From Achromobacter xylosoxidans A8 (GTDB lineage: Bacteria; Pseudomonadota; Gammaproteobacteria; Burkholderiales; Burkholderiaceae_B): DNA of 64,000 nucleotides. The notes under the pieces are model-generated. The model was not told where the DNA came from, ran no database searches, and saw only the letters and a program-made list of their open reading frames with translations. Below, in pieces: positions 1 through 64,000 of the stretch. The DNA is taken from contig NC_014640.1 in NCBI RefSeq assembly GCF_000165835.1, positions 3,968,001 through 4,032,000 on the forward strand, read 5' to 3'. The position numbers and the translations under genes are program-made. Position 1 is the stretch's first letter; every line of letters starts with the position of its first letter.

Positions 1-96
1 GTGCCGGTCAAGAGCGGCGGCCTGCGCAGAACGCTGCTGATCGGCATTGCGATCGGCCTGGGCTGGTGGGTGGCGCGGGCGCTGAACCTGTTCTGA
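1..96 (+). CDS. C-terminal tail of an unidentified membrane protein (partial)
   Basis: Reading frame 1 is open from the first base to a TGA at 94-96 and encodes 31 residues. They form a basic stretch (KSGGLRR) followed by one strongly hydrophobic helix and a short C-terminus ending in LNLF. This looks like the last membrane segment of a protein that begins outside the window. No family can be named from so little sequence. It runs in the same direction as the next three genes, but 166 bases separate them, so a shared operon is uncertain. Confidence 0.5.
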   Translation: MPVKSGGLRRTLLIGIAIGLGWWVARALNLF

Positions 97-262
97 AGCG
101 TTCACGTCCAGGCGTTGCCCATGAATTGTTTCAAAACTTGGCCTGAGCGCACCGCACTGCCCTGCGCGACACGCATGGAAACATAAGGACAACGCCCGGC
201 AGGAGCCACGCGCCTACGATCTGGAATTCCCGATGCGCGCCGCCCGCGCGCCAGGAGTCCGG

Positions 263-859
263 ATGCGCGTACTGCACTCGCTCAGAGCCCGTGTCGCCGC
301 CAGCCTGGCAGGCATAGGCTCTCTGATTGCCGCCGCCAGCGTCGCGCTGTACGGCGCCTACGGCAAGCTCAACCGCGCGTCCGAACCCTTGTACAGCGCC
401 GATGCCCCGATCCAGACCGGACAATGGCAGGTGGTGCCGCGCCGGGCCTGGACCGCCTCCAGCCCCAAGGTCTACGGCGTGCCCGTCAAGCCCGGCGCCA
501 CGGCGCTGGTAGTCGAGGCCGATCTCACCAATCGCACCGCCGAATCGAGCGCCGACTATCTGGGACTGTTGCGCTGGAATGCGCCGCTCGGACCCGCTGC
601 CGGAAAACCCATGGTGGTGGGCCTGCGCGACACGCAGCAAATGCCTTACCTGCAACCCGGCCTGCCCGAGCGCATGGCCTTTGTCTGGATACTGCCGCCG
701 TCAGCCGCGGCTCCCGCGCGCACCGCCCTTGCCGTGCAGAGCAAGATCTACAAGCCCGTGGACAATCTGTACGGCGCGCCCGGTTGGTTCAATCCCGCCA
801 ACGTCGGCCGGATCGAATTGCCCGTAACGCCCGACGGCAAGCCCGAGGCCGCGCCATGA
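263..859 (+). CDS. Membrane-anchored protein of unknown function, first of a coupled trio
   Basis: A protein of 198 residues whose family I do not recognise. An N-terminal basic stretch precedes one hydrophobic segment (about residues 10-30), so it is probably anchored in the inner membrane with a periplasmic domain. That domain is rich in short beta-strand patterns, such as GQWQVVPRRAW and ATALVVEADLTN, and looks like a beta-sandwich. I chose the ATG at 263 because an AGGAG lies five bases upstream; an in-frame ATG at 233 has no such site. The stop overlaps the next start (ATGA at 856-859), so translation is coupled. The next two genes have the same architecture. Confidence 0.75.
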   Translation: MRVLHSLRARVAASLAGIGSLIAAASVALYGAYGKLNRASEPLYSADAPIQTGQWQVVPRRAWTASSPKVYGVPVKPGATALVVEADLTNRTAESSADYLGLLRWNAPLGPAAGKPMVVGLRDTQQMPYLQPGLPERMAFVWILPPSAAAPARTALAVQSKIYKPVDNLYGAPGWFNPANVGRIELPVTPDGKPEAAP

Positions 860-1437
860 GCGCGCGCCTGGGCACGCTGCTGCTGGTGCTGGCCGCGGCG
901 CTGGCCTTGTATGCCATGCAGCGCAGCACGCCCCGCTACATGGCGCTGACCGGTCCCATCACTGTCCGCGGCGCCATGGGGCAGACGGTGAGCGCCAGGC
1001 AGTTCGACGTCACCGTGGAGCGCGTGCAGTTCGCGCAGCAATTGAACTACCGCAGCCTGAGCGCGCCGCAAACGCGCGGGACCGGCGGTGTATGGGCCAT
1101 CGTCTGGCTGCGTCTGGCGGCCCGGAACACCTCGGCCACCGTCGGCGAAGCCGCCTGGCTCGGACCCGACGGCCTGGCCTACCGCCACACGGACCGCCTC
1201 GCGCTCGCGCGCAATCAACCGCCCCATGCCGTGGAACCGGGCCTGCCGCGCACCGTGCGGCTGGTGTTCGAGATCCGCCCGGACCAGGCGCGCGGCGCTA
1301 CGCTGCTGCTGTCCGCGCGCTATGGCCCGCGCCTGGACTCGCAGGCGCGCATCGCGCTGGACGACGTGCCGCTGGATGCCTCCGGCCGGCCCGTCGCCGC
1401 CGCCAACTACGACCTCGAACAAGAGGCCGTCCCATGA
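856..1437 (+). CDS. Membrane-anchored protein of unknown function, second of a coupled trio
   Basis: A protein of 193 residues. Residues about 6-20 form one hydrophobic segment (LGTLLLVLAAALALYAM) that could be a signal anchor. The rest is a probable beta-rich periplasmic domain with the pattern FDVTVERVQFA, VWLRLAARNTS and VRLVFEIRPD. This resembles the Ig-like fold of extracellular DUF4352-type domains, but that is only a pattern impression. The start overlaps the stop of the upstream gene by four bases and its own stop overlaps the next start in the same way. The three proteins are therefore made together and may form one envelope complex. No enzyme motif is visible. Confidence 0.75.
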   Translation: MSARLGTLLLVLAAALALYAMQRSTPRYMALTGPITVRGAMGQTVSARQFDVTVERVQFAQQLNYRSLSAPQTRGTGGVWAIVWLRLAARNTSATVGEAAWLGPDGLAYRHTDRLALARNQPPHAVEPGLPRTVRLVFEIRPDQARGATLLLSARYGPRLDSQARIALDDVPLDASGRPVAAANYDLEQEAVP

Positions 1438-2000
1438 ATGACCCGGCCATGAACGAACGCCGCTGGCGCCGCCGCAGCCTGTGGCTGCTGCCTCCCTTGC
1501 TGCTGCTGACCTTGTACTGGAGCGGCCACGACAGCGTGGCTCGCTGGCTCGACGGCCGCGAACTGCAGCCGCGCGAGGTCGCGGCCGGCACCCAGGCGCT
1601 GCTGGGTGGCGCGCAGTGGCAATTGCAGCAATTCGCCGTGCTGGAACCGCCGGCCGGCCGCGGCTGGCAACCCGGTTCCCGCGCCGCGCTGGCAGCCTTC
1701 TCCGTGCAGGTGCAATCCACCGATCTGCCCACGCGCTGGCGCGGCTGCCGCATCGCGCTGCACGATGCGCAGGGGCGTACCTGGCTGCCCGCCATCGCGC
1801 CGGCGCTGCGCCTGCCCCGCGGTACGGCGCGCGGCTGCGTGGCCGCCGCCCACAGCGGCGCCGCGTCGGGCGCCAAGGTGGAAATCATGGAAGCCTTCAT
1901 GGTGCCCGCCGACGCGGCCGCGCCCTGGTCTATCACCGTATCTATCGATGCCGAGAGGCCTGCTTACCTGCGCTTTGCGCCGCCGGACCCGCCCGGCTGA
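1434..2000 (+). CDS. Membrane-anchored protein of unknown function, third of a coupled trio
   Basis: A protein of 188 residues with a basic N-terminus (ERRWRRRS), a hydrophobic segment at about residues 14-30 and a periplasmic domain. The domain has alternating strand-like patterns (QWQLQQFAVL, AAFSVQVQST, WSITVSID) and two cysteines (RGCRIAL and ARGCVAA) that could form a disulphide. Its start overlaps the upstream stop by four bases. It ends one base from the stop of the convergent membrane-protein gene on the other strand. The function is unknown; the shared layout with its two upstream partners suggests they are distant paralogues or subunits of one complex. Confidence 0.75.
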   Translation: MNDPAMNERRWRRRSLWLLPPLLLLTLYWSGHDSVARWLDGRELQPREVAAGTQALLGGAQWQLQQFAVLEPPAGRGWQPGSRAALAAFSVQVQSTDLPTRWRGCRIALHDAQGRTWLPAIAPALRLPRGTARGCVAAAHSGAASGAKVEIMEAFMVPADAAAPWSITVSIDAERPAYLRFAPPDPPG

Positions 2001-2001
2001 A

Positions 2002-3294
2002 TCAGGCTGCCGGCGCAGGCGCCGGACTGCGCATCTTCCACGGCGCGTAGGCGCATTCCAGCACGGCGGCGAGAAAGCAGATGCGCAAAGGCTCGATCAA
2101 CAGACCCGTGGACGAATCGCGAAACGGGCTGCCGAACAGCAGCGAAACGCCGTGCGCCAGCACCTGCCAGGTATCCAGGTCATGCGGGCCGATCAGGCGC
2201 GTCGCGCCGTACCACAGCCATGCGGCGCCCCAATCGATCAGCCGATAGCCCACGATGAGCGTCACCAGCAGCAGCGCGCTGCTGTGAAAGGCCAGGCGCA
2301 CGCCGCTGGCCAAAGGCAGGTAGCGCTTGCGGTAGCCGGCCACGAAATGCTCGACGAAATCGCGCAGAAAGCGCGGCACCGCGCGGTAGCGATCGCCCAG
2401 CCGTTGCAGCCGTTCATAGCGCCGCAGGTCGGCATCGTCGCGCACGTCGTAGCCATAGACCAACGCGGCCATCACCAGCCATATCACCGGCAGCAAGGCA
2501 TAGAAGAACAGGCTGACCAGCGCCACGCCCACGCCGCGCCCTTGCGCCTCGACCGGCGTCATGCCCGCCGCCCAGGCATTCGTAATGGGCGTCAGCATAT
2601 TCATCAGGGACTGCAGCAGCGCCTCCAGCCCGCGCCGGTCGGCCAGCCATTGCCAGGCCTGGTCCTTCCAGCGGCTGATGACGTACAGGCCGATCAGGAT
2701 CCAATTGGTCTCGCACAGCACCACCAGCCATTGCCAGCGGCCTTTGCCCGTGCGGTCGCGCGCCATCACCGCCGCCTTGCGCACCAGCCAGGAAATCGCC
2801 ACCGAGACCAGCAGCCAGCGCGAATCCAGGGCGTCCAGCACATTGCCGTGCTCGCCCAGCGGATCCAGCCCATAGGCCAGGCGCGAGTACTGCCGCACGA
2901 TGTCGCCGAGAAACCCCCAGGCGGCGTAATAGGCGAAGAACGGTAGCAAGGCCACGGTCAACGCCCGCCCCAGCCGCCCGTCCGTACTGGCGGACGCGGT
3001 GTCGCCAGCGCGCGCGGTGTCGCCAGCGCGCGCCGCCGCTTGCGCGTCGCGCAAGGCCGGGAGGCCGGGCAGCAGCACCAGAAACATCGCCACCGTGGTG
3101 ACCAGCTGTGCCAAGGCAACCAGCGTAAGTACCGCCAGGCCGGCCAGATGATTGGCAAAGCCCGTCTGCGCCGCCACCCACAGCAGCACATCGCGGGCCA
3201 GCGTGCCTGCCAGCACCAGCGCCATCAATTGCGGCCAGAACCGCAGCCACAGCCGGCCAGTCAGCGCCCATGGCGCGAGTACGGACTCGAGCAT
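2002..3294 (-). CDS. Polytopic inner-membrane protein of unknown function
   Basis: A protein of 430 residues with several strongly hydrophobic stretches, for example LMALVLAGTLARDVLLWVAA near the N-terminus, LVTTVAMFLVLLPGLP, VALVSLFFYALLPVIWLVMA and SSALLLVTLIVGYRL. It is thus an inner-membrane protein with about eight or more passes. Charged loops (RRYERLQRLGDRYR) lie between the later segments. I use the ATG at 3294; longer in-frame extensions upstream are arginine-rich and look non-coding. A short tandem duplication encodes ARAGDT twice at about residues 88-100. It converges with the preceding trio of anchored proteins, leaving a single base between the stops. I do not recognise the family. 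Confidence 0.75.
   Translation of the reverse strand: MLESVLAPWALTGRLWLRFWPQLMALVLAGTLARDVLLWVAAQTGFANHLAGLAVLTLVALAQLVTTVAMFLVLLPGLPALRDAQAAARAGDTARAGDTASASTDGRLGRALTVALLPFFAYYAAWGFLGDIVRQYSRLAYGLDPLGEHGNVLDALDSRWLLVSVAISWLVRKAAVMARDRTGKGRWQWLVVLCETNWILIGLYVISRWKDQAWQWLADRRGLEALLQSLMNMLTPITNAWAAGMTPVEAQGRGVGVALVSLFFYALLPVIWLVMAALVYGYDVRDDADLRRYERLQRLGDRYRAVPRFLRDFVEHFVAGYRKRYLPLASGVRLAFHSSALLLVTLIVGYRLIDWGAAWLWYGATRLIGPHDLDTWQVLAHGVSLLFGSPFRDSSTGLLIEPLRICFLAAVLECAYAPWKMRSPAPAPAA
2999..3034. repeat. Short tandem duplication inside the polytopic membrane-protein gene
   Basis: Two adjacent copies of an 18-base unit (GTGTCGCCAGCGCGCGCG, with the last base varying) lie inside the coding region. 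They duplicate the peptide ARAGDT in frame. The length is a multiple of three, so the reading frame is preserved. It falls in a hydrophilic loop after the third hydrophobic region, where a length change is likely to be tolerated. Confidence 0.7.
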
Positions 3295-3401
3295 GCCTAC
3301 ACCCTGCAGTGCGCGGATTGAAGCGGTCGATATTAATGCCGCGCCGGCGCGAGGAATGTTACCGCTCGCCACGATTGCGCACAGGGTGTCAATATACGGG
3401 C

Positions 3402-3857
3402 ATGAGCACACTGACCTTCCGCCCCGCCACCGCCGACGACGTCCCGGCCTGCGTGACGATCCGCGGCCAAACCAGAGAGAACGCGTTTTCCGTCGAAGAA
3501 CTGCGCGCATTGGGCATCACCGTGGACAGCTGGGCCGCCGGCGTCCTTGCGGGAGACCTTCCCGGCTTTGTCGCCTGCGCGGACGGCCGGGTGACAGGCT
3601 ACTGCTACGGCGACCGCGACACCGGCGAAATCGTGGTCCTGGCCCTGCTGCCCGAAAGCGAGAACCAGGGCGCGGGCAAGACGCTGCTGCAGCTGATGGT
3701 CCGGCATCTGGCAAGCCTGGGGCACCAACGCCTGTTCCTGGCATGCGCCAGCGATCCCGCCGTGCGTTCCCACGGCTTCTACCGCCACCTGGGCTGGACG
3801 CCCACGGGAGAACGGGATGAAGCCGGCGACGACATACTGGAACTGTCGATCAGATAA
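3402..3857 (+). CDS. GNAT-family N-acetyltransferase
   Basis: A protein of 151 residues with the GNAT fold, which transfers an acetyl group from acetyl-CoA to an amine. Motif A is visible at about residues 79-98: the strand VLALLP followed by the pyrophosphate-binding loop QGAG (residues 89-92). The C-terminal RSHGFYRHLGW pattern matches motif B. The substrate cannot be told from sequence. The length suits a single-domain GNAT enzyme. I chose the ATG at 3402 because the earlier in-frame codons translate to arginine-rich non-coding-like sequence. The gene converges with the ABC-F gene and their ends overlap by eight bases. Confidence 0.85.
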   Translation: MSTLTFRPATADDVPACVTIRGQTRENAFSVEELRALGITVDSWAAGVLAGDLPGFVACADGRVTGYCYGDRDTGEIVVLALLPESENQGAGKTLLQLMVRHLASLGHQRLFLACASDPAVRSHGFYRHLGWTPTGERDEAGDDILELSIR

Positions 3858-5463
3858 TCTCCAGCCGCCATCCGTCGCTGCCCGCAAGCAGGCGATGCGT
3901 CAGGCCCAGGCTGTCCATGAACGCGTCGTCATGAGACACCACGACCAAGGCGCCCCGGTACGCGCGCAGCATTGCCTCCAACGCCTGCATCGACGGCAGA
4001 TCCAGGTGGTTGCTGGGCTCGTCCAGCAACAGCAGTTGCGCGGGCGGGTCCGCATACAGCGCGCAGGCCAGTGCGGCCTTCAGCCGTTCTCCTCCGCTGA
4101 GCGCGGCACTGGGTACGGCAATCTTGCGCGCGTCCAGGCCAAGCTGGGCAAGGCGCGTGCGCAAGTCAGCTTCCGACGCGCCGCGATTGGCCGCCTGCAA
4201 CTGCTCCAGCACCGGGCGCTGCGGCGCCAGCGTGGCCAGTCCCTGATCCAGATACACGGCCTCTACCGCGACCCGGCATGTCCCGCCCGATGCCTGAAGC
4301 TGCCCAGCCAATACTTTGAGCAAGGTCGACTTGCCGCAACCGTTCGGGCCGACCACTCCCACCCGCTGCTGTCCGCCCAGCATCAGGTCGATGCGGCGCG
4401 TGGCGGCCGGGACAAAGGGCAGTTCCACCCCATCCAGCTCAGCGATGCGCCTCTGCGCAGGCATGGCAGTTGGCGGCGCATGCAGCACGATGGCGTCCTG
4501 GTCCTCGACCTGTTCGGCCGCCTCGCGCACACGCAATGTGAGCTGCTCACTTGCCGCCGCATGCTGGCGGCGCAGCTTGCCCGCGGAGGTTTCGCTGCGC
4601 GCCTTCTGCCGGTCCAGCAGAATCTTGGCCTGATTGGCTTCGCGCCCCTGCCGGTTGCCGCGCGCCTGCCGCCGCTCCTGGCGCTCGCGCTGCTCGCGCA
4701 GGGATTGTTCCTCGCGCTGGCGTTCATGCTTGCGCTGCTCCAGCAGCGACAGCGCGTTGCGCCGCTCCTCTTCCTTGCGCTCGGCATAGAAGCTGTAGCC
4801 GCCCCCGTACCCACGCAGCCCCAACGTCGACAATTCCACGATGCGCTGCATCGCTTCGAGCAGTTGCCGGTCATGGCTGATCGCCAGCAAGCCGCGCGGC
4901 CAGCGTTGCAGTTGCTCGATCAACGCCAGCCGGTTTGGCCTGTCCAGATGATTGGTGGGTTCATCCAGGATCAGAAAGTCGGCCTCCGACAGCAAGGCGC
5001 CGATCAGGGCGACGCGCATGGCTTCGCCGCCGCTGAGCGTGGCGGCCGGCGTCGCGGCGTCGAGATGGCCCAGGCCGCAGCGCTCCAGTTCCTGCTGCAA
5101 TGCCAGGCGCACGTCCCAGCGATCGCCGAGAATGTCGAAGTCCTCGGCGGCGGCGCTGCCTGCTTCGATGCGTCCCAGCGCATCGAGCCTGGCCTGCACG
5201 CCCGCCAGCGCCGCGACGGTCCCGGCTACGCGCGGGGCGGCCTGCTGGGCCAGATAATGCACGCTGCCCGAACGCACGCAGCGGCCGGAGGCCGGCGGCA
5301 ACTGGCCGGCAAGAATGCCGGCCAGCACGCTCTTGCCCACGCCATTGCGGCCCACCAGCCCGGTAGGCCGCAGGTCGAACTGTTCGTTGAGACCGGAGAA
5401 AAGCGTCCTGCCGTCCGGCAGAACATAGGACACGCCTTCCAGCGCGAGATAGGGATTCGTCAT
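3850..5463 (-). CDS. ABC-F family ATPase (soluble, two ATP-binding cassettes)
   Basis: A protein of 537 residues with two ABC cassettes and no membrane segment, typical of ABC-F proteins, which act on the ribosome rather than in transport. Cassette 1 shows Walker A GRNGVGKS (residues about 38-45), signature LSGGEAMRVAL and Walker B LILDEPTNHLD. Cassette 2 shows GPNGCGKST, LSGGERLKAAL and LLLDEPSNHLD. Between them lies the highly charged linker of the family (many R, E, Q). Which member it is (housekeeping, stress or antibiotic protection) cannot be settled here. The ATG at 5463 is preferred to a TTG seven codons upstream, because the encoded MTNPYLALEGV begins the conserved cassette. Confidence 0.9.
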   Translation of the reverse strand: MTNPYLALEGVSYVLPDGRTLFSGLNEQFDLRPTGLVGRNGVGKSVLAGILAGQLPPASGRCVRSGSVHYLAQQAAPRVAGTVAALAGVQARLDALGRIEAGSAAAEDFDILGDRWDVRLALQQELERCGLGHLDAATPAATLSGGEAMRVALIGALLSEADFLILDEPTNHLDRPNRLALIEQLQRWPRGLLAISHDRQLLEAMQRIVELSTLGLRGYGGGYSFYAERKEEERRNALSLLEQRKHERQREEQSLREQRERQERRQARGNRQGREANQAKILLDRQKARSETSAGKLRRQHAAASEQLTLRVREAAEQVEDQDAIVLHAPPTAMPAQRRIAELDGVELPFVPAATRRIDLMLGGQQRVGVVGPNGCGKSTLLKVLAGQLQASGGTCRVAVEAVYLDQGLATLAPQRPVLEQLQAANRGASEADLRTRLAQLGLDARKIAVPSAALSGGERLKAALACALYADPPAQLLLLDEPSNHLDLPSMQALEAMLRAYRGALVVVSHDDAFMDSLGLTHRLLAGSDGWRLEII

Positions 5464-5600
5464 GTGCGGTTCCAAGGATGCCAAGAACTCCCCCTGCTCT
5501 TTGGGGGTGGGTGGAGACTGGCCGTCGTGCAGACGGCGGCATCAATGACGCATGGCGAATGACTCCTGGTGGGGTGATTGATCCGACATTGTAATGGCGA

Positions 5601-6491
5601 TTACCGCCTGACCTGGGCGTCCTGCTCGATCGTGGCAAGCAGGACGCGCCTGAGCGCGCTGGTCAGGTGGCTGCGCGCCTCGTTCTCGAACAGTCCGACG
5701 GTCCGTTGCGCGGACGGGTCATCGAAATAGGTCACGCGTAGGCGCGGATCTTCCTCCCAGTGCGCCGCCCGCGTGAGCGGCACGATGGTCACGCCGACAT
5801 CCTGGTGGACCAGTTCGACCATGGTCCGCAGTGAATTGATTTCCAGGAAATCGCCGAACTTGAGATGGTTCCTGCGGATGAAGGCATCGATCAGCGCCCC
5901 CGTATGCGTATCGCGCGAAGGCCGCAGGAACAGGCGCCGCGCCATCAGGCTGGCAATGTCCGCCTTGCCCGCCGCCTGGCGGTTGGCGATGAACACGAAG
6001 GGTTCCGTGTAGAGCGGGGTCCATTGCGTGCCGGAAGGCAGTTTGTGGGCATTCTTGACCGCCAGGGCCGCGTCCAGTTCCCCTGCCCGCACCCGCAGCG
6101 ACAGGTCGCCGGAAAAACTGATCACGGGCTGCACGTTCAGCTTGGGATGCGAGTCCCGCAAGGTCAATACGGCGCGCGCCAGGAACGCCATAGAGGTGCC
6201 CACCGATCCCACATCGATGGAACCCACCAGCTCGTCGCCGCCGGGGCCGTCGCGCAGATCGTCGTACACCGCCAGCAGTTGCTCCGCGCGCGGCAGCAGG
6301 CGGTGTCCGCCTTCGCTCAGGGACACGATCTTGCCGCTGCGGTCGAACAGGCTGACGCCCAGGTCGTCTTCCAGCGCGCGCATCTGCAGGCTGACCGCCG
6401 CGGGCGTCAGCGACACCCGTTCCGACGCGGCGGCGAACGAGCCGCTGCGGGCCACGGCAACAAAGGTGCGAAAGAAGCGGATCGAACTCAT
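5601..6491 (-). CDS. LysR-type transcriptional regulator of the adjacent ABC/C45 cluster
   Basis: A protein of 296 residues with the LysR layout. The N-terminal winged helix-turn-helix (about residues 5-62) includes RSGSFAAASERVSLTPAAVSLQMRALEDDLG. The effector-binding domain follows from about residue 90. It is transcribed divergently from the peptide-type ABC transporter operon starting at 6676. That is the classical arrangement for a LysR protein controlling its neighbour and itself. The shared 184-base intergenic region holds an AT-rich inverted repeat (6534-6553) that could be its binding site. The co-inducer is unknown; by context it would be the imported compound or a breakdown product. 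Confidence 0.9.
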   Translation of the reverse strand: MSSIRFFRTFVAVARSGSFAAASERVSLTPAAVSLQMRALEDDLGVSLFDRSGKIVSLSEGGHRLLPRAEQLLAVYDDLRDGPGGDELVGSIDVGSVGTSMAFLARAVLTLRDSHPKLNVQPVISFSGDLSLRVRAGELDAALAVKNAHKLPSGTQWTPLYTEPFVFIANRQAAGKADIASLMARRLFLRPSRDTHTGALIDAFIRRNHLKFGDFLEINSLRTMVELVHQDVGVTIVPLTRAAHWEEDPRLRVTYFDDPSAQRTVGLFENEARSHLTSALRRVLLATIEQDAQVRR

Positions 6492-6533
6492 GTGACGGGC
6501 GCCCTATCGGTAAGAAGAACTTTATATACCACA

Positions 6534-6553
6534 AAGTAATTTTAGTTTTACTT
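6534..6553. promoter_or_regulatory. AT-rich inverted repeat in divergent LysR/ABC promoter region
   Basis: AAGTAA and TTACTT face each other across an eight-base spacer, in a stretch far more AT-rich than the surroundings. It lies 43 bases from the LysR start and about 120 bases from the permease start. LysR proteins bind dyads of this kind (T-N11-A type) between divergent genes. The assignment to this regulator is an inference from position. Confidence 0.45.
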
Positions 6554-6675
6554 CTTTATGACAGGACGTCAAAGTTACGCCATCCCGCAGCCGAGCCGGC
6601 ATACGCGGTCCCGTCAACCGTATCGTCACCATCGCGCCGCGCCGCCGGCGCCGGGACGTGAGCTACGAGCCCCCT

Positions 6676-7620
6676 ATGCTTCGCTTCGCACTCTCGCGCA
6701 TCGGAATGGCCATACCGACACTGCTGATCGTGTCCGTCGCCGTTTTCGTGCTGATCCGCTTGATCCCCGGCGATCCGGCCCAGCTGCTGCTGGGCGACCT
6801 TGCCGACCCCGCCAGCCTGGAAGAACTGCGCCAGCGCATGGGCCTGGACCAATCCTGGCCCGCCCAGTTCGCCTTGTGGTTCGGCAATCTGCTGCATGGC
6901 GACCTGGGGAAATCCATTACCACCGGCCAGGCGGTGCTGGCCCTGGTGTGGGACCGCTTCCTGGTCAGCGCTCCCATCGTGCTGGCCGCCGTGGCCGCCG
7001 CCGCCCTGGTCGCGGTGCCGGCGGGCATCATCGCCGCCTGGCGCCAGAACCGCGCCGCCGACATCGCGCTGGTCGGCATGGCCACGCTGCTGGTGTCCAT
7101 TCCCACCTTCTGGCTGGGCCTGCTGCTGTTGCTGCTGCTGGGGCTGAAGCTGGAATGGCTGCCGGTCGTGGGCTACGTGTCGGTGTCGGAGGACGCGGTC
7201 GCGGGCCTGCTGTACCTGGCCATGCCCATCCTGACCCTATTCCTGCATGAGATCGGCGTGCTGATGCGCATGGCGCGCGCCAGCGCCCTGGAAGTCCTGC
7301 GCCTGGATTACGTAACCCACGCCCGCGCCAAGGGCCTGAGCGAACGCGCGGTGCTGACCCATCACGTATTCAAGAACTCCTTCGGCCCCACCTGGACCCT
7401 GATCGGCCTGGTGCTCGGCAATCTGCTGGGCGGCATCGCCGTGGTGGAAACCGTGTTCACGATACCCGGCCTGGGCCGTCTCCTGGTCGATTCCATCTTC
7501 GCCCGCGACTACCCGGTGATCCAGGGTTGCCTGCTGTTCGTCGCGGTCATCTATGTGCTGGTCAACCTCTTCGTCGACCTGCTCTATCCCGCCTTCGATC
7601 CCCGCGTTGGAGCCGAGTAA
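6676..7620 (+). CDS. Peptide-type ABC transporter permease (DppB/OppB-like)
   Basis: A protein of 314 residues with the six-helix DppB/OppB layout, an inner-membrane permease for peptide or peptide-like solutes. It begins with MLRFALSRIGMAIPTLL and the family pattern LIRLIPGDPA. The cytoplasmic EAA loop appears as DYVTHARAKGLSERAVLTHHVFKNS (about residues 215-240), and the C-terminus ends with DPRVGAE. A GTG at 6658 could add six residues; I prefer the ATG because MLRFALSR matches the usual family start. It is the first gene of a co-directional run of seven and lies divergent from the LysR gene. The next permease starts six bases after its stop. Confidence 0.9.
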   Translation: MLRFALSRIGMAIPTLLIVSVAVFVLIRLIPGDPAQLLLGDLADPASLEELRQRMGLDQSWPAQFALWFGNLLHGDLGKSITTGQAVLALVWDRFLVSAPIVLAAVAAAALVAVPAGIIAAWRQNRAADIALVGMATLLVSIPTFWLGLLLLLLLGLKLEWLPVVGYVSVSEDAVAGLLYLAMPILTLFLHEIGVLMRMARASALEVLRLDYVTHARAKGLSERAVLTHHVFKNSFGPTWTLIGLVLGNLLGGIAVVETVFTIPGLGRLLVDSIFARDYPVIQGCLLFVAVIYVLVNLFVDLLYPAFDPRVGAE

Positions 7621-7626
7621 ACCGCC

Positions 7627-8481
7627 ATGCAACTGACCGCCATCAATCCCATCAAGCCCCGGCGCCGCCGCCTGCCCGCCAATGCGGCCATAGGCGGAGT
7701 CATCATCGCGATCGTCGTGGGCGCCGCCCTGCTCGGCGCGGTGTGGACCCCGCGCGACCCGCTGGGCATCAGCTTCGCGTCGCGGCTCAAGCCGCCTGGC
7801 GCCCAGTTCTGGCTGGGCACCGACGAATTCGGCCGCGACGTGCTCAGCCGCCTGATGGTCGGCGCCTCGACCAGCGTCTGGATCAGCCTGCTGACCGTCT
7901 CGTTCTCCGTCGTGCTGGGTACCGCCATCGGCGTGCTGACCGGTTTTGTGCGGGGCTGGACCGACCGCATCATCATGGCCTTCAACAACGCCCTGCTGGC
8001 CTTTCCCGGCCTGCTGCTGGCACTGGGCCTGCTGGCGGTGGTGGGCGCCAACAAGTACGGCATCATCCTGGCGCTGGGCCTGGCTTACACGCCTTCGGTG
8101 ACGCGGATCGTGCGCGGCACGGTGCTGTCGCTGCGCGAGAAGGAATTCATCGAATCCTCGCGCGTGCTGGGCAACTCCGAGCTCTACACCATGTTCCGCC
8201 ACGTGCTGCCGAATTGCGTGGCGCCGCTGACGGTGCTGGCCACGTCCATGTTCGGCTGGGTGATCCTGGCGGAAAGCGCCCTGTCCTTCCTGGGCCTGGG
8301 CGTGCCGCCGCCCGCGCCGACCTGGGGCAACATGCTGGCCTCGGCCCGTCCGTTCATGGCGCAGGCTACGTATCTGAGCATCTTCCCCGGCATCTGCATT
8401 TCGCTCACGCTGCTGGGCATCAACCTGCTGGGCGACGCCGTGCGCGACCGCCTGGATCCGCGCATGCGCACGGGTGAATGA
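7627..8481 (+). CDS. Peptide-type ABC transporter permease (DppC/OppC-like)
   Basis: A protein of 284 residues, the second permease of the importer. It has the DppC hallmarks: an N-terminal helix, the conserved FWLGTDEFGRDVLSRLM stretch (about residues 60-75), an EAA loop around EFIESSRVLGNSELYTMFRHVLPNC and the terminal pattern GDAVRDRLDPRMR. It would pair with the upstream permease to form the channel. Six bases separate the two genes. It ends inside the start region of the ATPase gene, so the three are translationally linked. The substrate is unknown; the binding protein at 11341-12894 sets specificity. Confidence 0.9.
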   Translation: MQLTAINPIKPRRRRLPANAAIGGVIIAIVVGAALLGAVWTPRDPLGISFASRLKPPGAQFWLGTDEFGRDVLSRLMVGASTSVWISLLTVSFSVVLGTAIGVLTGFVRGWTDRIIMAFNNALLAFPGLLLALGLLAVVGANKYGIILALGLAYTPSVTRIVRGTVLSLREKEFIESSRVLGNSELYTMFRHVLPNCVAPLTVLATSMFGWVILAESALSFLGLGVPPPAPTWGNMLASARPFMAQATYLSIFPGICISLTLLGINLLGDAVRDRLDPRMRTGE

Positions 8482-8482
8482 C

Positions 8483-10138
<1,656 letters not shown>

Positions 10139-10169
10139 TGTCCACGGCTCCGCACGCACAGGAACAGAC

Positions 10170-11300
10170 ATGACGGCAGCAGCGTTCTTCCCTCTGGTTG
10201 AAGTGTCCGGCGCGCCCTACGAGCGCGGACTTCAGCATGGACGCCTGGCAGGCGGGCGCGTGCGGCGCAGCGCCGACATCTACGCCCGTGCGTTGCAGCA
10301 GTTCCGGTACTCGCCCGCCGACCTGCAACGGCTCATCGCGCGCTTCTCGCGCGCCGTCGAGGACTTCGAACCCGACTACCTGGAAGAGATGCGCGGCATC
10401 GCCGAAGGCGCCGGCGTTTCGTTCGAAGACGTGCTGATGATCAACGCCCGCACCGAAATCGTCGCCCAGGCCCGCCGCGCACATCTGGCCGCCGGCGCCG
10501 CGCCGCAAAGCGACGAATGCACGGGCGCCGCCATCCTGCCGGAACGCAGCGCCAACGGCAATTTCCTGCAGGGCCAGAACTGGGACAACCGCCAGGATTG
10601 CGCCGACACCATCATCATCCTGCGCGTGCTGCGCGACGACGGCCCCGACGTGCTGACGTTCGTCGAAGCCGGCGGCCTGGCGCGCTATGGCATGAACTCC
10701 GCTGGACTGACCCTGAACGGCAACGGCATGTCCTCCAGCCGCGACTACCTGCAGGACGGCGTGCCTCTGCCGCTGGTACGCCGCAAGGCGCTGGAACAGG
10801 AACATTACGCCCTGGCCCTGCAGGTCGTCACCGGCACACCCAAGGCCTGCTCATGCAACCTGATCCTGGGCACCCAACTGGGCCTGGCGCTGAGCCTGGA
10901 ATGCGCGCCCGACGAGACCTTCCTGGTCTATCCCGAGGACGGCCTGCTGGTCCACGCCAACCACTGGACCAGTGCCGTCGCGCTCGGCAAGCTGCAGGAG
11001 ACAGGCATCGCCAGTTCGCCGGAAAGCCTGTACCGCGATCAGCGCGTGCGCCAGAGCCTGTCCGCCGCGGGCCGCAAGCTCGGCGTGCAGGATCTCAAGA
11101 CCGCTTTCGCCGACACCCACGCCACCCCGTTTTCCGTCTGCCGGCCGGGGCGTGTCAGCGCCCAGGGCTATGCGTCCTGCACCACCGCCACGCTGATCAT
11201 GGAACCCGCCGCCGGCGTGCTGGAAGTGGCGCGCCTGCCTTGGCAGGGCGCCGCCTACGCCCGCTACGGGGTGGCACGCGGATCGTCCCCTTCCTATTGA
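10170..11300 (+). CDS. C45-family Ntn-hydrolase (acyl-CoA:6-APA acyltransferase-like), first copy
   Basis: A protein of 376 residues in the C45 (isopenicillin-N acyltransferase-like) family. Its members cut themselves before a cysteine that then acts as nucleophile on amide bonds. The likely nucleophile is Cys117 in SDECTGA. Family patterns nearby include EEMRGIAEGAGV, INARTEI, GQNWDN and EAGGLARYGMNSAGL. It lacks an evident signal peptide, so it probably acts in the cytoplasm on the imported substrate. It lies 31 bases after the ATPase gene and 40 bases before the binding-protein gene. A clear paralogue sits at 13974-15098. The true reaction (acyl transfer or amide hydrolysis) cannot be read from sequence. 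Confidence 0.85.
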   Translation: MTAAAFFPLVEVSGAPYERGLQHGRLAGGRVRRSADIYARALQQFRYSPADLQRLIARFSRAVEDFEPDYLEEMRGIAEGAGVSFEDVLMINARTEIVAQARRAHLAAGAAPQSDECTGAAILPERSANGNFLQGQNWDNRQDCADTIIILRVLRDDGPDVLTFVEAGGLARYGMNSAGLTLNGNGMSSSRDYLQDGVPLPLVRRKALEQEHYALALQVVTGTPKACSCNLILGTQLGLALSLECAPDETFLVYPEDGLLVHANHWTSAVALGKLQETGIASSPESLYRDQRVRQSLSAAGRKLGVQDLKTAFADTHATPFSVCRPGRVSAQGYASCTTATLIMEPAAGVLEVARLPWQGAAYARYGVARGSSPSY

Positions 11301-11340
11301 ACGTCTTCCAGCTGCAAACCGCTCACAACAAGGATCCATC

Positions 11341-12894
11341 ATGAAACGACCTCTGTATGCGTACACCGCCCTGGCCGCCCTCCTGACGGCCGCCGCGCCT
11401 GCCCTGGGCGCCACCGTGCTGCGTGCCCACCAGGACGCGGACATCCGCAGCAGCGATCCGGGCGTCAACCGCGACGCCAATACCGATGGGGTAATCCTGC
11501 ATGTCGTCGAAGGCCTGGTCGGCTACGACGCCAAGGGTCAGCCCGCTCCCCTGCTGGCGGAGAAAATCGACGTCTCCGAAGACGGCAAGACCTACACGTT
11601 TCATCTGCGGCAGGGCGTGACCTTCCACAATGGCGCGCCTATGACCGCCGACGACGTGGTCTGGAGCTGGAACCGCTACATGGATCCCAAGACCGGCTGG
11701 CGCTGCCTGACGGACTTCGATGGCCGCATCGGCCTGAAGGTGGAAGGCGCCGCCGCCACCGATCCCGCCACCGTCGTGTTCAAGCTGGACCGGGCCGCGC
11801 CGCTGTTCCTTGATTCGCTGGCGCGCAGCGACTGCGGCATGACCGCCATCACCCACCGCGACTCGGTCAAGCCCGACGGCACCTGGGACAAGCCCATAGG
11901 CACCGGCCCCTTCCGCTTCGCCGAGTGGCGCCGCCGCGAATACGTCAGCCTGACGCGCTTCGAGAACTACGCCAACCGGCCGGGCAAGCCCGACGGCTAC
12001 GTGGGCTCCAAGCGTCCCCTGGTCGACGAAGTGCGCTTTGTCGTGATCTCCGACCCGGCGACGGCAAAAACCGCCCTGGCCAGCGGCGCCATCGACGTAA
12101 TGTCCAAGGTGCCATATTCCGAGGTCGCGGAACTAGCGGAAAACAAGGCCATCAGCACGAACGTGTCGCCCCAGCTGGCGCCTTCCACGCTGACGATCCA
12201 GACCCGCGACAAGCTGCTCTCCAATCCCTATCTACGCCAGGCCATCGCCGCGGCACTGAACTACAAGGAACTGGTCGCAGGCGTGACCTACGGCCTGGCC
12301 GAACCCAACAACTCGCTCGTGCCCGTGGCGTCGCCCTACTATGGGGAAGCCGAAAAGAAAGGCTATGTCTACGATCTGGCGCGCGCCAAGGCGCTGCTCG
12401 CCAAGGCCGGCTACAAGGGCGAGAAGATCGTCATTTCGACCAACAAGCGCAATCTGCCGAACTATGACGCGGCGGTGATCACCCAGGCCATGCTGCAGCA
12501 GGCCGGCATCAACGCCGACATTGAAGTGCTGGAATGGGGCGCCCAACAGGACAAGTGGCAGAAGGGCAACTACCAGATGATGTCGTTCTCGTACTCCAGC
12601 CGCATGGATCCCGCTCTGAGCTTTGAAGCCGTCACTGGCGACAAGGCCAGCCAGCCGCGCAAGCTGTGGGACGATCCCGGCGCCCGCGCGCTGCTGGAAA
12701 AAGCCACCAACGCCACGGCGCCGGCCGAGCGCCAAGCCCTGCTGGACCAGCTGCACCGCCTGATGCTGGAGCAGGTCCCGATCATCCCCTTGTTCAACAC
12801 GCTGAGCACGGGCGCATACCGCAAGAACGTCCAGGGTTTCGAATCGTCGATCTTCGGCGCGCCGCTGCTCTGGGAAGTCTCGAAGACCGAATAG
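11341..12894 (+). CDS. Periplasmic peptide/nickel-type substrate-binding protein (SBP family 5)
   Basis: A protein of 517 residues. Residues 1-23 form a Sec signal peptide with a likely cut after ALGA. The mature part has the SBP family 5 layout, with VEGLVGYDAKGQPAPLLAEK near the start and the family hallmark YTFHLRQGVTFHNGAPMTADDV at about residues 80-101. It would capture the substrate in the periplasm and deliver it to the permeases encoded at 6676-8481. It is placed after a C45 hydrolase gene rather than at an operon end, which supports co-expression of uptake and breakdown. The ligand is unknown; family members bind peptides, opines, glutathione or antibiotics. Confidence 0.9.
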   Translation: MKRPLYAYTALAALLTAAAPALGATVLRAHQDADIRSSDPGVNRDANTDGVILHVVEGLVGYDAKGQPAPLLAEKIDVSEDGKTYTFHLRQGVTFHNGAPMTADDVVWSWNRYMDPKTGWRCLTDFDGRIGLKVEGAAATDPATVVFKLDRAAPLFLDSLARSDCGMTAITHRDSVKPDGTWDKPIGTGPFRFAEWRRREYVSLTRFENYANRPGKPDGYVGSKRPLVDEVRFVVISDPATAKTALASGAIDVMSKVPYSEVAELAENKAISTNVSPQLAPSTLTIQTRDKLLSNPYLRQAIAAALNYKELVAGVTYGLAEPNNSLVPVASPYYGEAEKKGYVYDLARAKALLAKAGYKGEKIVISTNKRNLPNYDAAVITQAMLQQAGINADIEVLEWGAQQDKWQKGNYQMMSFSYSSRMDPALSFEAVTGDKASQPRKLWDDPGARALLEKATNATAPAERQALLDQLHRLMLEQVPIIPLFNTLSTGAYRKNVQGFESSIFGAPLLWEVSKTE

Positions 12895-12904
12895 GAACGC
12901 CGCC

Positions 12905-13945
12905 ATGAATCAAACCCTGTACCTGCTGGGCGACATCAACCTCAAGGGCGTGCCAGACGCCAGCGGCCTGTTCGATCACGTCCGCCAGCCGCTGCGTGTA
13001 GCGGACCTGGTGTTCGCCAACCTGGAATGCTGCCTGTACGACCTGCCCGAACACGCCCAGGAGCGGCGCGGCTTCTATACCTCGCCGAGGCACGCGCAGG
13101 CCCTGCGCGAAGCCGGCCTGCAGGCGGTCGGCAATGCCAACAACGTCAACATCGGCCACGAGGCGGTGCTGTCCACGCTGGCCGCCTTGCGGGGCGCTTC
13201 CCTGCCCAGCGTCGGCGCGGGCGCCAATGCCAGCGAGGCCCGCGCCCCGCTGATCGTAGTCAGGGACGGCGTGCGCTACGGCTTCCTGCAGCGCACCGCC
13301 GTGTACTGGCCGGACAATCATGAGGCCAGCGCCCACCATGCCGGCGTCGCCATCATCCGCGCGCATACCGCCTACCGGCCGCGGCTGGAAATGCAGGCGG
13401 CGCGCACGCGCCCCGGCGTGCCGCCCGAAGTGCTGACCTGGGCCGACCCGGAGTCGCTTGCGCAGTTCCGCGCCGACGTGGCGGCGCTGCGGCAACAGGC
13501 GGACATCGTCATCGCCTCGCTGCACTGGGGCTACCGGCGCGAAGTGCTGCAGTACCAGCGCGAGTACGCGCATGCGGCCGTCGAAGCCGGCGCCGACATC
13601 GTGCTGGGACACGGTCCGCACATGATCCTGCCGATCGAACTGCATCGCGGCAAGCCCATCCTCTATGGCAGCGGCAACTTTTCCTTCCAGGTTGCCCACC
13701 AGGCTGACGCGCATACCGAATGGACCGGCATGACGGTCCGCGTCGACATCCGCGACAAGCGCCCCGCCGCCATGCAGTTCCGTTTCGTGCAGCGCAACAG
13801 CGCCAACCAGACCGTGTTCGTGCCCGCGTCCGAAGTGGCGCAAGAACGCGACCTGCTGATGCGCGCGTCCGCCGCGCTGGGCGCCGACCTGCATATCAGC
13901 GCCGACGGCCTGCAACTGGACCTGGCCGGCCCCGCCGCCTCCTGA
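12905..13945 (+). CDS. CapA-family metallophosphoesterase-fold protein
   Basis: A protein of 346 residues of the CapA/PgsA-like family (calcineurin-like fold), known from poly-gamma-glutamate capsule loci. Visible elements are GDINL near the N-terminus, the FANLECCL strand, LHWGYRREVL and GHGPHMILPIE followed by GKPILYGSGNF. The usual NNH motif is altered: here the sequence reads NANNVNIGHE, so the metal-binding histidine may be shifted or lost. There is no signal peptide, unlike many capsule CapA proteins, so a cytoplasmic role with the two C45 hydrolases is more likely. The gene lies ten bases after the binding-protein gene and 28 bases before the second C45 gene. Confidence 0.8.
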   Translation: MNQTLYLLGDINLKGVPDASGLFDHVRQPLRVADLVFANLECCLYDLPEHAQERRGFYTSPRHAQALREAGLQAVGNANNVNIGHEAVLSTLAALRGASLPSVGAGANASEARAPLIVVRDGVRYGFLQRTAVYWPDNHEASAHHAGVAIIRAHTAYRPRLEMQAARTRPGVPPEVLTWADPESLAQFRADVAALRQQADIVIASLHWGYRREVLQYQREYAHAAVEAGADIVLGHGPHMILPIELHRGKPILYGSGNFSFQVAHQADAHTEWTGMTVRVDIRDKRPAAMQFRFVQRNSANQTVFVPASEVAQERDLLMRASAALGADLHISADGLQLDLAGPAAS

Positions 13946-13973
13946 ACCTCCGTTACTCCGAATTGATGCTCCC

Positions 13974-15098
13974 ATGAAATACGCCCCGTTTCCTCTCGTC
14001 TCGATCTCCGGCAGCCCCTTTGAACGTGGCGTGCAATACGGCCGCGCCGTGCCCGAACGCATCGCTCACAGCGCCCGGCACTATCGCGGCGAACTCGACA
14101 AGATCGGCACTCCCCCCGCCACCCAGGCCGCCCTGATCAAGGAGTTCGCCGACCAGATCCAGAAGTTCGACCCCGCGCACACCGAGGAGATGCGCGGCAT
14201 CGCGGAAGGCGCCGGCTGCGCCTTCGACGACGTGGCGCTGATCAACGCCCGCACCGAGGTCATCGCCAAGGCACGGCTGCAGGCCAAGATGGGCAACCTG
14301 GATCCCGCCGAAGGCGAATGCACCGCCGCCCTGGTCATGCCCGGGCGCAGCGCCACGGGCAATCTGATCCATGCCCACAACTGGGATTGGGAGCCAGACG
14401 CCTGCGACAGCACCATCGTGCTGCGCGCCACCCTGGAAACCGGCATCACCTTCCTGACGCTGGTGGAGGCTGGCGGCCTGGCGCGGCACGGCTTCAACTC
14501 GGCCGGCATCGGCCTGACCGGCAACTATCTCAGCAGCGACCGCGACTACACCCAGTCCGGCGTGCCGCTGAGCAGCGTGCGGCGGGCGGTCCTTAGCCAG
14601 CAGCACGTCGCCATCGCCATGCAACTGATCGCCGCCACGCCCAAGGCCTGCTCCAGCAACATGATCGTCAGCCAGGCCGGCTGGGTGATCGACTTCGAAT
14701 GCGCGCCCGACGAGAGCTTTACGCTGCTGCCGCAGGACGGCCTCTTGACCCACTCCAACCACTTCATGAGCGAAGTGGCGCTGGGCAAGCTGCGTGAAGC
14801 TGGCCTGAAGAATGCCGTGGACACCTACTACCGGGCCTGGCGCGTGCGCCAGTTGCTGGACGCCTGCGGCCCCCGGATCACGGTGGCTGACGTGCGGCGC
14901 GCCCTGGCCGACGACTGGGCCACGCCCTATTCCGTTTGCCGTCCGCCGCGCGGCACCTTGACGGGCGGGCGCTCGGCCACGGTGGCGACCCTGGTGATGG
15001 ACACTGCCGGCCACACCATGGATATCGCCGCCATGCCCTCTTTCGGGCAGTTCTTCACCCGCTATGGTCTGACGGGCGAGGCCTATTCCATCGACTGA
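13974..15098 (+). CDS. C45-family Ntn-hydrolase (acyl-CoA:6-APA acyltransferase-like), second copy
   Basis: A protein of 374 residues and a close paralogue of the protein encoded at 10170-11300. Both share FPLV.(V/I)SG.P(Y/F)ERG near the start, EEMRGIAEGAG, INARTE, the cysteine context ECT and the stretch EAGGLAR.G.NSAG. The expected nucleophile is Cys116 in GECTAAL. No signal peptide is seen. Two diverged copies in one operon suggest different substrate preferences or a hetero-oligomer, although gene redundancy is also possible. Its last 16 bases overlap the end of the convergent LysR gene. It is the last gene of the ABC/C45 cluster. Confidence 0.85.
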   Translation: MKYAPFPLVSISGSPFERGVQYGRAVPERIAHSARHYRGELDKIGTPPATQAALIKEFADQIQKFDPAHTEEMRGIAEGAGCAFDDVALINARTEVIAKARLQAKMGNLDPAEGECTAALVMPGRSATGNLIHAHNWDWEPDACDSTIVLRATLETGITFLTLVEAGGLARHGFNSAGIGLTGNYLSSDRDYTQSGVPLSSVRRAVLSQQHVAIAMQLIAATPKACSSNMIVSQAGWVIDFECAPDESFTLLPQDGLLTHSNHFMSEVALGKLREAGLKNAVDTYYRAWRVRQLLDACGPRITVADVRRALADDWATPYSVCRPPRGTLTGGRSATVATLVMDTAGHTMDIAAMPSFGQFFTRYGLTGEAYSID

Positions 15099-15991
15099 TC
15101 GGGCAGGCAGGACCGAGCCCGCGCTTCGTCCTGCCAATACTCGCGGCAAAAATCCAGATACGCCCGCACAACGGACGAAGGATGCCGGTGCGAGGGATAC
15201 AGCAAGTTCAGTTCCTGTTCCGGCAAGGGGTACCCATCGAGCACGCCCACGAGCCGCCCCGCGCGCAGGTCTTCGGCGGCAAGGAACAATGGCAATTCCG
15301 TCACGGCCTGGCCGGATAGCGCGCGATGGCGCAAGTGGGCGTAGTCGTTCGTGGACAGGATCGGGCGTGGATGGAACGCCGTTCCCCCCAGATGCCATAC
15401 CGGCGGTTCGTAGCCTGCGCGCGCCCAGGCCGCGCAGGGCAGCCGGTGCAGGTCTTCCGGCACAGCGGGATAGCCCAGCCGTTCGAGCAAGGAGGGACTG
15501 GCGACCAGCCGGTGCCGGTACTGCAGGATTTTCCGCGCAACCATGGACTCATGTTCGATCGCGCCCACGCGCAAGGCCACATCGATGCCGTCGACAATCA
15601 AGTCGACGCGCCGCTCCGTCGTGTGGACAAAGAGCCGTATGCCCGGATAACGCTGCTGGAACGCAGCCAGCAGGTCCCACCAGATATCGAACGACGGCGG
15701 CAGCGACAGGCGCAGCAGTCCCTCCAGTTGGCGCTGCGCATTGAGCACCGCCTCTTTCGCGTCCATCAAGGCCTCGATGCCGCGGCTGGCGTGCTCGTAT
15801 AGCCTGGCGCCGGCATCCGTCAACTTCGTTCCCCTGACTGAACGCTCGAACAGCTGCACGCTGAGCTGCTTCTCGAGTTCGCGGATGCGGCGGCTCAAGG
15901 TGGGCAACGGCACACCGGTGCGCGCTGCGGCAGCGGACAAGCTGCCTGCGTGCACCACGGCGACGAACATCTCGACCGCGTTGAGGTCCAT
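15083..15991 (-). CDS. LysR-type transcriptional regulator, divergent from a nitroreductase-like gene
   Basis: A protein of 302 residues. The N-terminal winged helix-turn-helix reads VHAGSLSAAAARTGVPLPTLSRRI within residues 14-37. The CrgA-like effector domain (LRLSLPPSFD, then DGIDVALRVG) follows. It is divergent from the nitroreductase-like gene at 16103 and the quinone-oxidoreductase gene behind it, with a 111-base shared promoter region. It most likely controls that redox pair. Its 3' end overlaps the convergent C45 gene by 16 bases. Regulators of this subgroup often respond to aromatic or electrophilic compounds, but the ligand here is unknown. Confidence 0.9.
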   Translation of the reverse strand: MDLNAVEMFVAVVHAGSLSAAAARTGVPLPTLSRRIRELEKQLSVQLFERSVRGTKLTDAGARLYEHASRGIEALMDAKEAVLNAQRQLEGLLRLSLPPSFDIWWDLLAAFQQRYPGIRLFVHTTERRVDLIVDGIDVALRVGAIEHESMVARKILQYRHRLVASPSLLERLGYPAVPEDLHRLPCAAWARAGYEPPVWHLGGTAFHPRPILSTNDYAHLRHRALSGQAVTELPLFLAAEDLRAGRLVGVLDGYPLPEQELNLLYPSHRHPSSVVRAYLDFCREYWQDEARARSCLPDQSME

Positions 15992-16102
15992 TCATTCCTC
16001 TCAATTTCGATAGGAAGTTTATCGGTTTTGGCGATTCCGGCAAACCTGCGCTATCGGCATAGTGAGGGCGTGTTCCCTCTAATCCGATCACTGGAGATCG
16101 CC

Positions 16103-16717
16103 ATGAAAACCGTAGAAACACTATTGAAATCAAGAGTTTCCACCAATAAATATGACTCTGACCGCACTTTATCAGACCTTGAAATCGATAAGCTCATCCA
16201 GCTGGCGACCCTGGCCCCCTCTGTCTTCAATGTCCAGAATTGGAAGTTTGTGGCGGTACGCAGCGCCGCCGGCAAAGCCAAGCTGCTGCCGCTAGCCTAT
16301 GGTCAGGCAAAGGTCGCCGACGCCGCCGTCACGTTCATTGTTTGCGGAACGCTCGCGCCCCATGCCACGCTGCCCGCCGCGCTCCAGCCCTCGGTCGAGC
16401 GCGGCATTCTGGACGACGCGACCCACGCGGGCTGGGTCGCCGCCGCGAACAGCATGTACAGCGACAACCCGGCGCTACAGCGCGACGAAGCCATACGCTC
16501 GGCCTCGCTCGCCGCCATGACGTTGATGCTGGCGGCGCAGGATCGCGGCCTGGCTTCCGGGCCCATGATCGGGTTCGATCCGCAAGGCGTTGCCGCGGCT
16601 TTTGGCCTGCAAGCCGACGAAGTGCCGGTCATGCTCGTGACCGTCGGCTACGCCGCTCCCGGCAACTGGCCGCAGAAGCCTCGTAAAGCCACTGCCGACG
16701 TCCTGTCCTACGCCTGA
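16103..16717 (+). CDS. Nitroreductase-family flavoprotein
   Basis: A protein of 204 residues with the nitroreductase fold, an FMN-dependent NAD(P)H oxidoreductase. Family features are the N-terminal LLKSRVSTNKYDSD, the flavin-binding ATLAPSVFNVQNWKFVAV (about residues 35-53) and the C-terminal GLASGPMIGFDPQGV region. The usual first arginine pair (RRS) is replaced by KSRVS, a mild deviation. The substrate may be a nitroaromatic or quinone, but could be other. A GGAG seven bases upstream supports the ATG at 16103. The gene is divergent from its probable LysR regulator and 40 bases from the next oxidoreductase gene. Confidence 0.85.
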   Translation: MKTVETLLKSRVSTNKYDSDRTLSDLEIDKLIQLATLAPSVFNVQNWKFVAVRSAAGKAKLLPLAYGQAKVADAAVTFIVCGTLAPHATLPAALQPSVERGILDDATHAGWVAAANSMYSDNPALQRDEAIRSASLAAMTLMLAAQDRGLASGPMIGFDPQGVAAAFGLQADEVPVMLVTVGYAAPGNWPQKPRKATADVLSYA

Positions 16718-16757
16718 CCCGTCCACACACACACTTGATTCTGAACAAGGAAAAGCC

Positions 16758-17744
16758 ATGAAAGCCTATGTCATTGAGCAAGCCGGTGGCCCGGAAACGC
16801 TTCAGATCCGCGACATCCCGCCAGTCGCGCCGCAAGCCGGTGAAGTGCGCATCCGCGTGCGCGCCTTCGGTCTGAACCGCGCCGAAACCTACTTGCGCGC
16901 CGGCAAGATGGGGCCGATAGACGCCCCGCGCGTACCCGGCATCGAGGCGGTCGGCGAAATCGTCGAAGACGCTTCCGGCACCTTCCGCATCGGACAGCGC
17001 GTGGCCACGGCCATGGGCGGCCTGCAGTTCACCCGGCATGGCAGCTATGCCGAAGAGGTCACCGTGGCGCTGGCCAACGTGATCGACCTGGACGGAACCA
17101 CGCTGTCGTGGGAAGAGCTTGCCGCCCTGCCGCAGGCATACTTGACGGCCTGGGGCGCGCTGGACAAGAGTCTGGCGATCAAGTCCGGACAATCGCTGCT
17201 GGTGCGCGGCGCGACCTCGACCGTGGGTCTTGCGGCCGTGTCCTATGCGAAATCCGCCGGCTTGCGGGTGGTGGCGACGACCCGCTCCCCAGGCAACGAA
17301 GCGCGTCTGCTGCACGCCGGCGCGCACCAGGTCATCGTCGACACTGGCGCCGTGGCCGGGACCGCGCGGCGTAACTTCCCCGATGGCATCGATGCTGCGC
17401 TGGAGGTCGTCGGCGCGGCCACCTTGCGCGACACCGCCAGCGCTTTGCGGCCATTCGGCGCCGTCGCGGTCGTCGGACTGCTGGGCGGGCCTCCCTTGCT
17501 TGAACAATTCAACCTGATGGCGGATCTGCCCCCTGCCGTGCGGCTCAGCTTTTTTCCGAGCCAATTGTTCGGTACGCCCGCCTTGCCGCTGGACAAGGCG
17601 CCGTTGCGCTCGATTGCCGACGACATCGCCCGCAAACGCCTGCCGTCGCTACTGGAGCGCACCTTCGCATTCGACGAAGTGCGGCAGGCTCATGCACTGA
17701 TCGAAGGCGGCCGCGCACCCGGCAAACTCGTCGTGCGCATGTAA
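16758..17744 (+). CDS. Zinc-independent MDR-family quinone oxidoreductase-like protein
   Basis: A protein of 328 residues of the medium-chain dehydrogenase/reductase family. The N-terminal GroES-like domain includes GGPETLQIRDIPP and GLNRAETYLRAG. The Rossmann domain has the nucleotide-binding pattern RGATSTVGLAAVSYAK (about residues 150-165). The cysteine and histidine ligands of the catalytic zinc are not in place, so it resembles NADPH:quinone oxidoreductases rather than alcohol dehydrogenases. It follows the nitroreductase-like gene by 40 bases in the same direction; both probably reduce quinone-like or electrophilic compounds under control of the divergent LysR protein. An AAGGAAAAG precedes the ATG. 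Confidence 0.85.
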   Translation: MKAYVIEQAGGPETLQIRDIPPVAPQAGEVRIRVRAFGLNRAETYLRAGKMGPIDAPRVPGIEAVGEIVEDASGTFRIGQRVATAMGGLQFTRHGSYAEEVTVALANVIDLDGTTLSWEELAALPQAYLTAWGALDKSLAIKSGQSLLVRGATSTVGLAAVSYAKSAGLRVVATTRSPGNEARLLHAGAHQVIVDTGAVAGTARRNFPDGIDAALEVVGAATLRDTASALRPFGAVAVVGLLGGPPLLEQFNLMADLPPAVRLSFFPSQLFGTPALPLDKAPLRSIADDIARKRLPSLLERTFAFDEVRQAHALIEGGRAPGKLVVRM

Positions 17745-17899
17745 TGCCGCAAGCATGCCGATTCGCGCACGGCGCTCCGGCCTCCCCCCGGCGTGCTGCG
17801 TGACGATCCGCACAACGCCCGACCATGGCTGCAAGACAATCTGCCCGCGCGCAACTGCCGTGCACCATGGCCGGCAGGTCCCTGAGCGAGCGGCGGTCC

Positions 17900-18424
17900 T
17901 CAGGCCAGCAAGGCGTCCAGCTCGCGGAAAACTGGCGCCGTCAGCCGCTGCCCTTCTTTCGCCGCGTTGACCTGCAAGGCCACGCGCGCCACGTCCATGA
18001 CACTTTCTGCTTGCGGATAGTCGCCCTTGGCCTGCAGCCAGGCCAGCACGTCCGCCAGGTGCCAGATCGAGGTGCTGCCCTCGTGGACCGGCAGCGGAAA
18101 GCTGTCTGGATAAGCCAGCATGAGCTTGCGCATGTTCTGACGCGAGACGCCCACGATTTCGGCCACGTCGGTCAAACCCACCAGATCGGGCGCGGCCTCG
18201 ATCAGCTTCGCGGATGGTTCCGCGCGCCTGACGTCCGCAAGCGCCGAGCGCACCGCGGCTTCCGCGCTTTTGGCTTCTCGGGTGAACTCGAGCGCCAGGC
18301 GTCCCGGCAGCCCGGTGCCGACCAGGGCATCATCGCAACCGGCCGCGCCCAGGCGTTCGACCAGCGCATCCATATCGTGATCGGCGTCGGCAAGCTGGTA
18401 CTTCAAGGTAAAGGTGTATTCCAT
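17900..18424 (-). CDS. Helix-turn-helix protein, probable antitoxin of a HicA-like pair
   Basis: A protein of 174 residues. Residues about 1-85 form an unrecognised alpha/beta domain (MEYTFTLKYQLADADHD, later GLPGRLALEFTREAKS). Residues about 93-115 form a MerR/Xre-like helix-turn-helix (LTDVAEIVGVSRQNMRKLM), followed by SIWHLADVLAWLQAKG. The N-terminal domain plus C-terminal DNA-binding domain, and its place four bases after a HicA-like gene, match the hicA-hicB layout. It would then neutralise the toxin and repress the operon. I chose the ATG at 18424; an upstream GTG would overlap the toxin gene. The antitoxin role is an inference. Confidence 0.6.
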   Translation of the reverse strand: MEYTFTLKYQLADADHDMDALVERLGAAGCDDALVGTGLPGRLALEFTREAKSAEAAVRSALADVRRAEPSAKLIEAAPDLVGLTDVAEIVGVSRQNMRKLMLAYPDSFPLPVHEGSTSIWHLADVLAWLQAKGDYPQAESVMDVARVALQVNAAKEGQRLTAPVFRELDALLA

Positions 18425-18428
18425 CGCG

Positions 18429-18707
18429 CTACTCCCAGATGCCGCCGCCTGCCTCGGGCAGGTCACGGCGCGCAGTACAGTTGTTCACGACGCGCCGCAA
18501 GGCGCGCGCATGATTGCCAGGATTCCTTGGCGTGCTCCAGACGCTGGTGATGCAGAATTCGCCGCAGCGGCATTCCGCAACATTGCTGGGGCAATAGATC
18601 CGGCCCCAGGCGTGGCTGCCGCCAACTTCCACGCGCCAACCGTTTCCTTCGGCGTGGCGGAGTGCTGCCTCTACCTCTTTCTTGGGATGGGACGGACGAG
18701 CCATCAT
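18429..18707 (-). CDS. Small HicA-like protein, possible mRNA-interferase toxin
   Basis: A protein of 92 residues. The first half has the HicA pattern of a helix (HPKKEVEAALRHAEGNGW), a strand and a glycine-serine-histidine turn (VEVGGSHAWGRIYCP). In HicA toxins the histidine of this turn cuts mRNA within a dsRNA-binding-like fold. The second half is longer than in typical HicA (about 60 residues) and has a CRCGEFC cluster that could bind a metal. Two ATG codons (18707 and 18704) are adjacent; either could be used. Four bases separate it from the helix-turn-helix gene downstream. The resemblance is by eye only, so a DUF of other function is possible. Confidence 0.5.
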   Translation of the reverse strand: MMARPSHPKKEVEAALRHAEGNGWRVEVGGSHAWGRIYCPSNVAECRCGEFCITSVWSTPRNPGNHARALRRVVNNCTARRDLPEAGGGIWE

Positions 18708-18944
18708 TGGTATCTAGTATGAAGACGTTCAATTCGGTTGTCAATAGACAACCATAAACAGCTTCAGGGATGCCAGTGGCGCGAATAGCGTCCTTTGCGG
18801 CCACGACCGCTGGCCCTGAAAGCCGACGTTGCAGCTTATCGAGGGCACTCGCGGTAACCAAGGCGGAATCCGTCTGAAAAACGGACGAAAGGACTGGAAT
18901 GGCTTGCGGGTTCTACCGCTGCGGCCCCTCGCGAGGCCGCGCGT

Positions 18945-19358
18945 TCACCAGAGAATGATCTGCGAACAGCGGAATAGCGACAGCTTGCGGCCGCTTGCGT
19001 CGACCACGGTCGCGGACCAGATCTGGGTCGTGCGCCCCATGTGTTCCGCCACCGCTTCAACGGTCAGCACGCCTTCCTTGGCGGTGCCCAGGAAGTTCGA
19101 TTTCAGCTCCAGCGTGGTGAAGCCCTTTGCGCCTTCCGGCAGATGCGCCAGGGTGGCATAGCCGGCGCAAGTGTCGGCCAACATCACCTGGCTGGCGGCA
19201 TGCAGGTATCCGTTGGGCGCCATCATCCACGGCGCCACGGTCATTTCCATGGACATGCGCCCCTCTTCGATCGACAAGGGCCGTACGCCGAAGGTGTCGG
19301 GCAGCGTGCCTTGCTGGCGTTGGAAGAGGCGATCTATGGTTTCACTGGAGCGCAGCAT
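18945..19358 (-). CDS. PaaI-type hotdog-fold thioesterase
   Basis: A protein of 137 residues with the hotdog fold of acyl-CoA thioesterases of the PaaI/YdiI type. The pattern APNGYLHAASQVMLADTCAGYAT holds the position of the HGG active-site loop; here it reads NGYLHA, a variant rather than HGG. The second hallmark TTLELKSNFLGTAKEGVL is present. It would hydrolyse an acyl-CoA in the cytoplasm. It lies in the same direction as the efflux, thiolase and SDR genes upstream, but 42 bases separate it from the MFS gene, so an operon is possible. A GC-rich hairpin follows at about 18923-18942 but without a T-run. Confidence 0.8.
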   Translation of the reverse strand: MLRSSETIDRLFQRQQGTLPDTFGVRPLSIEEGRMSMEMTVAPWMMAPNGYLHAASQVMLADTCAGYATLAHLPEGAKGFTTLELKSNFLGTAKEGVLTVEAVAEHMGRTTQIWSATVVDASGRKLSLFRCSQIILW

Positions 19359-19400
19359 GGCATGTTCCTATGCAGAGGGTTGTCGCGAAGAAGGAAAATA

Positions 19401-20618
19401 CTATCCCAGGCGCCGGCGCGCCATCAGCGCCGCCAACGCCAGCATCGAGGCCACGGCCAGCACCAGGCCCAGGGTCGTCGCCGGACTGCCGCCCGCCAGG
19501 CTGGCCAGTGCCGTCATGCCGCCCGCGCAAGCCATCTGCAGGCCGCCCAGCAACGAGGACGCCAATCCTGCCTGGCGGCTGAACGGTCCCAGCGCCATGG
19601 CGGTACCCAGCGGATTGACCAGCCCCATGCCGAACAGGTACAGCGCCACGGCGGCCGTGAACTGCGGCAGGCCGCTATCCTCGCCGCCCGCCAGCAAGGT
19701 CAGCGCGCCGGCCAGCGCCACCGCGCAGCCGGCCCGGGCCACACCGGCCGCGCCAAAACGGTGGGCCAGGCGCGGCGCCAGCATGCCGGCGGCGAACACC
19801 ACGAACACCGTGCAGGCGAAGAACAACCCCAGCTGCAGCGCGCTCAGGCCGATGCGCCCCATGAGCATGGCTGGCGTGGCCGCGAAAATGGCGTACAGGC
19901 CGCCGATGACCACGCTCACAGCCAACGCCGGACGAATGAACCGCCGGTCCCGCGCCAGGTCCGCATAGCCGCGCAGCACGGCGGCCGGCGTCGCCGCCGC
20001 CCGCCGGTCGGCCGGGTGCGTTTCCCCCACCGCCGCCACATAGGCCAGCGCCAGGACCAACCCCAGGGCCGCGACCAGCGCGAAGCTGGCGCGCCAGCCC
20101 GGCCCATACTCCATCGCGCTGCCCAAGAGCGGCGAGAAGCCCGGCGCTGCGGCCATGGCCACCATCGTCAGCGCCAGGGTGCGCGACAGCGCTTCGCCTT
20201 CGAACAGGTCCCGCGCAATCGCCCGCGACAGCACCGCGGCCGCGCATACGCCCAGGGCTTGTATCACCCTGCCCGCCACCAGCAGCGGCAGGGTCGGCGC
20301 CCAGGCGCAGACCAGGCAGCCGACGATGAACAAGGCCAATCCGCCCAGCACCGGCGCACGCCGCCCCCAGCGGTCCGATACCGGCCCGGCGAGCAACTGC
20401 CCGATGGCGAAGGCCAGGAAAAAGCTCGACAGCACCAGGCCCATGTCGCGCGTGTCCACGCCGAGTTCTGACGCCATGCGCGGAAAGGCCGGCAGGATGA
20501 TGTTGGTGGACAGCGGCCCCAGGGCGGCCAGCCCGGCGAGCACGGCCAACAGGCGGCCGGTCAGCCTGACGGGAGCGGCGGCGTCGCGGCCCAGGGAAAG
20601 GGAGGTCGGGTTGTTCAT
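19401..20618 (-). CDS. Bcr/CflA-family MFS drug-efflux transporter
   Basis: A protein of 405 residues with about twelve membrane helices. The N-terminal helix 1 includes LGPLSTNIILPAFPRMASELGV, typical of Bcr/CflA (drug:H+ antiporter 1). Motif A is visible as GPVSDRWGRRAPVLGG and motif C as APGFSPLLGSAMEY. Such pumps export bicyclomycin, sulphonamides or chloramphenicol in other species; the substrate here is unknown. It lies 31 bases downstream of the thiolase gene and upstream of the thioesterase gene in the same direction. No local regulator is seen beside it. Confidence 0.85.
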   Translation of the reverse strand: MNNPTSLSLGRDAAAPVRLTGRLLAVLAGLAALGPLSTNIILPAFPRMASELGVDTRDMGLVLSSFFLAFAIGQLLAGPVSDRWGRRAPVLGGLALFIVGCLVCAWAPTLPLLVAGRVIQALGVCAAAVLSRAIARDLFEGEALSRTLALTMVAMAAAPGFSPLLGSAMEYGPGWRASFALVAALGLVLALAYVAAVGETHPADRRAAATPAAVLRGYADLARDRRFIRPALAVSVVIGGLYAIFAATPAMLMGRIGLSALQLGLFFACTVFVVFAAGMLAPRLAHRFGAAGVARAGCAVALAGALTLLAGGEDSGLPQFTAAVALYLFGMGLVNPLGTAMALGPFSRQAGLASSLLGGLQMACAGGMTALASLAGGSPATTLGLVLAVASMLALAALMARRRLG

Positions 20619-20649
20619 GGTTCGATGAGGTCAGGTTGTCGATCGAGAT

Positions 20650-21783
20650 TCAGGGCCGTTCCAGCACCGTGGCAATGCCCTGCCCGCCGCCTATGCATTG
20701 CGTGGCCAGCGCATAGCGCCCCTGGCTGCGAGCCAGCAGCGCCGCGGCCTTGCCGGTGATGCGCGCGCCCGTGGCGCCCAGGGGATGGCCAATGGCCAGG
20801 CCGCCGCCGTCGATGTTCACACTGGCCATGTCCAGGCCCAACTCGCGGATGCAGGCCAGCGCTTGCGACGAGAAGGCTTCGTTGATCTCCACCACGTCCA
20901 GGTCGGCCACCGCAAGTCCCGCGCGCGCCAGCGCCTTGCGCGTGGCAGGTATCGGGCCTATGCCCATGACAGCCGGATCCACGCCCACGGTCGCGAAGCT
21001 GCGGATGCGAGCCAGCGCCTCCAGGCCATGGCGCGCCGCAAAGTCGTCGCTGACGACCAGCACCGCCGCCGCGCCGTCGGTCAGCGGCGACGAGGTGCCC
21101 GCCGTGACCGCGCCATCGGCGCGGAACGCCGGCTTGAGTCCCGCCAAAGCCTCCAGCGAAGTACCCGGGCGGATGCAACCGTCGGCATCGACCAGCTCGC
21201 CGTCCGGCAAGCGGATGGGCACGATCTCGGCGGCCAACAGTCCCTGCTCGCGCGCCCCGGCGGCCTTGCGGTGGGATTGCAGCGCCAGCAGTTCTTGGTC
21301 GGTGCGGCTGACATTCCAACGCTGCGCCACGTTCTCCGCCGTCTCGCCCATGGAGAGGTAGGCGTCGGTCGTCGCCTGCAGCTCGGGATTGGGCGAAAAA
21401 TTGAAGCCGCCCTGCGGCACCATCGTCATCGACTCCACGCCCACGCAGAGAAAAGCCTCGCCCATGCCCGCCTCGATCTGCGCCGCCGCGATGTGCACCG
21501 CCTGCATCGACGAACCGCAGAAGCGGTTCACGGTCATGCCGCCCACCTCCTGCGGCAGGCCGGCAAGCAGGCCGACGATGCGCGCCAGGTTGTTGCCTTG
21601 GGCGGCCTCCGGATAGGCGCAACCGAGGATCACGTCCTCCAGCAGCGCGGGATCCAGATCCGTGCGCCGCAGCAGGCCCTGCACCACCTGCGCGGCTAAT
21701 GTGTCGGGCCGCACATCGGCCAACCGGCCCTTGCGGGCAAAGTGGAAAGGCGAGCGCGCATAGGCGGCAATCACTGCTTTCAT
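20650..21783 (-). CDS. Acetyl-CoA acyltransferase (thiolase II-type)
   Basis: A protein of 377 residues with all thiolase hallmarks: the acyl-accepting Cys89 in NRFCGSSMQA, His333 in GHPLGATGAR and Cys363 in CIGGGQG. It cleaves 3-ketoacyl-CoA with CoA (beta-oxidation) or runs the reverse condensation. The length fits the trifunctional-type thiolases, and the first residues MKAVIAAYARSPF fit FadA-like enzymes. It lies 21 bases after the SDR gene on the same strand, with the efflux and thioesterase genes behind it. No acyl-CoA dehydrogenase or FadB is adjacent, so the pathway cannot be named. Confidence 0.9.
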   Translation of the reverse strand: MKAVIAAYARSPFHFARKGRLADVRPDTLAAQVVQGLLRRTDLDPALLEDVILGCAYPEAAQGNNLARIVGLLAGLPQEVGGMTVNRFCGSSMQAVHIAAAQIEAGMGEAFLCVGVESMTMVPQGGFNFSPNPELQATTDAYLSMGETAENVAQRWNVSRTDQELLALQSHRKAAGAREQGLLAAEIVPIRLPDGELVDADGCIRPGTSLEALAGLKPAFRADGAVTAGTSSPLTDGAAAVLVVSDDFAARHGLEALARIRSFATVGVDPAVMGIGPIPATRKALARAGLAVADLDVVEINEAFSSQALACIRELGLDMASVNIDGGGLAIGHPLGATGARITGKAAALLARSQGRYALATQCIGGGQGIATVLERP

Positions 21784-21804
21784 GGTTTCAGCCCCAAGGA
21801 ATGG

Positions 21805-22605
21805 TCAGACCGCGGCCGCGTAGCGCTGCGCAACGGTATTGCTGGACAGGTGTCCCGCCATGGTCAGGCGCGCGGCTTCGAAGGCATCCCATTCCTCGCT
21901 AGCATGCAGCGAGGGGATCGTGACCTTCTCGCCGCGCGCGAAGCCCAGCAAGGCGGCATCGACCAGATCTTCGGCACGCATCACGATGCGCTGGTCCAGC
22001 GTTTCCACCGGCAGGCCGCCGATGGCCCAGAAGTCCGTGGCCGTGGCGCCGGGCAGCACCGCCTGAACCTGCACGCCGGTCCCGGCCAGCTCGTGCTGCA
22101 GCGACTGGCTGAACGCCAGCACGAAAGCCTTGCTGCCGCCGTAGACGCCGTTCAAGACCTCGGGCGCGAGAGCCACGATGGAAGCGATATTGATGATGGC
22201 GCCCCGGCCGCGCGCCACGAAGCCCGGGACGGCCGCATAAGTCAGCCGCATCGGCGCGGTGACGTTCAGTTCCACCATGCGCGTCATCTGCTCCACGTCG
22301 CTTTGCAGCAGCGGCGTATGCGTGCCGATGCCCGCGTTGTTCACCAGCAAGGTGATGCTGGCATCCTGGCGTAGCTGTGCTTCCACCCGCGCCAGCGAAG
22401 CGCGGTCGCCCAGGTCCGCCGGCAGCACCTCTACCGCGCGGCCGGTGCGCGTACTGATGTCGCTGGCCAGAGCGTTCAGTCGCTCGCGATTGCGCGCGAC
22501 CAGAATCAAGTCGTAGCCCTGCTGCGCGAGTTTGTGCGCGTATAGCGCGCCGATGCCGCTGGATGCGCCCGTGACGAGAGCGGTGCCGAGTTGGGTTTGT
22601 GCCAT
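21805..22605 (-). CDS. Short-chain dehydrogenase/reductase (SDR)
   Basis: A protein of 266 residues with a classical SDR layout: nucleotide-binding TGASSGIG at residues 12-19, NNAGIG in the middle and the catalytic YGGSK (Tyr-x-x-x-Lys) further on, with serine in the preceding IASIVAL strand. It reduces or oxidises a carbonyl or alcohol with NAD(P)H in the cytoplasm. An AGGAG sits ten bases upstream of the ATG at 22605. The gene is divergent from the GlxA-type regulator at 22730, so that regulator may control the SDR-thiolase run. The substrate is unknown. Confidence 0.9.
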   Translation of the reverse strand: MAQTQLGTALVTGASSGIGALYAHKLAQQGYDLILVARNRERLNALASDISTRTGRAVEVLPADLGDRASLARVEAQLRQDASITLLVNNAGIGTHTPLLQSDVEQMTRMVELNVTAPMRLTYAAVPGFVARGRGAIINIASIVALAPEVLNGVYGGSKAFVLAFSQSLQHELAGTGVQVQAVLPGATATDFWAIGGLPVETLDQRIVMRAEDLVDAALLGFARGEKVTIPSLHASEEWDAFEAARLTMAGHLSSNTVAQRYAAAV

Positions 22606-22729
22606 GGTGAGACTCCTGGGGAGGTCATTGCGATGGGATCCATGTTGGGGCTTGCCGGGAATGGCGTAAATGACGTATATAGCCATTAATAAGGACATAC
22701 GCAGGACATAAACCTGCAAGGACGCCCCC

Positions 22730-23683
22730 ATGCACCGCATCGGTTACATACTCCCCGAAGGCTTCCAGATCATTGGCCTGGGCACGCAGGCCGTGTTCGA
22801 ACTCGCCAATGTGATGGCGCGCGAACCCCTTTATGCCCTGGACAGCTATGCCCTGGAGGGCGCTGTGCGCGCTTCGGCGGGCCTGACGGTGCAGGCCCGT
22901 CCGCTCACCGCCCGCAGCCAGGCCGACACCTGGCTGGTGACCGGCGTGCTGTCTCCCCTTTCCAGGCCCGTGGCGCCCGAACTCCCCCGGCTGCTCGAAA
23001 AACTCGCGCCCCGCTCGCGCCGCGTCGCCGGCCTGTGCACCGGCGCATTCCTGCTGGCCGACGCCGGTCTGCTGGATGGACGGCGCGCCACCACGCACTG
23101 GCATTGGGCCGACGCCTTGCAGCAGCGCCACCCGCGCGTGCAGGTCGAGGCCGACCGCATCTATATCGCCGACGGGCCAGCTTGGACCTCCGCCGGCATG
23201 ACGGCGGAAATGGACCTGGCGCTGGCGCTGGTGGAAAAGGACCTGGGCGCCGATGTCGCACGCTCGGTGGCGCACCGCCTGGTCATGCACCAGCGCCGCT
23301 CGGGCGGCCAATCGCAGCACTCGGAAATGCTCAGGCTTGCGCCCAAATCCGACCGCATCCAGCAGGCGCTGGAGCATGCCCGCCGCAACCTCGCCCAACC
23401 CCTGAGCGTGGAGGATCTGGCCCAGGCCGCCAGCCTGAGCCCGCGCCAGTTCAGCCGCGTGTTCACGGCCGAAACCGGCCAGTCGCCCGCCAAGGCCATC
23501 GAGGGACTGCGGCTGGAGGCCGCGCGCCTCATGATAGAAAGCAGCCGCCACCCGCTGGAGGTGGTGGCCAGGGAGACCGGTTTCCGCGACCGGCGCCACC
23601 TGCGCGAGGCTTTCCTGCGCGGCTTCGGCATGCCGCCCCAGGCCCTGCGGCGCGACGCGCGTACCAGCCCGCCCGCCTCCTGA
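22730..23683 (+). CDS. GlxA/FtrA-type AraC-family transcriptional regulator
   Basis: A protein of 317 residues. The N-terminal domain is DJ-1/PfpI-like (about residues 5-170), including the nucleophile-elbow-like stretch RVAGLCTGAFLLADAGLL and TTHWHWA. The C-terminal AraC domain (about 210-310) carries two helix-turn-helix motifs, the first around LSVEDLAQAASLSPRQFSRVF and the second around PLEVVARETGFRDRRHL. It is divergent from the SDR gene, with 124 bases between the starts, and probably controls it. Family members respond to amines, carnitine-like compounds or aldehydes, but the signal here is unknown. Confidence 0.9.
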   Translation: MHRIGYILPEGFQIIGLGTQAVFELANVMAREPLYALDSYALEGAVRASAGLTVQARPLTARSQADTWLVTGVLSPLSRPVAPELPRLLEKLAPRSRRVAGLCTGAFLLADAGLLDGRRATTHWHWADALQQRHPRVQVEADRIYIADGPAWTSAGMTAEMDLALALVEKDLGADVARSVAHRLVMHQRRSGGQSQHSEMLRLAPKSDRIQQALEHARRNLAQPLSVEDLAQAASLSPRQFSRVFTAETGQSPAKAIEGLRLEAARLMIESSRHPLEVVARETGFRDRRHLREAFLRGFGMPPQALRRDARTSPPAS

Positions 23684-23776
23684 GCCGGCGCCAAGCAGCC
23701 GGCCGCCGCCTGCCTGCGGTCCAGTACAATCCGCGTTTGGCGACGTTGTGCTCGCCCGTTTTGTCTGGATCCCTGC

Positions 23777-25390
23777 ATGTTGCGACTGTCTGAAATCAAG
23801 CTGCCGTTGAATCACACGCCCGAGGAATTGCCTGCCGCGATTCTCAAGAAACTAGGCGTTCCGGCCAGCGACCTGCGCGCCCACACCGTGGCCTCCCGCA
23901 GCTACGACGCGCGCAAGAAGCACAACATCCTGCTGATCTACACGCTGGATATCGACGTTGCAAACGAGGCAGCGCTGCTCCAGCGTTTTCACGACGACCG
24001 CAACGTCAAGCCCACGCCCGATACCGAATACAAGTTCGTCGCCCAGGCGCCCGCCAGCCTGGACAAGCGCCCCATCGTCATCGGCACCGGACCCTGTGGC
24101 CTGTTCGCGGGACTGGTCCTGGCGCAGATGGGTTTCAAGCCCATCATCCTGGAACGCGGCAAGGCCGTGCGCGAACGCACCAAGGACACCTGGGGCCTGT
24201 GGCGCAAGCGGGTACTGAACCCGGAGTCGAACGTGCAGTTCGGCGAAGGCGGCGCCGGCACTTTCTCCGACGGCAAGCTGTACAGCCAGATCAAGGATCC
24301 CAAGCATTACGGCGAAAAAGTACTCAAGGAATTCGTGCTGGCCGGCGCGCCGGAAGAAATCCTCTACGTGAGCAAGCCGCACATCGGCACGTTCCGCCTG
24401 GTCGGCATGGTCGAAGTCATGCGCGACACCATCACCAAGCTGGGCGGCGAGGTCCGCTTCTCCAGCAAGGTCGAAACCGTGCAGCGGGAAAACGGCCGGA
24501 TCACCGGCGTAACCCTGGCCGGCGGCGAACATATCGAGGCCGACCACGTCGTGCTGGCCATCGGCCACAGCGCGCGCGACACCTTCCAGATGCTGCATGA
24601 TCAGGGCGTGTTCATGGAAGCCAAGCCGTTCTCCATCGGCTTCCGCATCGAGCATCCGCAATCGCTGATCGACCGCGCCCGCTTCGGGCCCAACGCCGGC
24701 CATCCGATCCTGGGCGCGGCGGATTACAAACTGGTGCATCACGCCAACAACGGACGCTCGGTGTACAGCTTCTGTATGTGCCCGGGCGGCACCGTGGTGG
24801 CCGCCACCTCCGAACCCAACCGCGTGGTCACCAACGGCATGAGCCAGTACTCGCGCAACGAACGCAACGCCAACGCGGGCATCGTGGTCGGCATCTCGCC
24901 CGAAGTCGATTATCCCGAGCATGTGCTGGCGGGCGTGGACTTCCAGCGCCAGTGGGAATCCCAGGCGTTCGAGCTGGGCGGCCGCGACTACAGCGCGCCG
25001 GGCCAATTGGTCGGCGATTTCATTGCCGGCAAGGCCTCGACCGAATTCGGTTCCGTGCAGCCGTCTTACACGCCGGGCGTGCATCTCACCGACCTGGCGA
25101 CCGCCCTGCCCGAATACGCCATCACCGCCATCCGCGAGGCGCTGCCGGTGTTCGACAAGACCATCAAGGGTTTCGGCATGCACGACGCCGTGCTCACGGG
25201 CGTCGAAACCCGCACGTCATCGCCTATCCGCATCAAGCGCGACAACGAAACCCTGCAGAGCATCAACACCGAGGGTCTGTTCCCGGCAGGTGAAGGCGCG
25301 GGCTATGCCGGCGGCATCCTGTCGGCGGGCGTGGACGGCATCAAGATCGCCGAGGCGGTGGCCATGAGCATCATGAGCCGGCAAGGGTAA
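23777..25390 (+). CDS. COG2509-type FAD-dependent oxidoreductase
   Basis: A protein of 537 residues. After an N-terminal domain of about 95 residues (MLRLSEIKLPLNHTPEELP, then ASRSYDARKKHNILLIYTL) comes the FAD-binding Rossmann motif IVIGTGPCGLFAG (about 99-111). Further hallmarks are FGEGGAGTFSDGKLYS and the C-terminal PAGEGAGYAGGILSAGVDG. This matches the widespread but uncharacterised FAD-dependent dehydrogenases (COG2509), which reduce an unknown substrate in the cytoplasm. It stands alone, 93 bases after the GlxA gene and 63 bases before the convergent tautomerase gene. The function beyond FAD binding is unknown. Confidence 0.85.
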   Translation: MLRLSEIKLPLNHTPEELPAAILKKLGVPASDLRAHTVASRSYDARKKHNILLIYTLDIDVANEAALLQRFHDDRNVKPTPDTEYKFVAQAPASLDKRPIVIGTGPCGLFAGLVLAQMGFKPIILERGKAVRERTKDTWGLWRKRVLNPESNVQFGEGGAGTFSDGKLYSQIKDPKHYGEKVLKEFVLAGAPEEILYVSKPHIGTFRLVGMVEVMRDTITKLGGEVRFSSKVETVQRENGRITGVTLAGGEHIEADHVVLAIGHSARDTFQMLHDQGVFMEAKPFSIGFRIEHPQSLIDRARFGPNAGHPILGAADYKLVHHANNGRSVYSFCMCPGGTVVAATSEPNRVVTNGMSQYSRNERNANAGIVVGISPEVDYPEHVLAGVDFQRQWESQAFELGGRDYSAPGQLVGDFIAGKASTEFGSVQPSYTPGVHLTDLATALPEYAITAIREALPVFDKTIKGFGMHDAVLTGVETRTSSPIRIKRDNETLQSINTEGLFPAGEGAGYAGGILSAGVDGIKIAEAVAMSIMSRQG

Positions 25391-25453
25391 TCAGACGCGC
25401 TTGCGGCGCCCGGGTTCCTGCATGGCAGAGCCTTGCAGCCCGGGCCGGCATTC

Positions 25454-25690
25454 CTAGCCCCTGCCTTGCGGTTTGGCGCCCGGCGTCGGCGCCCTGCCCG
25501 CCCGCATCTCGGTGGTCGTCACTCCCCCGAAGCCCCAGTTGTCCGTATCGATTTCCTCGATCACGACATGCGTCCACTCCGGCGGCTTGTGCAGCACGCG
25601 TTCTAGCGTCTCGGTGACTTCCCGGATGACCTGCGCCTTTTGCTCGGCGGTAACGCCATCGCGGGTAATGCGGATACTGACGAACGGCAT
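25454..25690 (-). CDS. 4-oxalocrotonate tautomerase-family protein
   Basis: A protein of 78 residues that begins MPFVSIRI. After removal of Met the N-terminal proline acts as catalytic base in this family. The fold is the 60-70-residue beta-alpha-beta unit that assembles into hexamers. The conserved ARG-type residues are less clear here; the C-terminal tail (RAPTPGAKPQGRG) is unusually long and basic. It catalyses keto-enol tautomerisation in aromatic breakdown in other bacteria. An AGGAGAAAG immediately upstream supports the start. It lies 52 bases after the secreted-protein gene on the same strand. Confidence 0.8.
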   Translation of the reverse strand: MPFVSIRITRDGVTAEQKAQVIREVTETLERVLHKPPEWTHVVIEEIDTDNWGFGGVTTTEMRAGRAPTPGAKPQGRG

Positions 25691-25742
25691 GACTTTCTCC
25701 TGGTTGAAGTGCCTGTGCCCGTCGCCACGCCGGAGGTCGTTC

Positions 25743-26090
25743 TCAATCCAGCTTGGGATCAGGAAACGGCAGCTTATCCTGGGAAACGCTGGGCTGCGCT
25801 TTCCACTTGCCGTCCTGCTTGTAGAAATCCATCTGGTTCTCGCTGATCGCGGCCCCCAAGGTCACCGCGACCGTGCAGGCGACCTGGCCCGGATACGTGG
25901 CATCGACCGCCGGAATGCAGGTACCCAGCTTGACCTTGGACGGCCGGGGCATGCCCGTGTCCGCCAGCATGTCGACGATCGCATCCGTCGCTTCGGGAAT
26001 GGAAGGCAGGACCAGGTCCTGGGCCCGGACCATGCCGCCCGCCCCCAGCAATGCAACCATCGACGCCACGGAAATCAAGGGCTTGAACAT
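25743..26090 (-). CDS. Small secreted protein of unknown function
   Basis: A protein of 115 residues with a Sec signal peptide at residues 1-23 (MFKPLISVASMVALLGAGG, cut after VRA). The mature part of about 92 residues has two cysteines (KLGTCIPA and QVACTVAVT) that could form a disulphide. It ends in a lysine- and proline-rich tail. I do not recognise a family. It probably acts in the periplasm. It lies 84 bases downstream of the VOC gene remnant and is followed by the tautomerase gene in the same direction. Confidence 0.7.
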   Translation of the reverse strand: MFKPLISVASMVALLGAGGMVRAQDLVLPSIPEATDAIVDMLADTGMPRPSKVKLGTCIPAVDATYPGQVACTVAVTLGAAISENQMDFYKQDGKWKAQPSVSQDKLPFPDPKLD

Positions 26091-26174
26091 GCGCCAGCTC
26101 CATCAGAATTGAGACCGGCGCAGCTTAAAGGAAGCGGCCTCGCACCACCGTAACAGAGCGATACGCAACTATTC

Positions 26175-26315
26175 CTAAGGCAGCATCTGAGGGTTGTAGA
26201 CCACTTCCCACAAATGTCCGTCCGGATCCATGAAGTAGCCCGCGTAGCCTCCTTGAATAGCCTGTGCGAAGCAATCCACGCCCGCCGGCCGCGGCGCGGG
26301 GCGGGAAGCAAAGCC
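26175..26315 (-). pseudogene. C-terminal remnant of a VOC (glyoxalase-like) protein gene
   Basis: Read on the minus strand from the TGA of the upstream gene, this stretch encodes about 46 residues ending in a TAG. It contains GGYAGYFMDPDGHLWEVVYN, the unmistakable end of a VOC-superfamily domain, where the glutamate of the WEV pattern is a metal ligand. The N-terminal two thirds are missing: the frame hits the stop of the gene encoding the repeat-containing protein at 26316. There is no start codon, so this is a deletion scar and not a functional gene. The original enzyme cannot be named. Confidence 0.8.
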
Positions 26316-27524
26316 TCAGTAGTCCCTCGCCTCGTCGAACCAGCGCTGCGTCTGCGCATCGCTTACGCCCAGCCGTTCGACCTGGGCAAGCTGGCTGAAC
26401 TGCCACACCGCCTCGCCTATGTCTTCGCGCTCCGCGGTCTCGATGCCCTTCATGCCGTTGAAGTGGCGGGCAAAGGCGGAGATTGCGGCTTGCACCTCGG
26501 CGGCATTGCTTGCGCTTTCCAGCGCCGACCGGGCCGTGTCGTAGGCCGAATTCGCCGACTTCGCCATGCGGCTGTTCCAGCCCGAGAATGGCCGGCCGTA
26601 CTCGCTTTGCCACCACTCCCGCTTGCGCAGTTGGGAGACGGAGTTGTAACCGCCCCATGCGCGGACCTTCTCCCGCGCCTTCATCTGCGCCTTCAAGCGC
26701 TTGCCCGCGGCTTCGTCAACGTTGTAGGCGATGAACCTATCCAGCGCGGGCCAACTGGCCAGTTCCGGCAAGCCGTCCAGATCGGGCGTGAACCGGATCT
26801 CCAGACTCGTCAGGCGCGGCAGGCGGGCAAGCGCCTCCCAGCCGCTGAAGCCGCCCCAGAGCGACAGACTCTCCAACGCCGGAAAGCGATCGATTTCCTG
26901 CAGCGAAATGGGCTGCCCCAGCGGCGCGCCGTGCAGCGCCAGCGCGCGCACTTCCTGCAGCGGGCCGAGGTCGGGCAAGGCGTAAGGCGTCGCGCCAGTC
27001 CGGCGCCCCAGCGCCGGCCGCAGCAACAACATGTCGGGCAGTTCGCCCGCCACGGCAACGCGCGTCAGGTCGCCAAACAGTTCCAGGTCACGGACCTGAG
27101 GCAACCTGGCTTCAAGATGCCCCGCCACCTGATCCAGCCGGATGCGCAGCGTCTCGATTCTTGCCGCGCCTGCGTCGATGGCGCGCCTGCCTGAGTATGC
27201 CGGCGCCCAGCTGAACTGCTCGATTTCACGATCCTGCGACCAACCGAAGAAACCGCTGTCGTTGCCGTAATAATCGATATGCCGCGGCCACGGCGAGCCG
27301 GCAGGCGTGGAGAACGGTTCAAATGCAGCCCAGTTGATGGCCTCGTCGCCAGCCACGTGCAGATCAGCCTTCTTGCCCATGCTGGCCGGGCCGATGATCA
27401 GATTGCCGCGCCCTGCTTCGCGTGCGAAGACATGGCTGCCCGCCGCGGTCAGGCTCACAAGATAATGCCCTGCCTCGCTCACCGAGCCTGCGGGCTCGCC
27501 GGACACGTCTATGGGTACGGACAC
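26316..27524 (-). CDS. Leucine-rich-repeat-like cytoplasmic protein of unknown function
   Basis: A protein of 402 residues. The middle (about residues 120-270) shows repeated strand-turn units such as RLPQVRDLELFGDL, LQEVRALALHGAPL, FPALESLSLWGGFSG and LPRLTSLEIRFTP. They suggest a leucine-rich-repeat-like solenoid. The first part includes YYGNDSGFFGWSQD and the last part is helical and charged. No signal peptide is seen. I chose the GTG at 27524 because an AAGGAG lies six bases upstream; a TTG 13 codons earlier has no clear site. The stop codon abuts the VOC remnant. Two further genes of unknown function precede it on the same strand. Confidence 0.65.
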   Translation of the reverse strand: MSVPIDVSGEPAGSVSEAGHYLVSLTAAGSHVFAREAGRGNLIIGPASMGKKADLHVAGDEAINWAAFEPFSTPAGSPWPRHIDYYGNDSGFFGWSQDREIEQFSWAPAYSGRRAIDAGAARIETLRIRLDQVAGHLEARLPQVRDLELFGDLTRVAVAGELPDMLLLRPALGRRTGATPYALPDLGPLQEVRALALHGAPLGQPISLQEIDRFPALESLSLWGGFSGWEALARLPRLTSLEIRFTPDLDGLPELASWPALDRFIAYNVDEAAGKRLKAQMKAREKVRAWGGYNSVSQLRKREWWQSEYGRPFSGWNSRMAKSANSAYDTARSALESASNAAEVQAAISAFARHFNGMKGIETAEREDIGEAVWQFSQLAQVERLGVSDAQTQRWFDEARDY

Positions 27525-27583
27525 ACTACTCTCCTTTTGCTTGGCGGAATCCACTGATGACAATCCCGCCGATTCATTGACGC

Positions 27584-28591
27584 CTACGCAGGCTCGCCGT
27601 CCACACGGAAGAACAGTGCAGTCTGCCCCTTCAGGCCGCCATCCAGGAATTCGAACTCGACGCGCCTGCCCGGTTCGACCACGTCGCCCAGGTATTCGAC
27701 CCGATACATCACGCCGCCGATACGGTAGTTGTGGACCAACGAGACGATCGATGAATTGGGGCTGCGCAACCGATAGACCACGGCCTCTTCGACCACTCCC
27801 CGCACACCATGTTTGTATAGCCCCCGCTGCAGTTTGCGACTGCGCATGCCGAACAGCATCCCCAGGATCGCAAAGATCGCCGCGACGAACAGCAGTGGGG
27901 GCAAAAACAGCCCTCCCACCAGCGGCACAAGGGCAAAGATCAGCATGAACTTGCGCGCGTCCAACTCTTCCCTGCGCACGACCGCACGGTCGGCATCGCT
28001 GATTTCCTCGACAGCGACCAGGGACTCCGCGCTCATGGGGTACTCCGCCCGCAACAGCACGGCGGGCGCGTCTGGCTGCAGGGTCAGCAGGTGCAGGCGC
28101 ACGGGCAGATCCGTCAAGCCCACGGCCGTCGCCGGCCCGTGCCCGCTACGGGTGTCGCTGGCGATCTCGTTCCAGAACGGCAAGGCTGCCTCCACGCGCT
28201 GCTCGCCGAATCCGTAGCACACGCCCGGCGTCGAGCCACCCGGACCGAATGAGGTCAGCCGGCCTGAAACGATCTGCTTGGCCAGCCGTCCCTTGAGCGC
28301 CCGGTCGAGGCTGCGCCAGCCCTGCGGCATGCGCAGCAGCTTGCGCCCGAAAAATGCCGCCAGCGCTCCCATCACGGTGATGGCCGCCAGCAGTATCGCG
28401 CCCACGCCGAAGTCCAGCGTGCGCCACTCGGACAGGCCAAGCGCGACAAAGGTCAACACGGCAAGCGCCAGCAGCAGCACCACGAAGACGCCGAACCCGG
28501 CCATCAGCAGTCTCCCGCGGCTGCATTTGCGCAGCAGCAGGATGTCGTCGTCAGTAAGCGGGGCGTCCTCGACTTGCAGGGTCTGGTTCAT
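27584..28591 (-). CDS. Membrane protein of unknown function
   Basis: A protein of 335 residues. Two hydrophobic segments lie near the N-terminus (MAGFGVFVVLLLALAVLTFV and GAILLAAITVMGALAAFFG). A third long one (LIFALVPLVGGLFLPPLLFVAAIFAILGML) lies at about residues 215-245. The soluble parts have strand-rich stretches (GVCYGFGEQRVEAALPFW, then YRIGGVMYRVEYLGDVV near the end). This architecture recalls DUF3592-type membrane proteins but I cannot confirm it. I use the ATG at 28591; a TTG at 28618 has the stronger ribosome site and touches the upstream gene's stop. Function unknown. Confidence 0.65.
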   Translation of the reverse strand: MNQTLQVEDAPLTDDDILLLRKCSRGRLLMAGFGVFVVLLLALAVLTFVALGLSEWRTLDFGVGAILLAAITVMGALAAFFGRKLLRMPQGWRSLDRALKGRLAKQIVSGRLTSFGPGGSTPGVCYGFGEQRVEAALPFWNEIASDTRSGHGPATAVGLTDLPVRLHLLTLQPDAPAVLLRAEYPMSAESLVAVEEISDADRAVVRREELDARKFMLIFALVPLVGGLFLPPLLFVAAIFAILGMLFGMRSRKLQRGLYKHGVRGVVEEAVVYRLRSPNSSIVSLVHNYRIGGVMYRVEYLGDVVEPGRRVEFEFLDGGLKGQTALFFRVDGEPA

Positions 28592-28614
28592 GCGCTGATC
28601 GCTGCCTCCCTTGC

Positions 28615-29220
28615 TCAATAGGTTCCGATGGGAACCTCGATCTTCAGCGGCGCGCCGCCATGGGCTGGGCGCAGGCTATACGTGTAAACGCCGCCATCAT
28701 CGTCGGCGAGCGCCGTATCCTTGCGCTCCACGGCATAGCGCTGGCCATCGATCTCCAGCGTGCGTGCTGCGGCCGCATCGGCATGGTCGGGCACCAGCAG
28801 CCCGCCGACCCCGTCTCCGACATCGGCGAACTCGTAGTCGCGCAACTCGCCGTCGACCCGCAGCAACTGCACGCGCGGCCGGTAAGGCGCCGCGTCCAGG
28901 TTCCAGCCATTGGTCAGATCGGTGATCCAGGGGCCCGGAATGTCGTAGACGCTACCCAGCTGCTCTTCGGAAACTTCGGGCCCTGCTACGACCAGGCAGC
29001 ACACCACCTTCCCCGCGCGGGAGTCGTAGACCGCCCAGTTGCTGCCGATGGCCGCCACGCTGGGCAGCATCGAGAAATGGAATTGGCGGTTGAACTGGCT
29101 ATCCGACACCTGGCGCCAGCCACCGATATTGGCGGGTTGCGCCGGCGATTGCGCCTGGCTGGCCATCGTCATCAGGACGGCTGCGGCCAGGGCGCCTGCT
29201 CGGAACAGTAAACGGATCAT
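28615..29220 (-). CDS. Secreted protein of unknown function
   Basis: A protein of 201 residues with a Sec signal peptide (about residues 1-23, ending SQAQ). The mature part is predicted to be periplasmic. It carries VCCLVVAGPE with two adjacent cysteines, and strand-rich stretches (RVQLLRVDGELRDYEF, QRYAVERKDTALA). I recognise no family. Its stop lies next to the start region of the membrane-protein gene downstream, so the two are probably co-transcribed. A third gene, the LRR-like one, follows in the same direction. The trio could be a small envelope module, but nothing in the sequence says what it does. Confidence 0.65.
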   Translation of the reverse strand: MIRLLFRAGALAAAVLMTMASQAQSPAQPANIGGWRQVSDSQFNRQFHFSMLPSVAAIGSNWAVYDSRAGKVVCCLVVAGPEVSEEQLGSVYDIPGPWITDLTNGWNLDAAPYRPRVQLLRVDGELRDYEFADVGDGVGGLLVPDHADAAAARTLEIDGQRYAVERKDTALADDDGGVYTYSLRPAHGGAPLKIEVPIGTY

Positions 29221-29378
29221 CTCGGTGCCTGTCTTGGGCTCATGGGGATCATGGGACTCGGGCCTAGCGCCGGCATAGTACCAGCGCCAGCTTCGCGGCC
29301 GTGGCCTGCGGGAACGAACAGTTCGCCGCTACAGCCATCGGTCTGCCGGCTGCGCGAAATCTTGGCTACTATCGACGC

Positions 29379-30179
29379 ATGGCCCTACTGATCCCTCCTC
29401 CCATCGTCCCCCAGATCGCGCAAGCCAAAAGCCTCATCGAACGGCATCTCGGCACTGGCCTTGTCGCCATCCACCTGTTCGGCTCCGCCGTGGACGGCGG
29501 GCTGCAACCCCACAGCGATATTGACCTGCTCGTCAGCGTGGCCCAGCCGCCCGGCGAGGCCGCACTCCGCGCTTTGGCCATGGCCTTGCTGGCCGTATCC
29601 GCTCCACCGGGTTCATCGCCCAGCTTGCGCGCACTGGAAGTCACCGTACTGGCGCGTGAACAGATCGTGCCCTGGCGCCACCCGGCCCGGCGCGAACTCC
29701 AGTTCGGCGAGTGGCTGCGCGCCGACCTGGAGGCGGGCGTGGTCGAACCGCCCATGATGGACCACGACCTGGCCATCCTGCTCACCAAGGCCCGCGGCCA
29801 CAGCATCCCCATCATGGGCCCGCAGGCCGACCAGATTTTCGAGGCCGTGCCCCGGGAGGATCTGAGGCGGGCGCTGCTCGACACCGTTGCGCAGTGGAAC
29901 GCGCCCGAAGACTGGGCCGGCGATGAAAAGCACATCATCCTCGCGCTGGCACGCATCTGGTACACGGCCTTATCCGGCGGCATCGCCTCCAAGGAACTGG
30001 CGGCGACGTGGCTGCTGGAACGGCTGGAACCGCCCTATCGCCCCGTCCTCGGCAAGGCACGGGCGATCTATCTGGGGCAAGAGGAAGACGATCTGGCGCA
30101 GCGGCATCAGGCCGAAACAGCGGCGTTCATCGTCCACGCGCGCGGCGCGATTGAACGGACTTGTGCCGCTTCACGATAG
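29379..30179 (+). CDS. aadA: AadA-like aminoglycoside (3'') adenylyltransferase
   Basis: A protein of 266 residues, the usual length of AadA/ANT(3'')-I enzymes, which transfer AMP to streptomycin and spectinomycin. The nucleotidyltransferase motif reads LFGSAVDGGLQPHSDIDLL (about residues 33-51), with Asp47 and Asp49 as metal ligands. The family C-terminal pattern (IWYTALSGGIASKELAATWL) is present. It lies in a plain chromosomal context, with no attC site, integron integrase or transposon around it, and its GC content looks like its neighbours. It is therefore probably an intrinsic gene. Which drugs it acts on cannot be read from sequence. The ATG at 29379 lacks a strong ribosome site. Confidence 0.8.
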   Translation: MALLIPPPIVPQIAQAKSLIERHLGTGLVAIHLFGSAVDGGLQPHSDIDLLVSVAQPPGEAALRALAMALLAVSAPPGSSPSLRALEVTVLAREQIVPWRHPARRELQFGEWLRADLEAGVVEPPMMDHDLAILLTKARGHSIPIMGPQADQIFEAVPREDLRRALLDTVAQWNAPEDWAGDEKHIILALARIWYTALSGGIASKELAATWLLERLEPPYRPVLGKARAIYLGQEEDDLAQRHQAETAAFIVHARGAIERTCAASR

Positions 30180-30618
30180 TTGAAGATCGAAAGGGTCCGC
30201 ATGCTCCCGCGGCTCACGCACGCGCCGGCTTTCTATTGGCTCTTCTGCAGCAAACCAGGCAAGGCCCAGGTGCGTTGACAGCCGCAACCAGGCGCTAAAG
30301 CGGGATCGGCTAGCGCATCCCCTCAGTGTTGCTGGAACCGCGCAATGTCGACGTCCACGGGCGGCCTTAAGACGACGCGGCGTGCGCTGGCCTCGACACG
30401 TCGACACGTTGAACGGCGGCCATTCTGATTCGTCTATTCAGGAAGAGCGCTTTGCACGCCGGGCCTGCCCCGGCTTTCTCCTTCACTGGACGCAGCCTCC
30501 ATTGCCCGGAGCACGCCGAATGCGCGCGCCGTCGTAATCGACGGCGGCCGCTCAGGCAGCTTGAGGCTCCCCCAAAGGCCAGCCTGGAACCAGGCGCGCC
30601 CGACACACTGAAAACATC
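30180..30618. other. Non-coding interval upstream of the TonB-receptor gene
   Basis: I see no convincing gene in these 439 bases; the open frames on both strands are arginine-rich shadows. The notable elements are a near-direct repeat of CGACACGT at about 30395-30410 and a perfect 14-base palindrome, GCCTGGAACCAGGC (30582-30595), 23 bases upstream of the receptor start. No Fur box is apparent here. The promoter of the receptor gene must lie in this interval. Confidence 0.5.
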
Positions 30619-32766
30619 ATGAAAGACCAAAAAAACACATCACGTACAGTCTTTACACTACGCCCGCAACACGCATTGACGCTATTGGGTCTGGTCGCCG
30701 CCGCGCCGGTGCTTGCACAACAGACTGCAGGGGAAACCATCAGCACATTGCCCAGCGTCACCATCAGCGGCACGGCCGATACCGGCACTGGTCCAGTGCA
30801 GGGCTACGTGGCGGAAGACACCACATCGGGCAGCAAGACCGACACGCCGTTGCGCGAGATTCCGCAATCCGTCTCGGTGGTAGGCGCGGAGGAAATGCGC
30901 GATCGCGGCGTGCAAAGCGTGTCGCAGGCGATTCAGTATGTGCCGGGCGTGCAGGTCACCAACTTCGGTGGCGCCGAAGTGCGCAACGACTGGATCGTGC
31001 TGCGCGGCTTCGACGCCAAGATCACCGGAGACTACCGCGATGGCCTGAACCAACTGCCGTATGACCAGATCCGGGCGCGCACCGACCCTTACGCGCTCGA
31101 GCGCGTCGAGGTGATCCGTGGCCCCTCCTCGGTGCTGTACGGGCAGGTGGCGCCCGGCGGCCTGGTCAATCGCATCACCAAGCGCCCGACGCTGGATCCT
31201 TTCGGCGAGATCGTGCTGCAAGCCGGCAATTTCGACCGGCGCCAGGCCGCGTTCGATATCGGCGGCCCGATAGATGAAGACCGCAAATACCTGTACCGCC
31301 TGACCGGCGTCCTGCGCGATGCCGGCACCCAGGTGGAATATGACGGCGACCACCGCTACCCGGATGACCTCGGATACATTGCGCCGGCCTTCACCTGGCG
31401 CCCGAATTCAGATACCTCGTTCACGCTGCTGACCCACTACCAGCACGACGAGACCGATGGCGAATCGCGCCCGGTCTTCCCGACCCACGTCCCCGTTGGC
31501 GACTATGGTTTCAACCGGTACGACCGCAAGCAATACGCGATCGGCTACGTGTTCGAGCACCGCTTCAACGACAGCATCATGCTGCGCCAGAACGCCCGCT
31601 ACCAGCACGGCAAGCTTGACCAGCGCGACCTCTACAGCCTGGGGCTGCGGCCCGACGGCCACACATTGCGCCGCTACGCGCTGGTATCCAAGGAAAGCGC
31701 CGACGGTGTGGTCGTGGACACGCAAGGAGAGTTCCGCTTCAATGCCGGCCGCGCCGCCCATACGCTGCTCGCCGGCTTCGACTATCGATTCCAGGATGGC
31801 CAGCAATGGTATCGGCAGGGCCTCGCCCCCGACCTGGACCTGGACAATCCGGTCTACGACCAGAATATTCCGTATCCGGGCGCCGCCAATGCCATCATCG
31901 ACCAGAAGGACGTCAACCGGCAGTATGGCCTGTACCTGCAGGACCAGATCAAGATCGATCGCGTGGTGGTGACGGCCGGTCTGCGCCACGATTGGGCCAG
32001 GTCCGACAGCCGCAACCGCATGACCAGCACGACAACCCGCCAGAACGATACCGCTCTGACAGGTCGCCTGGGGCTGGCCTACCTGTTCGATTCCGGCCTC
32101 ACGCCTTATGTCAGCTATTCGACCTCTTTCAACCCGCAATCGGGCGTGTCGATGGACTCAACCCCGTTCAAGCCGACCAAGGGCGAGCAATACGAGTTCG
32201 GCATCAAGTACCAACCTCCGGGTTCCAGGAGCATGGTGGCCGCGTCGTTCTTCGACCTGACGCAACGCAATGCGCTCACCCCCGACCCCCGCAATACCAA
32301 CTTCAGCGTCCAAACCGGCGAGATCCGCTCGCGCGGAATCGAACTCGAAGGCAAAGCCAACCTGACCCGCAACCTGGACGTGCTGGCCTCGTATACCCTC
32401 AACGACGTCACCGTGACCCAGAGCAACAACCCGCTCGAGAAGGACAACACGCCCATCGTGACGCCGCGGCACATGGCCTCGGCCTGGGTCAACTACACCT
32501 TGTCCGACACCGCGCTGCGCGGATTGGGCATGGGCGTCGGCGTGCGCTATATCGGCAAGACCTATGTCAACGTCGCCAACACCATGGAGAACGGCTCATC
32601 GTTCATGGTCGACGCCGGCCTGCATTACCAGCTCGACAAATGGCGTTTCGCACTCGACGCCACCAACCTCTTCAACCGCGAGACCATCGTGTGCCGCAAC
32701 AACCAGACCAACTGCCGGTACGGCCTGGAGCGGACCTTCATCGCCAGCGTGGCGTACCGCTGGTAG
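30619..32766 (+). CDS. TonB-dependent siderophore receptor (no STN domain)
   Basis: A protein of 715 residues, an outer-membrane TonB-dependent receptor. A signal peptide ends near residue 33 (PVLAQQ). The plug domain follows (about 70-185) with PQSVSVVGAEEMRDRGVQSV and the barrel entry VRGPSSVLYGQVAPGGLVN-like stretch. The barrel ends in the terminal aromatic SVAYRW. The layout is that of FoxA/FhuA-like hydroxamate receptors. It lacks an N-terminal signalling domain and so takes up ligand without direct sigma signalling. It is convergent with a FecI-like sigma gene (32882-33406), 115 bases away. It is clearly related to the STN-bearing receptor at 33471-35855. The ligand is unknown. Confidence 0.9.
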   Translation: MKDQKNTSRTVFTLRPQHALTLLGLVAAAPVLAQQTAGETISTLPSVTISGTADTGTGPVQGYVAEDTTSGSKTDTPLREIPQSVSVVGAEEMRDRGVQSVSQAIQYVPGVQVTNFGGAEVRNDWIVLRGFDAKITGDYRDGLNQLPYDQIRARTDPYALERVEVIRGPSSVLYGQVAPGGLVNRITKRPTLDPFGEIVLQAGNFDRRQAAFDIGGPIDEDRKYLYRLTGVLRDAGTQVEYDGDHRYPDDLGYIAPAFTWRPNSDTSFTLLTHYQHDETDGESRPVFPTHVPVGDYGFNRYDRKQYAIGYVFEHRFNDSIMLRQNARYQHGKLDQRDLYSLGLRPDGHTLRRYALVSKESADGVVVDTQGEFRFNAGRAAHTLLAGFDYRFQDGQQWYRQGLAPDLDLDNPVYDQNIPYPGAANAIIDQKDVNRQYGLYLQDQIKIDRVVVTAGLRHDWARSDSRNRMTSTTTRQNDTALTGRLGLAYLFDSGLTPYVSYSTSFNPQSGVSMDSTPFKPTKGEQYEFGIKYQPPGSRSMVAASFFDLTQRNALTPDPRNTNFSVQTGEIRSRGIELEGKANLTRNLDVLASYTLNDVTVTQSNNPLEKDNTPIVTPRHMASAWVNYTLSDTALRGLGMGVGVRYIGKTYVNVANTMENGSSFMVDAGLHYQLDKWRFALDATNLFNRETIVCRNNQTNCRYGLERTFIASVAYRW

Positions 32767-32881
32767 ACGGCCAGGTGGATCCTGGTCTGGCCGGGCTCAT
32801 GGAACTGGCCGCCGTCAGCGACGGCCAGCCCATACGCGGGGCGGGCCGGCACTGCCCCCGCTCCGCTACGACGCCGCCCCG

Positions 32882-33406
32882 TCAATCCGGCTGCAGGCAT
32901 TCGTGGCAGGAACTCAGCGCCAGATGGGCGTCGCGGATCATGAAATTGACCAGCGCTGTCGAAACCCCCAGCTCACGCGCCACGTCACGCTGCGTGCATC
33001 CTTCGAACCGGTGCAGTTCGAAGGCCCGGCGGGTACGTGCCGACATCTGCGTCAGCGCGGCGCTCGCCATCCTGAGCGCCTGGCTGCTCACCGCGGCGTC
33101 TTCCGCCAGCGAGGCCGACACCGCGTGGCGACCGGCTTCCTCGTCCGCGAAAAGCCGTTGCTCCAACGCACGGCGCCGATGGCAATCGATCGCCAGATGC
33201 CGCACGGTCTGGTACAGGTAGGCCGCCGGCTCGCACACGCCTTGCGGCACCGCGCCCTCGAGCAGCTTGACATAGGCATCCTGCACCACGTCCTCAGCCA
33301 ACTCCTGCGAATCCAGAATACGCAGCGCCGCACGCACCAGCTGCCGCCGGTTCGCCGCGTACAGTGCGGTCAGTGCTTCCATCGTCGGCGCAGTGCCCGT
33401 AACCAT
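32882..33406 (-). CDS. ECF sigma factor, FecI-like
   Basis: A protein of 174 residues with regions 2 and 4 of an ECF sigma factor. Region 2 includes DSQELAEDVVQDAYVKLLEG; region 4 includes LHRFEGCTQRDVARELGVSTALVNFMIRD. This is the iron-starvation (FecI) type. A strong AGGAGGT precedes the ATG at 33406. It has no FecR gene of its own next to it; the nearest FecR lies at 35980-36966. It is placed 65 bases downstream of the STN-bearing receptor gene on the same strand and may be co-transcribed with it. It probably directs transcription of one of the two receptor genes. Confidence 0.85.
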   Translation of the reverse strand: MVTGTAPTMEALTALYAANRRQLVRAALRILDSQELAEDVVQDAYVKLLEGAVPQGVCEPAAYLYQTVRHLAIDCHRRRALEQRLFADEEAGRHAVSASLAEDAAVSSQALRMASAALTQMSARTRRAFELHRFEGCTQRDVARELGVSTALVNFMIRDAHLALSSCHECLQPD

Positions 33407-33470
33407 GTGTACCTCCTCGAGCGCCAGGCGCCCAGGTCATAGTCCGACACCGCCCCTTGATGGAGCGGCA

Positions 33471-35855
33471 TCAATATCGATAAGTGACTGTGGCGAATAC
33501 CGTGCGGTCCACGCCATAGCGGCAATTGCTGCGATCTCCCCGGCAGACCGCGGTCTGCCGGTTGAACACATTGCTGGCATCCAGCGCCAGGCGCCAGGCG
33601 CCTGCGTCGTACGCGAGCGCGGCGTCCACAAGGGTGGCGGCGTGGTTCTTCATCGTGTTGGAGGCGTCCACGTAGGTAGAGCCGATATGGCGCACCCCCA
33701 TGCCCGCGCTCCATCCCGCCAACCATCCATCAAGCGAATGGTTCAGCCAGAGGGACGCCATCTGGCGCGGCGTCACGATAGGCATCTTTCCCGCCGTGCC
33801 GTCGTTGGCCTGCAGATTCTTCACATCGTTGAAGGTGTAGGCGGCCAGCGCATCCCAGCCTCGCGCCAGATTGACCTTGGCCTCGAATTCGACGCCGCGC
33901 GCGCGTACGCGGCCGGTCGTGACGCTGAAACCAGGATGCGCCGGATCGGGATCGGCGCTCAGCACGTTGCGCTGCCGCAGGTCGAACAAGGCCAGCGTGT
34001 ACAGGCTTTGCGATTGCGGCGGCTGGAACTTCACGCCCACTTCGAACTGCTCGGCGCGGGACGGATCGAATGGCTTGCCGTCGTAGGAGGCGCCCGCCTG
34101 CGGCACGAACGAGGTCGCATACCCCACGTAGGGCGCGAGACCAGCCCCCGCCGCATACGACGCGCCCGCCCGCCACGTGTAGAAATCGCCGCTGCCACGC
34201 GTACGAGTATCGGCAAGCCGGTTATCGGTCACGTCGCGATAGCCGTCCCGCCGCAGGCCAAGCAGTACGGTCCAGTCCCCCGCCTGCATCATGTCCTGGA
34301 GATAGAGTCCCCACTGCTCGCTGACCTGCCACACCTTGATGATCGACGGCGCGCCGGGCGGCAGCCCGATGTCCTGGCCATAGCGCGGGTCCAGCAGGTC
34401 CAGACTGGGCGCGGCCGCCTGCTGATAATGCTGACGGCCCGACAAGCGCCTGACATCCAGCCCGGCCAGCACCGTATGGCGCAGCCCGCCCCCTTCGAAG
34501 TCGCCTTCGATCTGGCTGTCCAGCGCCAGCCCTTCGGCGCGCTCCCGTGCCTGGAGCTGCGCGCGCGCCAGCGTACGACCGTCGCTGGCGAGCGCTCCGG
34601 CGTATAGATTGCGCAGCAGCATGTCACCGTGCTGGTAGCGCGCATTCTGGCGTACCCGCCAACGGGCGTTCAGGCGATGCTCGAGCTGGTACCCCAGACT
34701 GAAGAAATCGCGGTCGTTGCGGTCGTAGTCGTAGTCGCCCACCAGCACCCGCAGAGGGTAGTAGGCGCGCGATTCACCGTCGTTGCGATCATGCTGGTAG
34801 TGCATCAGCAAGGTGAACGAGGTGTCCGCGTCGCGCCAGCCAAAGGCAGGCGCCACGTAGACCAGGTTGTCCCGGTAACGATGGCCGCTGTCGTACTTGT
34901 CCTGCGTACCTGCTTCCCTGGCTGTCGCGGTCAGGCGGAAACGGGCCTGTCGGCCCTCGTTGATAGGGCCGCCCAGGTCCAGGTAAGCCTGCTTGTGCTC
35001 GAACGATCCGAACTGCAACGCCGCTTCGCGCAGCGGCGTCTCGGGAGGACGTTTGGTGACGCGATTGACGATACCGCCCGGCGCGGTCTGTCCATACAGC
35101 GCCGACACCGGCCCGCGCACGACCTCGATCTGTTCCAGCGCATAGGCCGGCACCCGTGCGCGGATCTGGTCGTAGGGCATCTGGCTCAGGCCGTCGCGAT
35201 AATCCCCGGTCAGCTTGGCATCGAAGCCGCGCAACACGATCCAGTCGTTGCGGACCTCGGTACCGCCGTAATTGTCGATCTGCACACCCGGCGTGTATTG
35301 CAGCGCCTGCGTGACCGAACGGACCCCTCGCGCCTGCATGTCGGCGGAAGTCACCACCGACACCGACTGCGGCACCGAGGCCAACGGTGCCAGAATCTTG
35401 GTGGCGGCGCGATCCTCGAGCTGGGTGAAGCTCCGGACCGTGCCCTCGACCTGTGTGACCGGCAGGATCGACACCGCGGGCATCCAGATCCGACGGACAC
35501 GGAAACTTCCCGGCAGGTCTTCGTAGACTTCCAGGCCGTGACCGCTCAATACCGCCTCGAAGGCAATCGCGGGCGCGTAGGTGCCGTCCAGGCCGTTGCT
35601 GCTCAGGTCACGGGTGACAGCGGGATCGAAATAGACCAGCACGCGCGCCTGGCTGGCAATCTGCTGGAGCACCTGGGTCAGCGGCCCCGGCGCAACGTGA
35701 AAGCTGCGCGTGGCGGCCGCCTGCTGGTCGGACTGCGCCCCGGCCAACGGCATGGCCATGAGCGCGCCCAGGAGCAGCATCCGCGCGCACAGCTGCCGCC
35801 CCGCCATGGCGTGGGGCGCGTGTACGCGACGTCGATCGGCTGCTCCGATAACCAT
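33471..35855 (-). CDS. TonB-dependent siderophore receptor with N-terminal STN signalling domain
   Basis: A protein of 794 residues. After a signal peptide (LLLGALMAMPLAGA) comes an STN domain (about residues 45-120, with FHVAPGPLTQVLQQIASQA), which contacts FecR in the periplasm. The plug (LASVPQSVSVVTSADM) and barrel follow, ending in ATVTYRY. It is thus a surface-signalling receptor that both imports a siderophore and reports it. It follows the FecI and FecR genes on the same strand. I use the ATG at 35855; a TTG at 35879 has a better ribosome site (AGAGGA). A TCCTTT on the minus strand at 35897-35902 matches the FecI-type -10 element, but no convincing -35 is at the right spacing. Confidence 0.9.
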   Translation of the reverse strand: MVIGAADRRRVHAPHAMAGRQLCARMLLLGALMAMPLAGAQSDQQAAATRSFHVAPGPLTQVLQQIASQARVLVYFDPAVTRDLSSNGLDGTYAPAIAFEAVLSGHGLEVYEDLPGSFRVRRIWMPAVSILPVTQVEGTVRSFTQLEDRAATKILAPLASVPQSVSVVTSADMQARGVRSVTQALQYTPGVQIDNYGGTEVRNDWIVLRGFDAKLTGDYRDGLSQMPYDQIRARVPAYALEQIEVVRGPVSALYGQTAPGGIVNRVTKRPPETPLREAALQFGSFEHKQAYLDLGGPINEGRQARFRLTATAREAGTQDKYDSGHRYRDNLVYVAPAFGWRDADTSFTLLMHYQHDRNDGESRAYYPLRVLVGDYDYDRNDRDFFSLGYQLEHRLNARWRVRQNARYQHGDMLLRNLYAGALASDGRTLARAQLQARERAEGLALDSQIEGDFEGGGLRHTVLAGLDVRRLSGRQHYQQAAAPSLDLLDPRYGQDIGLPPGAPSIIKVWQVSEQWGLYLQDMMQAGDWTVLLGLRRDGYRDVTDNRLADTRTRGSGDFYTWRAGASYAAGAGLAPYVGYATSFVPQAGASYDGKPFDPSRAEQFEVGVKFQPPQSQSLYTLALFDLRQRNVLSADPDPAHPGFSVTTGRVRARGVEFEAKVNLARGWDALAAYTFNDVKNLQANDGTAGKMPIVTPRQMASLWLNHSLDGWLAGWSAGMGVRHIGSTYVDASNTMKNHAATLVDAALAYDAGAWRLALDASNVFNRQTAVCRGDRSNCRYGVDRTVFATVTYRY

Positions 35856-35979
35856 GGATTCCAGTTGTTTCCCGTGCAATTGAGTCCTCTTGATTGAAAG
35901 GACACGCCAAAGCCGGAAACCGGAAAGTTATCGACGAAAGAATTTTCCCGGGATCCGGGCAAATGGAGAAGTTGAACTG

Positions 35980-36966
35980 TTACCGAGCCGAAACGCGCAC
36001 CCAATAAGGGCTACGCCGGGTCACCGTGACAGGCAGCAGGCGGGCCACCGCCTGTAGCGCCCTGTCGGTGTCATTCAAGGGAAACAATCCAGAGATCCGC
36101 AACTTCGCCGCCGGCGCATCACAGGAAATCAACCCGTGCCGGTAGCGGCTCAGTTCGGCCAGGAACCGGTCCAGCGGCATGTCATCGGCCGCCAGTTCGG
36201 CATTGATCCAGGCCGTGTCGGCCAGCGCCACCGGACGGACGGGCTCGACTTCCCCGGCGCCGTAGCGCGTGGCCTGCCCCGGTTGCAACAGCAGCCGGCT
36301 GCCGCCCGCCGCCGGCTCGATCTCCACGAGTCCTTCGAGCAGCGCCACACGGGTCTGCTCGCCGTCCAGGCGCACCATGAAGCGCGTTCCCAGCGCTCGC
36401 ACGCCTCCAGCGGGCGTGTCGACCCGGAATGGCATGTCGGCATAGCCGGCCGCATGCCCGGTGCGAATCTGGATTTCGCCACGGCGCAGGCGCAGGCGGC
36501 GTGTCCGTCCGTCATACAGCACGTCGATCGCGCTGTCGGTGTTGAGCAGGACCTCGGTGCCATCATCCAGCATGACCGTGCGCTGCTCCCCTACTCCCGC
36601 CACGTAGTCGGGCGAGATCCGTACCCAGCGCTTGCGGTCGGCCGTCCAGACCAGGCCGCCGGTACAGGTGACTAGCCCCAGCATGGCGATGAGCGCGCGG
36701 CGGCCCTTGCGCCGGTCGCCCGTCAGCGCCTGATAGGCGGGACTGCCCTCCAGTTCTCGCATCCGGCCGTCGGCGCGCATCAAATGCGCCCAGGCCCGCT
36801 CATGATCGGGATCCGCCTGGCGCCAGCGTTCCCAGGCCTGCCTGTCTTGCGCGGTCTCGGCGCCGCTCGTCAACAACACGTACCAGCGCGACGCCTGCTC
36901 GGCCACGTGTGGCGCTAGCGGCAGTCCCCCAGCGTAGGCAACGGGCGTAGCGCTCGCCCGCTTCAC
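35980..36966 (-). CDS. FecR-family anti-sigma/signal-transducing membrane protein
   Basis: A protein of 328 residues. The N-terminal cytoplasmic part (about 1-85) holds the DUF4880-like pattern ASRWYVLLTSGAETAQDRQAWERW. One membrane helix follows (LIAMLGLVTCTGGLVW, about 90-106). The periplasmic FecR domain includes GTEVLLNTDSAIDV and GVRALGTRFMVRLD. It links the STN receptor to the FecI-like sigma factor. The start is a GTG that overlaps the sigma gene's stop (GTGA at 36963-36966), so the two are translated together. This pairs it with the sigma factor at 36963-37475 rather than the one at 32882-33406. Confidence 0.9.
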   Translation of the reverse strand: MKRASATPVAYAGGLPLAPHVAEQASRWYVLLTSGAETAQDRQAWERWRQADPDHERAWAHLMRADGRMRELEGSPAYQALTGDRRKGRRALIAMLGLVTCTGGLVWTADRKRWVRISPDYVAGVGEQRTVMLDDGTEVLLNTDSAIDVLYDGRTRRLRLRRGEIQIRTGHAAGYADMPFRVDTPAGGVRALGTRFMVRLDGEQTRVALLEGLVEIEPAAGGSRLLLQPGQATRYGAGEVEPVRPVALADTAWINAELAADDMPLDRFLAELSRYRHGLISCDAPAAKLRISGLFPLNDTDRALQAVARLLPVTVTRRSPYWVRVSAR

Positions 36967-37475
36967 GCAAGACCGTCCTGGGCAAAGAAGCAGGTCTGGA
37001 CCGCGCGCACCATGTAGTTGCTCACGGTGCGGGTGGTCACCCCCAGCCGCGCCGCAATATCCTCATGCCTGAGCCCCTCGAGCTGCGCCAGCAGGAACGC
37101 CTCGCGCACCTTCGCCGGCAAGCTGTCGAGCGCGCGATCGATGGCCAGCAGGGTTTCAATCACGAGGTGGCGCGACTCAGGGCTGGGTTCGACGCGCTCG
37201 GGCAAATTGGCCAAGGCATCGAGATAGGCACGTTCGATGATTTCGCGCCGATGGTGGTTGGACAGCAGCCGGCGGGCAATGGTAGCGAGAAAGGCACGCG
37301 GCTCGACCAGCGGCGGGATTTCCTTGGCGGCCAGCACCCGCATGAACGTATCGTGTGCCAGGTCTGCGGCGCAGTCGGAATTCGCGGTGCGATAACGCAG
37401 CCAGCGCGCGAGCCACGAATGGTGCTCCGCATACAGTACCGCTGTGCGTTCTCGCAACCCCGCTACGCCGGACAT
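36963..37475 (-). CDS. ECF sigma factor, FecI-like, coupled to FecR
   Basis: A protein of 170 residues with ECF regions 2 (CAADLAHDTFMRVLAAKE) and 4 (LLAQLEGLRHEDIAARLGVTTRTVSNYM). It is a FecI-type sigma factor that directs transcription of its cognate TonB-receptor gene when the siderophore is bound. It heads a minus-strand run of sigma, FecR and STN-receptor genes. A Fur box 37-55 bases upstream (37512-37530) shows control by iron: in iron-rich cells Fur would shut the locus off. The overlap with the FecR start couples regulator and anti-regulator. Confidence 0.9.
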   Translation of the reverse strand: MSGVAGLRERTAVLYAEHHSWLARWLRYRTANSDCAADLAHDTFMRVLAAKEIPPLVEPRAFLATIARRLLSNHHRREIIERAYLDALANLPERVEPSPESRHLVIETLLAIDRALDSLPAKVREAFLLAQLEGLRHEDIAARLGVTTRTVSNYMVRAVQTCFFAQDGLA

Positions 37476-37511
37476 GAACGTCTCCCCGCAATGTTGACTC
37501 GGACATTAATC

Positions 37512-37530
37512 AGTAATGATAACCATTATC
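37512..37530. promoter_or_regulatory. Fur box upstream of the FecI-like sigma gene
   Basis: AGTAATGATAACCATTATC matches the 19-base Fur consensus at 16 positions, in an otherwise GC-rich region. It lies upstream of the minus-strand sigma-FecR-receptor run, where Fur with iron would repress transcription. The sequence TAATGATAA.CATTATC shows the expected dyad. The assignment rests on sequence and position. Confidence 0.85.
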
Positions 37531-37706
37531 TATATTATGGACCAGGGCTGCATCCGAGTTGAGTTCTTGCCGGCATCAGAGATATGACCGCGGCGTCATG
37601 CACCAGCCCAGGCCGGCAGGACAAGGCTAGATCCTTGGCCTCCGCTTTCTCCATGGTCAGGACCTCGGACGAGCCACAGCTCAGGAGCTTCGCCGCGCAT
37701 CGCGCT

Positions 37707-37736
37707 TTGACATATATACATACGACCGTATATATT
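37707..37736 (+). promoter_or_regulatory. Sigma-70 promoter with embedded operator palindrome for the MFS gene
   Basis: TTGACA (37707-37712) and TATATT (37731-37736) are separated by 18 bases, close to a consensus promoter. Inside it lies a perfect dyad of 24 bases: ATATATAC (37712-37719) and GTATATAT (37728-37735) around an eight-base centre. A repressor bound there would cover both promoter elements, as TetR and MarR proteins do. The start codon is 122 bases downstream. No such regulator gene is visible nearby. Confidence 0.65.
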
Positions 37737-37857
37737 TAATGCAAGCTGGAACTCAACTGCAGATCGGTCACGCAACAGCCCGGCGGTTCGCTACAACCCA
37801 CACAAGAAATCACAAACTTGGCGCGGCGCCCACGTCGCAGCGCCAGAAGGACTAGTC

Positions 37858-39066
37858 ATGTTCGACTCTACAGTGCCGTCTTCAAGCAAGGTTCCCCGTC
37901 CAGCGGCAAAAAGCCAGTGGCTCGCAGTTTCCATGCTCGCCTTCGGCGTGTTTGTCGTCGGAACCGGCGAGTTTGTGCTGGCGGGTCTGCTACCGCTGCT
38001 CAGTCGCTCGCTTGAAATCTCCCCCTCCGTCGCGGGCCAGGTGATCACGATATTCGCGCTGACCTGCGCGATTGCAGGCCCGATCCTGACGACCGCGACG
38101 GTGCGCTGGCAACGCAGGACAGTGCTGGTCGCCGCATCGGCCGTGTACCTCCTGGGCAGCGCCTGGACCGCGCTGGCGCCCTCTTACCTGCAAGTCCTGC
38201 TTGGGCAGGTCGTGGCCGCGCTGGGCGTGGGCATGTTCGTTCCGACAGCCACCGTGACCGCCGCCGCCATGGTCGCGCCGGAGCATCGGGGCAAAGCCAT
38301 CGCGCTGGTGGTCAGCGGCTTTACTGCGGCGACCGCGTTGGGCGCGCCCTTGGGTACTGCCTTCGGCGGGGTGTTCGGCTGGCGATCGACCATGTGGCTG
38401 GCAACGGGCTTGGCCGCGATCGGCGTCATCGGCGTCTTCCGCGCCATTCCCGCGACGCTGGCCGTTGCCGCTGCCAATGGTTTGCGACAGCAAGTCCGCC
38501 TTTTGCTGCAGCCCCGGATCCTTGCCGTGCTAGGCGTGACCCTCCTGGCGTTCACGGCGGTCTACATGCCCTACACCTACATCGGCATCATCTTTGAATC
38601 GGCCACCCAGGCGAACAGCTTCTACCTGGCGGGGCTGATGACGACCCTAGGCATCGTGGGGACCATCGGCAACCTGGGCGTCGGGATGCTTGCGGACCGC
38701 ATCGGCGGCCCGAAAGTTGTGATCCTTGCCCTGCTTTGGTTGGTTGTCGCCATGCTGGTCTTGCCGCTGGCGACGCAAAGCCTGCCAGCGGCGTTCGTGA
38801 TGATTGCGTTCTATGGAATTGCAGCCTTTGCCATCACGACGCCACAGCAACACCGCCTGATCGCGCTCAAACCTGATGCCGCAGCCGTCCTCATCTCGCT
38901 CAACCAGGCCATCCTCTATCTCGCCATCGCACTGTCCGGATCGATCGGCGGGCTTGGAATCGAATGGGTCGGAGCGATCAATCTGGGCTTTATTGCCGCG
39001 GCCCTGGCAGCGGCTGCGTTGTTGCTATCGGTTTTGACGAGGTCAACGCCCCATAAGCCTCATTGA
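37858..39066 (+). CDS. MFS transporter, drug:H+ antiporter 1 (AraJ/YdhP-like)
   Basis: A protein of 402 residues with about twelve hydrophobic helices, of the DHA1 type that includes AraJ, YdhP and chloramphenicol-efflux proteins. Helix 1 and its loop read FGVFVVGTGEFVLAGLLPLLS; motif-A-like and motif-C-like stretches (LGVGMFVPTATVTAAAMVAPEHRGKA) follow. The substrate is unknown; relatives export sugars, chloramphenicol or aromatic acids. An AGAAGGAC eight bases before the ATG supports the start. The promoter with a 24-base palindrome upstream suggests drug- or ligand-responsive repression. The TGA is followed in the same frame by a truncated RidA fragment. Confidence 0.85.
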   Translation: MFDSTVPSSSKVPRPAAKSQWLAVSMLAFGVFVVGTGEFVLAGLLPLLSRSLEISPSVAGQVITIFALTCAIAGPILTTATVRWQRRTVLVAASAVYLLGSAWTALAPSYLQVLLGQVVAALGVGMFVPTATVTAAAMVAPEHRGKAIALVVSGFTAATALGAPLGTAFGGVFGWRSTMWLATGLAAIGVIGVFRAIPATLAVAAANGLRQQVRLLLQPRILAVLGVTLLAFTAVYMPYTYIGIIFESATQANSFYLAGLMTTLGIVGTIGNLGVGMLADRIGGPKVVILALLWLVVAMLVLPLATQSLPAAFVMIAFYGIAAFAITTPQQHRLIALKPDAAAVLISLNQAILYLAIALSGSIGGLGIEWVGAINLGFIAAALAAAALLLSVLTRSTPHKPH

Positions 39067-39453
39067 CCCAAACGTTGTCTGATTCCAACCTTCACACAGG
39101 CGGGATTGGAGCCGGCGCGGACCGAACCCATGGGCGAGGCGGCGTTCTGCGACGAACTGCGCGAGGTGTTCAAGCAGATCGAGCGCCTGCTACTGGCTTG
39201 CGACGCGCAGATGGAAGATGCCATCGAGCTGCAGATGTTCCATGTATTCGGCAGCGGCCGCCTGGAACTTGACAAGGCTGGTCAGTTGGCCGCCATAAGA
39301 CGGGTCCGTGATGAGTTTTTCTTCGCTCCGTATCCTGCCTCGGTGGAACTGAAAGTTGCTGATTTGAACCCCGATGGCGGGCTGGTAGAGATCGAGGCGG
39401 TGGCCTTTGCACCGCTCAACCGCACAGTTGGCGCCGAGTCTCCCACCCCGTAA
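39067..39453 (+). pseudogene. Truncated RidA/YjgF-family fragment
   Basis: This open stretch directly follows the MFS stop codon, in the same frame, and encodes about 128 residues without a good start. From AGLEPARTEP on it fits a RidA-family protein: a helix (ELREVFKQIERLLLAC), a charged loop with RRVRDEFFF, then the end pattern DLNPDGGLVEIEAVAF, the family's hallmark. The first 25-30 residues, which hold the first strands of the fold, are missing. A TTG at 39106 or ATG at 39130 could start a shortened protein. I regard it as a remnant left by a deletion that also removed the front of the gene. Confidence 0.65.
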
Positions 39454-39462
39454 CGCCGCACG

Positions 39463-40035
39463 CCCGCGGGTCGATTGCTCGAACGCTTGCAGCCCCGCCA
39501 GCATGTCGCCAAGCGCCGAGAAATGAGGGCCGAGATAGTGGACGATGCCCTCGCGCATGGTGGCCTGGCCGACAAAGACTGGCGATCGGCGCATACCTGG
39601 ACGCCCTGCCTGATTGCCAAGGATGCCCTCCTGCAGCATGGCCAGCCCATCGGCGCCAAGCGGCTCGTCAAGCTTGCCACAGTGCTCGGCCGTAACGTGG
39701 GCGAACCGCTTGACTCTATCTGCCTGAGCGACCTCGCGCTCGAGCAGGAAGCTCGCACGCGACTCCTTGAACGTAAACCAGGTAGCGGCGCGCATCAGTA
39801 CGTCCTCGCCAAACTGGCGGTCCAGTTCCGTGAGCGCCTCAAGAAGGTTGAACCGCAGCGATTGAGTCAGAACCTCGGAGCGTCGAATGATAGGGCAGAA
39901 AGCCGGCGTACCCGACAGGTTATTGTTGATGCGCCAACGACGATCGCGAACGGCTTTGATACGCGTCAGATAGGCACTCGAAGAGGGCTGCTGCTTCTCG
40001 ATGCCTGTGCGCGGTCCTCCGGAAAGCCTGAAGAA
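39463..40035 (-). pseudogene. Fic-family protein fragment without catalytic motif
   Basis: On the minus strand the frame is open from just after a TAG (40036-40038) for about 191 residues. It contains stretches typical of the N-terminal part of larger Fic proteins: FFRLSGGPRTGIEKQQ, WFTFKESRASFLLERE, RPGMRRSPVFVGQ and GIVHYLGPHFSALGDMLAG. The catalytic HPFxDGNGR motif, which would follow, is absent, because the homology stops at about 39463, next to the RidA fragment. There is no start codon at the front. Both ends are thus lost, and the remnant cannot be an active AMP-transferring enzyme. The identification is by recognition of the pattern only. Confidence 0.6.
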
Positions 40036-40076
40036 CTACCTGGAGGTCAGCTAGTGGCCTCCGCAATTCGGCGGCG

Positions 40077-40970
40077 CTACCCTTCGGCGGCGCCGTGCTC
40101 CAGCGAATGTATGAAGGCCTGGGTCAATGCAGTCAATGGCGACTGGCTACGGGTCACCAGCAACGGCGTCATAGGCCACTCCAGCCCCTCGACCTGCACC
40201 ACTTTCAGGCCGAAAGCAGCAGCATCGGCAAGCAACGACTGTGGGCACATGCCCAGCCAATCCTTGCTGCTCAGCAATGGGAACATGGCGCGTATGCCGG
40301 TGCCGTCGACTTCCACCTGAATATGGGGACAGGACAAGCCTGCCTGCTCGAAACAAGCCTCAAGTTGGCTGCGCGAGAGGACACCGCGCCGAGCTGCCAG
40401 CCAGACATAGGTTTGCAAGTCCTCCAAACGGGAGTGAGCATGCTGGTGAACCGGATGCGTCCGCCGCGCCACTACCCTAAGGGTATCGGGAGCCAGCTTG
40501 ATGCTGCGCACATCGGGCGATACGGTGTCAGCCGTGACCACGCCGAAGTCCACGAATCCCGCCCGCAAAGCACGTAGCAAGCGGTCGGGCGGCATGACGC
40601 TCAGGTTCAGCCTGGCAGCAGGCCGCAGCTCCGAAAAGCGCACGAACGCCCGGCTGACCAAAGGCTCCCAAACCGGAGTCGCACCCACCCGAAGCGTGGC
40701 CACTTCGCCCGCGATCACGTCGCCGACGACCCGGAACGCTGCCTGGTATTCCCCTTGCAGCCGGACCGCGTAGGGCCTGAGCGCGAGTGCAGCCTCCGTA
40801 GGAGCCATGCCGGCGGGCGTGCGCGCGAACAACTCGGCATTGAGCGCGGCCTCGAGCCGGTGGACGCACTTGGTCAGCGCAGGCTGCGATACGCCGAGGA
40901 ACGCGGCTGCCCGCTGCAAGGACCCATGTTCCAATATCGCCAGAAAACACTCCACATCCCGAATATTCAT
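40077..40970 (-). CDS. LysR-type transcriptional regulator next to sulfatase and Bug-receptor genes
   Basis: A protein of 297 residues. The helix-turn-helix (LEHGSLQRAAAFLGVSQPALTKCV, about residues 13-36) and the following effector domain (VATLRVGATPVWEPLVS) define LysR. It is the last gene of a minus-strand run: Bug receptor, sulfatase, then this regulator, 53 bases after the sulfatase stop. A co-directional regulator is less common than a divergent one. It may control the run through the dyad upstream of the Bug gene (43752-43776). The gene scar with RidA and Fic fragments lies directly behind it. Confidence 0.85.
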   Translation of the reverse strand: MNIRDVECFLAILEHGSLQRAAAFLGVSQPALTKCVHRLEAALNAELFARTPAGMAPTEAALALRPYAVRLQGEYQAAFRVVGDVIAGEVATLRVGATPVWEPLVSRAFVRFSELRPAARLNLSVMPPDRLLRALRAGFVDFGVVTADTVSPDVRSIKLAPDTLRVVARRTHPVHQHAHSRLEDLQTYVWLAARRGVLSRSQLEACFEQAGLSCPHIQVEVDGTGIRAMFPLLSSKDWLGMCPQSLLADAAAFGLKVVQVEGLEWPMTPLLVTRSQSPLTALTQAFIHSLEHGAAEG

Positions 40971-41023
40971 GCCCGCGTCCGCAAGTTGCCGTTGCGTGGC
41001 TGCGTCGCGCTACCAAATGCCGA

Positions 41024-42640
41024 TCAGGCTATCCGGGTAGGCCGCGGTGTCTCGCTCACCACATCCATCAGTCTATAGGCTAACGAAGCCATCAGCTCCG
41101 CCTTGAGGGCCGCATGCGTCGGAACGTCCCACAAATTGTGTTCCTCGTGGGGATCGGTCGCCAGATCGTACAACTCGCCCCAATCGACGCCGCGGTACAA
41201 GGTCAGGCGATGGCGTTCGGTCACCAGGGTCCGCGCCCGCACCGGTTCGGAAAATCCCAGAAAGGCTCGCTGGCTTTCCTCCTCGATCAGCAACGACTCG
41301 CGGCATCCCGACGGGTTCCCCGCCGCGAGCGGCCCCAGGTCCCGTCCCTGCATGCCCCGGACCGGGGCCAAGCCGGCCGCTGCCAGCACCGAAGGCGCGA
41401 TATCGATTGAACTGCCGAGGGCCCCGACGCGCGACTCGGCGGATCGGCGCGGATCATGCCAGATGAAGGGCACTCGAATCAGGCCCTGGTAGTGGATCGG
41501 GCCCTTGAGCATGATCCCGTGGTCGCCCATCAGGTCGCCATGATCGCTCGTGAACACCACGATCGTATTCTCGGCCAGGCCGGTCTCGTGCAGTGTTTCC
41601 ATGATGCGTCCGACCGCATCGTCGATCATGGTCACCATGCCATAGGTCAATGCGATCATGCGGCGCGCCTCGTCCGGTAGCACTGCAAAGAGACGCGGCC
41701 CTTCCAGCGGCGCACTCCCGGCAGTGCGCTCATCGTGCAGCCAGCGCACCGTGGGCGGCGCTCCTGCGCCGGGCGAGCGGCAGGTCGGAGGCAATGGAAT
41801 CTCGTCCGGCTCGTACATGCCCCAGTAGCGTCCTGGCGGCGTGAAGGGATGATGCGGATCAGGAAAGGAGCACTGCAGGAAAAAAGGCCGATTGCCGGAA
41901 CTGGCGTGGCGCCGCAGGAAGGCTTGCGAGCGCTCGGCTACATATGACGTCGAATAGATCTCCTCCGGCAGGCGCGTCTTCCACGCCTGAGGCACGGCAA
42001 AGTGCTCGTCCGCCTCCGCATGGCTTCGCCCGCACAACTGTTCGTAGCCAGGCAGGCGCTCCCTGGCCCAGCGCGCCCAGTCGCCGAAGGTGTCGTCCGA
42101 ATGGTGGTTGCACAATTCGACGTGCTCGAAGCCGTAGTAAGGCAACGTCAGCGCATGGCCGGGATCGGACCAGCGCGAACGCCGCTCCTGCTCATAGTTC
42201 GGCCCGCTGATGTTGTCGGCCCAGGCCTCGGGGAACGCCGGGCTCAGTCGCAGTCCCGGCGGCACAGACGGCGCTGGCAGGCTCGGAGGCCGCTCGTCCA
42301 TGTTCTGGAAATGCGCCTTGCCTACCAACCCCGTGCGGTAGCCCTCCTCGCGTAATACCTGCGGGAATGTCACCGCATGGCGCGACAATGGAATCCCGTT
42401 GGTTCGAGTACCGTGCACCGATGGATAGCGGCCTGTCATGATGCTGGCGCGGTTCGGCATGCACACGGTCGACGCCACATAGAATCGATCGAACACACTC
42501 CCCGAAGCTGCGATCCTGTCGATATGGGGAGTGCGTACCACGCGATTGCCATAGCAGCCGAGGTGGTCGGCGCGCTGCTGGTCGGTGATGATGAATAGAA
42601 AATTGGGATGGGATATTTTTCCGGCCATTGCGCTGCTCAC
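41024..42640 (-). CDS. Sulfatase-family hydrolase (type I, formylglycine)
   Basis: A protein of 538 residues of the alkaline-phosphatase superfamily. The metal-binding start NFLFIITDQQRADHLGCYG and the formylglycine signature VCMPNRASIMTGRYP (Cys60 in C-x-P-x-R) are intact, so maturation by a formylglycine-generating enzyme is expected. The central VFTSDHGDLMGDHG carries further metal ligands. It lacks a signal peptide and is probably cytoplasmic, acting on a sulfate or phosphonate ester. The GTG start overlaps the Bug-receptor stop (GTGA at 42637-42640); an ATG four codons later is equally plausible. The gene sits between the Bug receptor and a LysR gene, pointing to uptake and hydrolysis of one substrate class. 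Confidence 0.85.
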   Translation of the reverse strand: MSSAMAGKISHPNFLFIITDQQRADHLGCYGNRVVRTPHIDRIAASGSVFDRFYVASTVCMPNRASIMTGRYPSVHGTRTNGIPLSRHAVTFPQVLREEGYRTGLVGKAHFQNMDERPPSLPAPSVPPGLRLSPAFPEAWADNISGPNYEQERRSRWSDPGHALTLPYYGFEHVELCNHHSDDTFGDWARWARERLPGYEQLCGRSHAEADEHFAVPQAWKTRLPEEIYSTSYVAERSQAFLRRHASSGNRPFFLQCSFPDPHHPFTPPGRYWGMYEPDEIPLPPTCRSPGAGAPPTVRWLHDERTAGSAPLEGPRLFAVLPDEARRMIALTYGMVTMIDDAVGRIMETLHETGLAENTIVVFTSDHGDLMGDHGIMLKGPIHYQGLIRVPFIWHDPRRSAESRVGALGSSIDIAPSVLAAAGLAPVRGMQGRDLGPLAAGNPSGCRESLLIEEESQRAFLGFSEPVRARTLVTERHRLTLYRGVDWGELYDLATDPHEEHNLWDVPTHAALKAELMASLAYRLMDVVSETPRPTRIA

Positions 42641-43659
42641 TGAAACTGGAGATGAGCCTTCGAGGCGACTTCCTCGAGGCGAACTTTTTCCTTGGCGATG
42701 AACCGAGACACATCCTGGGACGTGCTCGGCGTCACCACAAACTGGGTGGACTGCATGCGGCGCCTGAACGCCGACATGGCCAGCACCTCGTTCAGATCGT
42801 GATTGAGGCGTTCGATGACAGGCGCTGGCGTACCACGAGGCACATGCAATGCAGTCCAGCCGACGATGTCGACAGGCTCGCCTTTTATCGTTAACAATGG
42901 AACGTCGGGTAGTTCTTCCAATGGCTGGCGTCCCGTCAACGCCAGCAGGGTTACCCGCCCGGATGACGCGAGGGCCATGGCCGACGTTATCGTTGTCACC
43001 ATGAGCGGCACATGCCCTCCAACCAGCGCCGAGATAGCCTGGCCGCTTCCGCCAAAGGGCACGTGTGTGAGAGGCAGGCCCGACTCAGTCCGATACAGCT
43101 CGATGGCGAAGTGCGCCGGAGTGCCCGCCCCCGGCGAGGCGACATTCAATCCGCCGGGACTCGATTTCGCCAGACGCTCGACATCCTCCATGGACTTGAT
43201 GGGCGAATCGGCGGCGGAAAGGAACACCAGCGGCGTGTAGCCGATCATTCCCACCGGAACAAGGTCGCTGTCGGGTTGGTACTGCAGCTTATCGCCATGC
43301 AGCAGCCGGGCGATGCTGGTGGAACCCGGCACGGTCATCACGAGCGTGTAACCGTCAGGCGCGGACCGCGCGGCCACGGTGGCTGCCAAGGCGCCACCGG
43401 CTCCGGCCTTGTTTTCAATCACTACCGGCTGGCCCAGCAGCCGGCTCAGCTCCGGCTGCATCTCGCGCGCAATCATGTCCAGCCCGCCACCTGCGGAAAA
43501 ACCTACTAGTAGCTTGACGGGCCGATTGGGGAAGTCCTGTCCCCACGCCAGACGCCCTCTCATGGAGCCGGCCAGCGCCATGAACGCACAGCCGGTCACC
43601 AGACTGCGCCGCCGCCTGCTGAATGCCTGAGCGCCTGTGTTCTGTTGCGATACAGCCAT
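42637..43659 (-). CDS. Bug-family periplasmic tripartite-tricarboxylate receptor
   Basis: A protein of 340 residues. An N-terminal SRRRRSLVTGCAFMALAG stretch resembles a Tat-type signal and ends near AWGQ. The mature part begins with the Bug hallmark FPNRPVKLLVGFSAGGGLDMIAR and contains IENKAGAGGALAA and GTPAPVIERLN. Bug proteins bind carboxylates or aromatic compounds in the periplasm. An AAGGGAGA before the ATG at 43659 supports the start. No TctA/TctB membrane genes are nearby, as is common for orphan Bug genes. The sulfatase gene overlaps its stop, so the ligand may be a sulfated or related organic acid. Confidence 0.9.
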   Translation of the reverse strand: MAVSQQNTGAQAFSRRRRSLVTGCAFMALAGSMRGRLAWGQDFPNRPVKLLVGFSAGGGLDMIAREMQPELSRLLGQPVVIENKAGAGGALAATVAARSAPDGYTLVMTVPGSTSIARLLHGDKLQYQPDSDLVPVGMIGYTPLVFLSAADSPIKSMEDVERLAKSSPGGLNVASPGAGTPAHFAIELYRTESGLPLTHVPFGGSGQAISALVGGHVPLMVTTITSAMALASSGRVTLLALTGRQPLEELPDVPLLTIKGEPVDIVGWTALHVPRGTPAPVIERLNHDLNEVLAMSAFRRRMQSTQFVVTPSTSQDVSRFIAKEKVRLEEVASKAHLQFQ

Positions 43660-43751
43660 GGGGTCTCCCTTCCGACATGGATACCGGTATTGCCGGACAG
43701 GACATCCAGTTCGGCTTGGGAACCCAGTGTAGGAGCAGCCAGGATGGGGAG

Positions 43752-43776
43752 ATATCACTCGATTCGCGGGTGATAT
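43752..43776. promoter_or_regulatory. Inverted repeat upstream of the Bug-receptor gene, LysR-type
   Basis: ATATCAC (43752-43758) and GTGATAT (43770-43776) form a perfect dyad with an 11-base spacer, the geometry of a LysR box. It lies 92-117 bases upstream of the Bug start, where a LysR activator would bind. The candidate regulator is encoded at the end of the same run (40077-40970). Binding is an inference. Confidence 0.5.
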
Positions 43777-43989
43777 TCCAGCTGGTTATAGGGTATTTTC
43801 GGCGGCCTCTTTGGCCGGCCCGTTCTTACCACAATCGTTTCGGCGCCGAGTTTCGATCAAGTACCAGGTCGAACGCGCCACGAAAGGCTCGCCCTGACGC
43901 ATCTGCCGGTCCAATGCCATCAACGCATCGCAGTACTTGCCACCGAGAAGTCCGGCCCTCACCCCGGCCCACAGCCGACCAAAAAAGAA

Positions 43990-44009
43990 AAAGGCGCCGA
44001 AGCGCCTTT
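43990..44009 (-). terminator. Rho-independent terminator of guaA
   Basis: AAAGGCGC and GCGCCTTT pair around a CGAA loop, and on the minus strand the stem is followed by a run of T (complement of 43981-43989). It starts 28 bases after the guaA stop. The stem is short but GC-rich with a stable tetraloop. It ends the guaA transcript. Confidence 0.85.
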
Positions 44010-44036
44010 CTCATTCACTGCAAGACAACTGCAGGA

Positions 44037-45629
44037 TCACTCCCACTCAATCGTCGCGGGCGGCTTGCTCGACACGTCATACACCACACGATTGATCCCC
44101 CGCACTTCGTTGATGATGCGCGAAGACACCCGAGCCAGCAACGGATGCGGCAGCGGCGCCCAATCAGCAGTCATGAAGTCAAACGTCTGCACCGCACGCA
44201 GCGCCACGACGTATTCGTAGGTACGCCCATCGCCCATCACACCCACCGACTTCACCGGCAGGAACACGGCAAACGCTTGCGAGGTCAGTTCGTACCAGGT
44301 CAGGCCGCTGGCCTCGTCCTTGGTGTTGCGCAGCTCTTCGATGAAGATTGCGTCGGCGCGGCGCAGCAGTTCGGCATATTCATGCTTCACTTCGCCCAGG
44401 ATGCGCACGCCCAGGCCGGGGCCGGGGAACGGGTGGCGGTAGACCATCTGCGGCGGCAGGCCCAGGGCCACGCCGAGTTCGCGGACTTCGTCCTTGAACA
44501 GTTCGCGCAGCGGCTCCAGCAGTTGCAGGTTCAGTGTGTCCGGCAGGCCGCCCACGTTGTGGTGCGACTTGATGGAGGTGGCCTTGCCGGTCTTGGCGCC
44601 CGCGGATTCGATGACGTCGGGGTAGATCGTGCCCTGGGCCAGCCACTTGGCGCTTTGCTGCTTGCCGGCTTGTTCCTGGAACACTTCGACGAATTCGCGG
44701 CCGATGATCTTGCGCTTGGCTTCCGGATCCGCCACGCCGGCCAGCTTGCCCATGAACTGGGCGGTGGCGTCGACGTGGATGATCTTCACGCCCATGTTTT
44801 CAGCGAAGGTCTGCATGACCTGCTTGCCTTCGTCCAGGCGCAGCAGGCCGTGGTCGACGAACACGCAGGTGAGCTGGTCGCCGATGGCCTTGTGGATCAG
44901 CGCCGCGGCTACCGAGGAATCCACGCCGCCCGACAGGCCCAGGATGACTTCGTCCGTGCCGACCTGCTCGCGGATGCGGGCGACGGCTTCGGCCACGTAG
45001 TCGGGCATGTTCCAGTCGCCTTCGCAGCCGCAGATCTCGTTCACGAAGCGGGCCAGCATGGCCTTGCCTTGAACGGTGTGCGTGACTTCGGGGTGGAACT
45101 GGACGGCGTAGAACTTGCGGTCTTCGTCGGCCATGCCGGCGATGGGGCAGGACGGCGTGGACGCCATCAGCTTGAAGCCCGGGGGCAGCTCGGTGACCTT
45201 GTCGCCGTGGCTCATCCAGACCTTCAACATGCCGTGGCCTTCTGCCGTGGCAAAGTCTTCCAGGCCTTCCAGCAGCTTGGTGTGGCCGTGGGCGCGGACT
45301 TCGGCGTAGCCGAATTCGCGATGATCGGAAAAGCTGACCACGCCGCCCAGTTGCTGCGCCATGGACTGCATGCCGTAGCAGATGCCGAGGACGGGCACGC
45401 CCAGCTCGAACACCGCATGCGGCACGCGCATGGAGCCTTCTTCGTAGGCGGAAGCGTGGCTGCCGGACAAGATGACGCCCTTCAGGCCTTGCGCCATCTG
45501 GTCGCGCACGAAGGCGTCGTCGACGTCGCCAGGGTGCACTTCGGAGTAGACGCCGGCTTCGCGGACGCGGCGGGCGATCAGCTGGGTGACTTGCGAACCG
45601 TAGTCGAGAATGAGGATGCGCTGGTGCAT
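44037..45629 (-). CDS. guaA: GMP synthase (glutamine-hydrolysing)
   Basis: A protein of 530 residues that converts XMP to GMP with ATP and glutamine, the last step of guanine-nucleotide synthesis. The glutamine amidotransferase domain has the nucleophile Cys in GICYGMQS and the His-Glu pair in [10 protein letters not shown]. The ATP pyrophosphatase domain has the P-loop [16 protein letters not shown], and the dimerisation domain ends in PATIEWE. Length and order match the bacterial enzyme exactly. It lies downstream of guaB on the same strand, separated by a 117-base gap with a strong hairpin (45672-45715). A terminator follows. Confidence 0.98.
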
Positions 45630-45671
45630 GGAGACTCTACCGGTAAAGAATAAAACCGCAGTAAATAAAAC

Positions 45672-45715
45672 CGCACCGGCAGAACCGCTGATTCATTTGC
45701 GGTTCTGCCGGTGCG
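45672..45715 (-). terminator. Strong hairpin between guaB and guaA
   Basis: A perfect 17-base inverted repeat, CGCACCGGCAGAACCGC with its complement, frames a ten-base loop. On the minus strand it is followed by GTTTTATTTAC. It can terminate or attenuate transcription leaving guaB (stop at 45747) before guaA (start at 45629). Alternatively it stabilises the mRNA 3' end. The guaA gene then needs its own promoter or read-through. Confidence 0.75.
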
Positions 45716-45746
45716 CGATGCATGACATTGTAGTTGACTGTACGGA

Positions 45747-47207
45747 TCAGTCGGCGCGGTAGTTGGGCGCTTCCTTGGTGATCTGTACGTCGTGCACGTG
45801 GGACTCGCGCACGCCCGCGGAGGTGATCTCCACGAATTCGGTCTTGGTGCGCATGTCGTCGATGGTGGCGCAGCCGCAGTAGCCCATCGAGGCGCGGATG
45901 CCGCCGACCAGTTGGTAAATGATGGCCAGCACGCTGCCCTTGTAGGGGACGCGGCCTTCGATGCCTTCGGGGACCAGCTTGTCGGCGTTGTTGGACGGAT
46001 CCTGGAAGTAACGGTCGGCGGAGCCGTCCGTCATGGCGCCCAGGCTGCCCATGCCGCGGTAGGACTTGTACGAACGGCCCTGGAACAGCACGACTTCGCC
46101 CGGCGCCTCTTCGGTACCGGCGAACATGCCGCCCATCATGCAGGCGAAAGCGCCGGCGGCCAGGGCCTTGGCGACGTCGCCCGAGTAGCGGATGCCGCCG
46201 TCGGCGATCAGCGGCACGCCCGTGCCTTCCAGCGCCTTGGCGACTTCGGAGATGGCATGGATCTGCGGCACGCCCACGCCGGCGACGATGCGGGTGGTGC
46301 AGATGGAGCCAGGGCCGATGCCGACCTTGACGCCGTCGGCGCCGTACTCGACCAGCGCACGCGCGGCGGCGGCGGTGGCGATGTTGCCGCCGATGACTTC
46401 AACCTTGGGGTAGTTCTGCTTGACCCAGCGCACGCCTTCCAGCACGCCCTTGGAATGGCCGTGGGCGGTGTCGACGATCAGGACGTCAACGCCTGCCGCA
46501 ACCAGCTTTTCCACGCGCTCTTCGGTGCCGGCGCCCACGCCCACTGCCGCGCCCACGCGCAGCTGGCCCTGGGCATCCTTGCTGGCCATCGGGTGTTCGG
46601 TGTTCTTGACGATGTCCTTGACGGTGGCCAGGCCACGCAGTTCAAAGCCGTCGTTCACGATCAGCACGCGCTCCAGGCGGTGCTTGTGCATCAGGGACTG
46701 CGCCTCTTCCAGCGTGGCGCCTTCCTTCATGGTGACCAGGCGTTCCTGCGGCGTCATGATGTTGCGCAGGGGCTGGTCCAGGTTCTCTTCGAAGCGCAGA
46801 TCGCGGTTGGTGACGATGCCGACCAGCTTGCGCCCTTCGACCACCGGCAGGCCCGAGATGCCATGCTGGCGCTGCAACGCAATGGCGTCGCGCACTTTCA
46901 TCTGGGGGGTGACGGTGACCGGATCGATCACGATGCCGAATTCGTGGCGCTTGACGCGGGCGACTTCACGCGCCTGGGCGTCGGCGGACAGATTCTTGTG
47001 GATGATCCCGATGCCGCCCTCTTGCGCCATGGCGATGGCCAGACGCGATTCGGTGACGGTGTCCATGGCGGCGGACACTAGCGGGATGTTCAGGCTGATA
47101 TTGCGAGTGAGGCGCGTAGCCAGGGAAGTGTCGCGAGGCAGGACCTCGGAATACGCAGGCACCAGCAACACATCGTCGAAGGTGAGCGCTTTTTGTACGA
47201 GACGCAT
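45747..47207 (-). CDS. guaB: IMP dehydrogenase
   Basis: A protein of 486 residues that oxidises IMP to XMP with NAD+, the rate-limiting step of guanine-nucleotide synthesis. The catalytic loop [15 protein letters not shown] holds the active-site cysteine. Two CBS domains (about residues 95-205) lie in the barrel, with [21 protein letters not shown] and [17 protein letters not shown]. The C-terminal flap region includes [23 protein letters not shown] five bases before the ATG at 47207 supports the start; an upstream in-frame codon would add MRPELP. It is followed by guaA on the same strand. Confidence 0.98.
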
Positions 47208-47323
47208 GGGTAACTCCGGGCGCAAAGCAAGATTATACGCCGCTTGGGTGTTTTGCCTAGGTGTTGTCCCTAGGTTGGCGGGGATATTTCTATACGCCGC
47301 AGTGGCGGATTGCCGCCTCGCAA

Positions 47324-47393
47324 TATTTTTACCCGGATATATTGACTTGTATTTTTACCCGGATCATAATTAGCCTGCCATTTTTATCCGGAC
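47324..47393 (+). repeat. Three direct repeats upstream of the DUF2239 gene (probable operator)
   Basis: Three copies of a 15-base motif, TATTTTTACCCGGAT, lie in direct orientation: 47324-47338 and 47350-47364 are identical, and 47379-47393 is CATTTTTATCCGGAC. Their starts are 26 and 29 bases apart. The last copy ends six bases before the ATG at 47400, so a protein bound here would block translation start or transcription. The regular spacing and AT-rich context in a GC-rich genome suggest a specific regulator. Confidence 0.75.
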
Positions 47394-47399
47394 AAAATA

Positions 47400-48044
47400 A
47401 TGAACCAACTATCCGTACCCCGCCACACCGATCCGCACACTGCCTTCGCCGGCCACCGCATACTTACCACTGGCCCCCTGGCCGAGGTGGCGCTCGCCGT
47501 TAAACGGGCCATGGACTCGGGCAGCGACGCCGCCATCCTGGTGTTCGACGACCAATCCGGCAAGCAGGTCGACCTGGATCTGAGAGGCGACGACGCCGCC
47601 ATCGCGGAACGTCACCGCGCCCGCATCGAGCCGGCGCCCCTGGCCGCCGGAATGCCCGCCGACGTGGCAGCCGACCAGACGCAACCGCGCGGCCGGGGCC
47701 GCCCCAAGTTGGGCGTGGTGCCGCGTGAAGTCACGCTGCTGCCGCGCCATTGGGACTGGCTGGGCGCGCAGCCCGGCGGCGCGTCCGTCGCCTTGCGCAA
47801 ACTGGTGGAACAGGCCCGCCGCGATAATGAAGCACAGGACCGCCGGCGCGAGCGCCAGGAGGCGGCTTATCGCTTCATGTCCAGCATGGGCGGCAATCTG
47901 TCCGGTTTCGAGGAAGCGACGCGGGCGCTATATGCCGGCGACCGCGAGCGCTTTGCGCAGCAGATCGCCACATGGCCCGAGGATGTGCGCGGCTATGCCA
48001 TGGGGCTGGCATGGGGCGGCTCCGGCGACAGTAGCGCGGAGTGA
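47400..48044 (+). CDS. DUF2239-family protein, possibly an autoregulator
   Basis: A protein of 214 residues that resembles the DUF2239 family. The N-terminal part has FAGHRILTTGPLAEVALAVK and AILVFDDQSGKQVDLDLRG. The middle holds a basic GRGRPKLG stretch like an AT-hook and the conserved REVTLLPRHWDWLGAQPGG. The C-terminal half is helical and includes FMSSMGGNLSGFEEATRALY. The basic motif suggests nucleic-acid binding. The three direct repeats that end next to its start codon suggest that it, or a partner, controls its own expression. It is divergent from guaB. The function is not established. Confidence 0.7.
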   Translation: MNQLSVPRHTDPHTAFAGHRILTTGPLAEVALAVKRAMDSGSDAAILVFDDQSGKQVDLDLRGDDAAIAERHRARIEPAPLAAGMPADVAADQTQPRGRGRPKLGVVPREVTLLPRHWDWLGAQPGGASVALRKLVEQARRDNEAQDRRRERQEAAYRFMSSMGGNLSGFEEATRALYAGDRERFAQQIATWPEDVRGYAMGLAWGGSGDSSAE

Positions 48045-48107
48045 TCCCAAGCGCGAATTGGGCGCGGCGCGGACCCGCCGCGCGCTTCCCGCCAGAACCC
48101 CGCGCCA

Positions 48108-48701
48108 TCACCGCAACATCGGCCACAACGTCAGTGCCAATAGCCCTCCCATGGCGATGTTGAACCATTTCAGGCGTCCAGGCTGCGCGAGGAATCCGCG
48201 CAGCGCCATGCCGAAGCCGGCCCACAGCGAAACGCTGGGCAGGTTCACCAGCGCGAACACCAGGCACATCCAGGCCAGCGACGCCCACGGCGCCGCAGCG
48301 TCAACATAGACTGCCACCGAGGCCAGCGCCACGATCCACGCCTTGGGGTTGATCCACTGGAACAAGGCCGATTCCATGAAGGTCAGCGGCCTGGCCGATG
48401 CCTGGCCCGTGCTGATCGAACGCGACAGCGCGATGCGCCACGCCAGGTACAGCAGGTAGGCCGCCCCGCCTATCTTCAATGCCGCGGACAACGGCGGCCA
48501 GGCCTGGAACAGCGCCCCCAGGCCCAGCCCTACCCCCAACAGCAGCGACGTAAAGCCGACGGTGATCCCCAGCACCTGGGGCAAGGTCCGGCCGAAGCCG
48601 AAGTTGGCGCCCGAGGTCATCAGCATGACGTTGCTGGGGCCCGGCGAAACAGAGGTCACGAAGGCGAACACCGTCAGGGCAAGCAGATTTTCAAAGGACA
48701 A
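48108..48701 (-). CDS. LysE/RhtB-family amino-acid exporter
   Basis: A protein of 197 residues with about six hydrophobic segments, the LysE/RhtB layout. The family start FVTSVSPGPSNVMLMTSGANFG and the loop FQWINPKAWIVALASVAVYV are visible. It exports an amino acid or related compound across the inner membrane. The start is a TTG (48701) with a GGAG eight bases upstream. It is divergent from the GlxA-type regulator at 48822, which is the usual arrangement for a regulator controlling an exporter. The substrate is unknown. Confidence 0.85.
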   Translation of the reverse strand: MSFENLLALTVFAFVTSVSPGPSNVMLMTSGANFGFGRTLPQVLGITVGFTSLLLGVGLGLGALFQAWPPLSAALKIGGAAYLLYLAWRIALSRSISTGQASARPLTFMESALFQWINPKAWIVALASVAVYVDAAAPWASLAWMCLVFALVNLPSVSLWAGFGMALRGFLAQPGRLKWFNIAMGGLLALTLWPMLR

Positions 48702-48821
48702 GACAAGGCTCCGGTGGCACGCGGCGCAGGTTTGCGCGCCGACGATCAGACAGCGGCATTGTGGGTCCGGCCCAGCCTTATTAATATTGGCGGTTTTGAC
48801 ATCTTTGATAGCGTTCTTGCC

Positions 48822-49772
48822 ATGAAGATCCAGATCCTGGCCCTGGAGGGCGTGTTCGATACCGGCCTGTCCACCATCCTGGATGTGTTCGCGACAGCCA
48901 ACGAGCTGTCGCCACTGCTGCCCGCCCCCGTGCTGCCGTTCGACACACGGGTGGTCGGCCTGCGCCGCAAGGTGCGCACCTCGCAGGGATTTGGCGTGCC
49001 CGTTTCAGGCAGTCCGGACCCGTCGGACCCGGGCTGGCTTGTCATCCCGGCCATCGGCTGCAAGATGCCCGAAACGCTGGTGCCCGCGCTGGGCCGCGCC
49101 GACGTGCGCGACGCTGGCCGGATGCTGCGCGAGCGCGGCCCTGGCGCGAACACCGCCGCGGCCTGCATCGGCACCTTCGTGCTGGCGGAATCGGGCCTGC
49201 TGGACGGCCACAAGGCCACCACCACCTGGTGGCTGGCGCCGCTGTTCCGGCAGCGCTATCCGGCGGTCGACCTGGAGGACAAGCACATGCTGGTGCGCTC
49301 GTCGTCGTTGCTGACGGCGGGCGCGGCCTTGAGCCACATGGACATGGCGCTGTGGCTGGTGCGCCAGGCCAGTCCCGAACTGGCTGCGCTGGTGGCGCGC
49401 TATCTGATCGTGGACCAGCGGCCGGCGCAATCCGCCTATGTCATCACCGACCATCTGACGCATGCCGAACCGCTGGTGCAGGCTTTCGAGCGCTGGGCCC
49501 GCGCGCATCTTGCGCAGGGGTTCTCGCTGGATGCCGCGGCGCAGGCGCTGGGCGCCAGCAAGCGCACGCTGGCGCGCCGCACGCAGGAGGTGCTGGGCAA
49601 GAGCCCGCTGTCGTTCTTCCAGGATTTGCGCGTGGAGCGCGCCGCCCATTTGCTAAAGACCAGCAGCCTGTCGCTGGAGCAGATCGCGGCCCAGGTCGGC
49701 TACGCCGACGGCGTCACGCTGCGCAACCTGCTGCGCCGGCGCCTGGGCCATGGGGTGCGCCAGATGCGCTGA
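48822..49772 (+). CDS. GlxA/FtrA-type AraC-family transcriptional regulator
   Basis: A protein of 316 residues: an N-terminal DJ-1/PfpI-like domain (MKIQILALEGVFDTGLSTIL, then AAACIGTFVLAESGLLDGHKATTTWW) and a C-terminal AraC domain with HTH patterns SLDAAAQALGASKRTLARRT and SLEQIAAQVGYADGVTLR. It is divergent from the LysE-type exporter gene, with 120 bases between the starts, and probably controls it. It is the second GlxA-type protein of the window; the other is at 22730-23683. The signal is unknown. Confidence 0.9.
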   Translation: MKIQILALEGVFDTGLSTILDVFATANELSPLLPAPVLPFDTRVVGLRRKVRTSQGFGVPVSGSPDPSDPGWLVIPAIGCKMPETLVPALGRADVRDAGRMLRERGPGANTAAACIGTFVLAESGLLDGHKATTTWWLAPLFRQRYPAVDLEDKHMLVRSSSLLTAGAALSHMDMALWLVRQASPELAALVARYLIVDQRPAQSAYVITDHLTHAEPLVQAFERWARAHLAQGFSLDAAAQALGASKRTLARRTQEVLGKSPLSFFQDLRVERAAHLLKTSSLSLEQIAAQVGYADGVTLRNLLRRRLGHGVRQMR

Positions 49773-49892
49773 TGTCCCGCACCCGGCCCGCGTGCGCAAT
49801 GCCGGCGGTGGGCGCGTTCAGCGATATGGGTTTTAATCGGAGATAAGCGGCGGGCGCGCTTTTCGCGCCTGCGCATTTCCACACGGTGCGTC

Positions 49893-50273
49893 ATGGCCAT
49901 CGCAAAGAACTTCCTGCTCTACGACGGAGACTGCCCTTTCTGCTCGAACTACGTGCGGATGCTGCAATTGCAGAAGGCCGTCGGCCCCATCGATCTGCTG
50001 AACATGCGCGACCATCCCGATCTGGCGGTGGCCTACAAGGCGCAAGGCTACGACCTGAACCAAGGCATGCTGCTGCATCTGGATGGTCAGGACTATTGGG
50101 GCGCCGACTGCATCAACCGGCTGGCGCTGATCAGCACCGGCAATGATCTGTTCAACAGCGTCAACGCGGCCGTGTTCCGCAATCCCTGCCTGTCGACGGC
50201 GCTTTACCCGTTCATGCGCACCGGCCGCAGCCTTGCACTGACGCTGCTGGGCAAGAAGAAGATGCAGATGTAG
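49893..50273 (+). CDS. DCC-family thiol-disulfide oxidoreductase-like protein (DUF393)
   Basis: A protein of 126 residues with the DCC hallmark YDGDCPFCSNYV, where Cys14 and Cys17 form the redox-active CxxC. The fold is thioredoxin-like. Later residues include LLHLDGQDYWGADCINRLA, the second family pattern. It probably works in the cytoplasm on thiols, but the partner is unknown. The gene stands alone, 120 bases after the GlxA-type gene, with no operon partner. Confidence 0.85.
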   Translation: MAIAKNFLLYDGDCPFCSNYVRMLQLQKAVGPIDLLNMRDHPDLAVAYKAQGYDLNQGMLLHLDGQDYWGADCINRLALISTGNDLFNSVNAAVFRNPCLSTALYPFMRTGRSLALTLLGKKKMQM

Positions 50274-50334
50274 GCGCGCTGGCCCGTCGCCGACGCGGCG
50301 CGCGGGAATGGCACCCGGTTGAAGACCGTACGCG

Positions 50335-50604
50335 CTAGGCCGCGCCCATCGCTCTTGCCAGAGGCTCTTCGGCCATTTGCGCATCCCCATTGGCGTCGCA
50401 GCGACGCCACCCCGATGCTGGGTCGCGCTTGTCGTCGAAATAATCCCAATCCGTGCCGCACACCGCGCAGGTGAACGCTAGTTGCTGCACGCCTCGCTGC
50501 GTCTCTCCAGCTGACCGCACTACGCCCAGGCTGATCAGGTCTTCATGTCCGGGCGCATCGCGCCGGTCCGCTACGATAGCCTCGCATTTTTTGCACGCCC
50601 CCAT
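50335..50604 (-). CDS. Small zinc-ribbon-like protein of unknown function
   Basis: A protein of 89 residues with two CxxC pairs, CKKCEAIV at the start and FTCAVCGTDWDYFDD in the middle, which could form one zinc site. It also has a single further cysteine (RRCDANG). Nothing else is recognisable. The ATG at 50604 is preceded by a weak AAGGGGAAGGAGC. It lies between the DCC gene and the carbonic anhydrase gene and has no clear partner. The CxxC spacing suggests a structural or nucleic-acid-binding role. Confidence 0.6.
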   Translation of the reverse strand: MGACKKCEAIVADRRDAPGHEDLISLGVVRSAGETQRGVQQLAFTCAVCGTDWDYFDDKRDPASGWRRCDANGDAQMAEEPLARAMGAA

Positions 50605-50726
50605 GCTCCTTCCCCTTTCAATATCCTTTCAGCGGATATTACGAAGGGAAAAACGTTTAAAGCTCAGCAATTCTCACCGTTCCGGGGCCGGCCGGCGCTG
50701 TAGTTCAGCCAACCCCGTCGGCTACG

Positions 50727-51446
50727 TCAGACCAGCGTCACCTTGCCCGTGGCCAGGCTGTACACGCCGCCGACCACTCCCAGCTTTTTCTGCTGCACCA
50801 TCTCCTGCAAGAGCGGCTGCGCGTTCTTCAGGCGATCGACCGCCATGCGCACATTCTCCTGCACGGCCGCGGCCATCAGATCCTTGGCGCCCGACTTGCT
50901 CGCGAGTTCGACGGCGGGCTTGATCGCGTTCACCAGGGCCGGCAAATGACCCGGGAATTCGGTCTTGTCCTTCCACGCCTTGATGGTCGCGTCCACCGCC
51001 CCGCAGTTGTCGTGGCCCAGCACCAGGATGAGCGGCGCGCGCAGCACCAGCGTGCCGTACTCCAGGCTGGCGAGGCCGTCTTCGTTCACGAAGTTGCCAG
51101 CCACGCGCACGATGAACAGGTCGCCCGGGCCTTGGTCGAAAGCCAATTCAGGCGCAACCCGCGAGTCCGAACAGCCCAGGATGGCGGCGATGGGCTTCTG
51201 CTTTACGGCGCGGGCGGCACGTCCGGCGGAGAAATCCCGCATGTTCGGCTTGTTGGCGGCGTAGCGGGCGTTGCCAGCCATCAGGCGCTTCAATGCCGCG
51301 TCAGGACCGATATCGTTTGAGGGCACGGCGGCCTGGGCAGCGCCCAGCCAGCCCGAGGCGCCGGCCGCTGCCATTGCAGCAGCTCCAAACAGCAGGCGGC
51401 GGCGATTGAAATGCAGGGGATTTGCGCAAGAGGAACAGTCGCACAT
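50727..51446 (-). CDS. Beta-class carbonic anhydrase with a Tat-type signal
   Basis: A protein of 239 residues. The N-terminus has a twin-arginine-like NRRRLLFGAAAMAAAGASG stretch, suggesting export folded to the periplasm, with a cut near AAQAA. The zinc ligands of the beta class are present: Cys92 and Asp94-Arg96 in GCSDSR, His145 and Cys148 in LGHDNCGAV. It interconverts CO2 and bicarbonate. A periplasmic beta-carbonic anhydrase is less common than the cytoplasmic form. An AGGAGAG before the ATG supports the start. No neighbouring gene is obviously linked. Confidence 0.9.
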   Translation of the reverse strand: MCDCSSCANPLHFNRRRLLFGAAAMAAAGASGWLGAAQAAVPSNDIGPDAALKRLMAGNARYAANKPNMRDFSAGRAARAVKQKPIAAILGCSDSRVAPELAFDQGPGDLFIVRVAGNFVNEDGLASLEYGTLVLRAPLILVLGHDNCGAVDATIKAWKDKTEFPGHLPALVNAIKPAVELASKSGAKDLMAAAVQENVRMAVDRLKNAQPLLQEMVQQKKLGVVGGVYSLATGKVTLV

Positions 51447-51638
51447 GAGGCTCTCCTGAAAGACGAACGTCTAGGAAACCAGCGCATGACTATTTTGCCG
51501 CTAGCGCGGCGCCCGCGCCTCAAAAATAAGGGTGGAGGGCCCTGAAAGAGTCTGTCGCAATTGGCGCTTGAGATACAGGCACCCCAGGCGTAACGTGGAA
51601 TGGCGGCATAAGCCGCGTCACCTGCATAGGTACGCACC

Positions 51639-51851
51639 ATGACGCCCAACACCCCCCACCCCAAACCGGCCCAGGCCACGCCCGATTCCGGCTCGCCCGA
51701 CGCGCACTCGCCGCCGCATGCGGAAAAGGACCGGGCCCGTGCCGATCACCAGCACGAGGAAGCCCGGCGCAAGGCCCTGGTCGGATCCCAGCACAAGGAA
51801 AACACGCGCAGCGTCGCAGCTCCGCGCTATCACGGGCACCGCGGCGGATAA
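51639..51851 (+). CDS. Small hydrophilic protein, probably disordered
   Basis: A protein of 70 residues with many prolines, histidines and charged residues (HSPPHAEKDRARADHQHEEARRKAL) and no hydrophobic segment. It is likely disordered. The ATG at 51639 has AGGT ten bases upstream. The sequence is not recognisable and it could be a spurious open frame. The 190-base gap to the carbonic anhydrase start and the 164-base gap to the next gene leave it isolated. Confidence 0.4.
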   Translation: MTPNTPHPKPAQATPDSGSPDAHSPPHAEKDRARADHQHEEARRKALVGSQHKENTRSVAAPRYHGHRGG

Positions 51852-52015
51852 CGCTGCTGCTGGCTAGATTCCGTAACTTCTTGGAAAAACATCAAACTGC
51901 AATAAGCGCCTGAAAGTCGGACCATCACATGTTGGACTTTGGATGGGACCAAAAGCATGAGTCCCGGTCCGGATGCCCTGCCCTGAATGGTTTTCAACGA
52001 CAGAGGATGCTTATC

Positions 52016-52507
52016 GTGATTCCTATCAGAAAGACCGCCGCCGCCTGTGCGCTGGGCGCCTTCATGACCCTGGCGGCGGCTGGCCAGGCCGCCTTTGCCC
52101 AGGCCCAGGCGAACGCCCCCGCGCCCCTGGCTACCGGCCTGACCGATTCCGGCGTCGCCGAAGGCCAGGTGGTCGAAGCGGTGCGCAGCGGCGACATCCT
52201 GTCGATCAAGGTGCGGTTCAAGCCCATCGTCATGGGCAAGACGGAGATGCTCTATCCGCAGATCAGCAAGAGCGACTATGAAAACAGCTTCTACGTCGTG
52301 GCTGGCAACAAGAAGCACCTGCTGCTGAGAGACAGCAACGACAAGCCGCTGACCAATCCCAAACTGATGATCAGGACCGAGAAGGACGCCCCGATCGCCG
52401 GCTCCTGGCAGGGGAAATTCCCCGCCCCGCCCAAGGAGATCAAAGAGGTCTCGCTGACGATACCGAGCGTCGAGACCTTCGACGCCATCAAGATCACCGA
52501 CCGCTAG
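52016..52507 (+). CDS. Secreted protein of unknown function, partner of an OmpA-like gene
   Basis: A protein of 163 residues. The signal peptide (MIPIRKTAAACALGAFMTLAAAGQAAFAQ) ends at about residue 29. The mature part has strand-like stretches (GDILSIKVRFKPIVM, YENSFYVVAGNKKHLLL). I chose the GTG at 52016 because an AGAGG lies nine bases upstream; the ATG at 52007 sits directly on that site. The stop is two bases before the start of the OmpA-like gene, so the two are co-expressed and likely act together in the periplasm or outer membrane. No family is recognised. Confidence 0.75.
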   Translation: MIPIRKTAAACALGAFMTLAAAGQAAFAQAQANAPAPLATGLTDSGVAEGQVVEAVRSGDILSIKVRFKPIVMGKTEMLYPQISKSDYENSFYVVAGNKKHLLLRDSNDKPLTNPKLMIRTEKDAPIAGSWQGKFPAPPKEIKEVSLTIPSVETFDAIKITDR

Positions 52508-52509
52508 CC

Positions 52510-53109
52510 ATGGCCGGCTACCCGGGCTCGTCAACTCTGCTGGCCGCGGCGTTGCTCGCCGCCACCGGCGGCTCCATGGCGCAGGAGCCACCCTACAAGG
52601 CCGAGATCCTGGATCTGCAGGCCACCATCCTGGACTTGAAGGGTCTGCCCTCCGACGCCAGCGGCGGCATCTCGGACCTGAACGCGCAGATAGACGGGCT
52701 GGCCGCGCGCCACGACGGCCTGTCGGTGCGGCAGGACAAGAATGCCGTGACCGTCGCCATGCTGGGCGACGTGCTGTTCGACTTCGACAAGACCGCCATC
52801 CGTCCCGCCGCCGAGCCTACGCTGCGGGACATCGCCAGCCTGATCAAGGCCAGCTCGGCGGGCACTGTCGCGATCGAAGGCCATACCGACTCCAAGGGAT
52901 CGGCGTCCTACAACAAGGACCTGTCCCTGCGCCGCGCGCAGGCGGTGGCGCAATGGCTCACGAGCCACGGCGTGGACAAGGCGCGGCTGACGGTGAAGGG
53001 ACTGGGCGATACCCAGCCGATCCAGTCGAACCGGCTGGCCAATGGCGCGGACAATCCGCAAGGACGGGCGCAGAACCGGCGGGTAGAGTTCGTGCTGCCC
53101 AAGCACTGA
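52510..53109 (+). CDS. OmpA-domain (peptidoglycan-binding) protein
   Basis: A protein of 199 residues. A signal peptide (about 1-24, cut after SMAQ) precedes a short helical stretch (AEILDLQATILDLKGL). The C-terminal OmpA domain (about residues 85-195) has VLFDFDKTAIRPAAEPTL, IEGHTDSKGSASYNKDLS and the ending QNRRVEFVLPKH. This domain binds peptidoglycan. There is no membrane barrel, so it is a small periplasmic or lipoprotein-like binder rather than a porin; no lipobox cysteine is seen. It is coupled to the secreted protein upstream (two-base gap). Confidence 0.85.
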   Translation: MAGYPGSSTLLAAALLAATGGSMAQEPPYKAEILDLQATILDLKGLPSDASGGISDLNAQIDGLAARHDGLSVRQDKNAVTVAMLGDVLFDFDKTAIRPAAEPTLRDIASLIKASSAGTVAIEGHTDSKGSASYNKDLSLRRAQAVAQWLTSHGVDKARLTVKGLGDTQPIQSNRLANGADNPQGRAQNRRVEFVLPKH

Positions 53110-53136
53110 ACAGCGCGGCGCGGGACCGGGTCCTTT

Positions 53137-53637
53137 TCAGCGGGCCGGGCCTCGCGACTCGTCCGCAACCGCCAGGGCCACATCCATACTGACCAGCACC
53201 GGCGCGTTGCGCGGCAACTCGCGCACGCCGATGACCGAACGCGGATGCTCGCCCTGGCGCCCGAAAATCGCCACCAGCAGTTCCGATCCGGTATCGGCGA
53301 TGGCGGATAGCCTCGTGCTGGCGCGCTCGCCCACCTGGAAGAAGTAGTTGACGCGCAGTATCTGCTCCACCGCATCCAGGCTGCCCTGCGCGTGATGGGC
53401 GACCCATGACAGCGCATGCAATACACACAGGCGCACCGCCTCGCGCGCCTGCGCTTCGCCGACCTGCTCGCCTATGGCCCCTTGAACCAGCAACTGGTCC
53501 GCGCTGAGCTTGGGAATCTGCCCGGCGACATACACCGTGCTGCCATGCCGCAACGCCGGCAAATAGGCATAGTGCGTGGGCGTGGGCTGTGGCAGGACGA
53601 GCCCCAAGGCCTGCAAACGCGCATCGGCTCCGCTCAT
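53137..53637 (-). CDS. RidA/YjgF-family protein
   Basis: A protein of 166 residues of the RidA family, whose members hydrolyse reactive enamine/imine intermediates or have other deaminase-like roles. Visible family elements are GSTVYVAGQIPKL near the start and RSVIGVRELPRNAPVLVSMDVALAV at the end. The usual RidA arginine of the active site (R in RxxIGV) is present as RSVIGV. It lies nine bases downstream of the Bug gene on the same strand, with the dipeptidase-like gene upstream of both. The three make an uptake-and-breakdown set. Confidence 0.85.
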   Translation of the reverse strand: MSGADARLQALGLVLPQPTPTHYAYLPALRHGSTVYVAGQIPKLSADQLLVQGAIGEQVGEAQAREAVRLCVLHALSWVAHHAQGSLDAVEQILRVNYFFQVGERASTRLSAIADTGSELLVAIFGRQGEHPRSVIGVRELPRNAPVLVSMDVALAVADESRGPAR

Positions 53638-53645
53638 GACGTTCC

Positions 53646-54617
53646 TCAGAGACTGCCGGGCAGGAAGTTGACCTGCTTGGCCAGCGTCGCCCAGCGCTTG
53701 TTCTCGGCCGCGACAAAATCGGTGAAGGCCTGGGCCGAACCGCCCTTGGTGCTGACGCCCTGCTCTTTCAGGCGCGAGGCCACTTCGGGCGACTGCAATG
53801 CGCGATTGAAGTCCTGGTTGAGCTTCTTCACGACCGCCTCGGGCGTGCCGACCGGGGCGACGATGCCTTGCCAGGACGTGATGTCCATGTCCGCCAGGCC
53901 GACTTCCTTATAGCTGGGTATGTCCGGCGCGGAATCTATCCGCTCGGACGACGTGACCGCCAGGGCGCGCAGCTTGCCGGCCTGGACGTGCGGCAGCAAG
54001 GTAATCACCGGATCCAGGATCAGGCTGATATGTCCGCCCAGCAGATCGTTGATGGCGGGTGCGCTGCCCTTGTAGGGAATGTGGGCCATGCGGATGCCGG
54101 CGCGCTGCTTGAACAGTTCGCCTGCCAAAAAGGTGGAACTGGACGCCGAACCGAAGGTCAGTGTGTCCGGCTTGCTCTTGGCATAGGCGATGAACTCTTT
54201 CATCGTCTTGGCAGGCACGGCGTTGCCGGTGGCGATGATGTAGGGCTGATCGGCCAACAGGATCACCGGCGCGAAGTCGCGTGCGGCGGAATACGGCAGG
54301 CTGCTGTACTGCAGTTCGTTGATCGACATGATGGGCAGGTTGGCCAACAGCAGCGTGTAGCCGTCCGCTGGTGCGCGGGCCACGAACTCGGCCCCGATGA
54401 TGCCGCTGGCGCCGGGCTTGTTCACCACCAGCACGGGCTGCTTGACGTCCTGGCCCAGCTTTTGTGCGACGGTGCGCACGACCAGGTCGGCCACACCGCC
54501 CGGCGGGAACGGCACGACGATCTGTATGCTTTTAGTGGGAAAGTCCTGCGCGCTGGCGTTGCCGACGGCGCCCAGCGCCAGCGTGGCGCACGCAAGGATG
54601 CGAATGGCGTTCTTCAT
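53646..54617 (-). CDS. Bug-family periplasmic tripartite-tricarboxylate receptor
   Basis: A protein of 323 residues with a Sec signal peptide (about 1-23, ASAQ). The mature part has the Bug hallmarks FPTKSIQIVVPFPPGGVADLV, VNKPGASGIIGAEF and the closing GTPEAVVKKLNQDFNRAL. It binds an organic acid or related compound in the periplasm. It lies 25 bases after the M19 dipeptidase-like gene and nine bases before the RidA gene. The operon as a whole, divergent from the LysR gene at 55749, suggests catabolism of a peptide-like compound. No TctAB genes are nearby. Confidence 0.9.
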   Translation of the reverse strand: MKNAIRILACATLALGAVGNASAQDFPTKSIQIVVPFPPGGVADLVVRTVAQKLGQDVKQPVLVVNKPGASGIIGAEFVARAPADGYTLLLANLPIMSINELQYSSLPYSAARDFAPVILLADQPYIIATGNAVPAKTMKEFIAYAKSKPDTLTFGSASSSTFLAGELFKQRAGIRMAHIPYKGSAPAINDLLGGHISLILDPVITLLPHVQAGKLRALAVTSSERIDSAPDIPSYKEVGLADMDITSWQGIVAPVGTPEAVVKKLNQDFNRALQSPEVASRLKEQGVSTKGGSAQAFTDFVAAENKRWATLAKQVNFLPGSL

Positions 54618-54642
54618 GTAAGTGCTCCGAGGTTGCGACCGT

Positions 54643-55650
54643 TCAGGGATTGCGGGTAGTAGTGGCTTGCGGGCCGAAGCTTGCGTCGAAAAAGCGCATC
54701 CAGTTGCCGCCCATCAATAGCGCCACGTCGTCCGCTGAAAACCCGGTCGCGCGTAAGCCCTGCTCGATGTTCTGGAAACCGCGGCTGTCCTGGAACCAGT
54801 CCGGCTGCGGCGGAAACCCCGGCTGCGCGGCCGAGCCTTCGCCGTAATCGATGTTCTTGGTATAGCGGCCCGTGCGCATCCACTGCACCACCGAGTCCGG
54901 CTGGTCCTGGCACAGATCCGAGCCCAGGCCCAGGTGCTCCACTCCCACCAAGTCCGCGGTGCGCGCCACCATGGCACAGAAATCGTCCAGTGAACAATCC
55001 GATTTGTTCTTTAGGTGATGCGGATACAGCGAGAAACCGAACATGCCGCCCGCGCCGGCCAGCGCTTTCAGCACCGTGTCCGACTTGTTGCGCAGCGCCT
55101 GCGCCCATGCATGCGGATTGGCGTGGCTGATGGTGATGGGCCGCTCGGACAGTTCTATCGCTTCCAGCGTGGAGCGCTCGCCCGAATGGCTCATGTCGAT
55201 GACCAGCCCGACCCGGTTCATTTCCTTGATCACTTCGCGGCCCATGCGCGTGACGCCGCTGTCGACCGCTTCATAGCAGCCTGAAGCCAGCAGGGACTGG
55301 TTGTTATAGGTCAGCTGCATGAAGCGCACGCCCAGCGTGTGCACCACTTCGACCAGGCCGATGTCGTCTTCGATGGGCGATGGGTTCTGCAACCCGAAAA
55401 TGATCGCGGTGCGGCCGGACTCGCGGGCTCGCCTGACGTCGTCGCCGCTGCGCGCCTGCACGATCAGGTCGGGATAGCGCTCGAACCACCGGTTCCAGCG
55501 TTCGATGTTGTGGATCATCTCGCGCAGGTTCTCGTGATAGGCGATGGTGACGTGGACCGCGTCCACGCCGCCTTCACGCAGTTGGCGGAATATCTTTTCG
55601 GACCAGTTGCTGTATTGCAGCCCGTCGATGCGTAAGGCGCTTGCGCTCAT
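54643..55650 (-). CDS. M19 (membrane dipeptidase-like) protein with an altered metal site
   Basis: A protein of 335 residues of peptidase family M19. Conserved late residues are visible: histidine in VIDMSHSGERS, histidine in ITISHANPHAW and aspartate in LGLGSDLCQD. The early metal ligands are missing: where dipeptidases have H-x-D in a DGHND-type start, this one reads RIDGLQYSNW, and the bridging glutamate is replaced in IIFGLQNPSP. It therefore may bind one metal ion or have changed function. No signal peptide is seen. The ATG at 55650 is preceded by an AGGAAG. It heads the run with the Bug and RidA genes and lies divergent from a LysR gene. Confidence 0.85.
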   Translation of the reverse strand: MSASALRIDGLQYSNWSEKIFRQLREGGVDAVHVTIAYHENLREMIHNIERWNRWFERYPDLIVQARSGDDVRRARESGRTAIIFGLQNPSPIEDDIGLVEVVHTLGVRFMQLTYNNQSLLASGCYEAVDSGVTRMGREVIKEMNRVGLVIDMSHSGERSTLEAIELSERPITISHANPHAWAQALRNKSDTVLKALAGAGGMFGFSLYPHHLKNKSDCSLDDFCAMVARTADLVGVEHLGLGSDLCQDQPDSVVQWMRTGRYTKNIDYGEGSAAQPGFPPQPDWFQDSRGFQNIEQGLRATGFSADDVALLMGGNWMRFFDASFGPQATTTRNP

Positions 55651-55712
55651 TGCTTGCTTCCTGGATTGGCAGTGAGCGGTACTGTAGATTTCCGGCCATA
55701 ATTCAGTCAAAC

Positions 55713-55730
55713 TAAAATAATTTCGTTTTA
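55713..55730. promoter_or_regulatory. AT-rich inverted repeat between LysR and dipeptidase-run genes
   Basis: TAAAA (55713-55717) and TTTTA (55726-55730) face each other across eight bases in an AT-rich stretch of the 98-base divergent promoter region. LysR proteins bind AT-rich dyads in such places. The candidate regulator is the adjacent gene product. The arms are only five bases, so the assignment is tentative. Confidence 0.35.
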
Positions 55731-55748
55731 TTTCATTTTTTCTTAAAT

Positions 55749-56630
55749 ATGAAACTAGAGCACTTGCGCATGTTCATGGCCGTGGTCGACGCCGGCGAAC
55801 TGGCCCAGGCCGGCGACCGAGTCGGCCGCACGCCGGCGGCGCTATCCATGACCCTGAAGCAGCTGGAATCGGAGCTGGGCGGCCCGTTGTTCGAAGGCGA
55901 ACGCAAGATCCGTCTGTCTCCGCTGGGCCTTTATGTCCGCGCACAAGCTCAGCGGGCCATTGCGGAATTCGACTCGGCCGTGGCCCACATGGTCCGCTAT
56001 GCCAGCGGCGCGCTCGGAACAGCCAAGGTGGCGGCCGTGCCGAGCGCAGCCATCCGACTGCTGCCGCAAGTCATCGGATCGATGCGCCGGCAGTATCCGC
56101 AAGTGCGGGTGGATTTGCGAGACATAGACTCGGCCGCGGTCGGCAAGGCGGTGGCCGACGGAGAAGTCGATTTCGGCATTGCCACGCTGCCGGCGCCCTT
56201 GCCCGGCATCGCGACCGAGCCCCTGTTCGAAGACCGTTTCGTACTGGTGTGTCCAGCGGGACATGGCCTGACCAAACTGCGCCGCAACGTGCGCTGGAGC
56301 GATATCGATGCCGCGGAGTTCATTGCGAACGGCTTGTGCGCCCGGTTCAACTCCCCGGAAGTCGCCGCATTGGTGGAGGCCTCGCTGCTGACGGTGCGCA
56401 ACACCACCTCCTTGCTGACCTTCGTCGAACAGGGTTTTGGCGTCACCATCCTGCCTGCTCTGGCGGTCACGACAAGCGCGAAATTGGCGATCGTGCCCCT
56501 GGCCGACCAAAGCGCCGTCCGCAGCCTGGAAGTGCTGACCCGCGGCGGTGAGACGCTTAGCCCGGCCGCTCAAGCGCTATTGGGACTCACGCGCAGCATG
56601 GCTGCCGAGCTGGCACTGGCCTGGTCATGA
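55749..56630 (+). CDS. LysR-type transcriptional regulator of the dipeptidase/Bug/RidA run
   Basis: A protein of 293 residues. The helix-turn-helix (VDAGELAQAGDRVGRTPAALSMTL, about residues 13-36) is followed by the effector domain (TAKVAAVPSAAIRLLPQVI). It is divergent from the M19-Bug-RidA run, with 98 bases between the starts, and most likely controls it. The start is preceded by a very T-rich stretch rather than a strong ribosome site. The inducer is unknown but probably the imported or processed compound. Confidence 0.9.
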   Translation: MKLEHLRMFMAVVDAGELAQAGDRVGRTPAALSMTLKQLESELGGPLFEGERKIRLSPLGLYVRAQAQRAIAEFDSAVAHMVRYASGALGTAKVAAVPSAAIRLLPQVIGSMRRQYPQVRVDLRDIDSAAVGKAVADGEVDFGIATLPAPLPGIATEPLFEDRFVLVCPAGHGLTKLRRNVRWSDIDAAEFIANGLCARFNSPEVAALVEASLLTVRNTTSLLTFVEQGFGVTILPALAVTTSAKLAIVPLADQSAVRSLEVLTRGGETLSPAAQALLGLTRSMAAELALAWS

Positions 56631-56646
56631 TTTTTTCGGGACATCG

Positions 56647-56856
56647 ATGAAATTCGACATCTACGGCAGGTTTCAGCTCGACATCCAGCGCGAGGGCTCG
56701 GTATGGACGGCGTACCGGTCGGAAGCCGGCAAGCGCGTGCGGGCTGCGGACCTTGCCATTCCTGCCGACGTTCCCGCGGACGGGCTGGCCGAGTACCTGG
56801 ATGACATCTATCACGAGCTGTCCGGTCCGGGTGACCGGATCGAGCGTATCGGCTAG
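56647..56856 (+). CDS. Small DUF7661-like protein
   Basis: A protein of 69 residues that begins MKFDIYGRFQLDIQREGSVW, a pattern that I associate with the small DUF7661 family. It ends in LDDIYHELSGPGDRIERIG. It has no signal peptide and no known function. It starts 16 bases after the LysR stop and may be co-transcribed with it. The ATG is preceded by GGGACATC, a weak ribosome site. Its codon use fits the genome. Confidence 0.6.
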   Translation: MKFDIYGRFQLDIQREGSVWTAYRSEAGKRVRAADLAIPADVPADGLAEYLDDIYHELSGPGDRIERIG

Positions 56857-57139
56857 GGCAGCCGGACTACTCCTCTTCGCCGTAGCCAAAAGGCCAACGG
56901 CGCTTGTTCGGCTCGGGCGCGGGTTGCTGACTTTGCATGACGGGCTCCTGAGATTCGATGGACGAATACTACCGGCATCCGCCAAATCGAACTGCAAAGG
57001 TTCGCAAAGATCGCGGCAATCATGCCGCAAGAGCCCCATCCACGTTTCTAACACAAGGCAGCCGCGGCCCGCATCGGGGCTAGAACGTATGCCATTTCCT
57101 GGACCGGCGCGTAGGATTGAAGCCGTACGGGAGAGCGCC

Positions 57140-57370
57140 ATGCCAGATTCCAGCTGGATTTGCGGCAGCGAGCCGCCGGGTCGCCAGGGATTCTTCGAGA
57201 CTGAATTCAATACTGGCCAGACCGAAGTCACGATGTACTCCGTATTGGGCTGGATGCCGCCTGCGCATCGCGGATACGTCGTCAGATGGCGCTCGTTGGA
57301 ACCGGCGGTGGAACAGGCGGAGATAGAGCGCTATCTGTATTACCGGCGCGAGGGGCGCGGGTATTCTTGA
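57140..57370 (+). CDS. Small protein of unknown function
   Basis: A protein of 76 residues (MPDSSWICGSEPPGRQGFF, later MYSVLGWMPPAHRGYVVRW), without signal peptide or recognised family. A GGGAG seven bases upstream supports the ATG at 57140. It ends 27 bases before a strong terminator, which supports it as a real transcribed gene. The 284-base gap after the DUF7661-like gene holds no other gene that I can support. Confidence 0.55.
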   Translation: MPDSSWICGSEPPGRQGFFETEFNTGQTEVTMYSVLGWMPPAHRGYVVRWRSLEPAVEQAEIERYLYYRREGRGYS

Positions 57371-57397
57371 GCGCCCCTTTGCCGGTACTGTTACGCG

Positions 57398-57421
57398 AAA
57401 GCCCGCCGTAGCGGGCTTTTT
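57398..57421 (+). terminator. Rho-independent terminator
   Basis: AAAGCCCGC and GCGGGCTTT pair around a CGTA loop, followed by further T on the plus strand. It ends the transcript of the small gene at 57140-57370. On the minus strand the stem could also serve the convergent lipoprotein gene, whose stop is 20 bases away, although the T-run there is short. Confidence 0.85.
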
Positions 57422-57441
57422 CATGGGCAACCGTCCACGGA

Positions 57442-57792
57442 TCAGGGCAGCTTGGAAGCGACGAACGCGGCTTCGTTCTGATGGCCCGGATACTGGCTGG
57501 TCACGCGGCTTGTGAATTCCTGCTTCGTGATCCGATGGCGATAGGCGTCGTGCAGCCACACCAGGAACTGGTCCTGCTGCGCCTTCGTATCCAATGGGAT
57601 ACGGCGATAGTTCGGATTCGCCTCCACCTGGCCCAACAGTTGGTTCATCCAATCCGTGAACGGCTTGTCGACCTCGGCCGCAACCACGCGCGGATCCTCC
57701 GGCTGGCTGCTGGCGCACCCCTGCATCAGCGGCAGACTGAACGCCACGGCCACTGCCAGGACAAGACCCGCTTTCTTGAAACGCGTAGACAT
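57442..57792 (-). CDS. Small lipoprotein of unknown function
   Basis: A protein of 116 residues. The N-terminal signal (MSTRFKKAGLVLAVAVAFSL) ends in the lipobox LMQGC, where Cys26 would be lipidated, so the mature protein is anchored in the membrane. The mature part is hydrophilic, with DPRVVAAEVDKPFTDWMNQ and HRITKQEFTSRVTSQYPG. I recognise no family. It is a lone gene convergent with the small gene at 57140-57370, sharing the terminator region. The ATG at 57792 has an AGGAGT seven bases upstream. Confidence 0.8.
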   Translation of the reverse strand: MSTRFKKAGLVLAVAVAFSLPLMQGCASSQPEDPRVVAAEVDKPFTDWMNQLLGQVEANPNYRRIPLDTKAQQDQFLVWLHDAYRHRITKQEFTSRVTSQYPGHQNEAAFVASKLP

Positions 57793-58015
57793 GCGTACTC
57801 CTCAATAAGTGTTCCCGTCGGCCCCCGACTTTAAGCCAAGTCGGCGGACGGTTTTGTGTCCGACGACGGTTTGGCCGCCGCAAGCCCTTGAAATAACTGC
57901 AAGTTATGAAATTCCCTGCGGAAAACCCCATCAGGGAATTTACTTATGCTCTTTAATTATTTGCAAAGCGCATACTTGCCGGGCAAGAATTCGTCCTTGG
58001 CATAGATCAATACAG

Positions 58016-58993
58016 ATGGAACTTCGTCAACTCGAGGCCTTCGCGGCCGTCATGTCCACGGGCAGCGTCACTGCTGCCGGCCGGCTGTTGGGACGCTCCC
58101 AGCCGGCGATCAGCCGGTTGTTGCAGGAACTGGAAGCCGAGATCGGCTATCCCTTGTTTGCGCGCAGCGGCCCGCGCGTGACGCCCACCGAGCAGGGCTT
58201 CCTGCTGTATGACGACGTCGAGCGCGCGCTGGCGGGCATGCAGCAGATCCGCAGCCGCGCCGATGAAATCGCCCGTGGCCAGGCCCAGCCGCTGCTGATG
58301 GCCGCCACCTCCGCCCTGGCGGCGGGGCTGGTGCCCGACGCGCTCAAGCGCATCGAGGACCGCATCGGCGCCGCCCGCATCCAGCTGCGCAGCGCCTCGC
58401 CCGAACGCGTGGTGCACGCCGTGCTGTCGGGCGCCGCGCAACTGGGCGCGACCAGCCTGCCGCTGGAACATCGCGGCCTGACGGTGCATTGGATCGGGCA
58501 GGCCCCCTGTGTGGTCGCGTTGCCGGAAAACGATCCGCTGGCCCAGCAAGCCGTGGTGCCAGTGGCCGCGCTGGCCGGGCGCCGCATGATCACGATGGCC
58601 AACCCCTACCGGCTGCGCCGCCGCCTCGACGCCGCGCTGGCGCAGAACGCCCAGGCGCTGGGCACCATGGAAACCAATTCGTCCGTCAACGCCCTGGCCG
58701 CCGTGCGCGCCGGACTGGGCGTGTCGGTGCTGGAACCGATCACCGCCTACGGCGCCCCCATGCCGGGCGTGGCGATCCGCCCCATCGACCTGGACATCCC
58801 CTTTTTCTTCGGGGTCATCACCCCGCAGTCGCAAACGCCGACGCCAGCCTGCCAGGCCATGGTCGACGCGCTCGCCCAAGCCGCCGCGGCCCTGCTGCCC
58901 GGCTTCGCCCTGCACGACGCCGCCGAGCATTCGGCCCTCCTGCAGTCGATCTATGGCGACGACGCCCCTCTTACGGAATCCCCCACTATATGA
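58016..58993 (+). CDS. LysR-type transcriptional regulator heading a monooxygenase/ABC operon
   Basis: A protein of 325 residues. The helix-turn-helix (MSTGSVTAAGRLLGRSQPAISRLL, about residues 12-35) and the effector domain (QPLLMAATSALAAGLVPDAL) are typical, and a longer C-terminal tail follows. It is the first gene of a run of at least six, with its stop overlapping the flavin-monooxygenase start (ATGA, 58990-58993). A LysR gene leading its target operon in the same direction is less usual than a divergent one. It would act on its own promoter in the 223-base gap before it. The first ATG considered, at 58016, lies after TAC-AG with a weak ribosome site. Confidence 0.9.
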   Translation: MELRQLEAFAAVMSTGSVTAAGRLLGRSQPAISRLLQELEAEIGYPLFARSGPRVTPTEQGFLLYDDVERALAGMQQIRSRADEIARGQAQPLLMAATSALAAGLVPDALKRIEDRIGAARIQLRSASPERVVHAVLSGAAQLGATSLPLEHRGLTVHWIGQAPCVVALPENDPLAQQAVVPVAALAGRRMITMANPYRLRRRLDAALAQNAQALGTMETNSSVNALAAVRAGLGVSVLEPITAYGAPMPGVAIRPIDLDIPFFFGVITPQSQTPTPACQAMVDALAQAAAALLPGFALHDAAEHSALLQSIYGDDAPLTESPTI

Positions 58994-60453
58994 ATCAGCC
59001 CCTAGCCACCCCGCCGCAAGGCCTGGCCGCGCTGGAAGCGCGCTTGCAGCAAGACCTGTCCTGGCTGGAAATCCCCGCCAAGAACTGGGTCACGCCCCGC
59101 CTCGTCGACGGCCAACCGGTGCTGGACGTGGCCGTGATCGGCGGCGGCATGGCCGGCCTGGCCGCGGCCGCCTCGCTCAAGCATCTGGGCATCAACGCCC
59201 CGATCTTCGACCAGGCGCCCGAAGGCTATGAAGGCCCCTGGGCCACCACCGCCCGCATGGAAACCCTGCGCTCGCCCAAGCAGTTGACCGGTCCCGCGCT
59301 GGGCCTGCCGGCGCTGACCTTCCGCGCCTGGTTCGAAGCGCAGTTCGGCTCCGAAGAATGGGAAGCGCTGGACAAGATTCCGCGCCTGCAATGGATGGAT
59401 TATCTGCGCTGGTACCGCCGCGCGCTGGACCTGGACGTGCGTAACGAGCACCGCATCCTGGCCGTGCTGCCGCGCGCCGACCAGCTGGTGCAGCTGGACA
59501 TCGAGTCCCCCGCCGGACGCAGCACGGTGCTGGCGCGCCGCGTGGTGCTAGCCACCGGCCGCGACGGCCTGGGCGGCGCCTATGTGCCTGATTTTGCGAA
59601 GAAGCTGCCGCGCAACCGCTGGGCGCATTCGTCCGACGTGATGGACTACAACACCCTGGCCGGCAAGCGCGTGGGCGTGGTGGGCGCGGGCGCATCGGCC
59701 ATGGACAGCGCGGCCACCGCACTGGAAGCCGGCGCCGCCAGCGTCGACCTGCTGATCCGCCGCAACGACATTCCCCGCGTCAACAAGGGCAAGGGCGCGG
59801 GCAATCCCGGCCTGACCCACGGCCACCTGACCTTGCCCGACGAATGGAAGTGGAAGATCCGCCACTACATCAACGCCGCCCAGGTGCCGCCGCCGCGCGG
59901 CAGCACGCTGCGAGTCTCGCGCCACCCCAACGCCCGCTTCAACCTGGGCGCGGGCGTGCAGGACCTGGCGCTGGTCTGCGATGAAATCCACGTCACCACG
60001 CCCAAGGGCGTGTTCGTGCTGGACTTCCTGATCTTCTCCACCGGTTTCCGCATCGACTGGACCGTGCGTCCGGAGTTCGCCGCGCTGGCGCCGCACGTGC
60101 GCGCCTGGGGCGACCGCTACGTGCCGCCGGCTGGCGAAGAAGACCAGGAACTGCATGATTCGCCCGACCTGGGCGCCGTGTTTGAACTACAGGAAAAGAG
60201 CCCAGGCGCCTGTCCCGGCCTGGACCGCGTGCATTGCTTCTCCTACCCCGCGGCGCTGACGCAGGGCACGATCTCGGGCGACATCCCGGCCATCAGCGAA
60301 GGCGCCAAGCGCCTGGCGCAAGGCATCGCCGGCCTGTTCTACCGCGAGGACGTGGAGACGCACTACGCCAATATGGAAGCGTTCTCCGAGCCCGAAGTGT
60401 TCGGCGACGAATGGACGCCAGCCCCGGCTCCGCAAGCGGAGACCGCGCAATGA
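58990..60453 (+). CDS. Flavin-containing monooxygenase-like FAD/NAD(P)-binding oxidoreductase
   Basis: A protein of 487 residues. The first Rossmann motif VAVIGGGMAGLAAAASLKHLG (about 48-68) binds FAD; the second GVVGAGASAMDSAATALEAG (about 220-240) binds NADPH. Between them lies ATGRDGLGGAYVPD. The fold is that of Baeyer-Villiger or flavin-containing monooxygenases, which insert oxygen into ketones or oxidise amines and sulphides. It lies between the LysR gene and an ABC importer and overlaps both by four bases. It probably oxidises the imported compound. The substrate is unknown. Confidence 0.85.
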   Translation: MNQPLATPPQGLAALEARLQQDLSWLEIPAKNWVTPRLVDGQPVLDVAVIGGGMAGLAAAASLKHLGINAPIFDQAPEGYEGPWATTARMETLRSPKQLTGPALGLPALTFRAWFEAQFGSEEWEALDKIPRLQWMDYLRWYRRALDLDVRNEHRILAVLPRADQLVQLDIESPAGRSTVLARRVVLATGRDGLGGAYVPDFAKKLPRNRWAHSSDVMDYNTLAGKRVGVVGAGASAMDSAATALEAGAASVDLLIRRNDIPRVNKGKGAGNPGLTHGHLTLPDEWKWKIRHYINAAQVPPPRGSTLRVSRHPNARFNLGAGVQDLALVCDEIHVTTPKGVFVLDFLIFSTGFRIDWTVRPEFAALAPHVRAWGDRYVPPAGEEDQELHDSPDLGAVFELQEKSPGACPGLDRVHCFSYPAALTQGTISGDIPAISEGAKRLAQGIAGLFYREDVETHYANMEAFSEPEVFGDEWTPAPAPQAETAQ

Positions 60454-61424
60454 CGGGTTGGTTGCTGCGCCGCATCGCGCAAGCCGCGGTGGTGGTCTTC
60501 CTGATGACGCTGATCGTCTTCGTGGGCCTGCACGCCATCGGCAATCCGGTGGACATCCTGATCGGCCAGGACGTCGACCAGGTGGACCGCGCCCGCATCA
60601 TCGCCGAACTGGGCCTGGACAAGCCGCTGTGGGAACAGTACCTGGCGTTCCTGAACGGTGCCCTGCATGGCAATCTGGGCAATAGCTTCGTCTACAACAT
60701 TCCGGCCGTGGAACTGGTGATCCAGCGCCTGCCGGCAACTTTCGAACTGGCCATCGCCGCGATGATGCTCACCGTGGTGGTGGGCCTGCCGCTGGGCCTG
60801 TACGCCGGCCTGTATCCCGATAGCCGTTTCGCCAAGATGATCATGGCAGGCAGCATCGTCGGCTTCTCGCTGCCGACGTTCTGGATCGCGCTGATGCTGA
60901 TCATGACGTTCAGCGTGTCGCTGGGCTGGCTGCCGGCCAGCGGCCGCGGCGAAACCGTGGAGTTCCTGGGCTTCCAGTGGTCCTGGCTGACGGCCGACGG
61001 CTGGCGCCACCTGATCCTGCCGGCGTTCAACCTGTCGCTGTTCAAGATTTCGCTGGTGATCCGCCTGACCCGCGCCGGCGTGCGCGACGTGCTGCCGCTG
61101 GACTTCGTGAAGTTCGCCCGCGCCAAGGGCCTGTCGCCCATGCGCGTGGTCTGTGTCCACGTGCTGCGCAACACCATGATCCCGCTGGTGACGGTGCTGG
61201 GCCTGGAGCTGGGCTCCACCATCGCCTTCGCCGTGGTCACGGAAAGCATCTTCGCCTGGCCCGGCGCCGGCAAGCTGATCCTGGACAGCCTGAACGCGCT
61301 GGACCGCCCCGTCATCGTGGCCTACCTGATCGTGGTGGTGTGCCTGTTCGTGACCCTGAACCTGATCGTGGACATTCTTTATAAAGTGCTGGACCCGCGG
61401 GTGCGGCTGGAGGCCTCGGCATGA
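60450..61424 (+). CDS. Peptide-type ABC transporter permease (DppB/OppB-like)
   Basis: A protein of 324 residues with the six-helix DppB layout: N-terminal MTGWLLRRIAQAAVVVFLM, the family motif LDKPLWEQYLAFL and an EAA loop (DFVKFARAKGLSPMRVVCVHVLRNTM, about residues 215-240). The C-terminal ending DPRVRLEASA fits the family. It forms the channel with the next permease. Its start overlaps the monooxygenase stop by four bases, so import and oxidation are coupled. The binding protein of this importer is not in the window and may lie to the right. Confidence 0.9.
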   Translation: MTGWLLRRIAQAAVVVFLMTLIVFVGLHAIGNPVDILIGQDVDQVDRARIIAELGLDKPLWEQYLAFLNGALHGNLGNSFVYNIPAVELVIQRLPATFELAIAAMMLTVVVGLPLGLYAGLYPDSRFAKMIMAGSIVGFSLPTFWIALMLIMTFSVSLGWLPASGRGETVEFLGFQWSWLTADGWRHLILPAFNLSLFKISLVIRLTRAGVRDVLPLDFVKFARAKGLSPMRVVCVHVLRNTMIPLVTVLGLELGSTIAFAVVTESIFAWPGAGKLILDSLNALDRPVIVAYLIVVVCLFVTLNLIVDILYKVLDPRVRLEASA

Positions 61425-62335
61425 GCGCCGTATCGACAAACCCCACTCCCGCGCTGCGCCGCGAATCGCCGTGGCGGCGCAACCTGGCCGAGTTCATGTC
61501 GTCCAAGACGGCGGTGCTGGGCCTGGCTGTTGCCACGCTGCTGATCCTGGCCGCCATCCTGGCGCCCTGGATCGCGCCGCAGAACCCCTATGACCTGCTG
61601 CAGATCGACGTGCTGGACGCGCGCCTGCCGCCGGGCAGCATGAACGGCCTGGACACCTTCCACTACTGGCTGGGCACCGACGGCCAGGGCCGCGACCTGC
61701 TGTCCGGCATCCTGTACGGCCTGCGCATCAGCCTGATCGTGGGCGTGGGCTCGGCGCTCATCGCCGGCATCGTCGGCACGCTGCTGGGCCTGCTTGCCGC
61801 CTACGCCGGCGGCAAGACCGACGCGATCATCATGCGCCTGGTCGACCTGATCCTGTCGTTCCCGTCGATCCTCGTGGCCATGATGATCCTGGCCTACCTG
61901 GGCAAGGGCGTGGGCAACGTGGTGCTGACGCTGGTGATCCTGGAATGGGCCTACTACGCCCGCACCGCGCGCGGCCAGGCCCTGGTCGAGCGCCGCCGCG
62001 AATACGTGGAAGCCGCCCGCTGCCTGGACATCCCCAACTGGCGCATCATGTTGAAGCACATCCTGCCCAACTGTTTGCCGCCGCTGATCGTCATCGGCAC
62101 CCTGCAGATCGCGCGCGCCATCACTCTGGAAGCCACACTCAGCTTCCTGGGCCTGGGCGTGCCCGTGACCGAACCGTCGCTGGGGCTGCTGATTTCCAAC
62201 GGCTTCCAGACCATGCTGTCCGGCGAATACTGGATCAGCTTCTATCCCGGCATCGCGCTCTTGGTCACCATCGTGGCCATCAACCTGGTGGGCGACCGCC
62301 TGCGCGACGTGCTGAACCCGAGGACCCACAAATGA
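61421..62335 (+). CDS. Peptide-type ABC transporter permease (DppC/OppC-like)
   Basis: A protein of 304 residues. It has the DppC hallmarks: WLGTDGQGRDLLSGILYGLR (about residues 83-102), EAA loop EYVEAARCLDIPNWRIMLKHILPNC and the terminal [14 protein letters not shown]. It pairs with the upstream permease. Its start overlaps the previous stop by four bases (ATGA), as does its stop with the next start. The run is therefore tightly coupled. Substrate unknown. Confidence 0.9.
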   Translation: MSAVSTNPTPALRRESPWRRNLAEFMSSKTAVLGLAVATLLILAAILAPWIAPQNPYDLLQIDVLDARLPPGSMNGLDTFHYWLGTDGQGRDLLSGILYGLRISLIVGVGSALIAGIVGTLLGLLAAYAGGKTDAIIMRLVDLILSFPSILVAMMILAYLGKGVGNVVLTLVILEWAYYARTARGQALVERRREYVEAARCLDIPNWRIMLKHILPNCLPPLIVIGTLQIARAITLEATLSFLGLGVPVTEPSLGLLISNGFQTMLSGEYWISFYPGIALLVTIVAINLVGDRLRDVLNPRTHK

Positions 62336-63339
62336 GCGCCGACCGCGACAACGCCGGCGCGCCGACGCTGGAGGTGCGCAACCTGCGCACCCACTTCCAT
62401 ACCCGCGCGGGCGTGCTGCCCGCCGTGGACGACGTGTCCTTCACGCTGGAACGCGGCAAGATCCTGGGCCTGGTCGGCGAGTCCGGCTCGGGCAAGTCCG
62501 TCACGGGCTTCTCCATCATGGGCCTGGTCGACGCCCCGGGCCGCATCGTCGGCGGCGAAGTGCTGTTCCAGGGCCGCGACCTGACCAAGCTGGCGCCGCG
62601 TGAACTGCGCAAGCTGCAAGGCAACCGCATCGCCATGATCTTCCAGGATCCGATGATGACGCTGAACCCCGTACTGCGGGTGGACGCGCAAATGATCGAG
62701 ACCGTGCGCGCCCACAACAAGATGAGCGCGGCCCAGGCCCGCGCCCTGTCGCGCGACACCCTGGGCATGATGGGCATTCCCAGCCCCGAAGAGCGGCTGC
62801 TGGCCTACCCGCATCAGCTGTCCGGTGGCATGCGCCAGCGCGTGGCCATTGCGATTGCCATGCTGCACCGGCCCGACCTGATCATCGCCGACGAGCCCAC
62901 CACCGCGCTGGACGTCACCATCCAGGCGCAGATCCTGTCCGAAGTGCAGAAGCTCGCGCAACAGCACGGCACCAGCCTGATCTGGATCACCCATGACCTG
63001 TCGGTGGTGGCCGGCCTGGCCGACGATGTGGCGGTGATGTACGCCGGCCGCATCGTCGAACACGGCACCGTCGACGACGTGCTGGACCGTCCGCAGCACC
63101 CCTACACCGTGGGCCTGATCGACAGCCTGCCCAGCAACAACCGGCGCGGCCAACGCCTGCGCCAGATTCCCGGCATGACGCCCAACCTGCTCAACCTGCC
63201 CGCGGGCTGTGCCTTCGCGGCGCGCTGCTCGCGCGCCACCGCGGCCTGCGACCAGCAGCCCGGCATCACCCAGGCCCTGCCCGAACACAAAGTGCGCTGC
63301 TTCCACCCCACGATCCAGACCAGCGAGGTAATGGCATGA
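62332..63339 (+). CDS. Peptide-type ABC ATPase (DppD-like)
   Basis: A protein of 335 residues. The cassette has Walker A GESGSGKS, signature [15 protein letters not shown] and Walker [13 protein letters not shown]. The C-terminal oligopeptide-type extension ([18 protein letters not shown], then [20 protein letters not shown] with its cysteine pattern) is intact. It powers the two permeases together with the next ATPase. Start and stop overlap the flanking genes by four bases. Unlike the first importer, the two ATPases are separate here. Confidence 0.9.
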
Positions 63340-64000
63340 GCACGACCGCCCCTACCCCGCTGATTGATCTCAGCCAAGTCAGCAAGCGTTTCGGCGAACG
63401 CCCCTCCGGCCCCGCCACGCGCGCCATGCAGCGCCTGGGCCTGTCCAAGCCGCCCGCCGTGACCCGCGCCGTCGACAACGTGGACCTGATCGTCAACCCC
63501 GGCGAAGTGGTCGGCCTGGTCGGCGAGTCCGGCTGCGGCAAGTCCACGCTGGGCCGCATCGCAGCGGGCCTGCTCACGCCCTCCGGCGGCGAGATCCGCA
63601 TCAACGGCGTGCGCCCGGCCGACATGAACTCGGCCCAGGCCCATGCCGCGCGCCTGCAAGTGCAGATGATCTTCCAGGACCCCTACGCCAGCCTCAACCC
63701 GCGCCTGCGCGTGGACGAGATCGTGGGCGAAGCGGCCCGCATCCACGGCCTGGTCGGCAACGGCGACTTCGACGACTACGTCAGCGCCCAGCTGGAACGC
63801 GCCGGCCTGGACCCCGCGCTGCGCCAGCGCTATCCGCACCAGTTCAGCGGCGGCCAGCGCCAGCGCATCGGCATCGCCCGCGCCCTGGCCGTGCAGCCCA
63901 CCATGCTGGTGTGCGACGAAGCCGTGGCCGCGCTAGACGTGTCGATCCAGGCGCAGATCCTGAACCTTTTCATGGACCTGCGCGAAGACCTGGGGCTGAC
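63336..64000 (+). CDS. Peptide-type ABC ATPase (DppF-like), cut by the window end
   Basis: The first 221 residues are visible. The cassette has Walker A GESGCGKST, Q-loop QMIFQDPYASLNPRLRV, signature FSGGQRQRIGIARAL and Walker B MLVCDEAVAALD. The N-terminal region has the unusual inserted stretch SGPATRAMQRLGLSKPPA before the cassette proper. The start overlaps the previous stop by four bases. The remainder, and any binding-protein gene for this importer, lie beyond the right end. Confidence 0.9.
   Translation, partial: MSTTAPTPLIDLSQVSKRFGERPSGPATRAMQRLGLSKPPAVTRAVDNVDLIVNPGEVVGLVGESGCGKSTLGRIAAGLLTPSGGEIRINGVRPADMNSAQAHAARLQVQMIFQDPYASLNPRLRVDEIVGEAARIHGLVGNGDFDDYVSAQLERAGLDPALRQRYPHQFSGGQRQRIGIARALAVQPTMLVCDEAVAALDVSIQAQILNLFMDLREDLGL

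What the first reader, a model, noticed from the sequence alone, without database searches (positions are those of the whole stretch)
5601..15098. Importer interleaved with two paralogous C45 Ntn-hydrolases and a CapA-like protein
Seen in sequence: a LysR gene divergent from DppB- and DppC-like permeases, a fused DppD-DppF ATPase, a C45 hydrolase, an SBP family 5 protein, a CapA-like protein and a second C45 hydrolase, all close together on one strand. Known: C45 enzymes cut or transfer at amide bonds; CapA proteins occur in poly-gamma-glutamate loci. Inference: this is a dedicated uptake-and-cleavage system for an amide or gamma-linked peptide, lactam or related signal molecule, and I know of no described system with this set.
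Basis: partly seen in the sequence, partly recalled or inferred. Interest (0 to 1): 0.75.

Follow-up and report, generated by a model that had tools for sequence, protein, structure and literature searches.

The report
Conserved amide importer with cytoplasmic hydrolases
A gene set shared by several environmental bacteria looks like a dedicated system that takes up a small amide-linked compound, probably of the gamma-glutamyl type, and cuts it inside the cell, and it includes an unstudied branch of the CapA protein family whose usual catalytic residue is missing.

Summary
LysR, DppB, DppC, fused DppDF, C45a, SBP5, CapA-like and C45b lie at the stated places in an Achromobacter genome as a tight operon (gaps -8 to 40 bases). 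The set is not strain-specific. The whole order is in 6 of 43 Achromobacter genomes. CapA orthologs (57% identity or more) sit in C45/SBP5/Dpp loci in 11 of 11 genomes, including two other genera of the family and three alphaproteobacteria (Bosea, inferred). Fetched CapA relatives at 33-50% do so in 0 of 15 loci.

In 4 of the 11 loci a gamma-glutamyltransferase without an evident signal peptide follows CapA or C45b, in one case exactly where C45b stands here. This supports a gamma-glutamyl-type amide cargo imported whole and cut in the cytoplasm. C45 plus Dpp importer is itself a wider module, often with an omega-aminotransferase AptA.

The CapA branch lacks the His of the metallophosphatase and MslH epimerase site (120 of 120 homologs listed) and has an invariant Cys pair there. 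A capsule role is unlikely. The nearest described systems are S. aureus gisABCD-ggt, E. coli iaaA-gsiABCD and Pseudomonas aap/pipR. The ligand and the CapA reaction remain unknown.

The parts
5601..6491 (-). LysR-type regulator, divergent from the operon
   Evidence: Pfam HTH_1 and LysR_substrate; same divergent place in L062-L064, L066, L086, L087, L088
6534..6553 (.). AT-rich inverted repeat AAGTAA-N8-TTACTT in the divergent promoter region, candidate LysR site
   Evidence: identical in the 6 Achromobacter rows aligned; its right part, TTTTA(A/G)TTTTACTT, is also in L087 and L088; binding is inferred
6676..7620 (+). DppB/GsiC-like permease (alternative GTG start 6658)
   Evidence: BPD_transp_1 134 bits; 41% to E. 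coli GsiC
7627..8481 (+). DppC/GsiD-like permease
   Evidence: BPD_transp_1 98 bits; 40% to GsiD
8474..10138 (+). fused DppD-DppF ATPase
   Evidence: two ABC_tran stretches plus oligo_HPY; 42% over 577 positions to E. coli GsiA
10170..11300 (+). C45a, Ntn-type acyltransferase/amidohydrolase proenzyme, predicted nucleophile Cys117
   Evidence: NF040521 282 bits, cut-off 85; PDB relative 2x1d E 2e-26; conserved columns kept
11341..12894 (+). solute-binding protein family 5, presumably periplasmic; Arg421 at the place of the DppA Asp
   Evidence: SBP_bac_5 317 bits; Arg in 55 of 55 module SBPs aligned
12905..13945 (+). CapA-like calcineurin-fold protein of a branch without the catalytic His; no signal peptide seen by eye
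   Evidence: PGA_cap 173 bits; AF2 pLDDT 92.3, MslH best match; motif comparison
13974..15098 (+). C45b, second C45 proenzyme, predicted nucleophile Cys116
   Evidence: NF040521 275 bits; clade of its own at 100/100, sister to the C45a clade at 88/97

Best explanation
The operon is a scavenging pathway. The SBP captures a small amide-linked compound that presents a carboxylate (inferred from an Arg at the place where DppA has its amine-binding Asp). DppB-DppC driven by the fused DppDF ATPase brings it in whole. In the cytoplasm the two C45 Ntn-hydrolases cleave its amide bond, most likely a gamma-glutamyl-type (omega-acyl) amide, because a gamma-glutamyltransferase without evident signal peptide stands beside CapA in relatives of the operon. 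The CapA-like protein is a cytoplasmic metal-site enzyme of unknown reaction acting on the same compound, not a capsule protein. The LysR protein probably controls the operon through the conserved repeat at 6534-6553. Shown here: gene content, conservation, conserved catalytic columns of C45, predicted fold of CapA, absence of the CapA His. Inferred: ligand class, order of steps, cell location, regulation.
For: Whole set in 6 of 43 Achromobacter genomes; CapA orthologs in 11 of 11 such loci against 0 of 15 fetched CapA relatives at 33-50%. GGT over the TIGR00066 cut-off in 4 of 4, with a TTH motif in 4 of 4 and a start directly at the domain in L119, L122, L123 (the called start of L088 adds about 18 residues). 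L119 has DppDF-C45a-SBP-CapA-GGT where the window has DppDF-C45a-SBP-CapA-C45b. GGT at 50% or more is in none of 31 C45-Dpp loci without CapA. C45 with a Dpp permease or ATPase within 7 kb: 16 of 20 plasmid places read out of 36 hits, 6 of 8 phylum-sample loci newly fetched (6 of 9 with G006, locus L071), 7 of 10 other Achromobacter loci read. Characterised C45 enzymes cut amides: AzsT removes succinyl in vitro (PMC10445470 passages), Tan degrades N-beta-alanyl dopamine (PMC10194958 passages). A cytoplasmic Ggt fed by an ABC importer is shown in S. aureus (PMC10355420 abstract and passages).
Against: No ligand, no biochemistry. GGT is absent from 7 of 11 CapA-type loci: the window (tblastn over all 64 kb), its five Achromobacter orthologs and L087. 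In other C45-Dpp loci the partner is often an omega-aminotransferase AptA (12 of 31 at 50% identity or more), which points to other amides, so C45 alone does not fix the ligand. In the order sample only 2 of 12 C45 loci have Dpp; several sit with TctC and polysaccharide-deacetylase-like genes instead. L122/L123 and L088 each lack one of the two C45 genes, so the pair is not essential. The Arg-for-Asp argument rests on recalled DppA structure and on sequence alignment only.
Confidence: 0.55

Rival explanations
1. The cargo is an amide of an omega-amino acid (beta-alanyl or gamma-aminobutyryl type); C45 frees the amino acid, which an AptA-type transaminase elsewhere in the genome degrades.
For: AptA over the NF052567 cut-off in 5 of 6 aminotransferases tested beside C45 loci; AptA at 50% or more in 12 of 31 C45-Dpp loci, with 3 more at 30-33%, one of them in this same genome (L047); the C45 enzyme Tan degrades N-beta-alanyl dopamine.
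Against: No AptA in the 10 other CapA-type loci as fetched or in the 64-kb window; GGT appears in 4 of them instead.
Confidence: 0.25
2. It is a functional analogue of the known glutathione importers: glutathione or its disulfide is imported and the gamma-glutamyl bond is cut inside, with C45 enzymes standing in for Ggt.
For: Similar make-up to gisABCD-ggt and to E. coli iaaA-gsiABCD; permeases and ATPase 40-42% to GsiC/GsiD/GsiA; GGT in 4 related loci.
Against: All four Gsi equivalog cut-offs missed; SBP only 26% to GsiB and different at the Arg421 column; glutathione alone would not explain CapA, two C45 enzymes, or AptA in sister modules.
Confidence: 0.2
3. It is a degradation route for beta-lactams or N-acyl homoserine lactones (self-protection or quorum quenching).
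For: The only solved C45 relatives found are acyl-coenzyme A acyltransferase chains (2x1c/2x1d; recalled to be the Penicillium penicillin acyltransferase).
Against: None of the operon genes is a lactamase or lactonase (flanks of the orthologs were not annotated for this); a dedicated high-affinity importer is not the usual way such compounds are handled (inference); several annotated sister modules sit with aminotransferases, aldehyde dehydrogenases or amidases.
Confidence: 0.06
4. The CapA-like protein is part of poly-gamma-glutamate capsule synthesis, and the rest is peptide uptake by chance next to it.
For: PGA_cap domain, 173 bits.
Against: Orthologs stay in the importer locus in 11 of 11 genomes of four genera; no signal peptide seen by eye; catalytic His absent; no other capsule family among the ten proteins.
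Confidence: 0.02

Closest known systems
Staphylococcus aureus gisABCD-ggt (glutathione import system)
   Same: ABC importer (recalled to be of the peptide/nickel class) with a gamma-glutamyl hydrolase that works in the cytoplasm on cargo imported whole (PMC10355420, abstract and passages); 4 of 11 CapA-type loci have GGT too
   Different: window has two C45 enzymes instead of Ggt, plus a CapA-like protein and LysR; different phylum; sequence comparison with Gis proteins was not made
Escherichia coli iaaA-gsiABCD
   Same: Ntn-hydrolase gene in front of ATPase, SBP5 and two permeases; 40-42% identity of ATPase and permeases
   Different: hydrolase is an isoaspartyl peptidase of another Ntn family; no CapA; no C45; Gsi equivalog cut-offs not reached
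Pseudomonas sp. GM79 aapA-F / pipA / pipR
   Same: peptide ABC importer linked to peptidases and a regulator, importer needed for the response (PMC4981722 passages); AapF, which I take to be its SBP, is the second best solved relative of the window SBP (7kz8)
   Different: peptidases of another class, LuxR-type regulator, no CapA or C45 in the passages read
MslH lasso-peptide epimerase (8gq9, 8gqb)
   Different: His88/Asp91 dyad absent (two-residue deletion, Asp to Asn), H261 is Gly, 21-26% identity, NF038314 93 of 700 bits
C45 family: AzsT, Tan, solved acyltransferase 2x1d
   Same: Cys nucleophile and conserved columns kept
   Different: none of the passages read describes a C45 enzyme tied to a dedicated importer

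Membership tests
C45 autoproteolytic acyltransferase/hydrolase (NF040521) | profile score over the curated cut-off | tested here: met
   282 and 275 bits, cut-off 85
C45 autoproteolytic acyltransferase/hydrolase (NF040521) | Cys nucleophile at the start of the mature beta chain | tested here: met
   Cys117/Cys116; column is Cys in 68 of 69 rows, a gap in one
C45 autoproteolytic acyltransferase/hydrolase (NF040521) | self-cleavage of the precursor | not testable with these tools
   needs purified protein
PGA_cap / CapA fold family (PF09587) | profile match and calcineurin-like fold | tested here: met
Canonical metallophosphatase/MslH active site | catalytic His and Asp of the NHxxD motif | tested here: not met
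   120 of 120 listed database homologs (of 576 found) have no His and no insert in ANN..G; 25 of 25 fetched loci at 41% or more lack it, 12 of 12 more distant ones have it
Lasso peptide epimerase MslH (NF038314) | equivalog score 700 bits | tested here: not met
   93 bits
Poly-gamma-glutamate capsule synthesis locus | CapB/CapC synthase genes beside CapA | tested here: not met
   none among the ten proteins scanned between 3850 and 15991
E. coli-type glutathione importer Gsi | equivalog scores for GsiA, GsiB, GsiC, GsiD | tested here: not met
   456 of 1077, 128 of 594, 239 of 463, 231 of 484 bits
gisABCD-ggt | Ggt gene in the importer operon | tested here: not met
   no GGT relative in the window; present in L088, L119, L122, L123
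PepT/Dpp importer (SBP5, two BPD permeases, double ATPase) | all components encoded together | tested here: met
DppA-type dipeptide binding | Asp that holds the peptide alpha-amine (mature D408, recalled) | tested here: not met
   Arg in 55 of 55 module SBPs aligned; the alignment gap could shift by one column

The most novel reading that the evidence does not exclude
The CapA-like protein represents an undescribed enzyme class: a cytoplasmic calcineurin-fold protein that keeps most metal ligands, has lost the catalytic His/Asp dyad, carries an invariant Cys-Cys pair next to the metal-binding Glu, and works with C45 or GGT enzymes on an imported gamma-glutamyl-type amide; related CapA proteins at 40-50% identity, several of them beside TctC or NMT1 receptors, would serve other importers in the same manner.
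Probability: 0.35. Interest if true: 0.7.

Novelty: new variant of a known kind. Interest (0 to 1): 0.52.

Why it matters
Most bacterial C45 and CapA-like proteins are named after penicillin or capsule enzymes that they may not resemble in function. This shows that one large C45 group often travels with a Dpp importer in Pseudomonadota, and that one CapA branch belongs to the same catabolic-looking setting. It gives a concrete, testable ligand class (gamma-glutamyl-type amides) and would correct many misleading 'capsule synthesis' and 'penicillin acyltransferase' annotations. It also raises the question which reaction a CapA fold without its catalytic His carries out.

Tried and rejected
Literature: searches list no described C45-Dpp or C45-CapA system (some returned only unrelated papers, 300-paper and listing caps apply); the library holds open-licence PMC papers only, so absence in print is not shown. 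The PipR/AapF lead gave an analogue, not the same genes. CapA on plasmids: no match at 1e-30. CapA in 249 genomes of an alphaproteobacterial order gave nothing at 1e-85, a phylum sample of 397 genomes had it at 1e-90 only in the own genome; the family and genus searches then found it. So the CapA-type operon is rare. Promoter/terminator scan of 6300-6800 found nothing. The CapA model was not among the files for scripts, so the Cys pair could not be placed against the metal site. Rejected: chance adjacency (operon spacing, 11 of 11 conservation); capsule role; epimerisation by the MslH mechanism.

Rows dropped before counts: the SBP alignment kept only hits of 38% identity or more and over 400 residues; the C45 tree left out the 6 rows of three near-duplicate Achromobacter loci (L063, L066, L086), none fell for length; 16 of 36 plasmid C45 hits were not read; of 54 rows outside the CapA loci 10 places were read; of 576 CapA homologs found the 120 listed were compared and 43 used for the model. 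Gene calls in L068, L069 and L091 failed in my Achromobacter-trained caller, so tblastn was used for counts.
Full report
What is there. The window is part of a 7.36-Mb genome whose closest named relatives are Achromobacter species (91-97% for C45b). Searches confirm every gene in the finding. The genes from DppB to C45b are on one strand, with gaps of 6, -8, 31, 40, 10 and 28 bases; LysR is divergent, and a second LysR gene converges from the other side. GC content is like that of the surroundings.

Conservation. The CapA-like protein occurs in 6 of 43 Achromobacter genomes, and all six have the full order LysR / DppB-DppC-DppDF-C45a-SBP-CapA-C45b (window, L062, L063, L064, L066, L086); two of them (L064, L086) add a second SBP after C45b. 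In the same family 4 further genomes in a sample of 200 have a relative. Two of these, at 63% and 58%, carry the operon: L087 as LysR / DppB-DppC-DppDF-SBP-C45a-SBP-CapA-C45b, and L088 as LysR / DppB-DppC-DppDF-SBP-CapA-C45b-GGT, its DppDF lying in two frames. The other two, at 45% and 44%, do not. In an alphaproteobacterial genus 3 of 66 genomes have it at 58-62%; I infer Bosea, because named Bosea CapA proteins are among the database hits and the one of Bosea sp. Root381 lies on a contig of 5,870 bases, the length of the L119 contig. All three carry C45, SBP and, in L119 only at the contig edge, the importer, and in all three GGT follows CapA directly. So 11 of 11 orthologs at 57% or more are in this setting, against 0 of 15 fetched relatives at 33-50%, many of which have TctC or, in one case, NMT1 receptors nearby.

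The C45 side. A C45 protein beside a Dpp importer is a wider pattern. Within 7 kb of the C45 gene a DppB, DppC or DppDF relative was found in 16 of 20 plasmid places read (36 were hit), in 6 of 8 newly fetched loci from a phylum-wide sample of 397 genomes (6 of 9 with G006), in 7 of 10 other Achromobacter loci read, but in only 2 of 12 loci of the order sample. The 16 plasmid records are of Phyllobacterium, Tistrella, Shinella, Klebsiella, Pseudoroseomonas, Rhizobium, Chelatococcus, Sinorhizobium, Ensifer, Burkholderia, Neorhizobium, Microvirga and Ponticoccus. Several loci without Dpp have TctC and polysaccharide-deacetylase-like genes. Aminotransferases beside five proteobacterial C45 loci all pass the NF052567 omega-aminotransferase AptA cut-off; a sixth, archaeal, does not. 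By similarity AptA (50% or more) is in 12 of 31 C45-Dpp loci without CapA, with three weaker hits, and in none of the CapA loci. In the tree C45a and C45b of the CapA loci form two clades, each at 100/100, that are sisters at 88/97, so the pair probably arose by duplication within this kind of locus; the C45 of L122 and L123 falls outside both (many branches of the tree are long or open).

Cargo. GGT of the CapA loci passes TIGR00066 (4 of 4), has the TTH motif and in three of four starts directly at the domain. It is in none of the 31 C45-Dpp loci without CapA at 50% or more, and not in the window. In S. aureus a Ggt without secretion signal, fed by the GisABCD importer, was shown to be cytoplasmic (PMC10355420, abstract and passages). 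The exchange of C45b and GGT behind CapA is the best clue to a gamma-glutamyl-type amide. Known C45 enzymes fit omega-acyl amides: AzsT takes off succinyl (PMC10445470, passages); Tan degrades N-beta-alanyl dopamine (PMC10194958, passages). All 55 SBPs of the modules that I aligned have Arg where DppA has Asp436 or its neighbour; from recalled DppA structure this Asp holds the peptide amine, so a carboxylate-bearing ligand is inferred.

Regulation. The repeat AAGTAATTTTAGTTTTACTT (6534-6553) is identical in the six Achromobacter rows aligned, and its right part recurs in two other genera.

Verdict. An ordinary importer type joined to a conserved set of amide-cleaving enzymes: a new variant of the gis-ggt / iaaA-gsi kind, with one really unexplained part, the His-less CapA branch. 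Literature searches list no description of it in open-licence PMC papers.

Noticed in passing
L047 (G000:C1:1670001-1690000), 7925-16737: A second C45-SBP-DppB-DppC-DppDF operon in the same genome, with divergent GntR/FCD regulator and an AptA-type omega-aminotransferase.
   Followed up: partly
L048 (G000:C1:1495001-1515000), 6016-12895: Third C45 locus of the genome: C45-SBP behind two polysaccharide-deacetylase-like (weakly PuuE-like) genes and a TctC receptor, with a mutator-family transposase alongside.
   Followed up: partly
L051, L053, L055, L056, L058, L059, L061, L089, L090, L120: CapA-like relatives at 40-48% with the same His-less motif have TctC receptors nearby or, in L120, an NMT1 protein next door: other importers may be paired with the same CapA branch.
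   Followed up: partly
L122:3163-4047; relatives in L092, L094, L095, L100-L102, L104, L106, L115, L123: A 294-residue protein without any Pfam match recurs in C45-Dpp loci (46-84% identity); in L092, L094, L095 and L100 the records name a hydrolase or alpha/beta hydrolase at about that place.
   Followed up: no
window 3850-5484: ABC-F protein resembling ribosome-protection factors (NF000355, 328 bits, cut-off 380, so below it).
   Followed up: no
window 40077-43476: LysR, sulfatase and TctC receptor side by side in a slightly lower-GC stretch.
   Followed up: no
window 30796-35780: Two convergent TonB-dependent receptor genes.
   Followed up: no
L118 (Halocatena plasmid): An archaeal C45 gene (32%) lies among M20-type deacylases, an aminotransferase and a methylmalonate-semialdehyde dehydrogenase: the C45 amide-catabolism theme may extend to archaea.
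   Followed up: no
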